From positions 1-64,000 of the forward strand of contig BLLU01000179.1 in NCBI GenBank assembly GCA_011959105.1: a stretch of 64,000 nucleotides of DNA. The letters run 5' to 3'. Origin of the DNA: Lachnospiraceae bacterium. Lineage in GTDB: Bacteria; Bacillota; Clostridia; Lachnospirales; Lachnospiraceae. Shown piece after piece: positions 1 through 64,000 of this stretch. Under the pieces are notes generated by a model. That model had not been told where the DNA came from. It searched no databases and saw only the letters and a list, made by a program, of their open reading frames with translations. Position 1 is the first letter of the stretch, and every line of letters begins with the position of its first letter. Both the position numbers and the translations under genes were made by a program.

Positions 1-74
1 GGCCATAGATGGATCACCAGAATGTATGGTGTAAGGGGATATGCGGAACTTAAAATAAGAAAGGAAATAGAGAG

Positions 75-1532
75 ATGGAAAAGATAAGGACTAGATATGC
101 TCCCAGCCCTACAGGAAAGATGCATGTGGGGAACCTGCGGTCGGCGCTTTATGAGTTTTTGATTGCCAAGCATGCGGGGGGAGATTTTATGCTGCGCATT
201 GAGGATACGGATCAGGAGCGCTTTGTGGACGGAGCCACAGAAATCATTTACCGTACTATGGCAAAGGCCGGATTGGTACATGACGAAGGTCCTGATAAGG
301 ATGGCGGCTATGGTCCCTATGTGCAGAGTGAGCGTATGAAAACCGGCATTTATATGAAATATGCGGAAGAACTCGTGCACAAGGGTGAGGCCTATTACTG
401 TTTCTGCGACAGGGAACGCTTGGCTTCCCTGAAAACAGAGGTGGTGGAGGGCAAGGAGATCAGTATCTACGACAAGCACTGCCTGGGGCTTTCCAGGGAG
501 GAGGTGGAGGCCAATCTGGCGGCGGGTAAGCCTTTTGTGATCAGGCAAAATATCCCGAATGAGGGGAGCACCACTTTTCATGATGAACTTTACGGTGATA
601 TCACGGTGGAGAACAGTGAGCTGGACGATATGATCCTGATTAAATCCGATGGTTTTCCGACTTACAATTTTGCCAATGTGGTGGACGACCATACCATGCA
701 TATCACGCATGTGGTGCGGGGCAATGAGTATTTGTCCTCCTCTCCTAAATATGTGCGTCTGTATGACGCCTTTGGGTGGCAGGTGCCAGTGTATATTCAC
801 TTGCCCTTGATTACCGATGAAAATCACAAGAAGCTGTCCAAGAGAAGCGGCCATTCTTCTTTTGAGGATTTGCTGGAACAGGGATTTGTGACGGAGGCTA
901 TTATCAACTATATCGCGCTGCTGGGCTGGAGCCCGGAGGATAACCGGGAGATTTTCACACTGCAGGAATTGATTGAGAACTTTGATTACCATCGTATCAG
1001 CAAGTCCCCTGCGGTGTTTGATATCGTGAAGCTGCGCTGGATGAACGGTGAGTATATTAAAGCTATGGATTTTGAAGGGTTTTATGAGATAGCAGAGCCT
1101 TATCTGAAGGAAGCATTGCCCGGACAGCTTAATCTTAAAAAAATTGCCGCGATGGTCAAGACCCGCATTGAGGTATTTCCTGATATTGCCGGGCTGGTGG
1201 ATTTTTTTGCTGAGTTGCCGGAGTATGATATGGCCATGTATACCCATAAGAAGATGAAAACGGATGCCGCCTCTTCACTGGAGGTGTTGACGGAAGTGCT
1301 TCCCATCCTGGAGGCTCAGGAGGATTACAGCAATGACGGGCTCTATCAGGCGCTGAGCGCCTATGTGGAGCGGAAGGGCTGTAAGAATGGCTATGTAATG
1401 TGGCCCGTGCGTACCGCTGTGTCCGGTAAACAGATGACGCCTGCCGGTGCCACGGAGATCATGGAGATTTTGGGCAAGGAGGAGTCCCTGCGCCGCATCC
1501 GCAGAGGCGTTGAACTGCTGCAAAATGCATAG
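75..1532 (+). CDS. gltX: glutamyl-tRNA synthetase
   Basis: RYAPSPTGKMHVGNLRSALYEF (HIGH region) and KLSKRSG (KMSKS-like) motifs; 485 aa. Confidence 0.95.
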   Translation: MEKIRTRYAPSPTGKMHVGNLRSALYEFLIAKHAGGDFMLRIEDTDQERFVDGATEIIYRTMAKAGLVHDEGPDKDGGYGPYVQSERMKTGIYMKYAEELVHKGEAYYCFCDRERLASLKTEVVEGKEISIYDKHCLGLSREEVEANLAAGKPFVIRQNIPNEGSTTFHDELYGDITVENSELDDMILIKSDGFPTYNFANVVDDHTMHITHVVRGNEYLSSSPKYVRLYDAFGWQVPVYIHLPLITDENHKKLSKRSGHSSFEDLLEQGFVTEAIINYIALLGWSPEDNREIFTLQELIENFDYHRISKSPAVFDIVKLRWMNGEYIKAMDFEGFYEIAEPYLKEALPGQLNLKKIAAMVKTRIEVFPDIAGLVDFFAELPEYDMAMYTHKKMKTDAASSLEVLTEVLPILEAQEDYSNDGLYQALSAYVERKGCKNGYVMWPVRTAVSGKQMTPAGATEIMEILGKEESLRRIRRGVELLQNA

Positions 1533-3543
1533 GCCGATGCCGGAGATTTTAGCGCATCTCAGCGAAGAACAGCGCCGGGCGGTAACACACGGGGCGGGGC
1601 CCATGCTGGTGACGGCAGGCCCCGGCTCCGGTAAAACCCATGTTTTGACCAGCCGCATTCTGTATCTGGTGCAGGAGCGGCTGGTCCCTCCTGGCCAGAT
1701 CCTGGTGATCACCTTCACCAGGGAGGCGGCCCGTTCCATGCAAAGAAGATATCTGGAAATATCCGAAAAATTCCTTTATTCCGAAGAGGCCCAATCCGGG
1801 CAGGTCAGCTTTGGAACCTTTCATTCCTTCTTTTATCAAATTCTAAGAAGTTCCGAGAAATATACCCGTTATCGTATAATCGGAGAAGCAGAAAAGCAGA
1901 AACTTATATACCCGCTGCTGAAAGATATAAAAGTCAGGCGGGGAGAAAACGACAAATATTTTGATCCGGTGAGCCAGGAGGACGTAAAAAGCATGCTTTC
2001 TGCCATGAGTTTTGATAAAAATACGGGCAGGATGCAGGAGGCTATGGGTCAGCTGCAGGAACCCTGGAGGGAATGCTACTGCAAGATTCGGCAGGGATTC
2101 GAAAAGGAGAAAGAACAGCGCAGGCAACTGGATCTGGATGACTTGCTGGTACTCACTGCCCGGGAATTGGAGCGGGACGCGGGTTTGCTGCAGTATTGGC
2201 GCTGCCGCTACCCTTATGCACTGGTGGACGAGTTTCAAGACTGTAACCCGGTGCAGTATGAGATTCTGAAAATGCTCTATCCCAAGGGAGGAAATCTTTT
2301 TGCTGTGGGGGATGATGACCAGGCCATCTATGGGTTTCGAGGGGCAGATCCCGGAATTATGCAAAAATTTATGGAGGAATATTTAGAGTCCGCTCCTGGT
2401 GCCGGAGCACAGGAGGAGATCGCCCATGTGGTACTGGGCAGGAATTACCGATGTGTTCAGAAGGTGGTGGATGCATCTGCCAAGGTTATTGCCTGCAATC
2501 GGCAGCGGGTGGAAAAACAATTTGCTTCCAACAGAGAGACCGAAGGGAATGTGCGAATTGTGGGTTTTATGGGAGGAAGGGAGGAGAGGGGCTATGTGCT
2601 GTCCCAATGTCGGGGCATGACACCTTTGGAATTGGACCGGTGGGCCGTCCTGTTCCGTACAGGCAGTCTGTTGGCGGCCTTCGGGGCGGAACTGATGCAG
2701 GAGGGAATTCCTTTTGTAGTCAGGGAAAAGCTGAACAATATTTATGAGCATTTCGTTGTAAGGGATGTGATGGACTATTTTCGGGCGGCTTACGGTTGTA
2801 GAGAGCGGCAGCTTTTTCTGCGGCTCTGGAACCGTCCCAGATTGCGTGTGGGAAGGGAGGCGCTGGATCACCCGGTGGTGGATTTCGAACATGTCAAAAA
2901 GTTTTACAGCGGGGCTTTCTGTCAAAATCCAAACGCTGTAAGGGATGTGGAGCAGTTTGAGAGAAAGTTGGAGCAGCTGCGGCGGTTTTCTCTGGAATTG
3001 GGAATCACCTTTATTCGAAGGGGCTTTGGATATGAGGAATTCCTGCGTCGCAGGGCCGGGGACAACCGGGAACTGCTGGAGAGTTGGTTGGAGGTGCTGG
3101 ACTGGTTGGAGGGAGACTGCGCGGGATACAGGGATTTCCGGGAGTGGGAGCGCAGCCAGGAGAGTACAGCTCTCCGTATGTCTCAGGAAAGCAGTGGGAG
3201 TGTGTGTAACGCGGACAGGGAAAGCAGAGAAGGAGACGGATGCACAGGCATTGCAGGCAATGCTGCACAAAAAAAGGGCATACATATTTTGACCATGCAT
3301 GCCGCCAAAGGCCTGGAATATGACAGAGTATTTCTGATGGACGTCAACGAAGGAAATATACCGAAGCTGAAAAGAGGCATCACCGTTACGGATTCTCTTT
3401 TGGAGGAAGAACGGCGTCTTTTCTATGTGGGGATGACCCGTGCCAGGGTCAGCCTGGAACTCCTGTACCAGACCGGTACCAGAGAGCGTCCCAGGCTTCC
3501 CTCCACATTCCTGCAGCCACTGTTAGAACAACAGGGCGTATGA
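1525..3543 (+). CDS. UvrD/PcrA-like superfamily 1 ATP-dependent DNA helicase
   Basis: TAGPGSGKTHVLTSRI Walker A, VDEFQDCN, GDDDQAIYGFRGA, TMHAAKGLEYDRVF, FYVGMTRAR; ATG at 1525 overlaps the gltX stop. Confidence 0.93.
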   Translation: MHRPMPEILAHLSEEQRRAVTHGAGPMLVTAGPGSGKTHVLTSRILYLVQERLVPPGQILVITFTREAARSMQRRYLEISEKFLYSEEAQSGQVSFGTFHSFFYQILRSSEKYTRYRIIGEAEKQKLIYPLLKDIKVRRGENDKYFDPVSQEDVKSMLSAMSFDKNTGRMQEAMGQLQEPWRECYCKIRQGFEKEKEQRRQLDLDDLLVLTARELERDAGLLQYWRCRYPYALVDEFQDCNPVQYEILKMLYPKGGNLFAVGDDDQAIYGFRGADPGIMQKFMEEYLESAPGAGAQEEIAHVVLGRNYRCVQKVVDASAKVIACNRQRVEKQFASNRETEGNVRIVGFMGGREERGYVLSQCRGMTPLELDRWAVLFRTGSLLAAFGAELMQEGIPFVVREKLNNIYEHFVVRDVMDYFRAAYGCRERQLFLRLWNRPRLRVGREALDHPVVDFEHVKKFYSGAFCQNPNAVRDVEQFERKLEQLRRFSLELGITFIRRGFGYEEFLRRRAGDNRELLESWLEVLDWLEGDCAGYRDFREWERSQESTALRMSQESSGSVCNADRESREGDGCTGIAGNAAQKKGIHILTMHAAKGLEYDRVFLMDVNEGNIPKLKRGITVTDSLLEEERRLFYVGMTRARVSLELLYQTGTRERPRLPSTFLQPLLEQQGV

Positions 3544-3559
3544 CTTCCGGCGTCAGCTG

Positions 3560-3880
3560 TTACTCCTCGTCCGGCAGGATCTCGTCGAATTCCTGATTGT
3601 CCAGAAACTCGTCAAAGGCATCTGTCACCTTTTCATACTCCTCATCACTGTCAATGTAGTCCAGCTCCGGCTCTTCGTTGGGATCGTCGGGATTTTCACT
3701 GTAACGGTAGAACCATACTTCACCGTCCTGATTCTCCCCTTTCTCATCCAGAGGCAGCAGTACGATATAGTCCTGGCCCTCCACCTCCAGGATGGTTATG
3801 ACGGCACATGTCACGTCCTGTCCGTTGTCCAGGGACAGTTCCACGGTCATTTCCTCATTGGGTTCTTCATTTTTTCCCAT
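3560..3880 (-). CDS. DUF1292-type acidic protein
   Basis: Short acidic ORF with VELSLDNGQDVTCAVITILEVEGQDYIVLLPLDE, typical of DUF1292 proteins. Confidence 0.75.
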   Translation of the reverse strand: MGKNEEPNEEMTVELSLDNGQDVTCAVITILEVEGQDYIVLLPLDEKGENQDGEVWFYRYSENPDDPNEEPELDYIDSDEEYEKVTDAFDEFLDNQEFDEILPDEE

Positions 3881-4012
3881 AATAAGTACCTCTCTTTCTG
3901 CGATGTATCGCCCTTATGCCTAAACCCCATCCTGCCCTGCCGGGCCAAATATTCAAGGGCTATGACGGTCACATCTTCATTGTACAATATTGCATTTTTT
4001 ATTGCAATAAGA

Positions 4013-4041
4013 TTTACAGACGGAAAAAAATAGGCTATAAT
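4013..4041 (+). promoter_or_regulatory. sigma-A-like promoter
   Basis: TTTACA (4013-4018), 17 nt, TATAAT (4036-4041). Confidence 0.6.
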
Positions 4042-4207
4042 CTGATTATAAGAAAATGAAATTCAGTGATGGAATCCGTCTGCCGGGAAAGACATCGGCA
4101 GGGGAGGACATGGGACTTTGGAACTACATATTTTTTCCGTCACCGGAGCCTGTATGATGGAAGGGAATATGCGGAACTCTAATTTAAGAAAGGAAAGCGT
4201 GGGCGAT

Positions 4208-6061
4208 ATGACATTTGAGAATTTTCCGCTCCCATATGGGGCATATCCCCTTGGACAGGGAATAGACGGCATCAGATTTTCTTTTCCCTCTCAGGAGGAA
4301 GACTGCGGCGTTCTGGTCTACCAGAGGGGAAGCGGAAGACTCTTGAAAAAGCATGCTTTCCGTCCCCAGGACAGGCTGGGCAGCATCCGCTACGGTGTGG
4401 TCACGGGCTTTCCGGCAGAGGGGATCAGTTATCTGTTTTACAGAGGGAATCAGGTGTTCCCTGACCGTTGGGGCCGGGCCTATGAACTTCAGGGGAAGTA
4501 CGGTGCTCCCCGCAGCCCCGGAGATTATCGGGCGGTGATTGATGATGCTTCTTATGACTGGGGCGGCGATGCTTGCCCCAGAGTCCCCTATGAGGATGCG
4601 CTCTGTTACGGAATTCATGTGAGAGGCTTCACCATGCATGTCTCCTCCAAAGTTAAGGCCAGGGGAACCTTTGCCGGGATCGGGGAGAAGCTGGACTATC
4701 TGCAGGGCTTGGGGGTCACTACTCTGGAATTGCAGCCAATCTATGAACAGATAGAGATGGAGGATGCGCAGACATCTGAGGAATATAACAGGGAGCTTTA
4801 TCAGCCCAGGGAGCCCCGACTGAATTATTGGGGCTATCAGGAGGGATATTACTATGCCCCCAAAAGTGGTTATGCCGCCTCGGCAGATGCTGCCACAGAA
4901 CTCAGGGAACTGGTGAAAGCGCTGCATGCCAGGGGGATGGAATTGATTCTGCAATTTTATTTCCCGGACCATATATCTACGGACGAGATATTGGACGTGC
5001 TTCGGTATTGGATTTGGGCCTATCATGTAGACGGTTTTCACCTGATGGGGGGGAATCTGCAGGTCATGGCGATTGCGTCGGACCCGGCTCTCAGCGATTG
5101 CAAACTTTGGTATTATGATTTTCCCACAGAGCAAATCTACGGTTATCAAAAGATACCGGCCTATCGGAACCTGGCCGTCTATAATGACGGCTTTCAGCAG
5201 GAAATGAGACGGTTTTTGAAAGGGGATGAGGGCATGCTGCAGGGAGTGGCCCAAAGGATGCGCTGCAATCCCCTGCAGAAGGGCATAATCAATTATTTCT
5301 CGGATTATGCGGGCTTTACCATGATGGATCTGGTGTCCTATGACAGGAAGCACAATGAGGAGAACGGAGAGGACAACAGGGACGGCAGTGACTGTAACTT
5401 CAGTTGGAACTGCGGCGCGGAAGGGCCTTCCCGTAAAAAGCAGGTGACGGCGCTGCGGATGAAACAACTGCGAAACGCTTTTACTCTGCTGATGCTGTCC
5501 CAGGGGACCCCTTATATTTTCATGGGAGATGAGTTTGGGCGTACCCAAAAGGGCAACAATAATCCCTATTGTCAGGACAACGGTGTGACTTGGGTAAATT
5601 GGAGAGATTTGGAGAGAAGGAGGGTGCTGCACGATTATGTACAGGGATTGATCCGTCTGCGCAGGCGGTATGGCATCTTTCACCTGGAGCGGGAATGCCG
5701 ATTGATGGACTACCGTTCTTGCGGAAGCCCGGATCTATCCTATCATGGTACGGAAGCCTGGAGACCTGCCTGGGAGCCTTACAATAGGCACATAGGCCTT
5801 ATGCTCAACGGCGCTTATGGCGGAGAGGGGCAGGAGGATTGCTGGTATATTGCGGTGAATATGCACTGGGAAGGCCATGATTTCGCGCTGCCCAGATTGC
5901 CTAAGGGGCAGGTGTGGAGGAAGGTATTGGATACGGAAGAGGGAGAACAGGCAGAAGAAAAGGAGCCGTTAGACAGAAAAAGAGTGCAGGCTGCCGGGGA
6001 AGGGCAGACTGTGGGGACGAGCCCCAGGAGCATTACCCTGTATCAGAGCGTGCGCCTGTGA
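4208..6061 (+). CDS. GlgX/alpha-amylase family glycogen-debranching-like enzyme
   Basis: GIHVRGFTMHVSS, LELQPIYEQ, GYQEGYYYAPKSGYA, YWIWAYHVDGFHL, GTPYIFMGDEFGRTQKGNNNPYCQDN; ORF track starts at TTG 4118 but ATG 4208 has a better placed RBS. Confidence 0.8.
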   Translation: MTFENFPLPYGAYPLGQGIDGIRFSFPSQEEDCGVLVYQRGSGRLLKKHAFRPQDRLGSIRYGVVTGFPAEGISYLFYRGNQVFPDRWGRAYELQGKYGAPRSPGDYRAVIDDASYDWGGDACPRVPYEDALCYGIHVRGFTMHVSSKVKARGTFAGIGEKLDYLQGLGVTTLELQPIYEQIEMEDAQTSEEYNRELYQPREPRLNYWGYQEGYYYAPKSGYAASADAATELRELVKALHARGMELILQFYFPDHISTDEILDVLRYWIWAYHVDGFHLMGGNLQVMAIASDPALSDCKLWYYDFPTEQIYGYQKIPAYRNLAVYNDGFQQEMRRFLKGDEGMLQGVAQRMRCNPLQKGIINYFSDYAGFTMMDLVSYDRKHNEENGEDNRDGSDCNFSWNCGAEGPSRKKQVTALRMKQLRNAFTLLMLSQGTPYIFMGDEFGRTQKGNNNPYCQDNGVTWVNWRDLERRRVLHDYVQGLIRLRRRYGIFHLERECRLMDYRSCGSPDLSYHGTEAWRPAWEPYNRHIGLMLNGAYGGEGQEDCWYIAVNMHWEGHDFALPRLPKGQVWRKVLDTEEGEQAEEKEPLDRKRVQAAGEGQTVGTSPRSITLYQSVRL

Positions 6062-6168
6062 GGGCGGGCCGGTATGGAGCAGGATGGAAAAACGGACGGG
6101 CGGCCCAGTCACAAAGGCGCCTTTGCAGCATAGGATAGAGTAACAAACATGGATAGGAAGCATAGCGT

Positions 6169-6513
6169 ATGAATTGTCTGATTATCCTTTTGCTGCTGGC
6201 CTGCGGCGGTGGTCAGTGCGGTCGCGGCTGCGGTTGTAACTGTGGCTGCGGATGTGCCAGAGGCGGCAATATGTGCTGTCGTGAGGACAGAGACTGCGGT
6301 GACATGTGCTGCCGGAGGGACCGCGACAATGACTGTCCCTGCATGGGAGAGGGCCGTGGCCCGGTGAGATGTCATGATGATCATGATCATCATGACCACC
6401 ACGATCATCATGATCATCACGACCACCATGACTGCAAGCAGGGCGGTCCCGCCGCTTGGAACAGTTTCCCCAGTATTTCCGGCGGGGATACCTGCGGCTG
6501 TGATGCGGATTAG
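6169..6513 (+). CDS. small Cys-rich and His/Asp-repeat protein, putative metal binder
   Basis: 114 aa with 19 Cys and a (DHH)n tract; hydrophobic N-terminus MNCLIILLLLAC; terminator follows. Confidence 0.6.
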   Translation: MNCLIILLLLACGGGQCGRGCGCNCGCGCARGGNMCCREDRDCGDMCCRRDRDNDCPCMGEGRGPVRCHDDHDHHDHHDHHDHHDHHDCKQGGPAAWNSFPSISGGDTCGCDAD

Positions 6514-6543
6514 ATACTACAGGAATAAGATGAAAAAAGCGAG

Positions 6544-6569
6544 AGCCCGCCTTAAACGGTCGGGCTTTT
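6544..6569 (+). terminator. Rho-independent terminator
   Basis: AGCCCG...CGGGCT stem followed by TTTT. Confidence 0.75.
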
Positions 6570-6647
6570 GCCTTGTCTTTTGGGAGGTTTTGTGCTATAA
6601 TTCGGATAAAGTTCTGTGACAGAAATGACTTGAGGAGGTATGTGGCT

Positions 6648-7700
6648 ATGGCGAAGGACAAATATGTTGCGTATGTATCCACCTATACAATGGGGGATAG
6701 CCATGGTATCAGAGTTTATGATGTGGATATGGAAAAGGGGCGGTTCACGGAAAAGGATAAGGTGGAAATTACCAACTCTTCCTATGTGACAATCTCTCAC
6801 AATGGGAAATGCCTGTATTCCATTACGGATTTTGGCGTGGAGGCATACACCATTATGAAGGACGGCAGCCTGGAACTGCTGAATTTTGCTCCCATCAACG
6901 GGATGAGAGGCTGTTATCTGTCCACGGACTACACGGACAAGTACCTCTTTGTTGCCGGTTACCATGACGGCAAACTGACCGTGTTGAAGATCGAGCAGGA
7001 CGGCTCTATCGGCGGTATCACTGACGAAGTGTATCACAAGGGCATGGGCAGCCTGTCGGAACGGAATTTTCGTCCTCATATCAATTGTGCCCGAATGACT
7101 CATGACAATAAATATCTGCTGGTGGCGGACCAGGGAATGGACCATGTGAACGTATATGCTTTTAATCCGGGAAGCGGCAAACTGCGGATTGCCGATGTGA
7201 TCCGCAGCGAAATGGAGGCAGCACCCAGGCATATAAAGATATCCCAGGACGGACGGTTTATCTATATAGTACATGAGTGGAAGTGCTGTGTGGACGTGTA
7301 TTCCTATGAGGACAGGGAAGGCGTTCCCTATTTCGGTAAGATTCAGAGCATCTCCACTGTTAATGAGGACGCCACTCAGGGCAGTGCCGCCAGTGCGCTG
7401 AGTTTTTCCATGGATTATAATTACCTGATCAGTTCCAATGCGGGGGATAATTCGGTGATCCTGTATAATGTGAACAAGGAGGATGGCCTGTTGACCAAGA
7501 ATTTCTGCCTGCCCATCAGCGGGGAATTTCCCAAGGACGCAGATATCTTCCCGAATAATAAGTTCGTTGTGTCCTTGAATCACGAGTCCAACACATTGAC
7601 TTTCTTCAGAATCGATGTAAAGAACGGAACCATGACCATGAACGGGGCGCCCATGAAGCTGATGGCTCCCAATTCAATTATTTTTCATAAATTGACGTAA
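6648..7700 (+). CDS. lactonase-family beta-propeller protein (6-phosphogluconolactonase-like)
   Basis: MAKDKYVAYVSTYTMGDSHGIRVYDVD, HINCARMTHDNKYLLVADQGMDHVNVY, PRHIKISQDGRFIYIVHE; RBS gaggagg before ATG 6648. Confidence 0.8.
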   Translation: MAKDKYVAYVSTYTMGDSHGIRVYDVDMEKGRFTEKDKVEITNSSYVTISHNGKCLYSITDFGVEAYTIMKDGSLELLNFAPINGMRGCYLSTDYTDKYLFVAGYHDGKLTVLKIEQDGSIGGITDEVYHKGMGSLSERNFRPHINCARMTHDNKYLLVADQGMDHVNVYAFNPGSGKLRIADVIRSEMEAAPRHIKISQDGRFIYIVHEWKCCVDVYSYEDREGVPYFGKIQSISTVNEDATQGSAASALSFSMDYNYLISSNAGDNSVILYNVNKEDGLLTKNFCLPISGEFPKDADIFPNNKFVVSLNHESNTLTFFRIDVKNGTMTMNGAPMKLMAPNSIIFHKLT

Positions 7701-7710
7701 AGGTATATGA

Positions 7711-7748
7711 AAAGGGCCGGTTTTCTGCGGAAGGGAAACCGGCCCTTT
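7711..7748. terminator. bidirectional terminator between convergent genes
   Basis: AAAGGGCCGGTTTTC/GGGAAACCGGCCCTTT stem. Confidence 0.75.
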
Positions 7749-7764
7749 GTGACGTCCGTGCAGA

Positions 7765-8883
7765 TTATTCCCCCAAGGTTTCCGGTTTCCGATAGAAGGT
7801 CTCCAGGCTGTCCATGCGGCAGCAAAGGTTGGACAGCATGGCGTCCAAAAGGGTGATGGCGGTCATGCACTCCAGTACCACCACTGCCCTGGGGACAATG
7901 ATGGGATCATGGCGCCCTTTGATCTGGAGGTTGATTTCCTGGCCGGATTGATTCACCGTCCGTTGAGGGGCGTAAATGGAGGGAGTGGGTTTTACATGGG
8001 CCCGGATCAGGATGTCGCCGCCGTCACTGATGCCGCCCAGAATGCCGCCGGCATGGTTGGTTGCCTTTGCCACCCGGCCTTGCTTTATACAAAAGGCATC
8101 GTTGTTCTCGCTGCCGTAACGGGTGGTTACGGCGGTTCCGTCGCCGATCTCCACTGCCTTTACCGCGCCGATGGACATGGCAGCCTGAGCCAGCAGGGCG
8201 TCCAGTTTACGAAAAACAGGGTCACCGATGCCGGCGGGAACCCCGACGGCCCGGCATTCCATCACTCCGCCCACAGAGTCCAGACGTTTTATGGCTTCCT
8301 CCAGATAGGACACTGCCCGGGCGTCTGCCTCCCGGTCCGGCATGGCGGTACGGGTCTCTTGGATGGCGGCGGCATCAAAGCGGGCAGGGTCCATGACGAT
8401 GGGACCGATGGAGCGGGTGTAGGCGCGGACCCCAATGCCTAGATGTTCCAGGATCTTGCAGGCGATGGCTCCCGCTGCTACCCGGCCGGTGGTTTCCCTT
8501 CCCGAAGATCGACCGCCCCCCCGATAGTCCCGGAAGCCGTACTTCTGGTCAAAAGAATAGTCTGCATGTCCGGGGCGGTAGCAGGAGGCAATCTCGCCGT
8601 AATCTCTGGAGATCTGGGAGGTGTTGCGTACCAGCAGTGAGATGGGGGTTCCCGTGGTTCGTCCTTCAAATACGCCGGAGAGGATTTCCACCTGGTCCGC
8701 TTCTCTGCGGGAGGTGGTGATATTACTCTGTCCTGGCCTGCGCCGGTCCAGATAACGCTGAATGTCCTCCTCCTGTAAAGCCAGTCCGGCGGGACAGCCG
8801 TCCACCACCACTCCCAGGGCGGGCCCATGGGATTCTCCCCAGGTGGTGATGCGGAATATATTGCCAAAAGATGATCCTGCCAT
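7765..8883 (-). CDS. aroC: chorismate synthase
   Basis: MAGSSFGNIFRITTWGESHGPALGVVVDGCPAGL, RRRPGQSNITTSRREAD, GGGRSSGRETTGRVAAGA. Confidence 0.95.
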   Translation of the reverse strand: MAGSSFGNIFRITTWGESHGPALGVVVDGCPAGLALQEEDIQRYLDRRRPGQSNITTSRREADQVEILSGVFEGRTTGTPISLLVRNTSQISRDYGEIASCYRPGHADYSFDQKYGFRDYRGGGRSSGRETTGRVAAGAIACKILEHLGIGVRAYTRSIGPIVMDPARFDAAAIQETRTAMPDREADARAVSYLEEAIKRLDSVGGVMECRAVGVPAGIGDPVFRKLDALLAQAAMSIGAVKAVEIGDGTAVTTRYGSENNDAFCIKQGRVAKATNHAGGILGGISDGGDILIRAHVKPTPSIYAPQRTVNQSGQEINLQIKGRHDPIIVPRAVVVLECMTAITLLDAMLSNLCCRMDSLETFYRKPETLGE

Positions 8884-9108
8884 AGCATTTTCTCCTCGCT
8901 TTCTGTTTTGGGTTCCGGGGCATAGCCGGAACATTTTTTATAAGATTATATCGAATTTGAAAAAAAATAGCAACTTTGCGTAAAAAAAATGATGCGTTTT
9001 TGAAAAAGCTGTGATAATATTATTTTGAGAAAGTGCCGATGCCTGTATTTTATGCACATTGAACAGTAATTACTGCCGTATTTCCGGCAGCAGAAGCAGA
9101 GGAAACCC

Positions 9109-10170
9109 ATGAAAACAACGATGGAGGAAGTAGTCAGATATTATCTGCTCAAAATGGGAAAGAAAGGACCGGTGCGCAGAAGAATTGCCATAATCGGTAT
9201 GTATTTCTGTGTTTCTCTTTTCCATTTTGCGCATTACATAAGAGATAACAGAAAGCGGCTGGCCATGGTGATGATGTCGCTGGTGATTTTTATTGCCTAT
9301 GCCAGTTTCTCTTTCCCGATTTTCCCGGACGGCGAGGAACATAAGCAGAACGAGCGTCTGACGGCGCTGATCAGCGATGAGTCAGTGTCGTTGGCGCCGG
9401 AGGCGGAGGTGGATCTGGAAGGTCTGGAAGACTGGGAGGAGGAATTGCTTTTTGAGGAGGACGAAGCGGCCCTGCTCCAGGAGGACGAGGAGGACCAGAT
9501 CGTTCTGGAGGATATTTTGACTTACCGCAGGGAGCAGGAGGAGAGACAGGACGCAGTGCCGGAGTCTGTGGGAGAACAGGACAGGGAAGTCTTTTCCTTT
9601 TCCTCAGATGACTGGCGGCTTATTCTGGTAAACAAGCAACATCCAATCCCGGAGGACTATGACTTCACTCTGGCCACCATCAAGGGCAGCCAGCAGTGTG
9701 ACGAGCGGATTATTGATGATCTGCTGGCCATGATGCAGGCGGCCAAGGAGGCCGGGTTCAACCTGCTGATCAAATCCCCCTATCGAAGCGATACCCGGCA
9801 GGAGTGGCTGTTCGCCAGAAAGATCAGATTGTATATGGGAAAGGGTATGTCCTACATGGACGCGTTCAAGTTGTCCAGCCAGGTGGTGATGGTGCCGGAT
9901 TCCAGCGAGCATCAGATTGGTCTTTCCCTGGATATCGTCTGCGATACCTATGGCACGCTGACCCAGGGCTTTGGGGAGACAGGGGCTGGAATCTGGCTGG
10001 AGGAACACTGTGCGGAATTCGGCTTTATCGTGCGATATCCCAAGGGCAAGGAGTACATAACCAGTGTGGAGTATGAGCCATGGCATTTCCGCTATGTGGG
10101 AGTGGAGGCAGCCACGGTTATCATGGAGCAGGAGTTGACGTTGGAGGAGTTTCTGGAAGAGATAGATTGA
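9109..10170 (+). CDS. membrane-anchored D-alanyl-D-alanine carboxypeptidase, VanY-like M15 peptidase
   Basis: N-terminal TM segment, SPYRSDTRQEWLF, SSEHQIGLSLDIV, YEPWHFRYVG. Confidence 0.85.
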   Translation: MKTTMEEVVRYYLLKMGKKGPVRRRIAIIGMYFCVSLFHFAHYIRDNRKRLAMVMMSLVIFIAYASFSFPIFPDGEEHKQNERLTALISDESVSLAPEAEVDLEGLEDWEEELLFEEDEAALLQEDEEDQIVLEDILTYRREQEERQDAVPESVGEQDREVFSFSSDDWRLILVNKQHPIPEDYDFTLATIKGSQQCDERIIDDLLAMMQAAKEAGFNLLIKSPYRSDTRQEWLFARKIRLYMGKGMSYMDAFKLSSQVVMVPDSSEHQIGLSLDIVCDTYGTLTQGFGETGAGIWLEEHCAEFGFIVRYPKGKEYITSVEYEPWHFRYVGVEAATVIMEQELTLEEFLEEID

Positions 10171-10196
10171 TTTCGTAAATGAGGAAAGGCGGATAC

Positions 10197-11330
10197 ATGT
10201 ATCAGATATTAAAGAGGGAGGGCAGGGCCAAGCGGGGCCGTCTGTCCACCGTACACGGGGTGGTGGAGACACCGGTATTTATGAATGTGGGTACCGTGGC
10301 GGCCATTAAGGGCGCGGTGTCCACGGAGGACCTGGAGGACATCGGTACCCAGGTGGAGTTGTCCAACACCTATCACCTGCATGTGCGTCCAGGGGACAAA
10401 GTGGTGAGACAGCTGGGGGGGCTGCATCGCTTCATGTCCTGGAACAAGCCCATTCTTACGGACTCTGGCGGTTTTCAGGTGTTCTCTCTGGCAGGGCTGC
10501 GTAAGATTAAGGAAGAAGGGGTGCATTTCCGCTCTCATATAGACGGGCGCAGGATTTTTATGGGGCCGGAGGAGAGTATGCGGATCCAGTCCAACCTGGC
10601 CTCCACCATAGCCATGGCATTTGATGAGTGTGCCCCCAGTAAGGCAGACCGGGCTTATGTGCAGGCTTCTGTGGAGCGCACCACCCGGTGGCTGGAGCGC
10701 TGCAGAAAGGAAATGGGGCGGCTTAACAGCCTGGAGGACACTCTTAACAAAAAACAGATGCTCTTCGGCATCAACCAGGGGGCGGTCTATGAGGACATCC
10801 GGATTGAACATGCCAAGCGCATCCGGGAGTTGGAATTGGACGGTTACGCAGTGGGAGGGCTGGCGGTGGGTGAGACCCATCAGGAAATGTATCATATCCT
10901 GGAGGAAGTTGTACCATATTTGCCGGCGGACAAGCCCACCTATCTGATGGGAGTGGGAACCCCTGCCAATATCCTGGAGGGCGTGGAGAGGGGCGTGGAC
11001 TTTTTTGACTGCGTTTATCCCAGCAGGAACGGGAGACATGGACATCTGTACACGAATCAGGGTAAGATCAACCTGTTTAACGCCAAGTACGAACTGGACG
11101 ACAGGCCCGTTGAGGAGGGCTGCGGCTGCCCTGCCTGCAGGCGGTATTCCAGGGCGTATATCCGGCATCTGCTGAAGGCCGGAGAAATGTTGGGCATGCG
11201 TCTGTGCGTGCTGCACAACCTGTATTTTTACAATACCATGATGGCGGAGATCCGGGACGCGCTGGACCAGGGACGTTTTGCCGCTTACAAGAAGGAGAAG
11301 CTGGCGGGTATGGCAGCGCCTGAGAAGTGA
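10197..11330 (+). CDS. tgt: queuine tRNA-ribosyltransferase
   Basis: NTYHLHVRPGDKVV, LTDSGGFQVFSL, MGVGTPANILEGVERGVDFFDCVYPSRNGRHG. Confidence 0.95.
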   Translation: MYQILKREGRAKRGRLSTVHGVVETPVFMNVGTVAAIKGAVSTEDLEDIGTQVELSNTYHLHVRPGDKVVRQLGGLHRFMSWNKPILTDSGGFQVFSLAGLRKIKEEGVHFRSHIDGRRIFMGPEESMRIQSNLASTIAMAFDECAPSKADRAYVQASVERTTRWLERCRKEMGRLNSLEDTLNKKQMLFGINQGAVYEDIRIEHAKRIRELELDGYAVGGLAVGETHQEMYHILEEVVPYLPADKPTYLMGVGTPANILEGVERGVDFFDCVYPSRNGRHGHLYTNQGKINLFNAKYELDDRPVEEGCGCPACRRYSRAYIRHLLKAGEMLGMRLCVLHNLYFYNTMMAEIRDALDQGRFAAYKKEKLAGMAAPEK

Positions 11331-11433
11331 GGATCATTAATTTTTTGTAAAATCAGTAAAAATACTTGTCTTGGGGACAAACATTGTGTATATTGTTATA
11401 TTGAGTGCATTAAAAAATTGGAGGGAAATAGAT

Positions 11434-11760
11434 ATGGGCATATTATTGAGCGGTGAAGAGGCGGCAGCAACCCAGGCCGGGGGAACTATGGGAATCTTAT
11501 CCATGGTGGTTATCTACGGCTTGTTTTTTCTGGCCATCTGGTTTTTCCTGTTTCGTCCTCAGAAGAAGGAGCAGAAGAAAATGCAGGCCATGTTGTCGGC
11601 GCTGGAGATAGGCGACAGCGTGTTGACTACCGCCGGTTTTTACGGGGTGGTGATCGACATTGCGGACGACACAGTGATCGTGGAGTTTGGCAGCAACAAG
11701 AACTGCCGTATTCCCATGCAGAAGTCAGCGATCAGCCGTGTGGAGAAGCCCACAGAGTAA
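11434..11760 (+). CDS. yajC: preprotein translocase subunit YajC
   Basis: Single TM then FRPQKKEQKKMQAMLSALEIGDSVLTTAGFYGVV. Confidence 0.92.
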   Translation: MGILLSGEEAAATQAGGTMGILSMVVIYGLFFLAIWFFLFRPQKKEQKKMQAMLSALEIGDSVLTTAGFYGVVIDIADDTVIVEFGSNKNCRIPMQKSAISRVEKPTE

Positions 11761-11773
11761 GGTGGGGCAAAGG

Positions 11774-11801
11774 TCACGAGGCAGGGATGCCTCGTGATTT
11801 T
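11774..11801 (+). terminator. Rho-independent terminator
   Basis: TCACGAGGCA-GGGA-TGCCTCGTGA plus T-run. Confidence 0.85.
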
Positions 11802-11946
11802 CCTATATATGGAAAGATTCCAACATTTCTTTACAAGATATTGCGAAAAACACTTGCATTAATTTGAACATATAGTAAAATAGAAGTGATATGGAGTGAA
11901 TGTGGGTACATATGTTTCTGACTGGGACAGGAGCAGCTAAGGCAGG

Positions 11947-13122
11947 ATGATGGCACAGAAGGTTTATATCGTAGAGGGCAGGCAGTTTCGCACGGAAGCA
12001 GAATACCGCAGGGCCCTCAAGGACAAACAGGTAATAGATCGGCTGCGGGCGGAGGTGGACTTTCAGAACCGCAGTCAGCTCTCGCAGCTGGTCAAGGTAT
12101 TGCAAGAGAAAAAGTACCCTTTCCTTACTCTGCTTGGGCAGGATTTCACGGAGGAAGCGGAAGATGCGTTGAGGCAGTTGTCCAAATCGCCTCCTTCCCG
12201 CGGAAAACGGGCCAGGCAGGCGGCCGGGAAAACCGGGGCTTCCCGGGGAAAGGGGGTGGCCCGGGATCCGTCCGGTGAGACAGGAAGTAACGACCAGATG
12301 GAGAAGTTCGTGCAGGAGGAACTCCGGCGCCGGGAGAAAATCCGAAAGCGGCTGGCCCTGCTGTGCAGCGTGGTGGCAGTGGGATGTCTGGGATATTTTG
12401 GCATATACACCTACCAGGCTGCCCGGACGGAGGAGGAATTCTCCCGCATGGCTGCTTTCCGGGAAAGGGCGCATGAACTGCCTGTGCAGGAGGTCAGCCC
12501 CGTGATTCATTACACGGAGGAAGGGGAGCGGGTGATCCCCGAGGTTCTGGACGAATATAAAAATTTGTATAACAGTAATAAAAGACTTATCGGATGGCTG
12601 AAAATTGACGATACAAAAATAGATTACCCTGTGATGCAGACTACCAACAACGAGTATTTTCTGGACCACAATGTGAATCAGAAAAAGGACAGGAACGGAG
12701 CGCTGTTTCTGGATAAGGACTGCGATGTGTTAAAGCCCAGTACCAACCTGATTATCTACGGGCATCATATGCAGAGCGGCAATATGTTCGGAACGCTGGA
12801 CAAATACAGCTCGGAGGAGTACTATAAAGAGCATCCCCTGATTCAGTTTGATTCCATTTACGAGAAGGGTACATATGAGGTTATGTATGTGTTCCGATCC
12901 AGGATCTACAACGAGGAAGACGTGGTTTTCAAGTATTACCAGTTCATAGACACCCTGAGCCAGCAGGAGTTTGACTCCAATATGCAGGAGATGGCGGCCA
13001 TGTCCCTGTACGACACGGGGGTTACGGCCAGTTATGGGGATCGTCTGTTGACCCTGTCCACCTGCGATTACTATGTGGATAACGGGAGATTTGTAGTGGT
13101 GGCCAGGCGGGTGGAGGATTGA
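11947..13122 (+). CDS. class B sortase with a long N-terminal extension
   Basis: IGWLKIDDTKIDYPVMQTTNNEYFLDHN, NLIIYGHHMQSGNMFGTL, LLTLSTCDYY catalytic Cys; TM only at about residue 137. Confidence 0.88.
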   Translation: MMAQKVYIVEGRQFRTEAEYRRALKDKQVIDRLRAEVDFQNRSQLSQLVKVLQEKKYPFLTLLGQDFTEEAEDALRQLSKSPPSRGKRARQAAGKTGASRGKGVARDPSGETGSNDQMEKFVQEELRRREKIRKRLALLCSVVAVGCLGYFGIYTYQAARTEEEFSRMAAFRERAHELPVQEVSPVIHYTEEGERVIPEVLDEYKNLYNSNKRLIGWLKIDDTKIDYPVMQTTNNEYFLDHNVNQKKDRNGALFLDKDCDVLKPSTNLIIYGHHMQSGNMFGTLDKYSSEEYYKEHPLIQFDSIYEKGTYEVMYVFRSRIYNEEDVVFKYYQFIDTLSQQEFDSNMQEMAAMSLYDTGVTASYGDRLLTLSTCDYYVDNGRFVVVARRVED

Positions 13123-13178
13123 CACCGCCGGTTTCAAGCAGGATATGACAATCTAAATAGACAGTCATTGGAAAGGAA

Positions 13179-16100
13179 ATGGTTGTTAAGATGGCAAAAA
13201 TGATGAAAAGCAGAAGATTAAGGAAGAGAGTGAGAAAGACTCTGGGAGCCTTGTTCCTGGCGTCCGCTATTGCGGTGGCGGCGATCCCGGTGGATGATTT
13301 GCAGGCCAGCACGGGGACGAGTGGGAAACTGGGTGTGACGCTGACGGAAGCGGACAGCACGATCCCGAAGATTAAGACGGATGAGCATATCTATGCCACT
13401 GGTGACGGCGTGTATCAGTTTGCCTATGTGAACCCCACATCTGGCGCCGGCGGCAATAAGGTAGCGGTGATCCTGGGATATAACAGCAGCGGACACACTT
13501 TGCCCAACGGTAAACTTACGATTCCCGATACCGTGAACGTGTATGATAAATTTACCGATGTCCAGGGTTCCTCCGACGGCTATGTGGCTGTAGGTCAGCG
13601 GCTGAACTTTCTGTTCTGGAAGCATGTGGTACATGAGAAAGATCCTGCCACGGGTAAGCCGCTGTATGAACAGAAGACGGAGAGCCTTCCGCATTATAAG
13701 CTGCTGGACGGTACTAAGGTATTGAAGTCGGAGTATGATAAGAATCCGTCTGCATATGGAACAAGAGAAACGGAGAAAGTGCAGGCAACGATCAAGGATG
13801 AGAACGGTATTGACCAGCCCCAGTATGACGGCCAGGGGAATCCAATTATGGTGGATAAGACAGATCCCCAGGGGAATGTGGTTTATGTAGTGGTCAATGA
13901 GGATGTGACCAGCGACGATTTGGATAAACCCATTACCCGCACGGAGTTTTTGCCTTGCTACTATGATACCAAGAATACGGAAGTTGGCTGGGGATCATTG
14001 GATTTTGATGAATTCTACACAAGGATAGATGATACGAAGTATGATAAGTCCGATGTCTCGAATTTTAAACTGACAACAGATTCGCTGGATCAGTGGATCA
14101 CCAATGTTGCGGTAGAATACATTGGGAACCAGGCGCTGCACATTGATGAGGTGACTAAGAAGATTACCGTGAGCGACTGGATCACCGCAGCGGATGTGGA
14201 GGCCGGCAAGGTAAAGGGGGTTTTCCAGGGACAGGGAAATATTGTAGACCTGGTGGTGGGGCCTAACCTCAAAGGTATCGGTGATTATGCTTTCTGCTCT
14301 TGTACGGGTTTAATGAGCATTACTCTGGGCAATGGCCTGGAGATCATTGGCAACCATGCCTTTGACAGCTGTCTGAATATCAAGCAGATCATAGTAGACC
14401 CCAACTGTAATATGCGCAGGATTGGGGATCATGCGTTCTACAACTGCCAGAGCCTGGCGGCATTTCAAATGCCCACGCCGGTGGAGGCCATTGGTGACGG
14501 CGCTTTTGAAAACTGCCAGAAATTGGCTACCATTGAATTGTATAGCCCGGACAGGGTTACGGCTTTGAATACGATCGGTGATCACGCCTTTAAAAATTGT
14601 ATCAGCCTGACCAGTCTGGTCATTCCCAACAATGTGACGGGCAACAGCAATTACGATGGCGGTAAGCCGGGAGATAAGTTGAAGCTCAGTATGGTGCAGG
14701 GATGCAAGAATCTGCAGACTATTAAGGTAATAAATGAGAATGCGGATTTTACTGCAGACGGCGCTTATGATTTTGAAGCGTTTAAGGCGGAGATGCCGGA
14801 GACTTTTTACTTTGAAGGTGTCAACACAGCCACATCAAGCAATGTGGCACGGCTGGATACGCTTCATCGCACGGCCAACGACAATAGCATTGCGTTCAAG
14901 TATCTGGATCAGAATGTGTATGAGATTGTCAAGCCGGATCCGGACAATCCCGATAAGAAAGCGATCTTCAGAGTCAATTCCAATAATGAATTGATTTACT
15001 GCTATATAGAAAATGGCATGGAAAATATTATCCTGCCGTCCACCATTGGTCCGTACAGAATTACAACCATCAGTTCCACCAGTTTTCAGCATAACTGCTT
15101 CCTGAAAAAGATAACAATTCCGTCTTCTGTACTGACCATTGCAGACGGTGCTTTTCTGGGATGTCATAAGCTGACGGATGTGATTTTTGAAAGTCCGGTG
15201 CAGTGTAAGATCGGTGCCAATGCCTTTAAGACCCAGGAGGCCGCAGTTCATCAGGCCGGGTGCGACGGCAGTCTGCTGACGGGAAAAGATTTAAAACTTA
15301 CCTTCACAGGGGATATTTCCTATGCCAGCGGTCCCTTTGATTATGCAATGAATCCGTCCAACAACATTAATATTGGCAGTCAGGAGCGCACATATATCAC
15401 GTATTACAGTGGCTGGCCTACCAATCTTACCGTGAAGTATAATGAGGATACAGATAAGAACGAGTTGATTGATTACCCGATCTTTGAGAATCTGGATCAG
15501 AATACCTGGTTAGATCAGTTTCCTTATATGACTGACGAAATGAAGGAGGCGGCAAAGAACGCAAAAGCGAATTTTGGCAGTTCTGCCGATTTGACAGACT
15601 ATGAGAGGGAGATTATCAACTCCGCGCTGAATATCCAGCTGCCCCAGGGTATTGAGTCTGTCAAGAAAGACTTGTTTATAGAGAATGAGAGCAAAGAAAC
15701 CAAAAATGGTCTCGAGAAGACCATTACAACTAACGGTATCAAGGAGATTTTACCGGAGACATTCAAGGGCTGTTTAAACTTGAAGGAACTGTATATTTTC
15801 GGAGACACTTCTACGATTGGTGATTATGCTTTCAGAGACTGTGTGAATCTGGAGAAGGTTGAAATATCGGCCAATGTGAATGCCATGGGCGTTAGGCCGT
15901 TTGCCGGCTGTCCGAATGTGAGTTATGTCAGTTTTCAGGACGGACCCAATTTCCGCTGTGAGGAATCCATTATTTATGGCCTGAACGGCGGAGAAAAAGG
16001 AATGTTGATTGAATGTCTGGAATCCAGAGGCGTCAAGAGCGGTTCTACTTCCGTTAAAGCAGGAGAACTGGCAGGGGTTACAGGGATTGCCAAGGAAGCT

Positions 16101-18134
16101 TTCTATGACTGTTCCGGAATAGGTATTGTGGATTTGAGAGAGTCAGCCATTGATAAAGTACCGGAGTATTCATTTGCGGCCAGCGAGATGGCAAAGAGTA
16201 ATATGTTTGCCGTGTATCTGCCCAAGACCTGTAAGCAGATCCAGAAGAATGCGTTTAAGAACAGTGCCGTCAGTTCGTTGGAAATTCCCGGCAGTGTCAG
16301 CTATATTGATTTGGATGCTTTTAATACAGATAAGAACAGTCCTCATACGGAAACAGAGGAGGACGATGGAATTGCCAGAGAGAAGTATAAGACGATTGAA
16401 TTCTACTGTGAGCCTGACAGCGCAGCCAATATTTATGCGAGCAACCATGGGAATATCAATATCAGCGACAAGCCTATAGAATTGGAGTTCAAAGTGTCAT
16501 TTGGCATATTGAATCCCATCAGCGGTGAACAACAGCTTCTGGAAACCCAGACTGTAAAAGGAGGAGAAGATGCAGTTCCTCCTACGCCTCCCGAATTTGA
16601 AGGCTATACTTTCCTGGGATGGTTCCCTGATTACCGCGGTGTTTCCCGAGATTTGGATTGCTTAGGCTCTTATAAGGCAAATAATCCGGAAGATTCCAAA
16701 CTGACAGTTACCTTTATGGATGAGGATGGCGTGACGGTATTGGGAACGGATCGTGTATTCCCCGGACAGGATGCAAAGCCTCCCGTGGTTCCGGAAAAGC
16801 CCGGAAAGCGTTTTGTTGGTTGGGCGCCTCCTTGCACTAATATTGAGAAGGACACTATTTGTATCGCGAAATATGACAAGGTAGATACAGATGAGAATAA
16901 GTTTACCGTTAATTTTTATGTCACGGGTGATGACGGTAAGGATGTGCTTATTTCTTCCCAGCGCATAGCGCCTGGTGAAAAGGCAACGGAACCCAGGGTA
17001 CCGGAACGGAGCGGCTGGAGATTTACCGGTTGGAAACCGGATGTTACGGAGATTACCAAGGATACGGACACTTATGCCCAGTATGTACCGGTAGGGCCCG
17101 GCTGGCCTACGCCTACGCCTGACCCGAACGCAACGCCGAATCCCAATGCAACGCCGACTCCCGTGCCGGGAGCAACGGCAACACCGAACCCCAATGCGAC
17201 GGCATCTCCGTCCCCGTCTCCTGTGCCCGGTATCTTCACACTTACCGTCAGGAACGGTTCCGGTTCCGGCAGTTATGTGGTGGGCGCCCAGGTTATTGTA
17301 ATTGCGGATAATCCCAGCAACAATTCGGAATTCAGTGGCTGGACGGTGGAGCCTTCAACAGCGGTGGTGGCCAGCAAGTCCTCAATGGGAACCGTGTTGA
17401 TTATGCCGGCATCCAATGTAACTATGACGGCAAACTATAAGTCCAAGACCAATACTGGTAATACGGGAACCGTTACCCGGCCCGGCGGCAGCACAGGCAA
17501 TGGTACCGGAACGGGCAATGGCAGCGGTTCTTCCACAGGCAGCAGCAATGGCACTACTGTTGTGATCAATAAGAATGGCCTTTCCAACACAGGGGTAGTT
17601 TCCGTGACGGTAAACGGCTCTTCGGATAATTTCGTTGTAAAGATTTCGGAAGATGCCAATGCCACGGAGGCAGCGCTGAAAGCTCTGATGAATGAGTATG
17701 GAGATTTGACAAATATTTCCTACTTCCCTATGGACATCAGTCTTTATGATTCTACGGGGACCAATAAGATCACGGATACCACGGGCCTGGCAGTGGATAT
17801 TACTCTGCCTATTCCGGATTCCCTGATCCCTTATGCGGGTAACAACAAGGTTGCAAGCGTGGTGGATGGCAGACTGGAGAAGCTGACACCCAAATTTACC
17901 ACCATATCCGGCGTGCCCTGCATCAGCTTTACGGCCACACATTTTTCACCCTATGTGATTTATGTGGACACCAAGGATTTGTCAGCGGGAACGATTCAGG
18001 ACAGCACCCCCAAGACAGGCGACGGAATTCATCCCAAGTGGTTCCTGGCCATGGGCCTGGCATGTATTTCCTTCATCTTGTTCATTAAGAAAGAGAAGAA
18101 TGGAGTGCCGGTGAAAGCAGCGGCGGCAAGATAA
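13179..18134 (+). CDS. BspA-like leucine-rich-repeat cell-surface protein, sortase-anchored
   Basis: Signal peptide, many LRR_5-type repeats (IGDYAFCSCTGLMSITLGNGLEIIGNHAF), three Listeria-Bacteroides-type repeats, Pro/Asn-rich linker, C-terminal TPKTGDGIHPKWF-TM-KKEK. Confidence 0.88.
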   Translation: MVVKMAKMMKSRRLRKRVRKTLGALFLASAIAVAAIPVDDLQASTGTSGKLGVTLTEADSTIPKIKTDEHIYATGDGVYQFAYVNPTSGAGGNKVAVILGYNSSGHTLPNGKLTIPDTVNVYDKFTDVQGSSDGYVAVGQRLNFLFWKHVVHEKDPATGKPLYEQKTESLPHYKLLDGTKVLKSEYDKNPSAYGTRETEKVQATIKDENGIDQPQYDGQGNPIMVDKTDPQGNVVYVVVNEDVTSDDLDKPITRTEFLPCYYDTKNTEVGWGSLDFDEFYTRIDDTKYDKSDVSNFKLTTDSLDQWITNVAVEYIGNQALHIDEVTKKITVSDWITAADVEAGKVKGVFQGQGNIVDLVVGPNLKGIGDYAFCSCTGLMSITLGNGLEIIGNHAFDSCLNIKQIIVDPNCNMRRIGDHAFYNCQSLAAFQMPTPVEAIGDGAFENCQKLATIELYSPDRVTALNTIGDHAFKNCISLTSLVIPNNVTGNSNYDGGKPGDKLKLSMVQGCKNLQTIKVINENADFTADGAYDFEAFKAEMPETFYFEGVNTATSSNVARLDTLHRTANDNSIAFKYLDQNVYEIVKPDPDNPDKKAIFRVNSNNELIYCYIENGMENIILPSTIGPYRITTISSTSFQHNCFLKKITIPSSVLTIADGAFLGCHKLTDVIFESPVQCKIGANAFKTQEAAVHQAGCDGSLLTGKDLKLTFTGDISYASGPFDYAMNPSNNINIGSQERTYITYYSGWPTNLTVKYNEDTDKNELIDYPIFENLDQNTWLDQFPYMTDEMKEAAKNAKANFGSSADLTDYEREIINSALNIQLPQGIESVKKDLFIENESKETKNGLEKTITTNGIKEILPETFKGCLNLKELYIFGDTSTIGDYAFRDCVNLEKVEISANVNAMGVRPFAGCPNVSYVSFQDGPNFRCEESIIYGLNGGEKGMLIECLESRGVKSGSTSVKAGELAGVTGIAKEAFYDCSGIGIVDLRESAIDKVPEYSFAASEMAKSNMFAVYLPKTCKQIQKNAFKNSAVSSLEIPGSVSYIDLDAFNTDKNSPHTETEEDDGIAREKYKTIEFYCEPDSAANIYASNHGNINISDKPIELEFKVSFGILNPISGEQQLLETQTVKGGEDAVPPTPPEFEGYTFLGWFPDYRGVSRDLDCLGSYKANNPEDSKLTVTFMDEDGVTVLGTDRVFPGQDAKPPVVPEKPGKRFVGWAPPCTNIEKDTICIAKYDKVDTDENKFTVNFYVTGDDGKDVLISSQRIAPGEKATEPRVPERSGWRFTGWKPDVTEITKDTDTYAQYVPVGPGWPTPTPDPNATPNPNATPTPVPGATATPNPNATASPSPSPVPGIFTLTVRNGSGSGSYVVGAQVIVIADNPSNNSEFSGWTVEPSTAVVASKSSMGTVLIMPASNVTMTANYKSKTNTGNTGTVTRPGGSTGNGTGTGNGSGSSTGSSNGTTVVINKNGLSNTGVVSVTVNGSSDNFVVKISEDANATEAALKALMNEYGDLTNISYFPMDISLYDSTGTNKITDTTGLAVDITLPIPDSLIPYAGNNKVASVVDGRLEKLTPKFTTISGVPCISFTATHFSPYVIYVDTKDLSAGTIQDSTPKTGDGIHPKWFLAMGLACISFILFIKKEKNGVPVKAAAAR
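17101..17230 (+). repeat. low-complexity NPNAT/TP-rich linker repeat inside the LRR protein gene
   Basis: Translates to PTPTPDPNATPNPNATPTPVPGATATPNPNATASPSPSPVP. Confidence 0.8.
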
Positions 18135-18144
18135 AGAGGATACT

Positions 18145-20610
18145 ATGAAAATTAAATGGAATGTGATAGGGATTATGCTTATTATAACGGCGGTCCTGAT
18201 CATGCAGATTCCTGTACCGGAGGCGGATGCATCGTCATTCGCTTCCGATTTTAAAATGGACGGAACTACGCTGATCAGTTATACAGGCACGGCAACCGAC
18301 GTGTCTGTTCCGTCTGATGTAAAAGTGATCGGTGAAGGTGCTTTTCAGAACAATACTACCATTACCAGAGTGACAATCCCGGAGAATGTGGAAAAAATAG
18401 AACCCTACGCTTTCTGGGGATGCAGTCAACTGGAAAAGGTGGGGCTGGGAGAGGGGCTTGGCGAGGTGGGAGATTACGTTTTTGCCAACTGCCCGGAACT
18501 TGAGTCGGTCTATTTCCCGGACAATATCGCTCGGATCGGCATTATGGCTTTTGCGGACTGTGCCTCCCTGCGGACTGTCAAAATTCCCTATACCGTGCGT
18601 TCCGTACATGATACGGCTTTTGACGGCTGTTATCGGTTGGAAATCGAATATGATATTGGCACGGAGGGAGAACGTTTTGCCCTGTATTTTTCGGAGAAAC
18701 GGAAGGAAATGCCGGAATACGAGGATATTGAAGATTATGGGGAGATGGTTACACCACCTGTTCAGCCCCCTTCGGAAGGGGAATTGCCCGCGCCGCAGCC
18801 CGGAAATTCAGACAATGTTTCCGGCAGTTTCCTGGAGAATTTGGTCAATGGTATTTCTGATATTTTCGGCGGTTCTGATCAACCGGTTACAGATATTCCG
18901 GGCAGGGAATTGGGCACTTCCACAGTGGTGGGCAATATGGCGGTGGTGTTTATGGATAATACCCAGCCCCAGGTATCAAGCGGGGGAGGTTCGGTGTCTG
19001 AAAGCCGGGAGGCTCAGTCCATGCGGGAATACACCACGGAAAAGGCTAAGGGAACTGTGAAATACACACTGGTGGACGGCAGTGTACTGGCAGATCGGGC
19101 TTACTATGGTTATCAGAATCTGGGGAGTCTGGCGCTGCCGGAAGGCCTGGAGGAGATCGGAGAGTTTTCCTTCGCCAGAAGCAGTTTGCAGGAGGTGGTT
19201 ATACCGGAGGGGGTGACCAGCATTGGCTATGGCGCCTTTTATCATTGCGACCGGCTGGGACAGGTGCAGCTGCCAGGCACAATCACCCATATAGCCCCCA
19301 AGGCCTTTGATCATACCGGCTGGGTAAATCTGTTTTTTGAGCAGGGAGCCGGGGACTATCTGGTGGCCGGGGACGGTATATTGCTGGCCTATAAGGGAAA
19401 GGAAGCGCAGGTCCGCATTCCTGAAGGAATACGGCAGATCGGCCCCGAAGTATTTCAGGGTCATACGGAAATTACTTCGCTGACCCTGCCGGATTCATTG
19501 GAGATCATCGGGGAAGCGGCCTTTGCGGACTGCGATAATCTCAGACAGGTGTCGGGCATGTCCGGAGTGCGGATTATCCGTGACAGGGCTTTTTACCACT
19601 GTCCCCTGGAGTGGGTGGTATTGCCGGCCTCAGTAGAAAGTGTGGGACTGGGGGCTTTTGCCCGACAGGATGTGGGGGGCGTGGTCCTGCTGCAGGGGCA
19701 GGTTCCCGCAGCAGGCCGGGAACTTTCCGCAGACAGGCGGTCTAACGAGGGCTACCGTATCAATGCGTTTGACAATGTGGAATATGTGCTGGCGTACAAT
19801 CATCTTATGGGCCAGGAGTTGGAAGGCACGGTTCTGGACAGCGGACAGACGGTATACAACGGGGTTATGGGACATCTGGAAGACAATGTGCTGGCAGCGG
19901 ATGCCACTTATCTGTCTGTGGCAGAGGTACAGGGCAGATCCTGGAGCGGAACGGTTCGGATTGACGGGCAAAGTTACACGCTGCAGGGCATGGATCAGAT
20001 AAGTTATTCCATACCCAAATGGCAGGTTTCCTCAAGCGGGGATTTGACAGTAGCAGGGGATATGGAACTTCAGGCCCGGCTTTCTCCCCAGGGTGAGGGG
20101 GATTTGCTGCAGGTTCGGAAGCTGGCCGGCATCGGGGAAGCACCGGAACTGGATGCCGCCTACAGGCGGATTTATCAGCAGGGACTGCCTATGGATACTT
20201 TGTGTTATACCCTCAGTCTCTACGAGGGCAGCAGCGGAGGAAGGATTACCCGCCTGGGCAAGCAGGCCTTGGAAGTTACGATGCCTTTGCCGGAGCAGTT
20301 GCAGAATAAGGATTTACGGTTGGTAACAGTAGATCGCAATGGGCAGCTGGAATATCTTCCCGTTGCCACAGACGGTGAGCAGATCAGATTTTCTACGGAC
20401 TATCTGTCGGTATACGGTATTTATGGAAGCGGAAGTTTGTATGCTCAGGGGGATGTGGTGGATGGCCGGGCGGTGATCACCGATTACGGCAGGAGAGACG
20501 CTTCTCCGGATACAGGAGACCCTGTCCATCCCAAGTGGATACTGGGCACAGGCCTGTTGGCCTTGGGGTTGGCAATGATTTTATTACAGCGTAAGAAGAG
20601 GACGGCGTGA
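18145..20610 (+). CDS. second BspA-like LRR cell-surface protein, sortase-anchored
   Basis: LRR_5 repeats (VIGEGAFQNNTTITRVTIPENVEKIEPYAF), C-terminal SPDTGDPVHPKWILG-TM-QRKKRTA; 10 bp after previous CDS. Confidence 0.87.
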   Translation: MKIKWNVIGIMLIITAVLIMQIPVPEADASSFASDFKMDGTTLISYTGTATDVSVPSDVKVIGEGAFQNNTTITRVTIPENVEKIEPYAFWGCSQLEKVGLGEGLGEVGDYVFANCPELESVYFPDNIARIGIMAFADCASLRTVKIPYTVRSVHDTAFDGCYRLEIEYDIGTEGERFALYFSEKRKEMPEYEDIEDYGEMVTPPVQPPSEGELPAPQPGNSDNVSGSFLENLVNGISDIFGGSDQPVTDIPGRELGTSTVVGNMAVVFMDNTQPQVSSGGGSVSESREAQSMREYTTEKAKGTVKYTLVDGSVLADRAYYGYQNLGSLALPEGLEEIGEFSFARSSLQEVVIPEGVTSIGYGAFYHCDRLGQVQLPGTITHIAPKAFDHTGWVNLFFEQGAGDYLVAGDGILLAYKGKEAQVRIPEGIRQIGPEVFQGHTEITSLTLPDSLEIIGEAAFADCDNLRQVSGMSGVRIIRDRAFYHCPLEWVVLPASVESVGLGAFARQDVGGVVLLQGQVPAAGRELSADRRSNEGYRINAFDNVEYVLAYNHLMGQELEGTVLDSGQTVYNGVMGHLEDNVLAADATYLSVAEVQGRSWSGTVRIDGQSYTLQGMDQISYSIPKWQVSSSGDLTVAGDMELQARLSPQGEGDLLQVRKLAGIGEAPELDAAYRRIYQQGLPMDTLCYTLSLYEGSSGGRITRLGKQALEVTMPLPEQLQNKDLRLVTVDRNGQLEYLPVATDGEQIRFSTDYLSVYGIYGSGSLYAQGDVVDGRAVITDYGRRDASPDTGDPVHPKWILGTGLLALGLAMILLQRKKRTA

Positions 20611-20630
20611 CTTTGGTCACGCCGTTATTT
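20602..20630 (+). terminator. Rho-independent terminator overlapping the stop codon of the LRR gene
   Basis: ACGGCGTGAC...GTCACGCCGT followed by TATTTTAT. Confidence 0.8.
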
Positions 20631-20741
20631 TATGCCATTCTTCCGATTCGTTTACAATAACAATACGCGCTGCGCGGCATATCTTATAGATGGGTGGCGA
20701 CAACTGCCCGGTAGAAGAAGCGGATTGGGGGAAGAACGGAA

Positions 20742-21692
20742 ATGCAACGCGTCAGAGGACAGATCGGAGCGGAGAGGGTCGATTTAAAATCCTGGCAGAA
20801 ATATGGCGTCACGGTGGCGGTGCTGGATACAGGCATGGCCGTGCATCCGGACCTGGAGGGGCGTTTGGATGCTTTTTTTGATTTTGTCCGGGGAAAGGGC
20901 AGAGAAGCAGCCTGTTATGACGACAACGGTCACGGAACCCATGTGTGCGGCATCCTGTGCGGCAGCGGCAGGATGTCTGACGGCAGATACAGGGGGATCG
21001 CGCCGGACAGCCGCCTGGTGGTATGCAAAGTGTTGGACCATCAGGGAGACGGCAGCATGGAACACATGCTGCAGGGGCTTCTGTTCGTAGAGAGGAATTA
21101 CAGGAGGTATGATATCAGGGTGGTGAATATCTCGGTGGGGATCGGCCAGCTTCGGGATCGGGAGAAGGTCTCCGCGCTGGCTGAAGCGGTGCAGCGACTG
21201 TGGAAGCTGGGGTTGGTGGTGGTCTGCGCGGCGGGCAACAAAGGGCCGGGAGAGAACACGCTCTCTGCCATCGGTACTGGGGATAGGGTAATTATGGTGG
21301 GCTGTCACGACGGAAGCTATCGGCGGGGAGATCCCGGCAGCTGCAGTCTGTATTCCGGACGGGGACAGGAGGGAAGCCGCATCCGCAAGCCGGACCTGGT
21401 GGCGCCGGGAACGGATATCATGTCCTGTAATGCCTACTGGCAGAAGGGAAGACGTCCGGAATACTATACGGTCAAGAGCGGAACATCCATGGCAACCCCC
21501 ATTGTAACGGGATGTGCTGCCCTGCTGTTACAAAAAGAGCCCTATCTGTCCAATGACCGGGTGCGTGAACGACTGATATATTCGGCCCGGGATCTGGGGG
21601 CTCCCTGGAATCAGCAGGGGGAGAGTGGTATTATAGTGTCAAGTTGCAGGAAAATCAGCAAATTTAAAAATAATGTCAATATTTGTCGATGA
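20742..21692 (+). CDS. S8 subtilisin-like serine peptidase, no visible signal peptide
   Basis: VAVLDTGMAVHPDL (Asp), DDNGHGTHVCGI (His), SGTSMATPIVTGCAALLLQ (Ser). Confidence 0.9.
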   Translation: MQRVRGQIGAERVDLKSWQKYGVTVAVLDTGMAVHPDLEGRLDAFFDFVRGKGREAACYDDNGHGTHVCGILCGSGRMSDGRYRGIAPDSRLVVCKVLDHQGDGSMEHMLQGLLFVERNYRRYDIRVVNISVGIGQLRDREKVSALAEAVQRLWKLGLVVVCAAGNKGPGENTLSAIGTGDRVIMVGCHDGSYRRGDPGSCSLYSGRGQEGSRIRKPDLVAPGTDIMSCNAYWQKGRRPEYYTVKSGTSMATPIVTGCAALLLQKEPYLSNDRVRERLIYSARDLGAPWNQQGESGIIVSSCRKISKFKNNVNICR

Positions 21693-21914
21693 AATACAGG
21701 TTTTGTAAATAGAATTCGTGTGATATAATTATCGAGAAGAGTCTTGACGTGTAATAAGCAGTTTTGACATTTATAACATATTGAATCGTTAAGATTTGTA
21801 TGTTACAGAAAAGCAGCCAAAAGGGAGGAGGGGAATCCAGTGGAATAGAAACAGTGAAGTAAATTTTTGGCAGTGATAACAGAGTGTGTGCTGAAGTGCA
21901 AAGGAGGTATAAGA

Positions 21915-22247
21915 ATGATGAAAAGAAAATTGATGAAAAGAATCAAGATAAATACGATTAATGCTTTTGCGCTGTTTCTGACGGCTATCATTTTAACAAC
22001 ACCATTAGTTGCATATGCAGCCTTTGTACAACCGGGATTAGTCAATGGAGACGGTGTGCGCCTAAGAGAAACACCGGGTTTAAATGGAGTTGTCTTAGGA
22101 TTAATGTACAGGGGCGAAAAAATAACATTGAGCGATGAAATCGATCATGATTACCCGGCGTGGGTCTATTTAAGGAGAGAAAAGAATCAGACGGTAGGCT
22201 GGATGGAATGGTCTTATTTTATTCATGATTGGGAGTCGGAATCCTAA
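21915..22247 (+). CDS. small secreted SH3-like protein
   Basis: Signal peptide; NGDGVRLRETPGLNGVVLGLMYRGEKITL resembles a bacterial SH3 domain; RBS aaggagg. Confidence 0.6.
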   Translation: MMKRKLMKRIKINTINAFALFLTAIILTTPLVAYAAFVQPGLVNGDGVRLRETPGLNGVVLGLMYRGEKITLSDEIDHDYPAWVYLRREKNQTVGWMEWSYFIHDWESES

Positions 22248-22260
22248 AGATTGGGTTTTA

Positions 22261-22314
22261 ATACATATTCTATTCTCCCGGTATAGTTTGGAGAGAATAG
22301 AATATGTATTTTTC
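22261..22314 (+). terminator. Rho-independent terminator
   Basis: Perfect 17-bp stem ATACATATTCTATTCTC/GAGAATAGAATATGTAT followed by TTTTTC. Confidence 0.85.
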
Positions 22315-22333
22315 TTTTGAGCGGAGGTATAAG

Positions 22334-23398
22334 ATGGGTTTGAGAAAGCGGATTTTCAAAAGGAAAGTACTGATTTTATCTTTTATTGGCGTATGTTTTC
22401 TATCCGGTTGCGGACAAGAATACGGTAGCGGTCCTTTATCGGAAGCAGCTGACAATCGCGTTACTGAGGAAAACGATATAAATTATTCCGAAAACATGGC
22501 AGAAACGGAAGAGGATGAAGAAGAGGATGCATTGGAAACTGCTGTAAATATGAAAGAAGAATATATTCGCTATAATGGTAATGATGAGATTGACCTGTTG
22601 AGAGCGATGCATCGCTGCGCGTCTGATGGGGAAAAAATATATCTTGCATATGGTGAACCTGATTTATATGTCATGCCAATGGGCGCAGATGAACATTCCA
22701 GGGTATATATTGACAACCCGAAAGAAATGGATATCTGCCATGTTGCCATGGATCCCTATGGGAGGATTCATTTGCTGGCGGCGGATTCCGATGGCGATGA
22801 GTGGTTTATCTGGCGCCTTGATGAAAGCGGTCAGATTGACAAAGAGATTGATATTTCTTCGCACATTGAGACAAAACAGGTGCCGCTTTGGTTTCTGATT
22901 GATAAAGAAGGCAATTATTATTTTCAATGGATGATGAATCGAAATGGGATCATTATAGACAGCGAAGGGGGACTTATGCACAGCTTTTCACCTGAATCGC
23001 TGGAAATCAGATGGATCTACGAAGCCGAAGCAGGAAGGGATGGTTTCATTTATCTTGTTTACGGTGATCAGAGCGACACATTGAAAATAGGCGCGCTTAA
23101 TATGGAAACTTGTTCTATAAAAAAAGAAGAATCCTCCTTTGCGTTTCCTGGAAACGAAACATTCAGTGAAATGTCCATGGGCACGGATACAGATTTTCTA
23201 TTATTTAGCCCATATAGCGGAATCTGGGCTTATGATAATGAAAAAGGAATCCTTGAAAACCGCAAGACGATACCGGATCTGAATATCCCCCAAGATACAT
23301 ATTTCTGGCCTCTTACATTTTTGACTGACGGAAGGCTGCTTCTGTTAGAGAGAACCGAAAATGAGGTCCATTTAAAATATATTCCGGCGGGCGAATAA
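22334..23398 (+). CDS. putative lipoprotein with beta-propeller-like repeats
   Basis: Lipobox LSGC; MDPYGRIHLLAADSDG / IDKEGNYYFQWM repeats; start inferred at 22334 because 22304 lies inside the terminator. Confidence 0.65.
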   Translation: MGLRKRIFKRKVLILSFIGVCFLSGCGQEYGSGPLSEAADNRVTEENDINYSENMAETEEDEEEDALETAVNMKEEYIRYNGNDEIDLLRAMHRCASDGEKIYLAYGEPDLYVMPMGADEHSRVYIDNPKEMDICHVAMDPYGRIHLLAADSDGDEWFIWRLDESGQIDKEIDISSHIETKQVPLWFLIDKEGNYYFQWMMNRNGIIIDSEGGLMHSFSPESLEIRWIYEAEAGRDGFIYLVYGDQSDTLKIGALNMETCSIKKEESSFAFPGNETFSEMSMGTDTDFLLFSPYSGIWAYDNEKGILENRKTIPDLNIPQDTYFWPLTFLTDGRLLLLERTENEVHLKYIPAGE

Positions 23399-23412
23399 GG
23401 AGATTGGGAAAG

Positions 23413-24717
23413 ATGAAAAAGCAGTTTTTATGGGGCGTAACAATGCTATGCTTTTTGCTTGCCGGATGCGGCACAAAGCCGTCTGCGGAAGCAGAGGCAG
23501 ATATCTTGAAGCTGGCGACTTTTCAAGGGAAATCCTCCAGTTTATGTCAATGGGTGGATCGGTATAATGAGAATCATTCGGATGTGAAAATAGAGATCGT
23601 TAATTATCTGGATAATTACCCTGATCTGTATGATGCCCTCAATCAAATAAAAATTGAGATCAGTGCCGGAAAAGGTCCTGATATGGTGGACTTTGGAAAT
23701 CGATATTCACCGCTTGACGCGTCCTGCGGAATAATGATTGATTTATATCCTTTCATGCAAAAGGATAAAATGCTTGACCGGCATAATTTTCAATGTAATA
23801 TTTGGGAAGCCTTTGAAATAGATGACAGTTTGTTTGTTCTTGTACCCAATTATACAATAGACTCCTATGCCACGGATCATGCGGCTTTGGCTGGCTTGGA
23901 TCGTATGAATATTAATCAGTTGGTAGATGCTTACGATATGTTGGATGAGGGGAGTATTCTTTTTCCGGGGGAAACCAAGCTGGCTGTATTTGGAATGATA
24001 TGTTTTGGCAGCCTGGAAAATTATATTGACTGGGGAACTGGCACCTGTGATTTTGACAGTGAAAGTTTTAAAGAACTTTTGCGGTTTTCCAATAGATTTC
24101 CTCTGAATTTAAATATAGATAATGATTACTCGGCAAAAGCGTTTTTTACAGAAGGACGTGCCCTTTTGTATCCGGTATCCATTAATAATGTCTATGGGAC
24201 CGCTTATGTAAGAATGCTTTTTGGAAGTACACCCACATATATAGGATATCCGTTTGATGAGGGGGGAGGAAATATGGCGGAAATTACAAATCTTGCGATC
24301 GGGATCAGTGCATCCAGCCAAAATAAAGAGAAGTCTTGGGAATTTTTAAAGAGCCTGCTTGATGAAGAATTTCAGGACAATATAAAAAGGGGATTGCCTG
24401 TTCGGATCAGCTCTCTGGAAAAAAAAATAGAGGCCGCCATGAGAACAGAATATGACGCAAACGGTGAAAAAGTAGCGAAAGACGCCATACGTTTTGAGGG
24501 GGAAGATCCTGAAAATATTTATGAAATAACTGCGGAAGATGCCGAAATGCTGAAAACAATTATTAATAAAATTGAGTATAACACAGCAGATGATCAAGAA
24601 CTGAAAGGCATCTTACTGGAAGAAGCCGAATATCTGTTTAACAATGATCGAAATGTGGACGATGTTGCGAAAATAATTCAAAATCGCGCAAGCGTATATA
24701 TTAGTGAGAATAAGTAG
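23413..24717 (+). CDS. extracellular solute-binding lipoprotein (ABC-type)
   Basis: Lipobox LLAGC; ILKLATFQGKSSSLCQWVDRYNENHSDVKIEIVNYLDNYPD, GKGPDMVDFGN. Confidence 0.8.
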   Translation: MKKQFLWGVTMLCFLLAGCGTKPSAEAEADILKLATFQGKSSSLCQWVDRYNENHSDVKIEIVNYLDNYPDLYDALNQIKIEISAGKGPDMVDFGNRYSPLDASCGIMIDLYPFMQKDKMLDRHNFQCNIWEAFEIDDSLFVLVPNYTIDSYATDHAALAGLDRMNINQLVDAYDMLDEGSILFPGETKLAVFGMICFGSLENYIDWGTGTCDFDSESFKELLRFSNRFPLNLNIDNDYSAKAFFTEGRALLYPVSINNVYGTAYVRMLFGSTPTYIGYPFDEGGGNMAEITNLAIGISASSQNKEKSWEFLKSLLDEEFQDNIKRGLPVRISSLEKKIEAAMRTEYDANGEKVAKDAIRFEGEDPENIYEITAEDAEMLKTIINKIEYNTADDQELKGILLEEAEYLFNNDRNVDDVAKIIQNRASVYISENK

Positions 24718-24757
24718 AATCACAGCAATTTCTTTTAAAGCCAGGAAAATCGTTCCC

Positions 24758-24806
24758 AAGCAGGAAGCTGACTCCTATACCGGAGGCGGTTCCTGCTTAT
24801 TTTTTG
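24758..24806 (+). terminator. Rho-independent terminator
   Basis: AAGCAGGAA...TTCCTGCTT followed by ATTTTTTG. Confidence 0.75.
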
Positions 24807-24987
24807 CTTAAAAAATGCTTTCTGCCAGATGGCGGTAATGATTTTTCAAATATGCGCTAAGATATGTGAGTAGTCATGGGACAATCCAACAGACGAATAG
24901 AATGAGTATATGATAGCATGCAACCGCGAAAAGAACCAGAACGGCGCGGGGCTGCGCTTATAGATCAGGTATATCAGGAAAGGGGAG

Positions 24988-25263
24988 ATGGCCTTGAAAC
25001 TGTCGGAGGAAATCCTTACAGGAATGGCGGAGGTGGATATTCGAACTGTGGAGATTTCTGAACTCACCGACCTGCGGGATATAGAAATCGACACTTCACA
25101 GCCGGTGGAGAAAAAGCTGGATGCTTTTGCCAGACAGACAAAGAATGTCTATGTGAACCGAATCGGGGACTATGTGGTAAAAGTCCGATTCCAGGAAGGC
25201 GGAGCTACGATAGATGATAAAATGGCGGAATATCTGCGGAGAATGTCGGAAATATACCTATAG
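24988..25263 (+). CDS. small protein, possible DUF6870-type element-associated protein
   Basis: 91 aa ORF directly upstream of the recombinases; family name from memory. Confidence 0.5.
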   Translation: MALKLSEEILTGMAEVDIRTVEISELTDLRDIEIDTSQPVEKKLDAFARQTKNVYVNRIGDYVVKVRFQEGGATIDDKMAEYLRRMSEIYL

Positions 25264-25339
25264 AACATTTTCATAAGGCTTTCAAAAGCCATAAAAGAGG
25301 CTTGTTGCCATCACCAGAATATAAGTCAGGAGTGACAGC

Positions 25340-27088
25340 ATGAAAGAAACGGGGGAACAAAAACCGTTCCTTGCAGCCATGTATCTTCGCCTTTCCAGGG
25401 AGGACAGCGAAGTGGGAACCATCGCTGCTTTCGGAACGGCAGAGAAAAAAGATGGCACATTCAAAGCCGAGAGCAACAGCATCGGCAGTCAGAGAGAGCT
25501 GATCCGCTCTTTTATCGAAGGGCAGATGGATATGGAACTCTTTGACTGCTATGCGGATGACAATTATTCCGGCAGCGATTTCAACAGACCAGAATTTAAA
25601 AGGATGATGAGAGACATTGAGGCGGGCAGGGTGAATTGCGTCATTGTGAAAGACCTGTCCCGTTTCGGGCGGGATTACATCGAGACCGGGAGATATCTGG
25701 AACGGGTATTTCCGGCCCTTGGAGTGCGATTTATCGCGCTTACCGATCACTATGACAGTTTTTCGGCCGATGCCGGAGAGCGGAATATTGTGCTGCCGGT
25801 TAAAAATTTCATAAACGACAGCTACTGCCGGGATATTTCCGTTAAGGTCAAGAGCCAGCTTGCGGTCAAGCGGGGGAATGGGGAATGCCTGGCCGCTTTC
25901 GCCGTATATGGCTACCAAAAATCGCCGGAGAATAGAAATAAGCTGCTGGTGGACGACTATGCCGCCGGGATCGTGCGGAGAATTTTTGCCTGGAAGATTG
26001 AAGGAATGGCGGCTTCCGCCATTGCGGAAAAATTGAATGCCCTTTGCATCCTTTCCCCAAGGGAATATAAGAAATCCCTGGGACTTAACTACCGGGGTGG
26101 ATTTTCAGGGGGAAACAGTTCGAAGTGGAGCGATACGGCGGTCAAGAGGATATTGACCAACGAGATTTACCTGGGCCATCTGGTACAGGGAAAGACGGAG
26201 CGGATCAATTACAAGATAAAGAAATGCGTGGAAAAACCGAGAGAGGAATGGGTAAGGGTGGAAAACACCCATGAGGCCATTGTCTCCTCGGACGATTTTG
26301 CCATTGTGCAGAACCTCCTTAAAGCAGACGGGCGCATCAGCCCGGCGAGGAAAGAGTTAAGCCCCTTTATGGGGCTGCTCTTCTGCGGGGATTGCAGAGA
26401 GCAGATGGTAAGGCGGGTCAACCGCTATAAGGGGACAGAAAAGGTATACTATATCTGCTCCACAAAGAACCGTGGAGAAGGATGCAGCCGCCACAGTACC
26501 CTGGAGGCGGTGTTGAAGGAATTGGCTGAAACTGCCATCCGCCGATATGTTAATGTCTTTCTGGAACAGGGGCGGCTGTACGCACAGGCAAAGGAATGTG
26601 AGGCGAACTTGCAGGCAGTCGTCTATTATAATAGGGAAATTGCCCGTCTCAAACAAGAGAAGGATAAATACTACAGCCTGTGCGCGGGACTGTATGAGGA
26701 TCTGCGCACAGGGGTTATCACCAAGGGGGAATTTGACCGGCTCCGCAGTGCGTTTCAAAGAAAGGCAGAAAAGCTGTCAGCGGCGGAAGAAAACCAGGAG
26801 CGGCTTGTCCGGGAGTCGTTTATATTCGGCCTGCGCAGCGCGGGACGGCTGGCATCCTTTAAAAACTCCCTGGAATTAAAGGAGATCGACCGCCATACCC
26901 TTGCCAGCCTTGTCAAAAGGATCCGGGTCTATGAGGGAAAGCGGGTGGAGATGGAATTCTACTTCACCGACCCGTACCGGGCCATGGCGGACTATAACGA
27001 AAAGGCTGCTTCCGATCCCTCTGGGACATTTATCCCTACCGGGAATGAGACGCAAAATGCGTCTGCCGGAATGGAAAGGAGGGCGTGA
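25340..27088 (+). CDS. large serine recombinase 1
   Basis: AAMYLRLSREDSE resolvase N-term, VKDLSRFGRDYIETGRYLE, recombinase domain, zinc ribbon CGDCREQM...YYICSTKNRGEGC, C-terminal coiled coil. Confidence 0.92.
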   Translation: MKETGEQKPFLAAMYLRLSREDSEVGTIAAFGTAEKKDGTFKAESNSIGSQRELIRSFIEGQMDMELFDCYADDNYSGSDFNRPEFKRMMRDIEAGRVNCVIVKDLSRFGRDYIETGRYLERVFPALGVRFIALTDHYDSFSADAGERNIVLPVKNFINDSYCRDISVKVKSQLAVKRGNGECLAAFAVYGYQKSPENRNKLLVDDYAAGIVRRIFAWKIEGMAASAIAEKLNALCILSPREYKKSLGLNYRGGFSGGNSSKWSDTAVKRILTNEIYLGHLVQGKTERINYKIKKCVEKPREEWVRVENTHEAIVSSDDFAIVQNLLKADGRISPARKELSPFMGLLFCGDCREQMVRRVNRYKGTEKVYYICSTKNRGEGCSRHSTLEAVLKELAETAIRRYVNVFLEQGRLYAQAKECEANLQAVVYYNREIARLKQEKDKYYSLCAGLYEDLRTGVITKGEFDRLRSAFQRKAEKLSAAEENQERLVRESFIFGLRSAGRLASFKNSLELKEIDRHTLASLVKRIRVYEGKRVEMEFYFTDPYRAMADYNEKAASDPSGTFIPTGNETQNASAGMERRA

Positions 27089-27089
27089 T

Positions 27090-28811
27090 ATGGGGAGAAC
27101 ATCAAAGCGTGTCCATGCCCCAGACAGCGCAGCAGCTGCAGTCCAGAGAGCAGGCCGACAAAAACAGCAGGGAACCAAGCTGTATAAGGCGGGTGTCTAT
27201 GCCAGACTGTCCTCAGATCGGGACATGAAAAAGAACGAATCCGCGGAAATGCAGATCGAGATCGCGGAGAAATATGCGGAGGACTGGAATCGGAACCACA
27301 GAGATAAGATAGAAATCGTTGGTCGTTATACCGATCTGGGAAAAACAGGGACGAACTTCGACCGTGTCGCTTTTAAGCAACTGATGCAGGATGTGCGGCT
27401 GGGTGAGATTAACTGTGTGATCGTAAAGGATCTGTCCAGATTTGGCAGGAACTATCTGGAGGCCGGAAACTACATAGAAAAAATATTCCCGTTTTTGGGC
27501 GTCCGATTCATTGCGGTCGCGGACGGGTACGACACAGGCACAAACGGCGGCAACGCAGGGCAGATGGCATCCGAGATAAAAAATCTGGTAAATGACATGT
27601 ACGCCAAAGACTTTTCCGCCAGGGCAAAGCTGTCTCTGAGACAGCGCAGGGAGGAGGGGGCCTATGTGGGAGGCCCGCCGCCCTACGGCTACGAGGCCTA
27701 TCAGGAGGGGCGGGTCAGGAAACTCTGTCCTGACGGGAACACGGCAGAGATTGTCCGTTTAATATATGAGCTGTTTGTGGAGACGGAAAATTGTCAAGCC
27801 GTGGCGGACTGGCTGAAAAAAAGAAGGATCAATCCACCGTCCGCATATAGGAAAAGCGGAGAGGTATACTGCCCGCCAGGGGCAGAGTACAGAGGCTGGA
27901 ACAGGGGAGCCGTGGAACGAATCATAAAAAGCGAGACCTATATCGGCGCCTTGGTGCAGGGCAAAACTTCCCTTACGGCCAGAAAGGAAGAAAACCGTAT
28001 CCGCAAACCGAAAGAAGAATGGGTAAAAAGAGAGAACGCCCATGAGCCATTGATTGACCTGAAATTATTCGAACAAGCCCTGAATATCTGTCGCAGAATA
28101 CAGGAACGCACAAACAGCCACGGGCATCCCACAAAAGGCTGTCCGATCGAAGAAAATATATTTGACAAGGTGCTTTATTGCGGCGTATGCGGCAGGAAGA
28201 TGACCAGAAACAGCCACGTTAAAGAATATGTGGACGGCAGGAGGGAACGCAGAGAGGGGTATTTTTGTCTGAATAGTATCGGCACAAAAAGAGAGCAAGG
28301 TACGCTTACGAACAGAATTTCCAAGACAGAACTGACGGATATTCTGTCTGTCCTGTTTCAGACGGAGTTTACCACTTGGTTAAAACAGCAAAAAGAATAT
28401 GTGGAGCAGGGGCAGGCTCTGGTGCGGCAGAAGCAACAGGAACTGGAGCAGAAACTGCGGCAGACGGACAGGCAGCTTTTGGCGCTTTCAGAGGAAGAGG
28501 GTGAGAAGTATATGGCATACCGCATGGGAAAACTGCTCCAGGAAGAATATGGCCGCTGCCGGCTCTGGAAAGACCAGCGCCTTATGGAATTAGAAAAGCA
28601 GAAAGAACAGTATCAGGAAAGGGCAAAGAATCTAAAACAGAGGGGGGAAGCATACTTAAAGGCAGTGCGTATCTTTTTCAAGCCGAACCCCCAAAAACGA
28701 TTGACGAAAGATCTGATGGAGATATTGATCAAGAAGATATATGTCTATCCGGGAAAGCGGATGGAAGTCGTACTGCCTTACGGTGATGTCTGGACTAAGG
28801 AGGTGAAGTGA
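27090..28811 (+). CDS. large serine recombinase 2
   Basis: AGVYARLSSDRD, VKDLSRFGRNYLEAGNYIE, CGVCGRKMTRN; starts 1 nt after recombinase 1 stop. Confidence 0.92.
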   Translation: MGRTSKRVHAPDSAAAAVQRAGRQKQQGTKLYKAGVYARLSSDRDMKKNESAEMQIEIAEKYAEDWNRNHRDKIEIVGRYTDLGKTGTNFDRVAFKQLMQDVRLGEINCVIVKDLSRFGRNYLEAGNYIEKIFPFLGVRFIAVADGYDTGTNGGNAGQMASEIKNLVNDMYAKDFSARAKLSLRQRREEGAYVGGPPPYGYEAYQEGRVRKLCPDGNTAEIVRLIYELFVETENCQAVADWLKKRRINPPSAYRKSGEVYCPPGAEYRGWNRGAVERIIKSETYIGALVQGKTSLTARKEENRIRKPKEEWVKRENAHEPLIDLKLFEQALNICRRIQERTNSHGHPTKGCPIEENIFDKVLYCGVCGRKMTRNSHVKEYVDGRRERREGYFCLNSIGTKREQGTLTNRISKTELTDILSVLFQTEFTTWLKQQKEYVEQGQALVRQKQQELEQKLRQTDRQLLALSEEEGEKYMAYRMGKLLQEEYGRCRLWKDQRLMELEKQKEQYQERAKNLKQRGEAYLKAVRIFFKPNPQKRLTKDLMEILIKKIYVYPGKRMEVVLPYGDVWTKEVK

Positions 28812-28812
28812 C

Positions 28813-30375
28813 ATGAGGGAAAAGCACAGAACAGCCATTTACCTGCGGATCTCTCAGGAGGATGTCCAGACGGAAATGAGGCAAAGGGGACGGGAGGAGA
28901 GCAACAGCATCAGCAGCCAGAGAAAATATCTGCTGGAATACATAGGCCGCGACACCAGGCTGGCGGACAGTGAAGTGATTGAATTTTGCGACGATGGTTT
29001 TACCGGAACCAACATGGAGCGGCCTGGGATGCAGGAAATGCTGAAACAGGTCAGGCAGAATCGGATCGGCTGCATTCTGGTGAAAGATATGTCCCGTTTT
29101 TCCAGAGATTATATAGAGATGGGAACATATTTGAATCAAATATTTCCCTTTATGGGAGTGGACTTCATAGCGATCAACGACGGATATGACAGCAGGGAGC
29201 ATGGCGGCGCGGCAATTACTCTGGATCTGGCATTCAAGACACTGCTCTATGACCTGTACAGCAAGGACGTGTCCGTCAAAGTAAAAGCATCCTTTGACAG
29301 CAAATGCGCCGGCGGGGAATATGTATTTGGGCAGGTTCCCCTGGGATACGAAAAAAGCAGAGAAGTGAAAAATATGGTGGTCGTCAATAAAAGAGAGGCA
29401 GAGATCGTCCGCTATATCTTTTCTCTGGCGGCGGAAGGCATGAGTACTGCACAGATCGTAAAGAAACTTTACGCAGAGCAGATTCCCACGGCGCGCCAAC
29501 TGCGTTCCCCCGATAAAAAGCCCCCAAAGGGAAAACACATCTGGAGCATGAATGCTGTCCGCAGAATTTTGGACAATCGTTTCTACATTGGGGAAATGGC
29601 CTACGGAAAGACCATCCGCAAGTCCGTTGGCAGTAAGGACAGGATCGCGGTTCCCAAAAGTGAATGGAAAGTGATTGAAAACCACCATGAACCGTTGGTG
29701 ACATCGGAGATGTTTGCCCGTGCGGCAAAGAAGGCTCTGGGCTGCTCCGCAAAAAGAAAGCGGGAAAAGCATCCGCTGACAGGGAAAATATATTGTGGCG
29801 GGTGCGGATACGCTTTGAGGTATAAACCAAGACAGAGAAAACATCCACAACATTTTTGGTGTGATCAACATGCGTTTTTGCAGATACCTGAGTGCTGCAC
29901 CTATATGAATGCGTCCATATTGGAGGAAATGGTTCTTACACTGTTAACGAAAGAGCTGATGCATAGGGGAGACCTGCTGAGGCAGCGGGGGGATCTGGAG
30001 CAGTTTCAGAAACGGATACTGGAGGAATTGGCCGGAAAAGCCAGGGAGTACAGGAAACAGTACCATGGTATGCAGAAAGAAAAGGATTCTCTGTACGAAA
30101 ACTATGCGGATGGACAGATGGATGCCCGGGAATACCGCTGCAGGGCCGATCAGTTGGACGGGCAGATGGAGGAATTGGCGGGTAAGATAAAAGCAGTGGA
30201 GACGGAACAGGACAGGGGGGAAGAAGAGGCGGGGAAAGTGATTCAGGATATGAAACAGATCATCCACTATTTACATTTGGAGGAATTGACGCAGGAGGTG
30301 GTGGATGCATTCATAAAAAAGGTGACGGTATATAAGGGAAAGCGAATGGAGATTGAGTGGGATTATTCAGAGTGA
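28813..30375 (+). CDS. large serine recombinase 3
   Basis: AIYLRISQEDVQ, VKDMSRFSRDYIEMGTYL, YCGGCGYALRYKPR...WCDQHAF; starts 1 nt after recombinase 2 stop. Confidence 0.92.
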   Translation: MREKHRTAIYLRISQEDVQTEMRQRGREESNSISSQRKYLLEYIGRDTRLADSEVIEFCDDGFTGTNMERPGMQEMLKQVRQNRIGCILVKDMSRFSRDYIEMGTYLNQIFPFMGVDFIAINDGYDSREHGGAAITLDLAFKTLLYDLYSKDVSVKVKASFDSKCAGGEYVFGQVPLGYEKSREVKNMVVVNKREAEIVRYIFSLAAEGMSTAQIVKKLYAEQIPTARQLRSPDKKPPKGKHIWSMNAVRRILDNRFYIGEMAYGKTIRKSVGSKDRIAVPKSEWKVIENHHEPLVTSEMFARAAKKALGCSAKRKREKHPLTGKIYCGGCGYALRYKPRQRKHPQHFWCDQHAFLQIPECCTYMNASILEEMVLTLLTKELMHRGDLLRQRGDLEQFQKRILEELAGKAREYRKQYHGMQKEKDSLYENYADGQMDAREYRCRADQLDGQMEELAGKIKAVETEQDRGEEEAGKVIQDMKQIIHYLHLEELTQEVVDAFIKKVTVYKGKRMEIEWDYSE

Positions 30376-30499
30376 AAGGGAGGTAGTTACTTAAGTTCAT
30401 AACACTAATTTGACATCAGCGGGGTGGGGCATGGTGAATCTGAGCGGTCTGCTGGATGGCCCCGGGGAAAGCAGATAGGGAGCAAAAGCAAAAAAAGCA

Positions 30500-30535
30500 T
30501 TGACATTCACGGTATAATTGTATACTCTTATACAA
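30500..30535 (+). promoter_or_regulatory. promoter overlapped by a perfect inverted-repeat operator candidate
   Basis: TTGACA (30500-30505), TATACT (30521-30526); TTGTATA-CTCT-TATACAA perfect 7-bp inverted repeat at 30518-30535. Confidence 0.6.
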
Positions 30536-30631
30536 GAGGTGTATATGAAAGTCCCGGCCAGAATCATCTGCGGAGGTATGTCTGAATCGCATGAGACAGT
30601 GGGCCGGGAGGACGAATCCCATGTGCCGGAG

Positions 30632-30732
30632 GGCAAATGTACACATAGGAACGGGCAAACTGCCGAACTGAGCCGCGTTCTGAAAGTTTTGCGCCCAGGC
30701 ACATGTACATATGCGCACGGAAAAACTGCGGA
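30632..30732 (+). repeat. two 35-bp imperfect direct repeats in the leader of the Re-citrate-synthase-like gene
   Basis: GGCAAATGTACACATAGGAACGGGCAAACTGCCGA (30632-30666) and GGCACATGTACATATGCGCACGGAAAAACTGCGGA (30698-30732), 27/35 identical, 66-nt period. Confidence 0.7.
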
Positions 30733-30793
30733 GTAGACAGCCTCCCCGCGCCCGGGGAGAGACTTCGCGGCATTTGTAGCAGGAGGAGAGATC

Positions 30794-32224
30794 ATGAGAG
30801 ACAACGAAGCCTTCCAGAGTCGGCCGGTGACCATGAACCAGCACAATAATCTGCTGGAAATTGAAGAGCATATGTATATATTGGACGATGTGGAGAAGCC
30901 CAATGTATTCCGTAATATGTTCCCCTATTCGGAGATTCCCAAGATACCGTTTAATGACAGAATCGTGCCCCATAATATGCCCAGGGAAATCTGGATCACA
31001 GACACCACTTTCCGGGATGGCCAGCAGTCCAGGGCTCCCTACACCACGGAGCAGATTGTGACCATCTATGACTATCTGCATCAATTGGGCGGTCCAAACG
31101 GCATGGTGCGTGCCAGTGAGTTCTTTCTGTACAGCAAGAAGGACAGGGATGCGGTCTATAAATGTATGGAGAGAGGGTATCGGTTTCCGGAGGTCACAAG
31201 CTGGATCCGGGCCAGCAAGGAGGATTTTAAGCTGGTAAAGGAGATCGGCATGAAGGAGACCGGGATTCTGGTGTCCTGCTCGGACTACCATATCTTCCTG
31301 AAGCTGAAGATGACCAGAAGACAGGCCATGGATCATTATCTCAGCGTGATCCGGGACTGCCTGGAGGAGGGGATCAGCCCCAGATGTCATCTGGAAGATA
31401 TCACCAGGGCGGATATCTACGGCTATGTGGTGCCTTTCTGCCTGGAACTGATGAAACTGATGAAGGAATATCAGATTCCCGTCAAGGTCAGGGCCTGCGA
31501 TACCATGGGATATGGCGTCAACTATCCCGGCGCCGTGATACCCAGGAGCGTGCAGGGCATCATCTATGCCATACATACCCATGCAGGAGTGCCTCATGAA
31601 CTGATTGAGTGGCATGGACACAATGATTTTTACAAGGCGGTGGCCAATTCTACCACGGCCTGGCTTTACGGCTGCTCCGGCATCAACACTTCCCTGTTCG
31701 GCATCGGAGAGAGGACAGGCAATACACCGCTGGAGGCCATGGTGTTTGAGTATGCACAGCTGAAGGGCGATTTGAACGGCATGGACACTACGGTGATTAC
31801 GGAACTGGCAGAATATTATGAGAAGGAAATTGGCTATCAGATTCCTCCCAGAACTCCTTTTGTAGGCAAGAATTTCAATGTGACCAGGGCTGGCATCCAT
31901 GCGGACGGGCTGCTGAAAAATGAGGAGATATACAATATCTTTGACACGGAAAAATTCCTGAACAGGCCCGTGCTGTGCGCAATCTCCAACACATCCGGTC
32001 TGGCGGGCATTGCCCATTGGATCAATACCTATTATAAACTCAGGGAGGACCGGCAGGTGGAGAAGAATTCCCCTTTGGTCAGAGAGATCAAGGTCTGGGT
32101 GGATCAGGAATACGCAGGGGGCCGGGTGACGGTGCTGACGGACGAAGAGATCGTGGCTTGCCTGGAGCGGATCTGCGGGGAAAAAGGTTATACCATTGGA
32201 GGCGGAGATGAGCAGTCATTATGA
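30794..32224 (+). CDS. citrate (Re)-synthase-like member of the isopropylmalate/homocitrate synthase family
   Basis: EIWITDTTFRDGQQSRAPYTTEQIVTIYDYLHQLGGPNG, SCSDYHIFLKLKMTRRQA, EWHGHNDFYKAVANS; adjacent to NADP-ICDH. Confidence 0.75.
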   Translation: MRDNEAFQSRPVTMNQHNNLLEIEEHMYILDDVEKPNVFRNMFPYSEIPKIPFNDRIVPHNMPREIWITDTTFRDGQQSRAPYTTEQIVTIYDYLHQLGGPNGMVRASEFFLYSKKDRDAVYKCMERGYRFPEVTSWIRASKEDFKLVKEIGMKETGILVSCSDYHIFLKLKMTRRQAMDHYLSVIRDCLEEGISPRCHLEDITRADIYGYVVPFCLELMKLMKEYQIPVKVRACDTMGYGVNYPGAVIPRSVQGIIYAIHTHAGVPHELIEWHGHNDFYKAVANSTTAWLYGCSGINTSLFGIGERTGNTPLEAMVFEYAQLKGDLNGMDTTVITELAEYYEKEIGYQIPPRTPFVGKNFNVTRAGIHADGLLKNEEIYNIFDTEKFLNRPVLCAISNTSGLAGIAHWINTYYKLREDRQVEKNSPLVREIKVWVDQEYAGGRVTVLTDEEIVACLERICGEKGYTIGGGDEQSL

Positions 32225-32909
32225 TGTGAAGCAGGAAGTTACGGACAAGTACTCCCTGCGGGGCAGAGTATTCCACAAACTCAGGGAAGATATTCTGAGC
32301 GGTAAATACGAGGAGAATGAGGAACTGAAGGAAGTGGCCATCGGTGAGGAACTGGGCGTCAGCCGCACTCCGGTCCGGGAGGCTTTCCGGCAGTTGGAAC
32401 TGGAGGGGCTGATCCAGATTATTCCCAATAAGGGGGCTTATGTGACCGGCATTACGGAAAAGGATGTAAAGGATATTTATATGATCCGTTCTCTGCTGGA
32501 AGGGCTCTGCGCCCGGTGGGCCACGGAACATATTACCCGGGAACAAATGGAGGAGATGGAGGAGAATATCTACCTGTCCAAGTTCCATGCCCAGAAGGGC
32601 CATCTGGATCAACTGGCGGAACTGGACAACCGGTTCCATGATATCATGTATGAGGCCTGCAACAGCAAGATCCTGGAGCATCAGCTGAAGGATTTCCATC
32701 AGTATGTGCTGCGGGTGCGGAGAAAGACCCTGGCCAGCAAGAACCGAGGCCCCAAGTCCAACGAAGAGCACGAGGAGATTCTGCAGGCCATCAAGGCGGG
32801 AGACGGGGAGAGGGCCGAGCAGTTGGCCAACCGTCATATGATCAACGCCTATGACAATATGGTGAAGAACGGCCTGCACGAAGCGTACCACGACAGAAAA
32901 CCAGGGTGA
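32208..32909 (+). CDS. GntR-family (FadR/FCD-type) transcriptional regulator
   Basis: VFHKLREDILSGKY...EELGVSRTPVREAFRQLELEGLIQIIPNKGAYV; FCD-like C-terminus; overlaps the upstream stop. Confidence 0.9.
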   Translation: MSSHYDVKQEVTDKYSLRGRVFHKLREDILSGKYEENEELKEVAIGEELGVSRTPVREAFRQLELEGLIQIIPNKGAYVTGITEKDVKDIYMIRSLLEGLCARWATEHITREQMEEMEENIYLSKFHAQKGHLDQLAELDNRFHDIMYEACNSKILEHQLKDFHQYVLRVRRKTLASKNRGPKSNEEHEEILQAIKAGDGERAEQLANRHMINAYDNMVKNGLHEAYHDRKPG

Positions 32910-32946
32910 AAAAGCATACATTATATAAAGAAAGAGAGGCTGCAAA

Positions 32947-34155
32947 ATGGAAAGAATCAAAATGACTACCCCGCTGGTAGAGATGGACGGGGACGAGATG
33001 ACCCGTGTTATGTGGCAGATGATCAAGGACGAACTGATCCTGCCCTATGTGGATCTGAAGACGGAATACTATGACCTGGGGCTGGAACACCGGAATGAAA
33101 CGGACGACCAGGTGACGGTGGACTCCGCCAATGCCACGCTGAAATACGGCGTTGCGGTGAAATGCGCCACCATTACGCCAAACGCGGCCAGAATGACGGA
33201 GTACAATCTGAAAGAGATGTGGAAAAGCCCCAACGGCACCATCCGTGCCATATTGGACGGTACCGTGTTCCGCGCCCCCATCCTGATCAATAATATTGTC
33301 CCTTACGTGAATAAGTGGAATAAGCCCATTACCATTGCCAGACATGCCTACGGGGACGTGTATAAGAATACCGAGATTAAAGTGCCCGGTCCCGGCAGGG
33401 CGGAACTGGTGTTTACCGGGGAGGACGGAAGGGAGATCCGGGAGACCATTCATGAATTCACGGGCCCTGGCATCCTGCAGGGCATTCACAACACGGAAAA
33501 GTCCATATCCAGTTTTGCCAGGGCATGTTTTAACTATGCCCTGGACAGCAGGCAGGATTTGTGGTTTGCCACCAAGGATACCATCTCCAAGAAGTACGAC
33601 CATACTTTCAAGGATATTTTTCAGGAAATCTATGACCAGGAGTATGCGGCGAAATTCAAGGAATTGGGAATCCAGTATTTTTACACCCTGATCGACGATG
33701 CGGTGGCAAGGGTGATCCGTTCCGAGGGCGGCTTTATCTGGGCCTGCAAGAACTATGACGGAGATGTGATGTCGGATATGGTGGCCACGGCCTACGGCGA
33801 TTTGTCCATGATGACCTCGGTGCTGGTATCTCCCAGCGGTGTCTATGAGTACGAGGCGGCCCACGGCACGGTGCAGCAGCATTATTACAAGCATTTGAAA
33901 GGGGAGGAGACATCCACCAACGGTATCGCCACCATCTTTGCCTGGACCGGCGCTTTGAGAAAGAGAGGCGAACTGGACCATATTCCCCAGCTTGTAGCTT
34001 TCAGCGAAAAGCTGGAGAAAGCCTGTGTCAAGACTGTGGAGGACGGCAAGATGACCCGGTCTCTGGCTTCCATCTCCACCTGTGAGAACCCTGTGGTGCT
34101 GAACTGCCTGGACTTTATCAAAGCCATCCGGGAGACCCTGGACGGTCTGCTGTAA
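32947..34155 (+). CDS. icd: NADP-dependent isocitrate dehydrogenase (eukaryote-like subfamily)
   Basis: [76 protein letters not shown]. Confidence 0.93.
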
Positions 34156-34231
34156 ATATTGTCCCGATACCCGCTCCGGATGGGAGAATTGCCCGTCTGG
34201 AGCATTGTTTTTGGGATTTCCCCCCAATTCA

Positions 34232-34260
34232 TTGACATATATTTAACAGTCAGATATAAT
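34232..34260 (+). promoter_or_regulatory. rex promoter with an overlapping Rex-box-like sequence
   Basis: TTGACA (34232-34237), 17 nt, TATAAT (34255-34260); TTGACATATATTTAACAG (34232-34249) resembles the Rex operator TTGTTAANNNNTTAACAA. Confidence 0.65.
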
Positions 34261-34293
34261 AAATACAGTTAGATTTGCACTTTGGAGGATATG

Positions 34294-34938
34294 ATGGAAG
34301 AGAAGGAAATATCCCAGGCGGTCATCGGGCGTCTGCCCAGGTATCTGCGGTACCTTGGAGATCTGAAGGATGAGGGCCTGGAAAGGGTTTCCTCCCAGGA
34401 ACTCAGCGAACGGATGAAGGTGACGGCCTCGCAGATCCGTCAGGATCTGAACAATTTCGGCGGTTTCGGGCAGCAGGGCTATGGGTACAATGTGGAATAC
34501 CTGTATCAGGAGATCAGCAGGATACTGGGGCTGGATCGGACGCATCGCTTTATCATTATAGGAGCGGGAAATTTGGGGCAGGCGCTGGGCGGTTATCTGA
34601 ATTTTGAGCGGAGAGGTTTCATTTTCTGCGGAATTTTTGACCAAAACCCTTCTTTGGCGGGCAGGGAGGTCCGGGGAATCCGGGTGCAGCCAATGGAGGA
34701 GATGGAACAGTTTATCCGCGACAACGACGTGGACATAGCAGTGCTGGCGATCCCCAAGACCAGCGCGGTGGAGGTGGCCGAACGCCTGGTACAGAACGGT
34801 ATCAAAGCCATTTGGAATTTTGCCCATGTGGATCTGAATGTTCCGGAAGGGATACAGGTGGAGAGTGTACACCTGTCCGACAGCCTGATGAAACTGTCCT
34901 ACAATATCAACAGATATCTTCAGGAAAACGGGCATTAG
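34294..34938 (+). CDS. rex: redox-sensing transcriptional repressor Rex
   Basis: AVIGRLPRYLRYLGDLKDEG, SQIRQDLNNFGGFGQQGYGYNV, FIIIGAGNLGQALGGY. Confidence 0.93.
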   Translation: MEEKEISQAVIGRLPRYLRYLGDLKDEGLERVSSQELSERMKVTASQIRQDLNNFGGFGQQGYGYNVEYLYQEISRILGLDRTHRFIIIGAGNLGQALGGYLNFERRGFIFCGIFDQNPSLAGREVRGIRVQPMEEMEQFIRDNDVDIAVLAIPKTSAVEVAERLVQNGIKAIWNFAHVDLNVPEGIQVESVHLSDSLMKLSYNINRYLQENGH

Positions 34939-34960
34939 GGACTAGCGAAAGGACGGATGT

Positions 34961-35614
34961 GTGGTGGGAGACAAGTCAGATATATACGAGCAGGCACTGG
35001 CGGGGAAAAGAGTGCCGGTACTGACGCTGGATAACAACTGGTACAAGTTGTTCACGGACCTGGCTGAATTGCCCAGGATACAGGAGAAGGAAAAGCAGCT
35101 CAACGAACTGGTGCAGCGTCAGGGCCAGTTGAACGTGGACTCAAAAAACATTAAGAAGCTGAAAAAGAAATTGATGGATGAGATCGTGCCCATGGCCAAC
35201 GAACTGGGGCAGAAGTACAGTAAATCCCTGGAGAAAAAGCTGGATGACCATAAACGGCTGATTGAGGAGTGCAACGAGAAGCTGGAGGAATATCAGGACG
35301 AACTGATGGATCTGCCCCGGCAGATCGAGCAGGTGAATCATGCCCTTATGCTGCTGACCATGAGTTATTGCTATGAGAGCATGCAGGAGAACACCCGGCA
35401 GATCGTGGAGATCGCTCAGTGGGTAAAAAACATTCGGATTGAGCTCAAGAAAAATCTGGTCCGCAAACAGGAGATGGAATATCAGAATCGGCAGATTTAT
35501 TCCTACATGCATGATTTGTTCGGCGCGGAGGTAATTGATCTGTTTGACATGCAGTATGATCCCATGGCCGTCGGACAGAAGAAAGAGGACGGGAGCGGCA
35601 ACGAGAAAAAATAG
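34961..35614 (+). CDS. hypothetical coiled-coil protein
   Basis: 217 aa, long heptad-rich helical stretch; good coding context after rex. Confidence 0.7.
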   Translation: MVGDKSDIYEQALAGKRVPVLTLDNNWYKLFTDLAELPRIQEKEKQLNELVQRQGQLNVDSKNIKKLKKKLMDEIVPMANELGQKYSKSLEKKLDDHKRLIEECNEKLEEYQDELMDLPRQIEQVNHALMLLTMSYCYESMQENTRQIVEIAQWVKNIRIELKKNLVRKQEMEYQNRQIYSYMHDLFGAEVIDLFDMQYDPMAVGQKKEDGSGNEKK

Positions 35615-35617
35615 GGG

Positions 35618-35656
35618 GAGAGGGACTGTTGCGTTGTGACGGCCCTCTCGCTTTTT
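35618..35656 (+). terminator. Rho-independent terminator
   Basis: GAGAGGG...CCCTCTC followed by GCTTTTT. Confidence 0.65.
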
Positions 35657-35709
35657 CGTGGCAACGAAAGTCTGCGGACAAAGGATTTCATCTGAGGAGG
35701 AAAGGCGTT

Positions 35710-37230
35710 ATGAAATATGTGGTGGATGCCCGGGAGATGAAACATTATGAGGAGACTGTTATGGACATCCTGGGTATGCCGGCTTCTGTGCTGATGGAGC
35801 GGGCGGCTCTGGCCGTGGCGGAGGAGATCAGGGGATATGCCGCAGCCAGAAAGCTGCGGGCGGAGGATAAAAGTCTTCTGGTAGTGGCGGGAAGCGGCAA
35901 TAACGGCGCAGACGGATTGGCCGTGGCTCGGATCCTGTCTCAGGAAGGCTGGCAGGTTACGGTGTATTCGGCAGGCTCCAGGGCACATTGTACCCGGGAA
36001 TGGGAAAGGCAGTATAAAATTATGGGGTTTTATCCTGTCCGGGTGGTCAGTAACTGGCCCGTTGAGGAATATACTGTATTGGTGGATGCTCTTTTCGGTA
36101 TAGGACTCTCCCGGCAGATACAGGGGGAGTATGGGGCAGTCATCCGGGAGATAAACCGCAGGGAGGGCTATAAGCTGTCCATTGATGTGCCCAGCGGCAT
36201 CCACGCGTCCACGGGCAGGGTGATGGGGGAGGCCGTGCGTGCGGATCTGACCGTGACCTTCGGCTGGGCCAAGAAGGGCCTGCTTTTTTACCCCGGGGCT
36301 GAGTACGCCGGAAGGCTGGCCGTGAAGGAAATCGGCATCAATCAGACCTGCTTTGAAGCGGCGGGGAATAAGCCTGGCATGTTCTACTATGAAGAGCCGG
36401 CGACAGCGCTTTTGCCTCCCAGACGGCCGGACGGGCACAAGGGGAGTTTTGGCAAAGTACTGCTGGCGGCCGGGTTTGAGCAGATGCCGGGGGCGGCGGT
36501 GCTGGCGGCCAGGGCGGCGTATCATGCCGGGGCCGGCATGGTAAAGGTAGTATGCCCGGAGGAGAATCGATGCATCCTGCAGACGGCGGTGCCGGAGGTA
36601 TTGTGGGCCGGGCCGGAGGATTGGCGGCAGGTCTGCGATTGGGCGGATGTGGCCGCCATTGGGCCGGGGCTGGGCAGAAATGCCGTAGGAAAGGGGATTT
36701 TGACGGGGCTGCTGGCGGAGAGCCGTTTGCCGCTGGTGCTGGACGCGGACGCGCTGAACCTGATCGCCGGCGACATGAGTCTGCAGATTCTGGCCGCAGG
36801 GCAGGGCGAAGCGGGCAGAAGCATGATCCTGACTCCGCACGAGGGGGAATTATCCCGGCTCAGCGGCAAGACCATGGAACAGGTCCGGGAGGACCGGGAG
36901 CATGTGTCCAGGGCACTGGCCCGGGATCTTCATTGCATTCTGGTGTGCAAGGGAGCCAGAACCCTGGTGTGCAGGGAACAGGGGGAGATCTGCGTAAACC
37001 TTTCAGGGGACAACGGCATGGGGACCGCAGGCAGCGGCGATGTGCTCACCGGTGTTATAGCGGCTCTGCTGGCCCAGGGGGCGGAGGCTTTTGAGGCGGC
37101 AAGTGTGGGAGTATATCTGCACGGGCTGGCCGGGGAGCGGGCTGCCCGGCGGTACGGCAGCCATGGCCTGACCGCCGGAAGGCTGGCGGAGGCCGTCGGG
37201 GAATATGCGGCACTCCAGGTACTTGAATAG
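35710..37230 (+). CDS. nnr: bifunctional NAD(P)H-hydrate epimerase/dehydratase
   Basis: MKYVVDAREMKHYEETVMDILGMPASVLMERAA, VAGSGNNGADGLAVAR, VLDADALNLIAGD, DNGMGTAGSGDVLTGVIAALLAQG. Confidence 0.92.
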   Translation: MKYVVDAREMKHYEETVMDILGMPASVLMERAALAVAEEIRGYAAARKLRAEDKSLLVVAGSGNNGADGLAVARILSQEGWQVTVYSAGSRAHCTREWERQYKIMGFYPVRVVSNWPVEEYTVLVDALFGIGLSRQIQGEYGAVIREINRREGYKLSIDVPSGIHASTGRVMGEAVRADLTVTFGWAKKGLLFYPGAEYAGRLAVKEIGINQTCFEAAGNKPGMFYYEEPATALLPPRRPDGHKGSFGKVLLAAGFEQMPGAAVLAARAAYHAGAGMVKVVCPEENRCILQTAVPEVLWAGPEDWRQVCDWADVAAIGPGLGRNAVGKGILTGLLAESRLPLVLDADALNLIAGDMSLQILAAGQGEAGRSMILTPHEGELSRLSGKTMEQVREDREHVSRALARDLHCILVCKGARTLVCREQGEICVNLSGDNGMGTAGSGDVLTGVIAALLAQGAEAFEAASVGVYLHGLAGERAARRYGSHGLTAGRLAEAVGEYAALQVLE

Positions 37231-37246
37231 AGAGGAAGAAAAAGTT

Positions 37247-38410
37247 ATGGATAGCAGGGAGTGGGAATACAGCAGGGTATATGCGCAGATTGATCTGGAC
37301 GCCATAGAGTCCAATTTGGAGCACATCGGTTTGCAGACGGGACCCCGGGCAAAGATTCTGGCCGTGGTAAAATGCGACGGCTACGGCCATGGCAGCGTGC
37401 CCATCGCCAGGGCCATAGAGAAAATGGAAGAAGTGGGGGGATTTGCCACCGCCACGGCGGAGGAGGCCATGGAACTGCGGCATGCGGGGATCGGAAAGCC
37501 TATTCTGGTGCTGGGTTACACTTTTCCCTATGCCTATGAAGAACTGATCCGCCAGGATGTGCGCATGACCATATTCCGGGAGGACACCCCGGGGCAGCTG
37601 GAGGCGGCTGCAAAGCGTGTGGGGAGAAAGGCCTATGTTCATGTGAAGGTGGATACGGGGATGGGAAGGATCGGGATACAGCCCCGGGAAGAAAACCTGG
37701 CTTTCCTGGAAAGGATCGCAGCTTCGGAATATATGGAACTGGAGGGAATCTTCACCCATTTCGCCAAGGCGGACGAGGCAGACATGGGATATACGGAGGG
37801 GCAGATGGAACGCTTCCGGCAGTTCGTGGACCGGGCGGAGGCACGGCTGGGGATGGGGATCCCTTGTCGTCACGCCTCCAACAGCGCGGGAATCCTGCGA
37901 ATGAAAGAGGCTCATCTGGATCTGGTGCGGGCGGGGATTATTCTGTACGGCCTGTACCCCTCCGGGGAGATGGCCGGGGAGGCGGACTGGCTGCGACCCG
38001 CCCTGTCCCTTCACAGCCATCTGGTCTATGTGAAGGAGGTGGAGCCGGGGCAAAGCATCAGTTACGGGGGCACTTTCATGGCGGAGCGGCGCATGCGGGT
38101 GGGAACCGTGCCTGTGGGGTACGGGGACGGCTATCCCAGAAGCCTGTCCGGGAAGGGCAGCGTACTGGTCCGGGGGAAGCGTGTTCCCATACTGGGCAGA
38201 GTGTGCATGGACCAGCTGATGGTGGATCTCTCCGATCTGCCCCAGGTATCGGAAGGGGAACCTGTGGTGCTGCTGGGCCGGGACGGCCGGGAGGAGATCA
38301 CGGCCCAGGAACTGGGAGTGCTGTCAGGGCGGTTTAACTATGAACTGATGTGTGACTTAAGCCCCCGTGTCCCCCGGGTCTACCTTCGGGAAGGGCGTCT
38401 GCTGCAGTAA
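37247..38410 (+). CDS. alr: alanine racemase
   Basis: AKILAVVKCDGYGHGSVPIARAIE (PLP lysine), HVKVDTGMGRIGIQP, RVCMDQLMVDLSD. Confidence 0.94.
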   Translation: MDSREWEYSRVYAQIDLDAIESNLEHIGLQTGPRAKILAVVKCDGYGHGSVPIARAIEKMEEVGGFATATAEEAMELRHAGIGKPILVLGYTFPYAYEELIRQDVRMTIFREDTPGQLEAAAKRVGRKAYVHVKVDTGMGRIGIQPREENLAFLERIAASEYMELEGIFTHFAKADEADMGYTEGQMERFRQFVDRAEARLGMGIPCRHASNSAGILRMKEAHLDLVRAGIILYGLYPSGEMAGEADWLRPALSLHSHLVYVKEVEPGQSISYGGTFMAERRMRVGTVPVGYGDGYPRSLSGKGSVLVRGKRVPILGRVCMDQLMVDLSDLPQVSEGEPVVLLGRDGREEITAQELGVLSGRFNYELMCDLSPRVPRVYLREGRLLQ

Positions 38411-38504
38411 AATCCGGCCCGGGACAAAGTTTTGCCGCATCTGTATACCTTGAGAAGAAATGGAAATACTCAGAGTAAACAATAAATTCGAGAGGTATCA
38501 GGGA

Positions 38505-38846
38505 ATGAGAAGAGGAGACATATTTTACGCGGACCTGCGGCCTGTGATAGGCTCGGAACAGGGAGGGATCCGTCCGGTGCTGATCATCCAGAACGATGTG
38601 GGCAACCGGCACAGCCCCACAGTGATCTGCGCTGCCATCACCTCCAAGATGAATAAGGCCAAACTGCCCACCCACATTGAACTGAGTGCGCTGGAGTACG
38701 ACATGGACAAAGATTCCGTGATTCTGCTGGAACAGCTTCGCACGATAGACAAGAAGCGCCTCAAGACAAAAGTCTGCCACCTGGAGGGGGAAATCATGCG
38801 GAAAGTCAACAGGGCGCTGATGATCAGTCTGGAACTGGATACATAA
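38505..38846 (+). CDS. MazF/PemK-family (EndoA-like) toxin endoribonuclease
   Basis: [41 protein letters not shown]; follows alr. Confidence 0.9.
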
Positions 38847-38860
38847 AAAGAGACTGTTCC

Positions 38861-38889
38861 TTGACGAATAGAACTAATGATGGTATGAT
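38861..38889 (+). promoter_or_regulatory. sigma-A-like promoter
   Basis: TTGACG, 17 nt, TATGAT. Confidence 0.55.
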
Positions 38890-38925
38890 TAACAACATCT
38901 GACAGGACAAAGGAGTGATAGGAAA

Positions 38926-40332
38926 ATGGACGACAGTGGGCCCACTGCCAGTATAATTTTTGTAGTTCTCGTATTGATTGATATGTTTTTCCACGGGTTC
39001 GGCGCGGCGGTAGAGCAGCTAAATCCCAAAGAGGTGGAGAAAAAGGCCAGGGAGGAGAAGGACCGACGATCCCAGCGATTGTTGAAGATCCTGGAGGACC
39101 CCACCCGGTATGTGAATTCCATGCAGCTGATCATCACCTTGAACAATGTGGTGATCGGAGGTGTGTATCTGGGAATCTGGCTGGGGGTGGTGAAGGATTT
39201 TCTGGAAGGTTTCGCGAAGAGGAACCTGGAAGAAATCGTGTCCGTTCCCCTGGCTGTGATCACCGCTGTTTCTGCGGTGGTTACCATGGTGTTTCTGCTG
39301 TACATACTGCTTACATTCGGTGTGCTTCTGCCCAAGAAAATTGCCAGGCGCCTGCCGGAACGCTGGGCTTATGCCAGCATCCATGTGGTGTATGTGGTGA
39401 TGAAGCTGCTGACTCCTTTCACCGGGCTGGTGACGGTGTCCGCCAATCTGGTACTGCGTCTTTTCGGTGCCAGGAATGTGGGTGATGAAGCGGATGTGAC
39501 CGAGGAAGAGATCATCAATATGGTGAACGAGGGGCATGAGCAGGGCATCATCCAGGCCAGCGAGGCGGAGATGATTTCCAATATCTTTGAGTTCGGAGAT
39601 AAGGAAGCCCAGGACATCATGACCCATCGAAACAATATCGTGGCGCTGGACGGTTCCATGCTGCTCAAGGACGCTCTGGATTTTCTGGCGGAGGGCAAAA
39701 ACAGCCGCTATCCGGTGTATGAGGAAAATATGGACCATATCGTGGGTATCCTTTATCTGAAGGACGCCATGCGTTACCATCATACGGAGGATAAGCAGTA
39801 CTGCAGCATCGGACAGCTCTGTGACCTTCTGCGGGAGCCGGTGTATATCCCCCAGACCAGGAACATTGACGAATTGTTCCGCCAGATGCAGTCGGGCAAG
39901 CTGCAGATGGTGATTGTGGTGGATGAGTACGGCCAGACGGCAGGGCTGGTGACCATGGAGGATATTCTGGAAGAGATTGTGGGCAACATTCTGGACGAAT
40001 ACGACGAGGAGGAGGACTTCATCGAGGAGAAAGGGAAGGACGAGTATATCATCGAGGGAAAGACCCCTCTGGAGGATCTGGAAGAGTTATTCCATATTTC
40101 TTTCCACGAGGAAGACTTCGAGACGCTGAACGGTTTCCTGATTTCCAGAATGGACAAGATTCCGAGTGAGGACGAGGAGTTTGAGATCTCTGTGGACGGT
40201 TATCATTTCAAGGTTCTGTCCGTGGAGAACAAAATGATCCACAGTGTTCTGGTGACAAAGCTGCCGGAGGAGGATAATGAAGAGCAGGGCGGAGAAAAAT
40301 CCGAAACGGGCGCTGCAGATATGGAGCAGTAA
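38926..40332 (+). CDS. HlyC/CorC-family (CNNM plus CBS domain) transporter
   Basis: N-terminal TM domain, TEEEIINMVNEGHEQGIIQASEAEMISNIFEFGDKEAQDIMTHR, CBS region, MVIVVDEYGQTAGLVTMEDILEEIVGNI. Confidence 0.93.
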   Translation: MDDSGPTASIIFVVLVLIDMFFHGFGAAVEQLNPKEVEKKAREEKDRRSQRLLKILEDPTRYVNSMQLIITLNNVVIGGVYLGIWLGVVKDFLEGFAKRNLEEIVSVPLAVITAVSAVVTMVFLLYILLTFGVLLPKKIARRLPERWAYASIHVVYVVMKLLTPFTGLVTVSANLVLRLFGARNVGDEADVTEEEIINMVNEGHEQGIIQASEAEMISNIFEFGDKEAQDIMTHRNNIVALDGSMLLKDALDFLAEGKNSRYPVYEENMDHIVGILYLKDAMRYHHTEDKQYCSIGQLCDLLREPVYIPQTRNIDELFRQMQSGKLQMVIVVDEYGQTAGLVTMEDILEEIVGNILDEYDEEEDFIEEKGKDEYIIEGKTPLEDLEELFHISFHEEDFETLNGFLISRMDKIPSEDEEFEISVDGYHFKVLSVENKMIHSVLVTKLPEEDNEEQGGEKSETGAADMEQ

Positions 40333-40426
40333 AGCCGGGCAGAGAACAGGGCAGGGCCGTAAAGGGCCGGCTGTGTGACGGAGCGCAATAGACAATAGGA
40401 ATACTATAGGAATAAGGAGAGAAAAT

Positions 40427-41155
40427 ATGTCAGGACATTCTAAATTTGCGAACATTAAGCATAAAAAGGAGAAGAACGACGCGGCAAAGGGTAAGATTTT
40501 CACCATTCTGGGACGGGAAATCGCCGTGGCGGTGAAGGAGGGCGGCCCGGATCCCAACAATAATTTCAAGCTGGCCACGGTGATTGCCAAGGCCAAGTCC
40601 AACAATATGCCCAACGATACCATTGAGAGGGGAATTAAGAAGGCAGCCGGGGACGTGGGCAATGTAAATTATGAGTACATTACGTATGAAGGCTATGGCC
40701 CCAACGGCATTGCCATCATCGTGGACACTCTCACGGACAACAAGAACCGTACCGCCGCCAATGTGAGGAGCGCTTTCACCAAGGGGCAGGGCAATATCGG
40801 TACTCCCGGCTGCGTGTCTTTCATGTTTGACAAGAAGGGGCAGATCATCATAGACCGGGAAGAGTGTGACATGGAGTTTGACGATCTGATGATGACGGCT
40901 CTGGATGCGGGAGCGGACGATATTGCGGAGGAGGAGGACAGCTTCGAGGTACTCACGGACCCGGATGCGCTGGAGACGGTGCGGCGGGGCCTGGAGGAGG
41001 CCGGTATCCCCATGGTAAGCGCGGAAGTCACCATGCTGCCTCAAAATTATGTGACCCTGACGGACGAAACCGCCGTCAAGAATCTCAACAGGATTCTGGA
41101 TATCCTGGAAGATGACGACGATGTGCAGAATGTGTACCATAACTGGGACGAGTAG
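40427..41155 (+). CDS. yebC: YebC/PmpR-family protein
   Basis: MSGHSKFANIKHKKEKNDAAKGKIFTILGREIAVAVKEGG. Confidence 0.95.
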   Translation: MSGHSKFANIKHKKEKNDAAKGKIFTILGREIAVAVKEGGPDPNNNFKLATVIAKAKSNNMPNDTIERGIKKAAGDVGNVNYEYITYEGYGPNGIAIIVDTLTDNKNRTAANVRSAFTKGQGNIGTPGCVSFMFDKKGQIIIDREECDMEFDDLMMTALDAGADDIAEEEDSFEVLTDPDALETVRRGLEEAGIPMVSAEVTMLPQNYVTLTDETAVKNLNRILDILEDDDDVQNVYHNWDE

Positions 41156-41168
41156 AGGAGGACATAGG

Positions 41169-42113
41169 ATGGACAGACTGGTGATCGTAGTTCCATGTTA
41201 TAACGAGGAGGAGGTGCTGAAGATCGCCTCCGAAGCGTTGCGGGGAGTACTGGATGACCTGGTGGCCAGGGAGAAGGTGGCCCCGGAGAGTTTTATCCTG
41301 TTTGTCAACGATGGCAGCCGGGACAGGACCTGGGAACTGATCGAGGAGGAGCACAGGCTGTATCCCGGGCAGATCCGCGGGGTGAAGCTGGCGGGCAATG
41401 TGGGACACCAGTTTGCGCTGACGGCTGGACTTCTGACAGCCATGGAGCGCTGCGATGTGACAGTCTCCATCGATGCGGATCTGCAGGACGATGTGACCGT
41501 GATTGAGGAGATGATTGATAAGTTCCATGAGGGCAATGACATTGTGTACGGTGTCCGCAGGGAGCGAAAGACGGATACCTTTTTCAAGCGTACCACAGCT
41601 CAGGCATTTTATAAGCTGATGGCGCTGATGGGCGTGAAAACCGTATATAACCATGCGGACTTTCGTCTGATGTCCAGACGGGCGGTGGAACATTTTTCCC
41701 AGTATAAGGAGACCAACCTCTTTCTTCGGGGCATGATGCCGCTGATCGGCTATCAGACCGACAACGTCTACTATGACAGGAAAGAGCGGGTGGCGGGAGA
41801 GTCCAAGTACCCCCTGAAGAAGATGCTGGCACTGGCTTTCAACGGCATTTCTTCGTTCAGCGTGAAGCCCATCAGCATGATAACCGGGCTGGGGCTTTTC
41901 ATTATCGTCTGCTCCGTTTTCGCGGCGATATATGCACTGATCTCCTATTTTACCGGCAGCGTGGTGCCGGGATGGACGTCTCTGATCCTGTCCATCTGGT
42001 TTCTGGGCGGCCTGCAGCTTATGGCTGTGGGCATGGTGGGCCAGTATATCGGCAAGATCTATATGGAGGTGAAGCAGCGCCCCAGATACAATATCGAAAA
42101 GATATTGGAGTGA
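41169..42113 (+). CDS. GT2 glycosyltransferase (bactoprenol-glucosyltransferase-like)
   Basis: LVIVVPCYNEEEVL, SIDADLQDDV, FRLMSRRAVE, two C-terminal TM segments. Confidence 0.9.
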   Translation: MDRLVIVVPCYNEEEVLKIASEALRGVLDDLVAREKVAPESFILFVNDGSRDRTWELIEEEHRLYPGQIRGVKLAGNVGHQFALTAGLLTAMERCDVTVSIDADLQDDVTVIEEMIDKFHEGNDIVYGVRRERKTDTFFKRTTAQAFYKLMALMGVKTVYNHADFRLMSRRAVEHFSQYKETNLFLRGMMPLIGYQTDNVYYDRKERVAGESKYPLKKMLALAFNGISSFSVKPISMITGLGLFIIVCSVFAAIYALISYFTGSVVPGWTSLILSIWFLGGLQLMAVGMVGQYIGKIYMEVKQRPRYNIEKILE

Positions 42114-42142
42114 GGGCTTCATGAAGGAGCGGGAGACGTAGG

Positions 42143-43714
42143 ATGAGTTTCAAGAAAAATGCGGTGAGTTATGGAATTTGGGCGCTGTATCTGATGGGAA
42201 TCGGTGTGGTGCTGTCCTTTATGGGGATGGTGGTGGGGCACCAGGATACGGGTGTGCCCTATATGGCCCTGCTCCTTGTGGCGCTGGCCTTCGGATCTCT
42301 TTTTCTGGTTTATTTCCTGGCCAAAAGGCTGGTGGACCGTGTGCAGATCAAGAAGATGACTTCCGACAGGGCTGCCTTGATAGAAGGAGTTTTGGCAGCG
42401 GCGCTTCTGGGGGTGGGAACCGTGCTGCGTCTGGTCATGACCGGCGGGGCGGGGGAGGAAGCCGCTTACTATGAAGTCGCCAAAGTGACGGAGGAGGGCA
42501 TGCAGGCCCAGTTGGTGCAGGGCAGCGTCTATTACTATCTGTGCCTGTTGAACGGCTTATTCCGGGTGGTGGGCAACAAATGGATGGCAGGAATCTATCT
42601 GCAGCTTGTTTTGCAGATGCTGGGGATTATCATTGCCTATTTTGCCGTGCGGCGGTTGGCCGGCAGAGGGCCGGCCCTGGTGTCCCTGCTGTTTCTGACA
42701 TTGGCCCCAGGCTCGGTCAGGGCCGGGGTGACCTATTCTCCCAAGATGTTGTATTTCTGTATATATGCGTTGATCCTGCTGATTATTGCTCAGTATCTGT
42801 GGAGGAGCACCCGGCCCGGTGGCCGGACTCTCACCTGGGTCCTGGCGGTGCTTTGCGGCGCGTTGGCGGGATTTGCAGGATATACGGATATTGTGGGCTT
42901 TACTTTGGCAATCCCGCTGTGCGGTCTGCCGGTGCTGAAGCGGGAACAAAGGGGCATGCTGCAATGGGTGGCCCAGTTTCTGGCTTCCATGCTGGCCATG
43001 GCAGGCGTCTTTTGCCTGCTGGTGCAGTTGGACAGTATTATGAGCGGCTCCACCTTTGGCAGAGTATTGCAGGCCTGGGGGGTCACATATTCGTTAAAAG
43101 GGGCGGACTACAGCTTTTTTTTCCAGGAAGGAGGCTATGAAACCTTCCTGTTGCTGGCACTGATGGCACTGGGGATTTTTACCTTTATGCGCAGAAAAAA
43201 TGAGGAAAGGTTTTCTCCCTGGGTGGTTACGGTGCTGTCTGTGACCCTGATGCGGATGCTGGGCATTCTGACGCCCAATATGAATGGCAGTTACCAGATG
43301 TTCTTTGCCATGACGGGGCTGGCCGGGGTGGCGTTCTGCGAATTGTTTGTCCAGGAAGGCCGGGAGGCAGAAGAACCGGGTCTGCCGGAGGCGGTGGTGG
43401 AGGACTTGGACCAGGATATGCCGGAGCCTGTGGCTGCCGGACAGAAGGAAGGCCTTTCGGCCGGTGTCTGGCCCCCGGAGCGGCCCGTGGAAAGCTTGCC
43501 GGAGCAGCCTGCAAACGCAGTTCCTCAAGCGGGGGAGAGGGAAGAGATGACTGAAAAGAAGCGGGAGGAGCTCAGACAGATACAGCTGATAGAGAATCCT
43601 CTGCCGCTGCCGAAAAAGCATGTGAAAAAGGTAATGGATTTCCCCATCCAGCCAGAGGCTTCCCAAATGCATTATGACCTGGAAGTGGATCCCGGTGACA
43701 ATTTTGATTTCTAA
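42143..43714 (+). CDS. multi-pass membrane protein, glycosyltransferase-C-like, with a soluble tail
   Basis: Many TM segments, charged C-terminal tail; adjacent to GT2. Confidence 0.65.
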   Translation: MSFKKNAVSYGIWALYLMGIGVVLSFMGMVVGHQDTGVPYMALLLVALAFGSLFLVYFLAKRLVDRVQIKKMTSDRAALIEGVLAAALLGVGTVLRLVMTGGAGEEAAYYEVAKVTEEGMQAQLVQGSVYYYLCLLNGLFRVVGNKWMAGIYLQLVLQMLGIIIAYFAVRRLAGRGPALVSLLFLTLAPGSVRAGVTYSPKMLYFCIYALILLIIAQYLWRSTRPGGRTLTWVLAVLCGALAGFAGYTDIVGFTLAIPLCGLPVLKREQRGMLQWVAQFLASMLAMAGVFCLLVQLDSIMSGSTFGRVLQAWGVTYSLKGADYSFFFQEGGYETFLLLALMALGIFTFMRRKNEERFSPWVVTVLSVTLMRMLGILTPNMNGSYQMFFAMTGLAGVAFCELFVQEGREAEEPGLPEAVVEDLDQDMPEPVAAGQKEGLSAGVWPPERPVESLPEQPANAVPQAGEREEMTEKKREELRQIQLIENPLPLPKKHVKKVMDFPIQPEASQMHYDLEVDPGDNFDF

Positions 43715-43827
43715 TTCGTAAAACAGGGAAGAAAAACCCGAGAATGAAAACCGCATATCTGGTTACGATAAGAGGAGAACCGGGAAGGGTTCTTCTCTTT
43801 AAGTTATCCGAAGATTGGGGGATCATT

Positions 43828-44562
43828 ATGAGCGACAAAGACAAACGCATCGGGGAAGAAGAGCATCGGGACGAACGGATCGAAAAAATCGGTCAGGTGA
43901 CACTTAACCAGAACGCGGACCACAAAAATATCCACCTGTTGTCCATAATAGGTGAGATCGAGGGGCACGACAATCTGTCCGGCAACTCCAAGACTACGAA
44001 ATACGAACATATCCTGCCTCAGCTGGCGGCCATCGAGGACAGCCAGGAGATCGACGGTGTGCTGGTGATCCTGAACACCATGGGCGGGGATGTGGAGGCA
44101 GGGCTGGCCATAGCGGAGATGCTGGCCTCCCTGAGCAAGCCCACCGTGTCCCTGGTGCTGGGGGGCAGTCACTCCATCGGCGTGCCCATCGCCGTCAGCA
44201 CCAGGTATTCTTTCATCGTGCCCACGGGGACCATGGTGATCCATCCGGTGCGCATGAACGGCACGGTGATCGGCGTGCCCCAGACTTTTGACTATTTCAA
44301 GCAGATTCAGGACCGGATCACCGGATTCGTCTGTCATCACTGCGAGATTGGCCAGAAGCGTATGGAAGAACTGATGATGGAGACAGGTATGCTCACCAAG
44401 GACGTGGGAACCATACTGGTGGGACAGGAGGCTGTGAAAATGGGCATCATTAACGAGGTGGGGGGGATAGACAGGGCGGTAGCCAAACTTCATGAACTGA
44501 TGCGGGAGCGGGACGCCGAAAATACCGAGACGGAGGAGAAGGCCGGAGAGGCGGCAAATTAA
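43828..44562 (+). CDS. ClpP-class serine protease, TepA-like
   Basis: GVLVILNTMGGDVEAGLAIAEMLASLSKPTVSLVLGGSHSIGVPIAVS, VIHPVRMNGTVIG. Confidence 0.87.
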   Translation: MSDKDKRIGEEEHRDERIEKIGQVTLNQNADHKNIHLLSIIGEIEGHDNLSGNSKTTKYEHILPQLAAIEDSQEIDGVLVILNTMGGDVEAGLAIAEMLASLSKPTVSLVLGGSHSIGVPIAVSTRYSFIVPTGTMVIHPVRMNGTVIGVPQTFDYFKQIQDRITGFVCHHCEIGQKRMEELMMETGMLTKDVGTILVGQEAVKMGIINEVGGIDRAVAKLHELMRERDAENTETEEKAGEAAN

Positions 44563-44565
44563 AGG

Positions 44566-44594
44566 ATGACAATCGGGGCGGGAAATGGTATAAT
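44566..44594 (+). promoter_or_regulatory. promoter candidate upstream of ftsK
   Basis: ATGACA, 17 nt, TATAAT. Confidence 0.5.
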
Positions 44595-44659
44595 AATGTT
44601 TGTTTGTCCAGGGCCGGGTACACAGGCCCTGGCCCCCCGGGGAAAAGGAGTATGGTGAG

Positions 44660-47530
44660 ATGGCAAATTCATCAGGCAGGAGGGCATCTTCAGCGGCAGG
44701 CAAGAGAGGCGGCAAAAAGTCGTCCGGCTCCGGCAGGAAGGGCAAAGCCCCTACATATGATTATGAGAAAGAAAATGAACTGTTCCACGAGATTGGCTTG
44801 ATTATATTTTTCATCTTGATGGTAATTTTGTTTTTATGCAACTTCGGCATTATCGGTCCGGCCGGCGATCTGGTCAGCGGGGTCTTGTTTGGTCTGTTCG
44901 GATTAACTTCCTATGCGGTGCCGGTGCTTTTGTTTGTGGCCGTGTCCTTCTGGTATGCCAATTCCGGCAATCCCAACGCGCTGCGTAAGCTGATTGCAGG
45001 CGCCGTTCTGTTTCTGATGGTGGGCGTGGTCTGTGAATTGTTTGCCCAAAACAGCCTGTCTCTGGAAAAATATGATATGGCGCGGATTTATGATACAGCC
45101 CGGGGGGACAGGACCGGCGGCGGCGTCATCGGCGGCAGCCTGGCCTATCTGCTGCACCATTATCTGGAGACTATAGGGACGGTGTTGGTGGTACTGCTCT
45201 GCGGCGCGATCAGTTTCATCCTTATGACGGAAAAGTCTCTGATCAGCGGCATGAAAAACGGCGGTTTTCGGATGCTGGAGCGCACCAGGGAAGATTCCCG
45301 GCGCAGGAGAGAGTATGCGAGAGCGCGCAGAGAGGAACAGGAGGAGGAATATCTCAGCCGCCGGGAGCAGCGCCAGGAAGCGGACAGGCTGCGCCGGGAG
45401 GAACAGGAGCAGGCCAGGGCCAGACGGGAGGAGGAGCGCCGTCAGAGGGCAATGGAGAAGGAAAGCGGCAGAGCGCAGCGCCGGGAGGAGAAGGAGACGG
45501 AAAAGATTCTGCGGATGGACAGAAAGGTGTCCGGCGTGATTCTGGACACGGCCATCACCCGGGAAAGCGAAGAGCGCAGGCGTGACGATATCCATGAGAT
45601 CATGTGGAATGAGGACGGGGAAGAGTACATACCTTCCGAGGAGGAGGGCGTTATGCCGGAACTGCCGGAGGAAGAGAAGCCTTTGGGCAGCGTTTTTGAC
45701 TTTGACAATATCCGCATACGCAGTGCGCATCAGTTGACAATTGATGAGGCAGAGGAGGAACCGGAGCAGTTTTATTCTACCCTGGAGCCGGATCCCGTGG
45801 CGCCGGTGAACCCTTTCAACAGTCCTATCCGGCAGGAGGATTCTTCGGAGACGGAGAATCCGCCGAGAGCGGAAGAACTGCTTGAGGTAGGCGGCCCTGT
45901 ACAGGCAGGGGAGACTTTTGAGGGCCAGGACATCCGGGTACACAGGGAGGATGTGGAGGAGCCGTCCGGCCAGCGGGTCAGACCTGCGGCGCGCCTGGAG
46001 GAGTCCTCCAGCCGGGAAGGGAGGACCCAGCAGACGCAGGACATGGGGGCGGTGCAGGGGGCTGTTATTCCCAGGAAATATATGTTCCCGCCTGTATCTC
46101 TGCTGCAGAAGGGCAAGGGAGGAAATAAGGATACCACCCAGGAACTGAAACAGACGGCCATGCGCCTGCAGCAGACCCTGGAGAATTTTGGGGTCAGGGT
46201 CACCATTACCGATATCAGCCAGGGTCCCAGTGTGACCAGATATGAACTGCAGCCGGAACAGGGCGTTAAGGTCAGCAAGATCGTGGGACTTACCGATGAT
46301 ATCAAGCTGAACCTGGCAGCCACGGATATCCGCATCGAGGCGCCCATACCCGGCAAGGCGGCCATCGGCATTGAGGTGCCCAACAAGGAAAACATGGCGG
46401 TGGCGCTGCGGGATTTGCTGGAGAGCAAGGAGTTCAAAGATTTTTCCTCCAACCTGGCTTTTGCCGTGGGTAAGGATATCGGAGGACAGACGGTGGTGTC
46501 GGACATAGCCAAGATGCCCCATATGCTGATTGCGGGAGCCACCGGTTCCGGCAAGTCTGTGTGTATCAACACTTTGATTATGAGTATCCTGTATAAGGCT
46601 CACCCGGAGGAGGTGAAGCTGATTATGGTGGATCCCAAGGTGGTGGAACTCAGCGTATACAACGGTATTCCCCATCTGTTGATCCCGGTGGTGACGGATC
46701 CCAAGAAAGCCTCTGCCGCTCTGCATTGGGGGGTGGCGGAGATGACTGACCGCTATAAGAAATTTGCGGATTTCAACGTGCGTGACCTGAAGGGTTACAA
46801 TAAGAAGGTGGAGGCTATGAGGGAAAGTGATCCCCAGGCCCCTGCCAAGATGCCCCAGATCGTCATTATTGTGGATGAGCTGGCGGATCTGATGATGGTA
46901 TCCCCGGGGGAAGTGGAGGAGTCCATCTGCCGCCTGGCCCAGCTTGCCAGGGCGGCGGGCATCCACCTGATTATTGCTACCCAGCGGCCCAGTGTGGATG
47001 TCATCACCGGCCTGATTAAGGCCAACATGCCCAGCCGGGTGGCCTTCTCCGTGTCCAGCGGCGTGGACTCCCGCACCATCCTGGATATGAACGGCGCGGA
47101 AAAGCTGCTGGGCAAGGGGGACATGCTATTTTACCCCCAGGGGTATTCCAAGCCGGCCAGAATACAGGGTGCTTTTGTGTCGGACAAGGAAGTGTCCGAC
47201 GTGGTGGATTTTTTGAAAAACCAGACCCTGGGCAACACCTATGCCGCGGATGTGGAAGAGCAGCTTAAGAGTATGGGCGGCCCTGGAGGTCCAGGAGGCG
47301 GAGACGAGAGAGACGAGTACTTTGAGGAGGCCGGGCGCTTCATCATCGACAAGGATAAGGCTTCCATCGGTATGCTGCAGCGCGCTTTCAAGATTGGCTT
47401 CAACCGTGCGGCGCGGATCATGGAACAGCTTCATGACTATGGGGTTGTGGGGGAGGAGGAGGGCACCAAGCCCCGGAAGATCCTGATGAGCACGGAGGAG
47501 TTTGAGCAGATGCTGGAGGAAATTGTATAA
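44660..47530 (+). CDS. ftsK: FtsK/SpoIIIE DNA translocase
   Basis: Four TM region, [55 protein letters not shown]-terminal gamma-like winged helix. Confidence 0.95.
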
Positions 47531-47573
47531 CAAGACTGCCCGGAAATTATGTAGGGTAAAAAGGAGGCGGACC

Positions 47574-49244
47574 ATGAAAACAGACATTCAGATTGCGCAG
47601 GAAGCGGTGCTGGAGCCGGTCACACTGGTGGCGGAGCGCGCGGGAATCCCCCAGGAGGAGTTGGAACTGTACGGCAAATATAAGGCCAAGGTTTCCGATG
47701 ACTATATCCGGCGGCTTCAGGACCGGCCGGAAGGCAAACTGATCCTGGTGACGGCCATCAATCCCACCCCGGCCGGGGAGGGCAAGACCACGGTCACTGT
47801 GGGCCTGGGAGAAGCCTTCGGGCAGTTGGGGAAAAAGGCGGTTATCGCTCTGCGGGAGCCTTCTCTGGGGCCGTGTTTCGGCATTAAGGGAGGGGCAGCC
47901 GGGGGAGGATATGCCCAGGTGGTGCCCATGGAGGATCTGAACCTTCATTTCACCGGGGATTTTCACGCCATTACCAGCGCCAATAATCTGCTGGCAGCGC
48001 TGCTGGACAACCATATCCAGCAGGGCAACGAACTGGGGATCGACACCCGGCAGGTGGTGTGGAAGCGCTGCATGGATATGAACGACCGGGTGCTGCGCAA
48101 CATTGTGGTGGGCATGGGGGCCAAGATGGACGGCGTGGTCCGGGAGGATCATTTTGTGATCACGGTGGCTTCGGAGATCATGGCCATCCTTTGTCTGGCC
48201 ACCGATCTGCAGGATCTGAAGGAAAGACTTTCCCGGATCGTAGTGGCCTACAATTATGAGGGGGAACCTGTGACAGCGGGACAGCTTCAGGCTGTGGGAG
48301 CCATGGCGGCTCTGCTGAAAGACGCTCTCAAGCCCAATCTGATCCAGACTCTGGAGCATACTCCGGCATTGGTACACGGCGGTCCCTTTGCCAACATCGC
48401 CCATGGATGCAATTCCATCATCGCCACCAGGGCAGCCTTGAAAATGGCGGATTACTGCATCACGGAGGCGGGATTCGGTGCGGATCTGGGCGCGGAGAAG
48501 TTCTTTGACATCAAATGCCGTCAGGCGCGGCTGGCGCCGGACGCCGTGGTGCTGGTAGCCACCATAAGAGCGCTGAAATATAACGGCGGTGTGCGAAAAG
48601 AGCAGCTTTCCCAGGAGAATCTGGAAGCTCTGGAAAGAGGGATTGTCAATCTGGAGAAGCATATCGAAAATCTGCAGAAGTACGGTGTGCCGGTGGTGGT
48701 GACGCTGAATGCGTTCACAGCCGACACGGAGGCGGAGACCGCTTTCGTAAAGCATTTCTGTGAGGAAAGAGGCTGTGCTTTCGCACTGGCCAGAGTGTGG
48801 GAACAGGGCGGCCCGGGCGGCGTGGAACTGGCGGAAAAGGTTCTGGAGACCTTGGAGCAGAAAGAGAGCCATTTCCGGGTGCTGTATGAGGACAGCCTGC
48901 CCTTAAAGGACAAGGTGGTAAAGGTAGCCACGGAAATCTATGGGGCAGGGAAAGTACATTTTGCTCCCGGAGCGGCAAAGCAGTTGCAGCGTCTGGAGGA
49001 ACTGGGCTATGGGGAACTGCCGGTGTGTATGGCCAAGACCCAGTATTCCCTGTCCGATGACCCGGCTCTGCTGGGCAGGCCGGAGAACTTTGAGATGAAT
49101 GTACGGGAAGTTTATGTTTCCGCCGGCGCCGGATTTGTGGTGGTGCTGACGGGAGCCGTGGTGACTATGCCCGGGCTGTCCAGGAATCCTGCTGCCTATG
49201 GGATCGACGTGGATGAACAGGGGAGGATCACGGGATTATTTTGA
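47574..49244 (+). CDS. fhs: formate--tetrahydrofolate ligase
   Basis: [78 protein letters not shown]. Confidence 0.97.
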
Positions 49245-49312
49245 GGAAGCCTGGACGGTGGATGCAAAAGCGTGTCGGGAGGATATTTGCGAAAATAAGA
49301 TGGGAGGATGAA

Positions 49313-50161
49313 ATGACACAGATTATTGACGGGAAGCAAATCAGCGCGGAGATCAAAGACGAGTTGAAGGAGCAGGTGGCGGTTTACAGGGCCCAGGGGA
49401 AGGAAATCTGTCTGGCGGTGATACAGGTGGGGGACGATCCCGCCTCCAGCGTTTATGTGCGCAACAAGAAGAAGGCCTGCGAGTATATCGGGATTCGTTC
49501 CCTGTCCTATGAACTGCCCTCCCAAACCACGGAGCAGGAGCTGCTTTCTCTGGTGGAGGAACTCAATGCCAGGGCGGATGTGAACGGCATTTTGGTGCAG
49601 CTGCCTCTGCCGGGACAGATCAACGAGGAAAAGGTACTCAATGCCATCAGCCCGCTTAAGGATGTGGACGGATTTCATCCCATGAATGTGGGGGCGTTAT
49701 GTATCGGGAAAAAGGGATTTGTGTCCTGCACCCCCGCCGGGGTAATTCAACTGCTGAAGCGCTCCGGCATTTCCGTCAGCGGGAAGGAATGCGTGGTGGT
49801 GGGCCGCAGTAATATTGTGGGCAAGCCCATGGCCCTGCTGCTTTTGCGGGAGAACGGCACCGTGACGGTGGCCCACAGCCGGACCGAGGATTTAAAGGCA
49901 GTCACCCGCCGGGCGGATATCCTGGTGGTGGCGGTGGGTAAACCTCTGATGATTACTGCGGACTATGTAAAGGAGGGAGCCGTGGTGGTTGACGTGGGCA
50001 TTCACCGGGATGACAACAATAAGTTGTGCGGGGATGTGGATTATGGTTCCGTGGCGCCTCACTGCAGTGCCATCACCCCGGTTCCCGGCGGCGTGGGTCC
50101 CATGACCATAGCCATGTTGATGAAGAATTGTGTGGACAGCGTTTTGCTTCAGGAACGTTGA
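49313..50161 (+). CDS. folD: methylenetetrahydrofolate dehydrogenase/cyclohydrolase
   Basis: VGDDPASSVYVRNKKKACEYIGI, GILVQLPLPGQINEE, VVVGRSNIVGKPMALLLL, TPVPGGVGPMTIAML. Confidence 0.96.
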   Translation: MTQIIDGKQISAEIKDELKEQVAVYRAQGKEICLAVIQVGDDPASSVYVRNKKKACEYIGIRSLSYELPSQTTEQELLSLVEELNARADVNGILVQLPLPGQINEEKVLNAISPLKDVDGFHPMNVGALCIGKKGFVSCTPAGVIQLLKRSGISVSGKECVVVGRSNIVGKPMALLLLRENGTVTVAHSRTEDLKAVTRRADILVVAVGKPLMITADYVKEGAVVVDVGIHRDDNNKLCGDVDYGSVAPHCSAITPVPGGVGPMTIAMLMKNCVDSVLLQER

Positions 50162-50196
50162 GGGGTATTTTGTTGAAAGGGCGGAAGTAAATTCGT

Positions 50197-51627
50197 ATGA
50201 ATTGTCCGAAATGCGGAGCAGAAATAGAAGAGGGTTCGCTCTATTGCGGGGTCTGCGGGGAAGATATACACATTGTACCCGATTTTGAATCGGAAGTGGA
50301 ACAGAGCATGCAGGCTACGCTGGAACATATTGCGGAAGAACTGCAAATTTCTGAAACTGCTTTCTCTTCCGGGGAGACGGCCGGGCCGGAGTTCCCTCAA
50401 AAAAAGAAGAAGAGTTATCTGGGATGGCTGATCGGGATATTTTTCCTGCTGATTCTGGTTCTGTCCGGCGTGCTGATCGGCGTCTGGCAGCATATGGAGA
50501 ATTCCGTGGAATACCAGATTGCCAGAGCGGTGGAATGTGTCAGGGCCCAGAACTATGAACAGGCGGTCAGCTATTATATCCGTGCCCGGCAATTAGGCAG
50601 CACCGATCCGGAAGTGGGATTTGCCCTGGCGGAATGTTATTATACAATGGATAATGTTGGGGGATATGAGAGCCAGTTGTCGGACCTGATTGAAGGCGGA
50701 CTGCTGGACCAGAAGCAGCTTGAGAGGGCCTATTCCCAGCTGATTCAGTCCTACAGGGCCAGAAATGATTACCAGACGATTGACAGTCTGCTGAATAACT
50801 GTGATAATGAAGTTATCAGAAGCACATATCAGAACTTACAGGCCAAAGCGCCGGAGTTCGGGTTTGAGGAAGGGTATTATCAGGAGATTTTGCCCCTGAA
50901 ACTCAGTTCCAACACGGCGGGGACTATCTACTATACCATGGACGGCTCGGAGCCGGATGAGAACAGTTCGGTATATACGGCGCCCATCTTCCTGGACAAC
51001 GGGGAACATACCATCAAGGCCGTGTTTGTAAACCAATATGGTCTGGTCAGCGATGTGGTGACCAAGAACTACCTGATCGAACTGAAGATTCCCGTTGCGC
51101 CGGATGTGGTGACGGCCAGCGGCCAGTACAGCAGTCCCACCCTGATCCAGATCAATCGGGAGGAGGATGAAACGGTTTACTATACCACGGACGGCACGGT
51201 TCCCACCATAGACTCTGCACGGTATACGGGGCCCATTCCCATGCCCTTGGGCGATTCCGTGTACTCCTTTGCCATCATTGAGGAGGATGGGATCGTGGGC
51301 GAGGTTGCGGAGCGTGCTTACAGTCTGCAGTTAAATACGGATATTTCGGTGGATATGGCCACAGTGACTGTCTATAATGAGATGATGCGCACGGGGAGAA
51401 TCCAGACCCCTGAGGGATTTGCAGGAGAAAGCGGCATATACCAGTATCGGTTCCAATATCCGCTGACAGTTGGCGAGGAGGATTATTATATCTTTGCGGA
51501 ACTGCATGTGGACGAAAGCGGGGGCAGCATCCGCACAGGCAGTTATTACGCAGTCCATGCATATAACTGTATCTGCTATAAGCTGCTGACGGACGGCGGC
51601 AGCTACAGCATAGCGGAAATTCCATGA
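50197..51627 (+). CDS. zinc-ribbon membrane protein with two chitobiase/beta-hexosaminidase C-terminal-like repeats
   Basis: MNCPKCGAEIEEGSLYCGVCGED, TM segment, YYTMDGSEPDENSSVYTAPI and YYTTDGTVPTIDSARYTGPI. Confidence 0.8.
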   Translation: MNCPKCGAEIEEGSLYCGVCGEDIHIVPDFESEVEQSMQATLEHIAEELQISETAFSSGETAGPEFPQKKKKSYLGWLIGIFFLLILVLSGVLIGVWQHMENSVEYQIARAVECVRAQNYEQAVSYYIRARQLGSTDPEVGFALAECYYTMDNVGGYESQLSDLIEGGLLDQKQLERAYSQLIQSYRARNDYQTIDSLLNNCDNEVIRSTYQNLQAKAPEFGFEEGYYQEILPLKLSSNTAGTIYYTMDGSEPDENSSVYTAPIFLDNGEHTIKAVFVNQYGLVSDVVTKNYLIELKIPVAPDVVTASGQYSSPTLIQINREEDETVYYTTDGTVPTIDSARYTGPIPMPLGDSVYSFAIIEEDGIVGEVAERAYSLQLNTDISVDMATVTVYNEMMRTGRIQTPEGFAGESGIYQYRFQYPLTVGEEDYYIFAELHVDESGGSIRTGSYYAVHAYNCICYKLLTDGGSYSIAEIP

Positions 51628-51757
51628 TGGGCCGGACTGCCCATTGCTGTATATGCGGCCTCAGGAGCGGACAGACAGGGCAGCGCCGCCCCACACGGCA
51701 GAAGGGAAAATGCGGAACGGGAACAGTATGTTCCGGAATTATAAGTAGGAGGAGAGT

Positions 51758-52639
51758 ATGTACAAGATTGTCAGAGCAGAGGAACTTACCACCAATATCT
51801 ATCTGATGGAGGTGGAGGCGGAGCGGGTGGCAAAATATTGCCAGCCCGGCCAATTCGTGATTGTCAGGACGGATGCAGAGGGAGAGAGGATTCCCCTGAC
51901 GGTGTGTGACTATGACAGGGAACGGGGCACGGTGACCATCGTGTTCCAGATTGTGGGCGCGTCCACCCAGATGATGTCCGCTCTGAAAGCAGGGGACAGC
52001 TTTCACGATTTCGTGGGGCCTCTGGGCTGTGCGTCTGAGTTTGTTTCCGAGGATATCGAGAGTCTGAAGAACAAGAAACTTCTGTTTGTGGCCGGAGGCG
52101 TGGGGGCTGCACCTGTATACCCCCAGGTGAAATGGCTTCATGAGCGTGGTATCGCCGTGGACGTGGTGGTGGGCAGCAAGACCAGAGACCTGCTGATTCT
52201 GGAGAAGGAGATGGAGGCCGTGGCAGGTAATCTGTATGTGACCACCGACGACGGTTCTTATGGCAGGAGCGGCATGGTTACCCAGACCGTCAAGGATCTG
52301 GTGGCAGAAGGAAAGCAGTATGACTGCTGCGTGGCCATCGGTCCCATGATCATGATGAAGTTTGTCTGCCTGCTTACCAAGGAACTGGGCATCCCCACCA
52401 TTGTCAGTCTGAACCCTATCATGGTGGACGGCACAGGCATGTGCGGCGCCTGCCGCGTGACAGTGGGCGGCAAAGTGAAGTTCGCCTGTGTGGACGGTCC
52501 GGAATTTGACGGACACCAGGTGAATTTTGATGAGGCCATGAGCCGTCAGCAGATCTACAGGACAGAGGAGGGCAGGGCTTTCCTGAAAGCCAGGGAAGGG
52601 GCCACCCACCATGGAGGATGCGGCAACTGCAGCGGGTGA
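51758..52639 (+). CDS. nfnA: NfnA-like FAD/NAD-binding subunit (ferredoxin-NADP reductase subunit alpha)
   Basis: PGQFVIVRTDAEGERIPLTV, LLFVAGGVGAAPVYPQVKWL, MCGACRVTVGGKVKFACVDGPEFDGHQVNFDE. Confidence 0.87.
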   Translation: MYKIVRAEELTTNIYLMEVEAERVAKYCQPGQFVIVRTDAEGERIPLTVCDYDRERGTVTIVFQIVGASTQMMSALKAGDSFHDFVGPLGCASEFVSEDIESLKNKKLLFVAGGVGAAPVYPQVKWLHERGIAVDVVVGSKTRDLLILEKEMEAVAGNLYVTTDDGSYGRSGMVTQTVKDLVAEGKQYDCCVAIGPMIMMKFVCLLTKELGIPTIVSLNPIMVDGTGMCGACRVTVGGKVKFACVDGPEFDGHQVNFDEAMSRQQIYRTEEGRAFLKAREGATHHGGCGNCSG

Positions 52640-52780
52640 AGCGACAGAAGAATGCGGAACTGAAAATAGCATCTGCCGGGAAAGGCATGGGACAGCAGAC
52701 GGTTGACAAAGCAGTTACATGACGAGCGCCGGTCAGATGTGCCGTGAGGGCGGATGGGGAACTTAAATAGGAGAATAGAG

Positions 52781-54169
52781 ATGGATGTTTTGAAGAAAGT
52801 GCCTGTGAGGGAACAGGATGCGCAGGCACGTGGGAAGAATTTTGAAGAAGTATGTCTGGGATACAACAGAGAAGAGGCCATGGAGGAGGCGGCCCGCTGC
52901 ATTAACTGCAAGAATGCGCAGTGCGTCAAGGGCTGTCCCGTGGCGATCAACATTCCGGGCTTTGTGGAGCAGGTGAAAAACGGAGATATGGAGGGGGCTT
53001 ACCAGACCATTAGTCAGGCCAGCGCCCTGCCCGCCGTGTGCGGACGGGTGTGTCCCCAGGAGAGCCAGTGTGAGGGCAAATGCATCCGGGGCATCAAGGG
53101 AGAGCCAGTATCCATCGGAAAACTGGAGCGCTTTGTGGCAGATTACGCCAGGGAGCAGGGCATAAAGCCGGAGGGAGCCAAGGAGAAAAAGGGGAAAAAA
53201 GTGGCTGTGATCGGCTCCGGCCCCGCAGGGCTGACCTGTGCCGGAGATCTGGCCAAGCTGGGGTATGAAGTGACCATCTTCGAGGCATTGCATGAGCCCG
53301 GCGGCGTGCTGGTATATGGCATTCCCGAGTTCCGTCTGCCCAAGGAGGCGGTGGTGGCCAGGGAGATTGAGAACGTGAAATCCCTGGGAGTAAAGATAGA
53401 GACCAATGTGGTGGTGGGCAAATCCGTTACCATCGACCAGCTTTTGACCGAGGAGGGTTTCTCGGCAGTGTTTATCGGTTCGGGCGCAGGGCTGCCCAAG
53501 TTCATGGGCATTCCCGGCGAGAACAGCAACGGCGTGTTTTCCGCCAACGAGTACCTGACCAGAAGCAATCTGATGAAGGCTTTTGACGAAAACAGCAGCA
53601 CTCCCATTATGCGGGGAAAGAAAGTGGCCGTGGTGGGAGGCGGCAACGTGGCCATGGATGCGGCCCGTACCGCCCTGCGGCTGGGGGCGGAGGTGCATAT
53701 TGTGTATCGCCGCAGTGAGGAGGAACTGCCTGCCCGTGTGGAGGAAGTACACCACGCAAAGGAAGAGGGCATTATATTTGACCTGCTGACGAACCCCACC
53801 GAGATTCTGGCGGATGATAAGGGCTGGGTGACGGGCATGAGGTGCATCCGAATGGAACTGGGTGAGCCTGACGAGTCCGGCAGAAGAAGACCGGTGGAAG
53901 TGGCCGGGTCCGAGTTTGTGCTGGAGGTGGATACGGTGATCATGTCTCTGGGGACTTCCCCTAATCCGCTGATTTCTTCCACCACCGAGGGGTTGGAGAC
54001 CAACAAGTGGAAATGCATTGTGGCGGAAGAAGAGAACGGCAGGACCACCAAGGAGGCTGTGTATGCCGGGGGTGACGCCGTGACGGGGGCTGCTACCGTA
54101 ATTCTGGCAATGGGGGCCGGAAAGGCGGCAGCGAAAGGGATTGATGAATATCTTTCCAACATGAACTAG
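52781..54169 (+). CDS. nfnB: NfnB-like / GltD-like NADPH-dependent oxidoreductase
   Basis: EEAARCINCKNAQCVKGCPVAINIPGFVEQV, VAVIGSGPAGLTCAGDLAKLGY, VAVVGGGNVAMDAARTALRLGA; directly after nfnA-like gene. Confidence 0.87.
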   Translation: MDVLKKVPVREQDAQARGKNFEEVCLGYNREEAMEEAARCINCKNAQCVKGCPVAINIPGFVEQVKNGDMEGAYQTISQASALPAVCGRVCPQESQCEGKCIRGIKGEPVSIGKLERFVADYAREQGIKPEGAKEKKGKKVAVIGSGPAGLTCAGDLAKLGYEVTIFEALHEPGGVLVYGIPEFRLPKEAVVAREIENVKSLGVKIETNVVVGKSVTIDQLLTEEGFSAVFIGSGAGLPKFMGIPGENSNGVFSANEYLTRSNLMKAFDENSSTPIMRGKKVAVVGGGNVAMDAARTALRLGAEVHIVYRRSEEELPARVEEVHHAKEEGIIFDLLTNPTEILADDKGWVTGMRCIRMELGEPDESGRRRPVEVAGSEFVLEVDTVIMSLGTSPNPLISSTTEGLETNKWKCIVAEEENGRTTKEAVYAGGDAVTGAATVILAMGAGKAAAKGIDEYLSNMN

Positions 54170-54230
54170 TGTATTATGGGCAGAGATAAGCCTGGAGCAA
54201 ATGGGCAGGGTTGCGAGGAGGAGAGGGTAT

Positions 54231-55130
54231 ATGTTGATATGTCCCAAGTGCAGGAATGAGTACAGAGACGGTATCGCCGTATGTGCGGATTGCGGCTGCC
54301 AGCTGGTGACAGAAAAGGAGATTGTGAACAGGGTTCCGCTGATTTTTGGATCTGAGGCAGAGTTGACCCGGCTGAAGGAATATCTGGAGTACAATGGCCT
54401 GAAGGATATGGAGATCGTCTATGATGAGAAAGAGGCGGTGCACGAACTTCTGATTGACGAAAAGCACAGGCAGAAGGCTGTTAAGCTGGGATCTGTGTAC
54501 ATGCAGCAGGAACAGGTGCGGCAGGCCGAGGAGGCCGTCAGGATGCAGGAGGAACAGGTCCGGCAGGAAGCGGAGGCGCCTCAGCCCCAGTGGTTTGGGG
54601 TGGGGGCAGGGACTGGGGAGGAGCGGAAACCCCAGCCTCAGCCGATGCGCAGATCCTCTCATGGCTATCAGAATAAGTCGGAGCAGGCGGCAGAGAACAG
54701 GTCCTCGGCTTGGACGCTGCTGATTGTGGGCGGCCTGGGCCTGATAGCTCTGGGGCTGCTGCTGGCCGGGGTTTTGCCCCTAAAACTGCAGGGAAGCAAC
54801 CGTTTTATGATCGGTGGTATCATGGGGGCTATGTTTGTGATTTTTATTGTCATGGGTTTTGTTTCCCTGAAAAATTCCAAGCAGTATGCCAGAGAGGCCG
54901 ATTCCGAGAATTCCCTCAGGAGCACTATGGAGAAGTGGTGCAGGGAGAATCTGGAGGGGGCTAAAGTGGATGCCAGCCTGCAGCTGTCTGCCGCACCCGA
55001 GGAAGAGTGGTATTTCCGCCGGGTGGCCCTGATCAAAGCCCTGCTGAACCGTCAGTTTGTGAATTTGGACCAGGAATTTCTGGATCACTTTGTGGACGAC
55101 ATGTATGACACGATCTTCCCGGAGGGATAA
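54231..55130 (+). CDS. zinc-ribbon membrane protein of unknown function
   Basis: MLICPKCRNEYRDGIAVCADCGCQLV and two TM segments. Confidence 0.7.
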   Translation: MLICPKCRNEYRDGIAVCADCGCQLVTEKEIVNRVPLIFGSEAELTRLKEYLEYNGLKDMEIVYDEKEAVHELLIDEKHRQKAVKLGSVYMQQEQVRQAEEAVRMQEEQVRQEAEAPQPQWFGVGAGTGEERKPQPQPMRRSSHGYQNKSEQAAENRSSAWTLLIVGGLGLIALGLLLAGVLPLKLQGSNRFMIGGIMGAMFVIFIVMGFVSLKNSKQYAREADSENSLRSTMEKWCRENLEGAKVDASLQLSAAPEEEWYFRRVALIKALLNRQFVNLDQEFLDHFVDDMYDTIFPEG

Positions 55131-55162
55131 GATGCGTTTCTGCATTTGTATAGGATGTCTTA

Positions 55163-55211
55163 ATACCTGGAATCCGGGAGAATTCTTCCGGATTCCAGGT
55201 ATCATTTTTAG
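55163..55211 (+). terminator. Rho-independent terminator
   Basis: ATACCTGGAATCCGG...CCGGATTCCAGGTAT perfect 15-bp stem then CATTTTTAG. Confidence 0.85.
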
Positions 55212-55223
55212 GGGGACCAAGCC

Positions 55224-55703
55224 ATGAAAATCACCATATTGTGTGTAGGGAAGATCAAGGAGAGTTTTTATCGGGAAGCAGTGGGCGAGTATGTCAAGCG
55301 GCTGAGCAGATACTGCAGGCTGGAGATTGTGGAAGTGGCTGACGAAAGGACCCCGGATAAAGCGTCTGCGGCGCTGGAAGATCAGATTCGGGAGCGGGAA
55401 GCAGACAGACTTTTGGCCCGCCTGGAGGAGGGAGCCTTTGTATGTACTTTGGAGATACAGGGAAAGCGCTATACTTCGGAAGGCTTTGCGGAAGCCATTA
55501 ACCGGGCGGGACTCAGCGGACAGAGCCATATGGTCTTTGTGATTGGCGGTTCCCTGGGACTTCACGAAAAAGTGAGGAAACGCTCTCAACAGGCTGTCAG
55601 TTTTTCCGATATGACTTTTCCCCATCAACTGATGCGGGTAATTTTGTGCGAGCAAATTTACCGGGCGTATCGGATTATCAATGGGGAACCATATCATAAG
55701 TGA
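55224..55703 (+). CDS. rlmH: 23S rRNA pseudouridine-1915 N3-methyltransferase
   Basis: MKITILCVGKIKESFYREAVGEYVKRLSRY, FVIGGSLGLHEKVRKRS, FSDMTFPHQLMRVILCEQIYRAYRIINGEPYHK. Confidence 0.96.
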   Translation: MKITILCVGKIKESFYREAVGEYVKRLSRYCRLEIVEVADERTPDKASAALEDQIREREADRLLARLEEGAFVCTLEIQGKRYTSEGFAEAINRAGLSGQSHMVFVIGGSLGLHEKVRKRSQQAVSFSDMTFPHQLMRVILCEQIYRAYRIINGEPYHK

Positions 55704-55710
55704 GGGCGAA
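55681..55710 (+). repeat. attL-like copy: native 3' end of rlmH
   Basis: ATGGGGAACCATATCATAAGTGAGGGCGA, matched by 57060-57088 (25/29 identical). Confidence 0.75.
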
Positions 55711-55940
55711 AGGCAAGGGACTGTCAGGAAACAGAACAGGAGTACTAACTTCTTTTTACACAAGGAAGAAATTATGTAAGTATCTTCAAAGGTTACGGTA
55801 CAGGAGAAACAAAAAGGTTTGCGGTTGTTGGCAAACCGGATTAAATTACCAAAAGCAGATACCATTGTAGCCCCAAAAGTTAGAATGGATAATTAAAGAT
55901 TGCTGTATTATAGAATTTATATACAGAAAGGAGCATTTAT

Positions 55941-56330
55941 GTGTTTGAACAGGATTATATAATAAGGCTGATAAAAGAAATGATACGAGCGATATTGAAG
56001 TTGCTTTTTAATATTGATACCGACAATCCTATTGAAGACTTATTGGAGGATAAAGAAAGCCGAGACGCGTTAGAAAAACTATTTGATATGGTTGATAATG
56101 GGAACATAAACGAAGCAGAAAATCAGATATATGATATTACATCTGATAACAGTATGGCAAATTTGGAGGTGGCACTGCTGTTTTATTCTTATCTCAATGA
56201 CAAAGATGATGAATTTTTGCAGAAACATGGTTTTTGCCGAGATGAGATAAAGTCAGGTGTAAAAGAATTGGCATCCCGATATGGACTAATGGGAATGGCA
56301 GAAATTTTTTTGTCAGAGATATACGAATAA
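55941..56330 (+). CDS. DUF6483-type hypothetical protein
   Basis: MFEQDYIIRLIKEMIRAILKLLFNIDTDNP, LEVALLFYSYLNDKDDEFLQKHGFCRDEI; family assignment from memory. Confidence 0.6.
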   Translation: MFEQDYIIRLIKEMIRAILKLLFNIDTDNPIEDLLEDKESRDALEKLFDMVDNGNINEAENQIYDITSDNSMANLEVALLFYSYLNDKDDEFLQKHGFCRDEIKSGVKELASRYGLMGMAEIFLSEIYE

Positions 56331-56507
56331 AAACTGGTGGCAAGCTCAAAATGATTTTTATCCAGGTTATCTGCTGATAAAGAGGGGAATCTATTACTGC
56401 AGCCGGATGATTAGAGGCTTACATATTACGCTTGTGGGAACTGGAAAAATAAAGGGACCATCGTATGCCACAGCAATATGGTTCGGGTATAAAAAGGGAA
56501 TACTTTT

Positions 56508-56744
56508 GTGGGCAATCAACTGGATAAACTGTTAAGCGACGAAAAATTTTTTAAAGAGGTTGTGGGCAGGGTAAACCGGGAGCATAGAATTTTAAAGGAA
56601 AACGCCATAAAGGAACGGGGAGTCCAGGAAAAGAGCCTGGAAAAAATCAAGGTTCGCCAGCAGAGAAACCATGAACTCCACGAAGACAGCAAGATTTCCA
56701 GGGAGGAATTAAATCAGCAGCTATGTGAACTTCGTGAAAAGTAG
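56508..56744 (+). pseudogene. short coiled-coil ORF, possibly a fragment of a mobile-element protein
   Basis: GTG-start 78 aa, charged helical; no complete domain. Confidence 0.35.
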
Positions 56745-56773
56745 ACGGAAACATCCATGGTGATTCTGGAAGA

Positions 56774-57052
56774 ATGGGTGATGAGGCGGTAAAGATATTT
56801 CTCAATGCAAAAGGAGCTCTGGATGATGTGAGTGATGAATTAAAGGCGTTCCTTGATTATGTGGCAGGGAAGAAGCCGAAGGATGCCTATGTGGAGAGGT
56901 TGGAAGAAGCGGTAAAAGAGGCCAAGCAGAATAGAGAATGGAGGCATGAGTATATGACGTTGTTGATGAGAGACCAGGAGAATGTGAAAATTGGCGAAGA
57001 AAAAATGCTTTTGTTAATAGAAAGGCAATATTATGAGATTTTTCGCACTTAG
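56774..57052 (+). pseudogene. C-terminal fragment of an Rpn/PD-(D/E)XK-type putative transposase/nuclease
   Basis: FLNAKGALDDVSDELKAFLDYVAGKKPKDAYVERLEEAVKEAKQNREWRHEYMTLLMRDQENVKIG matches the C-terminal part of this family; N-terminal nuclease domain is absent. Confidence 0.65.
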
Positions 57053-57059
57053 GCATGTT

Positions 57060-57088
57060 ATGGAAAACCATATTATAAGTAAGGGCGA
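57060..57088 (+). repeat. attR-like copy of the rlmH 3' end
   Basis: ATGGAAAACCATATTATAAGTAAGGGCGA; in frame reads YGKPYYK-stop versus NGEPYHK-stop in rlmH. Confidence 0.75.
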
Positions 57089-57124
57089 TAAGGGCAAGTC
57101 ATTGTAAAAAAAGGGGGAGGAATA

Positions 57125-57868
57125 ATGAGGTTAGCGACCTATAATATTTGGAATAGCCCGGCGGGAATGCCCCTCCGATTGGCACAGATAGTCAACGAAA
57201 TTGTGAACCAAAATATGGATATTGTATGTTTACAGGAAGTGGCTGATATCAAAACACAGGATGAGCTTGTGCTGCAATGTAAATATCCGTATTCTTGTTT
57301 TTATCCACAGGCAGGGCTTTTGGTTCTGAGCAGGCTGCCAATTGAAGGAAGTCTTGAACTGCCATATGCGTTGGCTGTCAGAGTGACTGAAAACCAGAAA
57401 AGCATAATCCTGATTAATGTTCATTTGCCGTGGGACAGCGTTATAAAGCAGGAGAACACAATTGTAGAAATCACTGAAAGGACAAGACAGATACAGACTG
57501 ATTATATGTTTATTTTAGGAGATTTTAATAATTCAGAGAATTCATCAATCTATCGTTTCTTAAAAAATGAACAGTCCCTTCAGGGATGCGAAGCATATTT
57601 TTATGATTTGGCTGAAGCATTTGCCGAGATAACAGGTACAGCAATTTATCCAACTTTGAATTTCAGGGAGAATCCACGGTGGGGAGTATTCCAGAAAAGA
57701 AATACCATCGAAGTGAGTCGGAGATTTGATTTTGTTATGTTGAAAAACCCATATCCGGAGGCGTTTCCCACATTAAAGAAATATGGTATATTTGGCAGAG
57801 ATATTTCCAAGGAAACAGGTCTTGCAGCAAGTGATCATTATGGAGTATGTGTCGAGTTGGAATTCTGA
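57125..57868 (+). CDS. endonuclease/exonuclease/phosphatase-family protein
   Basis: MRLATYNIWNSP, DIVCLQEV, NVHLPW, FILGDFNNSEN, RFDFVML, SDHYGVCVEL. Confidence 0.87.
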   Translation: MRLATYNIWNSPAGMPLRLAQIVNEIVNQNMDIVCLQEVADIKTQDELVLQCKYPYSCFYPQAGLLVLSRLPIEGSLELPYALAVRVTENQKSIILINVHLPWDSVIKQENTIVEITERTRQIQTDYMFILGDFNNSENSSIYRFLKNEQSLQGCEAYFYDLAEAFAEITGTAIYPTLNFRENPRWGVFQKRNTIEVSRRFDFVMLKNPYPEAFPTLKKYGIFGRDISKETGLAASDHYGVCVELEF

Positions 57869-57905
57869 AAGAGAGATTTCGGGGAATATGGGCGGAAGGG
57901 ATAGA

Positions 57906-59498
57906 ATGAAACAAAACGGGGAGATATTTAGTGTAAAGAGTAGTGGTATTTTGCTATGTATTTTGGTTACGACAGCTAAGGTAATTGATGTTTTGACAAG
58001 ACGATTCATTGGAAATGTTGTTGATAAAGGAATTGGAAGTGATTTTGGCGTTGAGTTGTTTGTTTGCATTGCAATAATTTGTGCCATAACACTTTTGCTT
58101 CAGTATCTTCAACCTTATTCTTGTGCTGGTTATGAAACGAAATACACTTCAGGATTGTTCATTAAAATAATTAATTCTTTTTTGTTATCTAAGCAATGTG
58201 AGATAGATGAAAAGAACGTAGGGGAAGTAAGCACATGTTTTTCTTCTGATGTAAATGGAGTATTTCAGTTTGCCAAGAGAAAATATACTATTTTTTTTCC
58301 TGATGCAGTCTCTTTTATTGTATGTGTTTTTTTTCTGATGAAAATGCAAAGATCATTAGGTATTATTACTTTATGTGTCGGTTTGGTATCAGGTTTTTGC
58401 ATGACGAAAATCAGTAAAAGCATGTTTTCTAAGATGAATGATTACCAAAATAAACTGAAAGACATTAATAAATTTACATCAGATGGATTAATTAATGTTG
58501 AAATGATTAAAGTGAATTTATTAACTGAAAAACTTGAAGAGCAATACGAACAAGAATTAATGGATTTAAATAATATTAAGAAAAAATTAGCTATAAGACA
58601 AGCATTTCTGTCTGCTCCGTCTATGATATTATCTTTTTCAACTTTAATGACAGTTGCATTCTATGGCGGATACTGTGTACTTAGTAATTCTATGAGTATT
58701 GGTTCTCTCATGTCTGCAATAATCATGGCTGACTATATTGTTTCGCCGATTATGAGACTGGAGAATACTCTTGTACAATATAGAAGATCTTTAGTTAATC
58801 AAGCGAACATTAATAAGATTACTGAAATGAATTTGGAAGAGGAGGAATGTAATTGTTTTTCAAATTCAGAAAGATTTTCGTTTAAGAATGTAAGTTTTTC
58901 ATATCCCGACAATAGGATGGTATTTAACGATTTGAACTTAAATTTTACAAAGGGGAAAATCAATTATATTATAGGCAAGAACGGGGTGGGGAAAACCACA
59001 TTTATTAAGTTGCTTAACGGTGTATATGAGACGAATAAAGGAGAAATAAGCTTACCATTTAGCGAATCATCATTGAGCAAAATCAGAAATAGAATATCTG
59101 TAATGTCCCAGGAGTCGTTATTATTTGCAGATACAATTAAAAATAATATATTCAAAGAAGGAGATTCTGAGGATAAATTTCAAGAACTGTGTAGGAAGCT
59201 AAATTTAGACTCAGAGATTATGAGTTTTGGGAGTGGTTATGAAACAATTCTTCAAGAGAATGGAGATCCTTTATCCGGAGGTCAAAAGAAACGTATTTGT
59301 TTTTTACGATGTGTTATGAATGAAGCGGATATATATGTATTTGATGAGCCTACCGCTAATGTGGATAGGTTGAATGCAAATGTTATGATGGATTACATAT
59401 TTTCACTTTCAAAAAATCATTATGTGATTTTAATCACTCATGATAAAGATTTGTTAGACAAGTATCCGGGATATATCCAGGAGATTAGTGGGGCTTGA
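57906..59498 (+). CDS. ABC exporter half-transporter (TM plus ATPase)
   Basis: GKNGVGKTTFIK Walker A, DPLSGGQKKR signature, IYVFDEPTANVD Walker B; N-terminal TM domain. Confidence 0.9.
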   Translation: MKQNGEIFSVKSSGILLCILVTTAKVIDVLTRRFIGNVVDKGIGSDFGVELFVCIAIICAITLLLQYLQPYSCAGYETKYTSGLFIKIINSFLLSKQCEIDEKNVGEVSTCFSSDVNGVFQFAKRKYTIFFPDAVSFIVCVFFLMKMQRSLGIITLCVGLVSGFCMTKISKSMFSKMNDYQNKLKDINKFTSDGLINVEMIKVNLLTEKLEEQYEQELMDLNNIKKKLAIRQAFLSAPSMILSFSTLMTVAFYGGYCVLSNSMSIGSLMSAIIMADYIVSPIMRLENTLVQYRRSLVNQANINKITEMNLEEEECNCFSNSERFSFKNVSFSYPDNRMVFNDLNLNFTKGKINYIIGKNGVGKTTFIKLLNGVYETNKGEISLPFSESSLSKIRNRISVMSQESLLFADTIKNNIFKEGDSEDKFQELCRKLNLDSEIMSFGSGYETILQENGDPLSGGQKKRICFLRCVMNEADIYVFDEPTANVDRLNANVMMDYIFSLSKNHYVILITHDKDLLDKYPGYIQEISGA

Positions 59499-59502
59499 TT
59501 AT

Positions 59503-61161
59503 ATGATAAAAGACATTAAGAAATTGTGTATATTTTTTTCATTGTTTCAAACACTATGGTTGCCGTATATAGTTGCAACCTTAGTAGTAGCAAGCAGAAA
59601 TTTCATCATAACTGTTCTAAATGCGTCTATCAGCAGTAAGGCTGTGGAAATGGTAGAGAATGGAACATTTTATTGGAACGTATTGGTACAAATGGGGATT
59701 GGGATTGCTGTATTTGCCATTTACGATTCTGCTGGAATATTTTCGCAAACCACGATCATACATAGAATAGGTGTGACGTTGAGGAAAAAAATGTTTTCTC
59801 ATGCATTACATGCGAAGGTTGAGAATTTAGATTTGTTTGGAAACAGACAAGAATTAATGTCTCGAATGAATTATGATATAGATGGTGCGATCGGACTTCT
59901 TTCATATGGTGTATTGTCACCCATCATGTGTTGTATTTCAGGCATCGGAGCTTCCGTTATTGTATTCAGAGTTGATTGGAAACTATGCATAGCTGTTTAT
60001 TGTCTGGGAGCAGTTATTTTTTGGTCTCAGTGCAAATTAGCAAAAGCAATTAGAAATCGTGCAAATATAGTGCAGAATAGAAAAACAAATTTATTTTCCT
60101 TTTGTATGCAGATATTTAACAATTCCTCACTTATACGTGTATCGAATTTATGTAATTCTTTGACTGATAAACTAAAATTGCAAACAAATCAATATTACAA
60201 GGAAAATATGGATAAAGGAAAACTTGATGGAGTATATGGATTCATACAAGGAGTACTTCGTTTGTTCTGTTTCGTAGGTATATTTTGTTACTGTTATTTT
60301 GCCTCAAAGATGAGATTGGCGGATATAGTGTATATGATTCAGATTGCACCATTGATTTGTACTATGATTTTATCGATAGCAGATATGTATGCCTATTTTC
60401 AAAAATCGATGGTAAATGTAGATCGAGTACTGGAAATATTTGAAATACCATTAGAAAATGAAGATGGAATTAATTTTGAAATCCGACAAGAAAATTTGTT
60501 GGCAGCAAAGAATGTTATTTGTAAATATGAAGATTGTAGTGTGAAAATACAAGATTTTTCATTAAATGAAGGCTGCGGGAATATGGTTGCTTTTACAGGA
60601 CCAAGTGGTTGTGGAAAAACAACTTTATTAAGAAGGTTGTTAAAATTGTATGAATATTCTGCAGGAAATCTCTTGCTGTTTGGCCAGGAAGTCAAAGAAT
60701 GCAATAATTCCTCTCTGCGTTCACAAATATCATATGTTCCACAAGAAAATATGATATTTCCGGGATCTGTACGACAAAACATACTTTTTGGAAATAGGAA
60801 TGATCATATTTCTGATGCTCAGATATATGATATTTTTAGCAAAATTGGTGCAAATGATTTTCTTGACTTAGTTGGCTTGGATACATCATTAACAGAAAAT
60901 GGAACAAATCTTTCCGGAGGTCAAAGACAGATTATTGCTATTGCAAGAGCTATCTTATATGACAAACCCATAATGATTTTAGATGAGGCATTTGCTTCAA
61001 TAGATATTAAGTATACATCCAGTGTTCTGAATTATCTAGCTCAAAGTGAGAAGTATATAATAATTGTGTCCCACTCAGATAACGTTCTTAAAAAATGCAG
61101 TAAGTTTATTGTCATGAATTCAACTGTGCACAAGCAGGAAAGTTTTGAGAGCAAGGGATGA
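59503..61161 (+). CDS. ABC exporter half-transporter (TM plus ATPase)
   Basis: GPSGCGKTTLLRR, LSGGQRQIIAIARAI, IMILDEAFASID; immediately follows the first half-transporter. Confidence 0.9.
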   Translation: MIKDIKKLCIFFSLFQTLWLPYIVATLVVASRNFIITVLNASISSKAVEMVENGTFYWNVLVQMGIGIAVFAIYDSAGIFSQTTIIHRIGVTLRKKMFSHALHAKVENLDLFGNRQELMSRMNYDIDGAIGLLSYGVLSPIMCCISGIGASVIVFRVDWKLCIAVYCLGAVIFWSQCKLAKAIRNRANIVQNRKTNLFSFCMQIFNNSSLIRVSNLCNSLTDKLKLQTNQYYKENMDKGKLDGVYGFIQGVLRLFCFVGIFCYCYFASKMRLADIVYMIQIAPLICTMILSIADMYAYFQKSMVNVDRVLEIFEIPLENEDGINFEIRQENLLAAKNVICKYEDCSVKIQDFSLNEGCGNMVAFTGPSGCGKTTLLRRLLKLYEYSAGNLLLFGQEVKECNNSSLRSQISYVPQENMIFPGSVRQNILFGNRNDHISDAQIYDIFSKIGANDFLDLVGLDTSLTENGTNLSGGQRQIIAIARAILYDKPIMILDEAFASIDIKYTSSVLNYLAQSEKYIIIVSHSDNVLKKCSKFIVMNSTVHKQESFESKG

Positions 61162-61201
61162 GTATATGAAATGCAGAATTAGAGGCTGCTGAACTTAACC
61201 T

Positions 61202-61236
61202 AAAGTTGTGTTCTGCGTCTGGCACACAACTTTTCG
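61202..61236 (+). terminator. terminator-like hairpin
   Basis: AAAGTTGTGT...ACACAACTTT perfect 10-bp stem followed by TTC. Confidence 0.55.
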
Positions 61237-61332
61237 GGTATGGCAGAGAGAGCAATATTCCCTTATAATAAAAGAAACATTCTGCTTCAGGAAAGAAGTC
61301 AGACTGGAATAATATGAAGGAGACGAAAATAA

Positions 61333-62574
61333 ATGTTTGATAATGTGAAAGCGGGGAAGCAGATTGCTCTGTTAAGAAAAAAATTAGAATTAACCCAGGA
61401 AGATGTTGCCGGGAAACTAAACATCAGCCCCCAGGCGGTAAGTAAATGGGAAAATGGGCATACAATGCCGGAACTGTCCCTGCTGGTGGGTTTGTCAGAA
61501 TTATTGGGATGTACGATAGATCAGATTTTATATCCTTCGCCCATGCCTGCTGTAAAGGCTAATTTTGAGCATATTCTGCTGCCATATGCGCCTATTGCGG
61601 ATTTTACAGGCAGAAGTTGGCCGCGCAGCATGTCTCAGCCTGCAATACTTTCGGCTGTCAAACTATTTATGGGCCTTGAGGAACGCAGGGATATGATGAA
61701 CCGGCAGATAAATGATGACACAGAATATATTCTCCAAGCTGCATTTTCCGGCAACAGCTTTGGTTACTCCTGGGGATTTGATAATATCTGGGAGGGATGT
61801 CTTGCGGTATACGGATTGACATGCGAAGTTTTTACCAGCACTGAGTATTCACAGGAAGTATTTATCCAAATGGCAATAGATCATATAAGGGGAGGATATC
61901 CCATAGTTGTTATCCCGCATGAATATGAGGAAACGATACTGGCAACCGGATATTCTGATCAGGGCAGAATTTTGAGAGGCATATCTTTTCTGGATGGTGA
62001 TGATGAAAAAAATTCCATCATGTCTTTTGGGAATCTGAAAAAGTATTCCGAATGGTATGTGAAAGATTGTGACCTGGTTCTGATCAAACCTGGTATGAAA
62101 ACGGATTCGGTCATTGATAAATGCAGAGAAATCTTGCGAAAAGGTTATACGCTATTGAGCAATAAAACGCATTTATTTGATCAGCCTCTTGTAGGATATG
62201 GAGTGGTTATTTATGATAATTGGTGTGAAGAACTCCGAAAGGAGACGAATCAGGATTTGGCGGACATTAGATGTATGTTTCCACATGTGTTCATACACTA
62301 TGAAGGGAAGCTCAGAATTCGGGAATTCCTTGAACTTTGCACACATCTGATGCATGAGATCGATAAAAGCGCATTCAAAACTGCAATATCAAAATATGAT
62401 GAAATATTGTCTATCAGTGAAAAATGTATGCATGAAATGCTTCCTAAAACGCCACTGAATGCGGCGGAAGCCAGAATCCAAAGACAGGCCTATATAGCGA
62501 TTTTGCAAAGGTGCAAGGATTTGGAAGAGGAAGCCTTGGCGGCAATAAGTTCTTATGGGGACAAGGCGGTATAA
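61333..62574 (+). CDS. XRE-family HTH protein with a large C-terminal domain, possibly papain-like
   Basis: IALLRKKLELTQEDVAGKLNISPQAVSKWENGHTMPELSLLVGLSELLG; then a ~330 aa region with GYPIVVIPHEYEETILATGYSDQGRILRGISFLDGDD. Confidence 0.8.
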   Translation: MFDNVKAGKQIALLRKKLELTQEDVAGKLNISPQAVSKWENGHTMPELSLLVGLSELLGCTIDQILYPSPMPAVKANFEHILLPYAPIADFTGRSWPRSMSQPAILSAVKLFMGLEERRDMMNRQINDDTEYILQAAFSGNSFGYSWGFDNIWEGCLAVYGLTCEVFTSTEYSQEVFIQMAIDHIRGGYPIVVIPHEYEETILATGYSDQGRILRGISFLDGDDEKNSIMSFGNLKKYSEWYVKDCDLVLIKPGMKTDSVIDKCREILRKGYTLLSNKTHLFDQPLVGYGVVIYDNWCEELRKETNQDLADIRCMFPHVFIHYEGKLRIREFLELCTHLMHEIDKSAFKTAISKYDEILSISEKCMHEMLPKTPLNAAEARIQRQAYIAILQRCKDLEEEALAAISSYGDKAV

Positions 62575-62821
62575 AGTTTTCTGAATACCACACTGATGAG
62601 AGTGAGTCGGCTCAAAATGGGGATGTAAAGGAAGAACTGGCATTGGCTTGTACTATGATTGCCCGGAATCCAATAGTTGTCTTGCATAGAAAATACGGAG
62701 AATCAGTTTTTCTGTTTATTGTAATCTGTCGGAACATTGTGTATAATAGAATTGTGAGATGACAAAAGGATTGAGGCCAGATTTATAATATGGGATTTGA
62801 TGAGTGGGAATAGGGGGGGGA

Positions 62822-63514
62822 ATGAAAATACAAATCAGCGGCAATTTACTTCAACACTATCTGCAAAATGTCTATTTCATAAATGGACACAGCTATGCAG
62901 GAAAATCTACAATGGTCAGTATGCTGGCTGAGCGGTATGATATGATCCAATGCGGTGAGAATTACCATGATGTATTTCCCCGAAATAAGCTGTCACGGTG
63001 GAAGCAGCCGGGTCTGTGCTATTTTGACACTATGAGCGGCTGGAGGGAATGGCTTAATATGACTCCGGAAGAACATTGGAACTGGACTGATCAGGTTTCT
63101 TTGGAATGTATGGAGATAGAGATTCTGGAGTTGGTCAGGCTGGCGGCTTCCGGGAAGAAGGTCATTGTGGATACCAACATTCCGCCGAATGTGCTGCGGG
63201 AGATTTCAGCGTATAACCGCGTTGCCATCATGCTCTGTGATCCGCCGGATATTTGTTTCACCCGTTTCTTTGATCGAGAGGACCCGGATAAGAAATTTAT
63301 GATGGAGCAGATTCAACTCTGCCCGGATCCGGAAGCTACCCTGCAAAATTTTAATTCCTGGGCGCTGTATCATCCGCCGTTGGAGATTGACTGGGCGCAT
63401 ACAGGCTTTTTTACGTACACCCGTTCAGATTTTGAAAATGATACACGGGAAGAAACGCTGTCGGCTTTGGCAAAGCATTTTGGATTGGAAGAAGAAAATA
63501 ATTTGCAGGTTTGA
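62822..63514 (+). CDS. P-loop NTPase/kinase-like protein
   Basis: VYFINGHSYAGKSTMVSMLAERY Walker A, KKVIVDTNIPP. Confidence 0.7.
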   Translation: MKIQISGNLLQHYLQNVYFINGHSYAGKSTMVSMLAERYDMIQCGENYHDVFPRNKLSRWKQPGLCYFDTMSGWREWLNMTPEEHWNWTDQVSLECMEIEILELVRLAASGKKVIVDTNIPPNVLREISAYNRVAIMLCDPPDICFTRFFDREDPDKKFMMEQIQLCPDPEATLQNFNSWALYHPPLEIDWAHTGFFTYTRSDFENDTREETLSALAKHFGLEEENNLQV

Positions 63515-63531
63515 CAAAGGTAGGGTGAGAG

Positions 63532-64000
63532 ATGATCACATATAAAGATCTTGAAGTGCATGCGAAAGCCCTTCTTGAATTCTGCCAGTACCCGGCCGTG
63601 AAGTATAAAGTAAAATTTTCTATTTTGAATGTTCCCTATGAGGATGGAGAACTGTCTCTGCTGCGGAAAGATTTTTTGAAAAGCGATATTGTGGAGGAAA
63701 TGCATCAGACACAGGACGACTATGGCGGCTGGGGGAAATTTCAGTCAAAAGATTATTCTGTCAAATCAATAATTCCTACGTCCGGTGTAGGAATTGAGCG
63801 CTGCCTGTATATTGGGCTGACGATCAGGGACCGGGATATCTTGCTTTTGGCGGAGGAATACCTGAGTGATTTGCTTATGGGTACGGGCCGTGAAAAAATC
63901 CGGGGGAAAAATGACCGGGATAATCCGTGGTTTAGGGCGAAAGTTTGTAATCTGCTGGAAGCCATAACACCATATTCGCCGTTATGTGACGAAACTTGGC
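63532..64000 (+). CDS. hypothetical protein, truncated by the window end
   Basis: Open frame MITYKDLEVHAKALLEFCQYPAVKYKVKFSILNVPYEDGELSLLRKDF... to the end with no stop; not in the ORF track because it runs off the window. Confidence 0.65.
   Translation, partial: MITYKDLEVHAKALLEFCQYPAVKYKVKFSILNVPYEDGELSLLRKDFLKSDIVEEMHQTQDDYGGWGKFQSKDYSVKSIIPTSGVGIERCLYIGLTIRDRDILLLAEEYLSDLLMGTGREKIRGKNDRDNPWFRAKVCNLLEAITPYSPLCDETW

Follow-up and report, generated by a model that had tools for sequence, protein, structure and literature searches.

Large serine integrases are normally regarded as single-protein tools. The stretch of Lachnospiraceae DNA analysed here (64,000 nucleotides, hereafter the window) carries three large serine recombinases side by side, and the question is why there are three and to what kind of element they belong. 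The genes, designated A, B and C in their order, are located on the forward strand at 25340-27088 (582 aa), 27090-28811 (573 aa) and 28813-30375 (520 aa), and the A-B and B-C stop-to-start gaps are exactly 1 nt, in agreement with the lengths and spacing given in an earlier note on this DNA. The 91-aa ORF that the same note had placed ahead of them was found at 24988-25263 on the same strand, 76 nt upstream of A. It encodes a DUF6870 protein according to Pfam, the structure prediction of which had a pLDDT of 48. The Pfam domains Resolvase and Recombinase scored over cut-off in each of the three recombinases, while Zn_ribbon_recom passed it in A and C and fell slightly short in B. The catalytic serine motif (YLRLS, YARLS and YLRIS, respectively) and the K-D-x-S-R-F-x-R motif are retained in all three proteins. 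Identity to C is about 32-33% for both A and B, and the proteins are confirmed as divergent paralogues. The best solved-structure match of C was TnpX (2mhc). Identities as XisF, Ccr or IS607 recombinases were rejected, the corresponding models matching only far below their cut-offs.

In order to define the ends of the element, empty sites were searched for in congeners, as the earlier note had proposed, with the HMGL-like (citrate/homocitrate synthase type) gene to the right of the block (30794-32224, forward strand, outside the element) as synteny anchor. In the nearest congener, G021, an S8 protease gene directly precedes the anchor gene, and the S8 homology of the window ends at about 21618 and restarts at about 30424. 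An empty site was found in about 20 congeners, in which 65-344 bp separate the S8 gene from the anchor and an intact ..QGWGMVN..LL tail is present; in one further congener this distance is 1008 bp. The empty site and the homology break points therefore place the element at 21620-30423 (8804 bp). Its core, GGG, is present at 21617-21619 (attL) and 30421-30423 (attR), the exact cut position being ambiguous by 1-2 nt because G residues adjoin it. When the window flanks are joined, they read CAGCA-GGG-GTGGGGCATGG, colinear and in frame with CAACA-GGG-CTGGGGAATGG of the relative, and translate as ..PWNQQGWGMVNLSGLLDGPGESR up to the stop codon. The recombinase module is thus at one end of an element that is flanked by a short direct repeat (GGG) and inserted within an S8 gene. 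The idea that these are ordinary chromosomal genes, fixed in the lineage and not mobile, has negligible probability: nothing was found in its favour, and it is refuted by the empty site in about 20 congeners, which shows that the block is not fixed among relatives, together with the reciprocal S8 occupancy described below.

The insertion target, as established by Pfam (Peptidase_S8), by the junction against an empty-site relative and by translation, is a subtilisin-like S8 protease gene at 20742-21692 on the forward strand. The host part of this gene stops at the left core, and its last codons, up to 21692, are provided by the left end of the element, so that the translation across the junction reads ...PWNQQG/ESGIIVSSCRKISKFKNNVNICR before the stop codon. 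The severed 3' end of the gene, encoding GWGMVNLSGLLDGPGESR and a stop codon, was found at 30421-30478 (forward strand) and is in frame once joined to the left flank. The left end of the element is GGAGAGTGGTATTATAGTGTCAAGTTG (21620-21650, forward strand, with TATTAT at 21629-21634) and is common to the congeners G067, G021 and G123. The right end is TTCATAACACTAATTTGACATCAGCGGG (30396-30423, forward strand, with TTGACA at 30410-30415); the distance from the stop codon of C to the right end is 48 bp. The Asp, His and Ser motifs of the protease are unaffected by the insertion and only the last residues are swapped, so this is probably a low-cost site. A tRNA as target was rejected, no tRNA being present within the window. 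Two large BspA-type leucine-rich-repeat proteins are encoded in tandem (13179-20610) immediately ahead of the S8 gene, and a similar neighbourhood was seen again in G067.

Between 21620 and 30423 only three genes accompany DUF6870 and the triplet, and all three are located between the left end and the triplet, on the forward strand. They encode a bacterial SH3 domain protein of 126 aa (21867-22247; SH3_3), a putative lipoprotein of 364 aa (22304-23398; from the ORF list, no Pfam match) and a solute-binding-protein-like lipoprotein of 437 aa (23404-24717; SBP_bac_1, E 5e-10). The statement in the earlier note that no obvious cargo is seen must be corrected, having been made because the left end was not known. 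No PADLOC match indicated a defence function for the 364-aa and 437-aa ORFs. A terminator-like hairpin (24784-24798, forward strand; pattern match only) lies between the cargo and the recombinase module. Neither relaxase, coupling protein nor mating-pair genes were found between the element ends in the ORF list and by Pfam, and the assignment of the element itself as an ICE was rejected, its own conjugation genes being absent between the ends. With a probability of about three in four, DUF6870 together with A, B and C forms the integration/excision module of a complete 8.8-kb mobile element inserted in an S8 gene.

The constancy of this module was examined in a set of 35 non-redundant triplets from congeners and genome contigs. 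The A-B-C order was constant, with near-zero gaps, which indicates that the arrangement is not due to chance. In the tree, A, B and C formed near-clean position clades, the single stray A belonging to a stacked five-gene locus that had been wrongly grouped by the script. The distances of A, B and C are correlated, with Mantel r of 0.95-0.99, far above permutations, and the catalytic motifs are conserved at all three positions. DUF6870 was found just upstream of A in 32 of the 33 testable triplets. The lone exception is again the wrongly grouped stacked locus, in which the DUF6870 gene is beside the first recombinase. The genome of the window itself contains three triplets and three DUF6870 genes, one per triplet. 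Among streptococcal recombinases, one from Streptococcus dysgalactiae and one from S. agalactiae join the C clade (support 0.615), while one from S. agalactiae joins the A clade.

These data bear on whether all three proteins are in use. The explanation that a single recombinase works and the other two are duplication relics is favoured by the redundant catalytic domains and by locus L085. There, a C-type recombinase (4861-6562) is accompanied by an undamaged right end and an S8 tail, and neither A nor B was found in the 4.8 kb upstream. Its genome is fragmented, and the locus is possibly an exception to the triplet rule or an assembly artefact. Conservation of catalytic motifs and order in three ancient clades argues against this explanation, as do the same positional clades of streptococcal triplets (PMC4701971), and it is very unlikely. 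A division of labour, in which each recombinase would act as a homomer in its own job (integration, excision, another target or multimer resolution) and would merely be co-transcribed, is in keeping with the full domain set and catalytic motif of all three proteins. The slower evolution of A (about 0.67 identity versus about 0.57 for B and C) would be consistent with different roles, and the gin element uses one of its three recombinases for one reaction (PMC5595907). The loss of a single recombinase is rare, the A, B and C distances are almost perfectly correlated, and one pair of ends per element gives no obvious need for three site systems, which makes this version of events rather unlikely. 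Heteromeric action or division of labour in general is plausible from the sequences; joint use is favoured by the fact that the three are strictly inherited together and that each retains its catalytic motif, and we infer that all three recombinases would be needed. L085 and the gin element count against such a need.

To examine the target preference without bias, 121 congeners were scanned with a model built from 55 bp of the right end only, the target side being excluded. Of 22 readable strong right-end matches, about 19 abut S8 sequence, although the overlap between the congeners searched and those used for model building leaves these counts partly dependent on the training set. About 15 of them are at the C-terminal GxG site (one being in frame only with the core taken as GGGG) and 4 are at a second S8 site, WG/IVRGND. 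The right-end consensus is close to AAAGTTCGTGACAnTAACTTGACATnAnCGGG, and at most loci the right end is continued in frame by the C-terminal tail of an S8 protein, with the pattern G(W/Y/F)G.... An independent left-end pattern gave S8 junctions in nearly all true matches, in the forms ..EWG/ESGIIVSS or ..NQQG/ESGIIVSS, each followed by a stop codon. Most of the related elements are thus located within S8 genes, where they use two or more conserved positions. A few have instead entered an M23 peptidase or amidase_3 gene, and there too the insertion is at a glycine codon. Of about 5 S8 loci in the genome of the window, 3 contain an element of this kind (C178, C243 and C83), that of C243 being at the second site. 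On C83 (L129, 1-2817), an S8 fragment has a C-type recombinase on its 5' side and the left end of another element on its 3' side (..DPYLYD/AVIIGLS and a stop codon), apparently because this one protease gene was hit twice, each time at a conserved site. At another locus (L106, 6523-8466), an S8 protease with a CspB prodomain, of the germination protease family, is encoded beside a decayed triplet, which raises the question of sporulation-linked excision.

Mobility is further indicated by sister elements. In G021 and G123, another S8 gene is occupied by a related element (C 81-87% identical), the left and right element ends being on different contigs and inferred to belong together in each genome. 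The counterpart of this S8 gene is intact in the genome of the window (C268), with the same tail, GYGRLNLRRVFDVLAGVTGG and a stop codon, while the S8 site of the window is empty in G021, so that occupancy is reciprocal. G067 shares the left end of the window's element and its position in the S8 gene, but there ParA-type genes adjoin it; one set of ends serves small and ICE-like elements. The comparison with other triplet elements, also put forward in the earlier note, revealed ICE-like relatives and others with Gabija, Septu, AbiE or RnlA-like genes. Gabija and Septu genes were found between C and a right end in L097 and L109, AbiE and RhuM genes in L103, and an RnlA-like protein in L118. In L103 (11256-16451), stacked units without recombinases contain HATPase/RhuM and AbiE-type genes; they are bounded by two further copies of the right end, and an S8 tail comes after each copy. 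In L199, an intact S8 gene is followed by a cassette (4781-10190) with DUF6870, an AAA ATPase and a DUF6414 protein but no recombinase, then by a right end, behind which lies another S8 tail, 78% identical to the first. The latter appears to be a tail-restoring cassette, whereas the left end in the window is tail-replacing. Recombinase-less units of this kind may be moved in trans.

The right ends of three sister elements contain three direct repeats of about 22 bp, spaced 33 and 79 bp, and such repeats at fixed spacing suggest an ordered protein-DNA complex. In the window, only the core repeat copy is present and the two accessory repeats are missing. In addition, the fourth zinc-ribbon cysteine, which is kept by most B proteins, is missing from B of the window (27090-28811) and from that of G123 (L076 B). 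In view of these two losses, the element of the window could be weakened. They would also fit a decayed derivative, an internal-deletion remnant of a larger ICE with the same ends that no longer moves by itself, as would the lack of a relaxase or conjugation gene between the ends and the ICE-like relatives with parA-type genes by the same left end. Nevertheless, the module with its four genes is intact, as are both ends and the core, and compact elements with different cargo occur independently (L111, about 7.05 kb; L115, about 12 kb; G021, with a two-component system), and a remnant of this type is unlikely. The ends allow one minor idea, that of a possible promoter spanning the joined ends in attP. 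All 7 attP reconstructions contain TTGACA, and in 5 of the 7 elements the joined ends place it 17-18 bp from a good -10-like hexamer (TATTAT or TATAAT). Lyras and Rood are said to have described, in 2000, a possible promoter formed at the circle junction of Tn4451/TnpX-type elements. Against this idea, TTGACA resembles part of the recombinase binding repeats, and the hairpin mentioned above separates the cargo of the window from DUF6870.

For the module of a complete element, which is the preferred reading, the comparative data suggest the following mechanism. A, B and C would work together as one integrase machine, either on different half-sites or as mixed dimers or tetramers on attP and attB, and attP x attB recombination would take place at GGG within a conserved glycine codon. 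DUF6870 is a candidate accessory or directionality factor, and excision would restore the protease tail. Since the ends are common to larger ICE-like relatives, transfer of the window's element may depend on them. A bolder version, which is put forward tentatively and is doubtful as a whole, would make DUF6870-A-B-C an obligate four-protein machine. The three different recombinases would assemble into a single mixed synaptic complex on asymmetric sites, DUF6870 would be the directionality factor, and the machine would be specialised on conserved glycine codons in genes for proteases and cell-wall hydrolases and would also mobilise recombinase-less defence cassettes sharing its right end.

Several known systems resemble this element. 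SCC elements contain more than one large serine recombinase (CcrA/CcrB, two paralogues), are inserted near the 3' end of a gene (rlmH) and form stacked cassettes, some of them recombinase-less. The elements described here are similar in having several recombinases, insertion at a gene 3' end, stacked recombinase-less cassettes and, in relatives, defence cargo; they differ in having three paralogues and an S8 target, and the proteins of the window score far below the Ccr equivalog cut-offs. Membership of SCC was rejected on the basis of the Ccr models and of the target, S8 and not rlmH. Tn4451/TnpX-type elements have a large serine recombinase of related sequence, as indicated by the best solved match of C, but only a single one, and their ends and target differ from those in the window.

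A further resemblance is to the "triplets of serine integrases" of streptococcal ICEs, which form position-specific clades (Ambroset et al. 2016, PMC4701971). Triplets as such are therefore known since 2016, and the novelty implied in the earlier note does not hold. According to the available part of that paper, both systems have three adjacent large serine recombinases in the same orientation near one end, position-specific clades, insertion inside protein-coding genes and short direct repeats (2-8 bp in streptococci, GGG here); three adjacent co-oriented genes with Resolvase and Recombinase domains in each, and clustering by triplet position, were likewise found in the window and its relatives. 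The streptococcal targets are mutT, traG and hsdM, whereas mainly S8 protease genes are used here, and the streptococcal triplets are in ICEs with conjugation genes, unlike the small element of the window. The DUF6870 partner and the end structure are described here and are not reported for streptococcal triplets in the same part of the paper. Three serine recombinases are likewise present in gin, a non-phage element inserted in gerE of Bacillus cereus. Excision, which in gin-type elements is under sporulation control, restores the gene and needs only GirC and a separate small factor, GirX; girA and girB are in an operon and girC is far away, whereas the triplet of the window is contiguous (PMC5595907). 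In the open-access literature, no paper on DUF6870, no report of S8/subtilisin genes as target of serine-recombinase elements and no earlier description of the DUF6870 partnership or of shared-end cassettes was found. On the strength of these comparisons, the exact ends, the constant DUF6870 gene, the preference for the S8 family and the shared-end cassettes appear to be new.

Taken together, a widespread module of three recombinases and a small protein, with mapped attP and attB, makes the question of why there are three testable with minimal sites. For Lachnospiraceae, the data point to S8 protease genes as a common insertion hub for ICE-like elements, small elements and defence cassettes.
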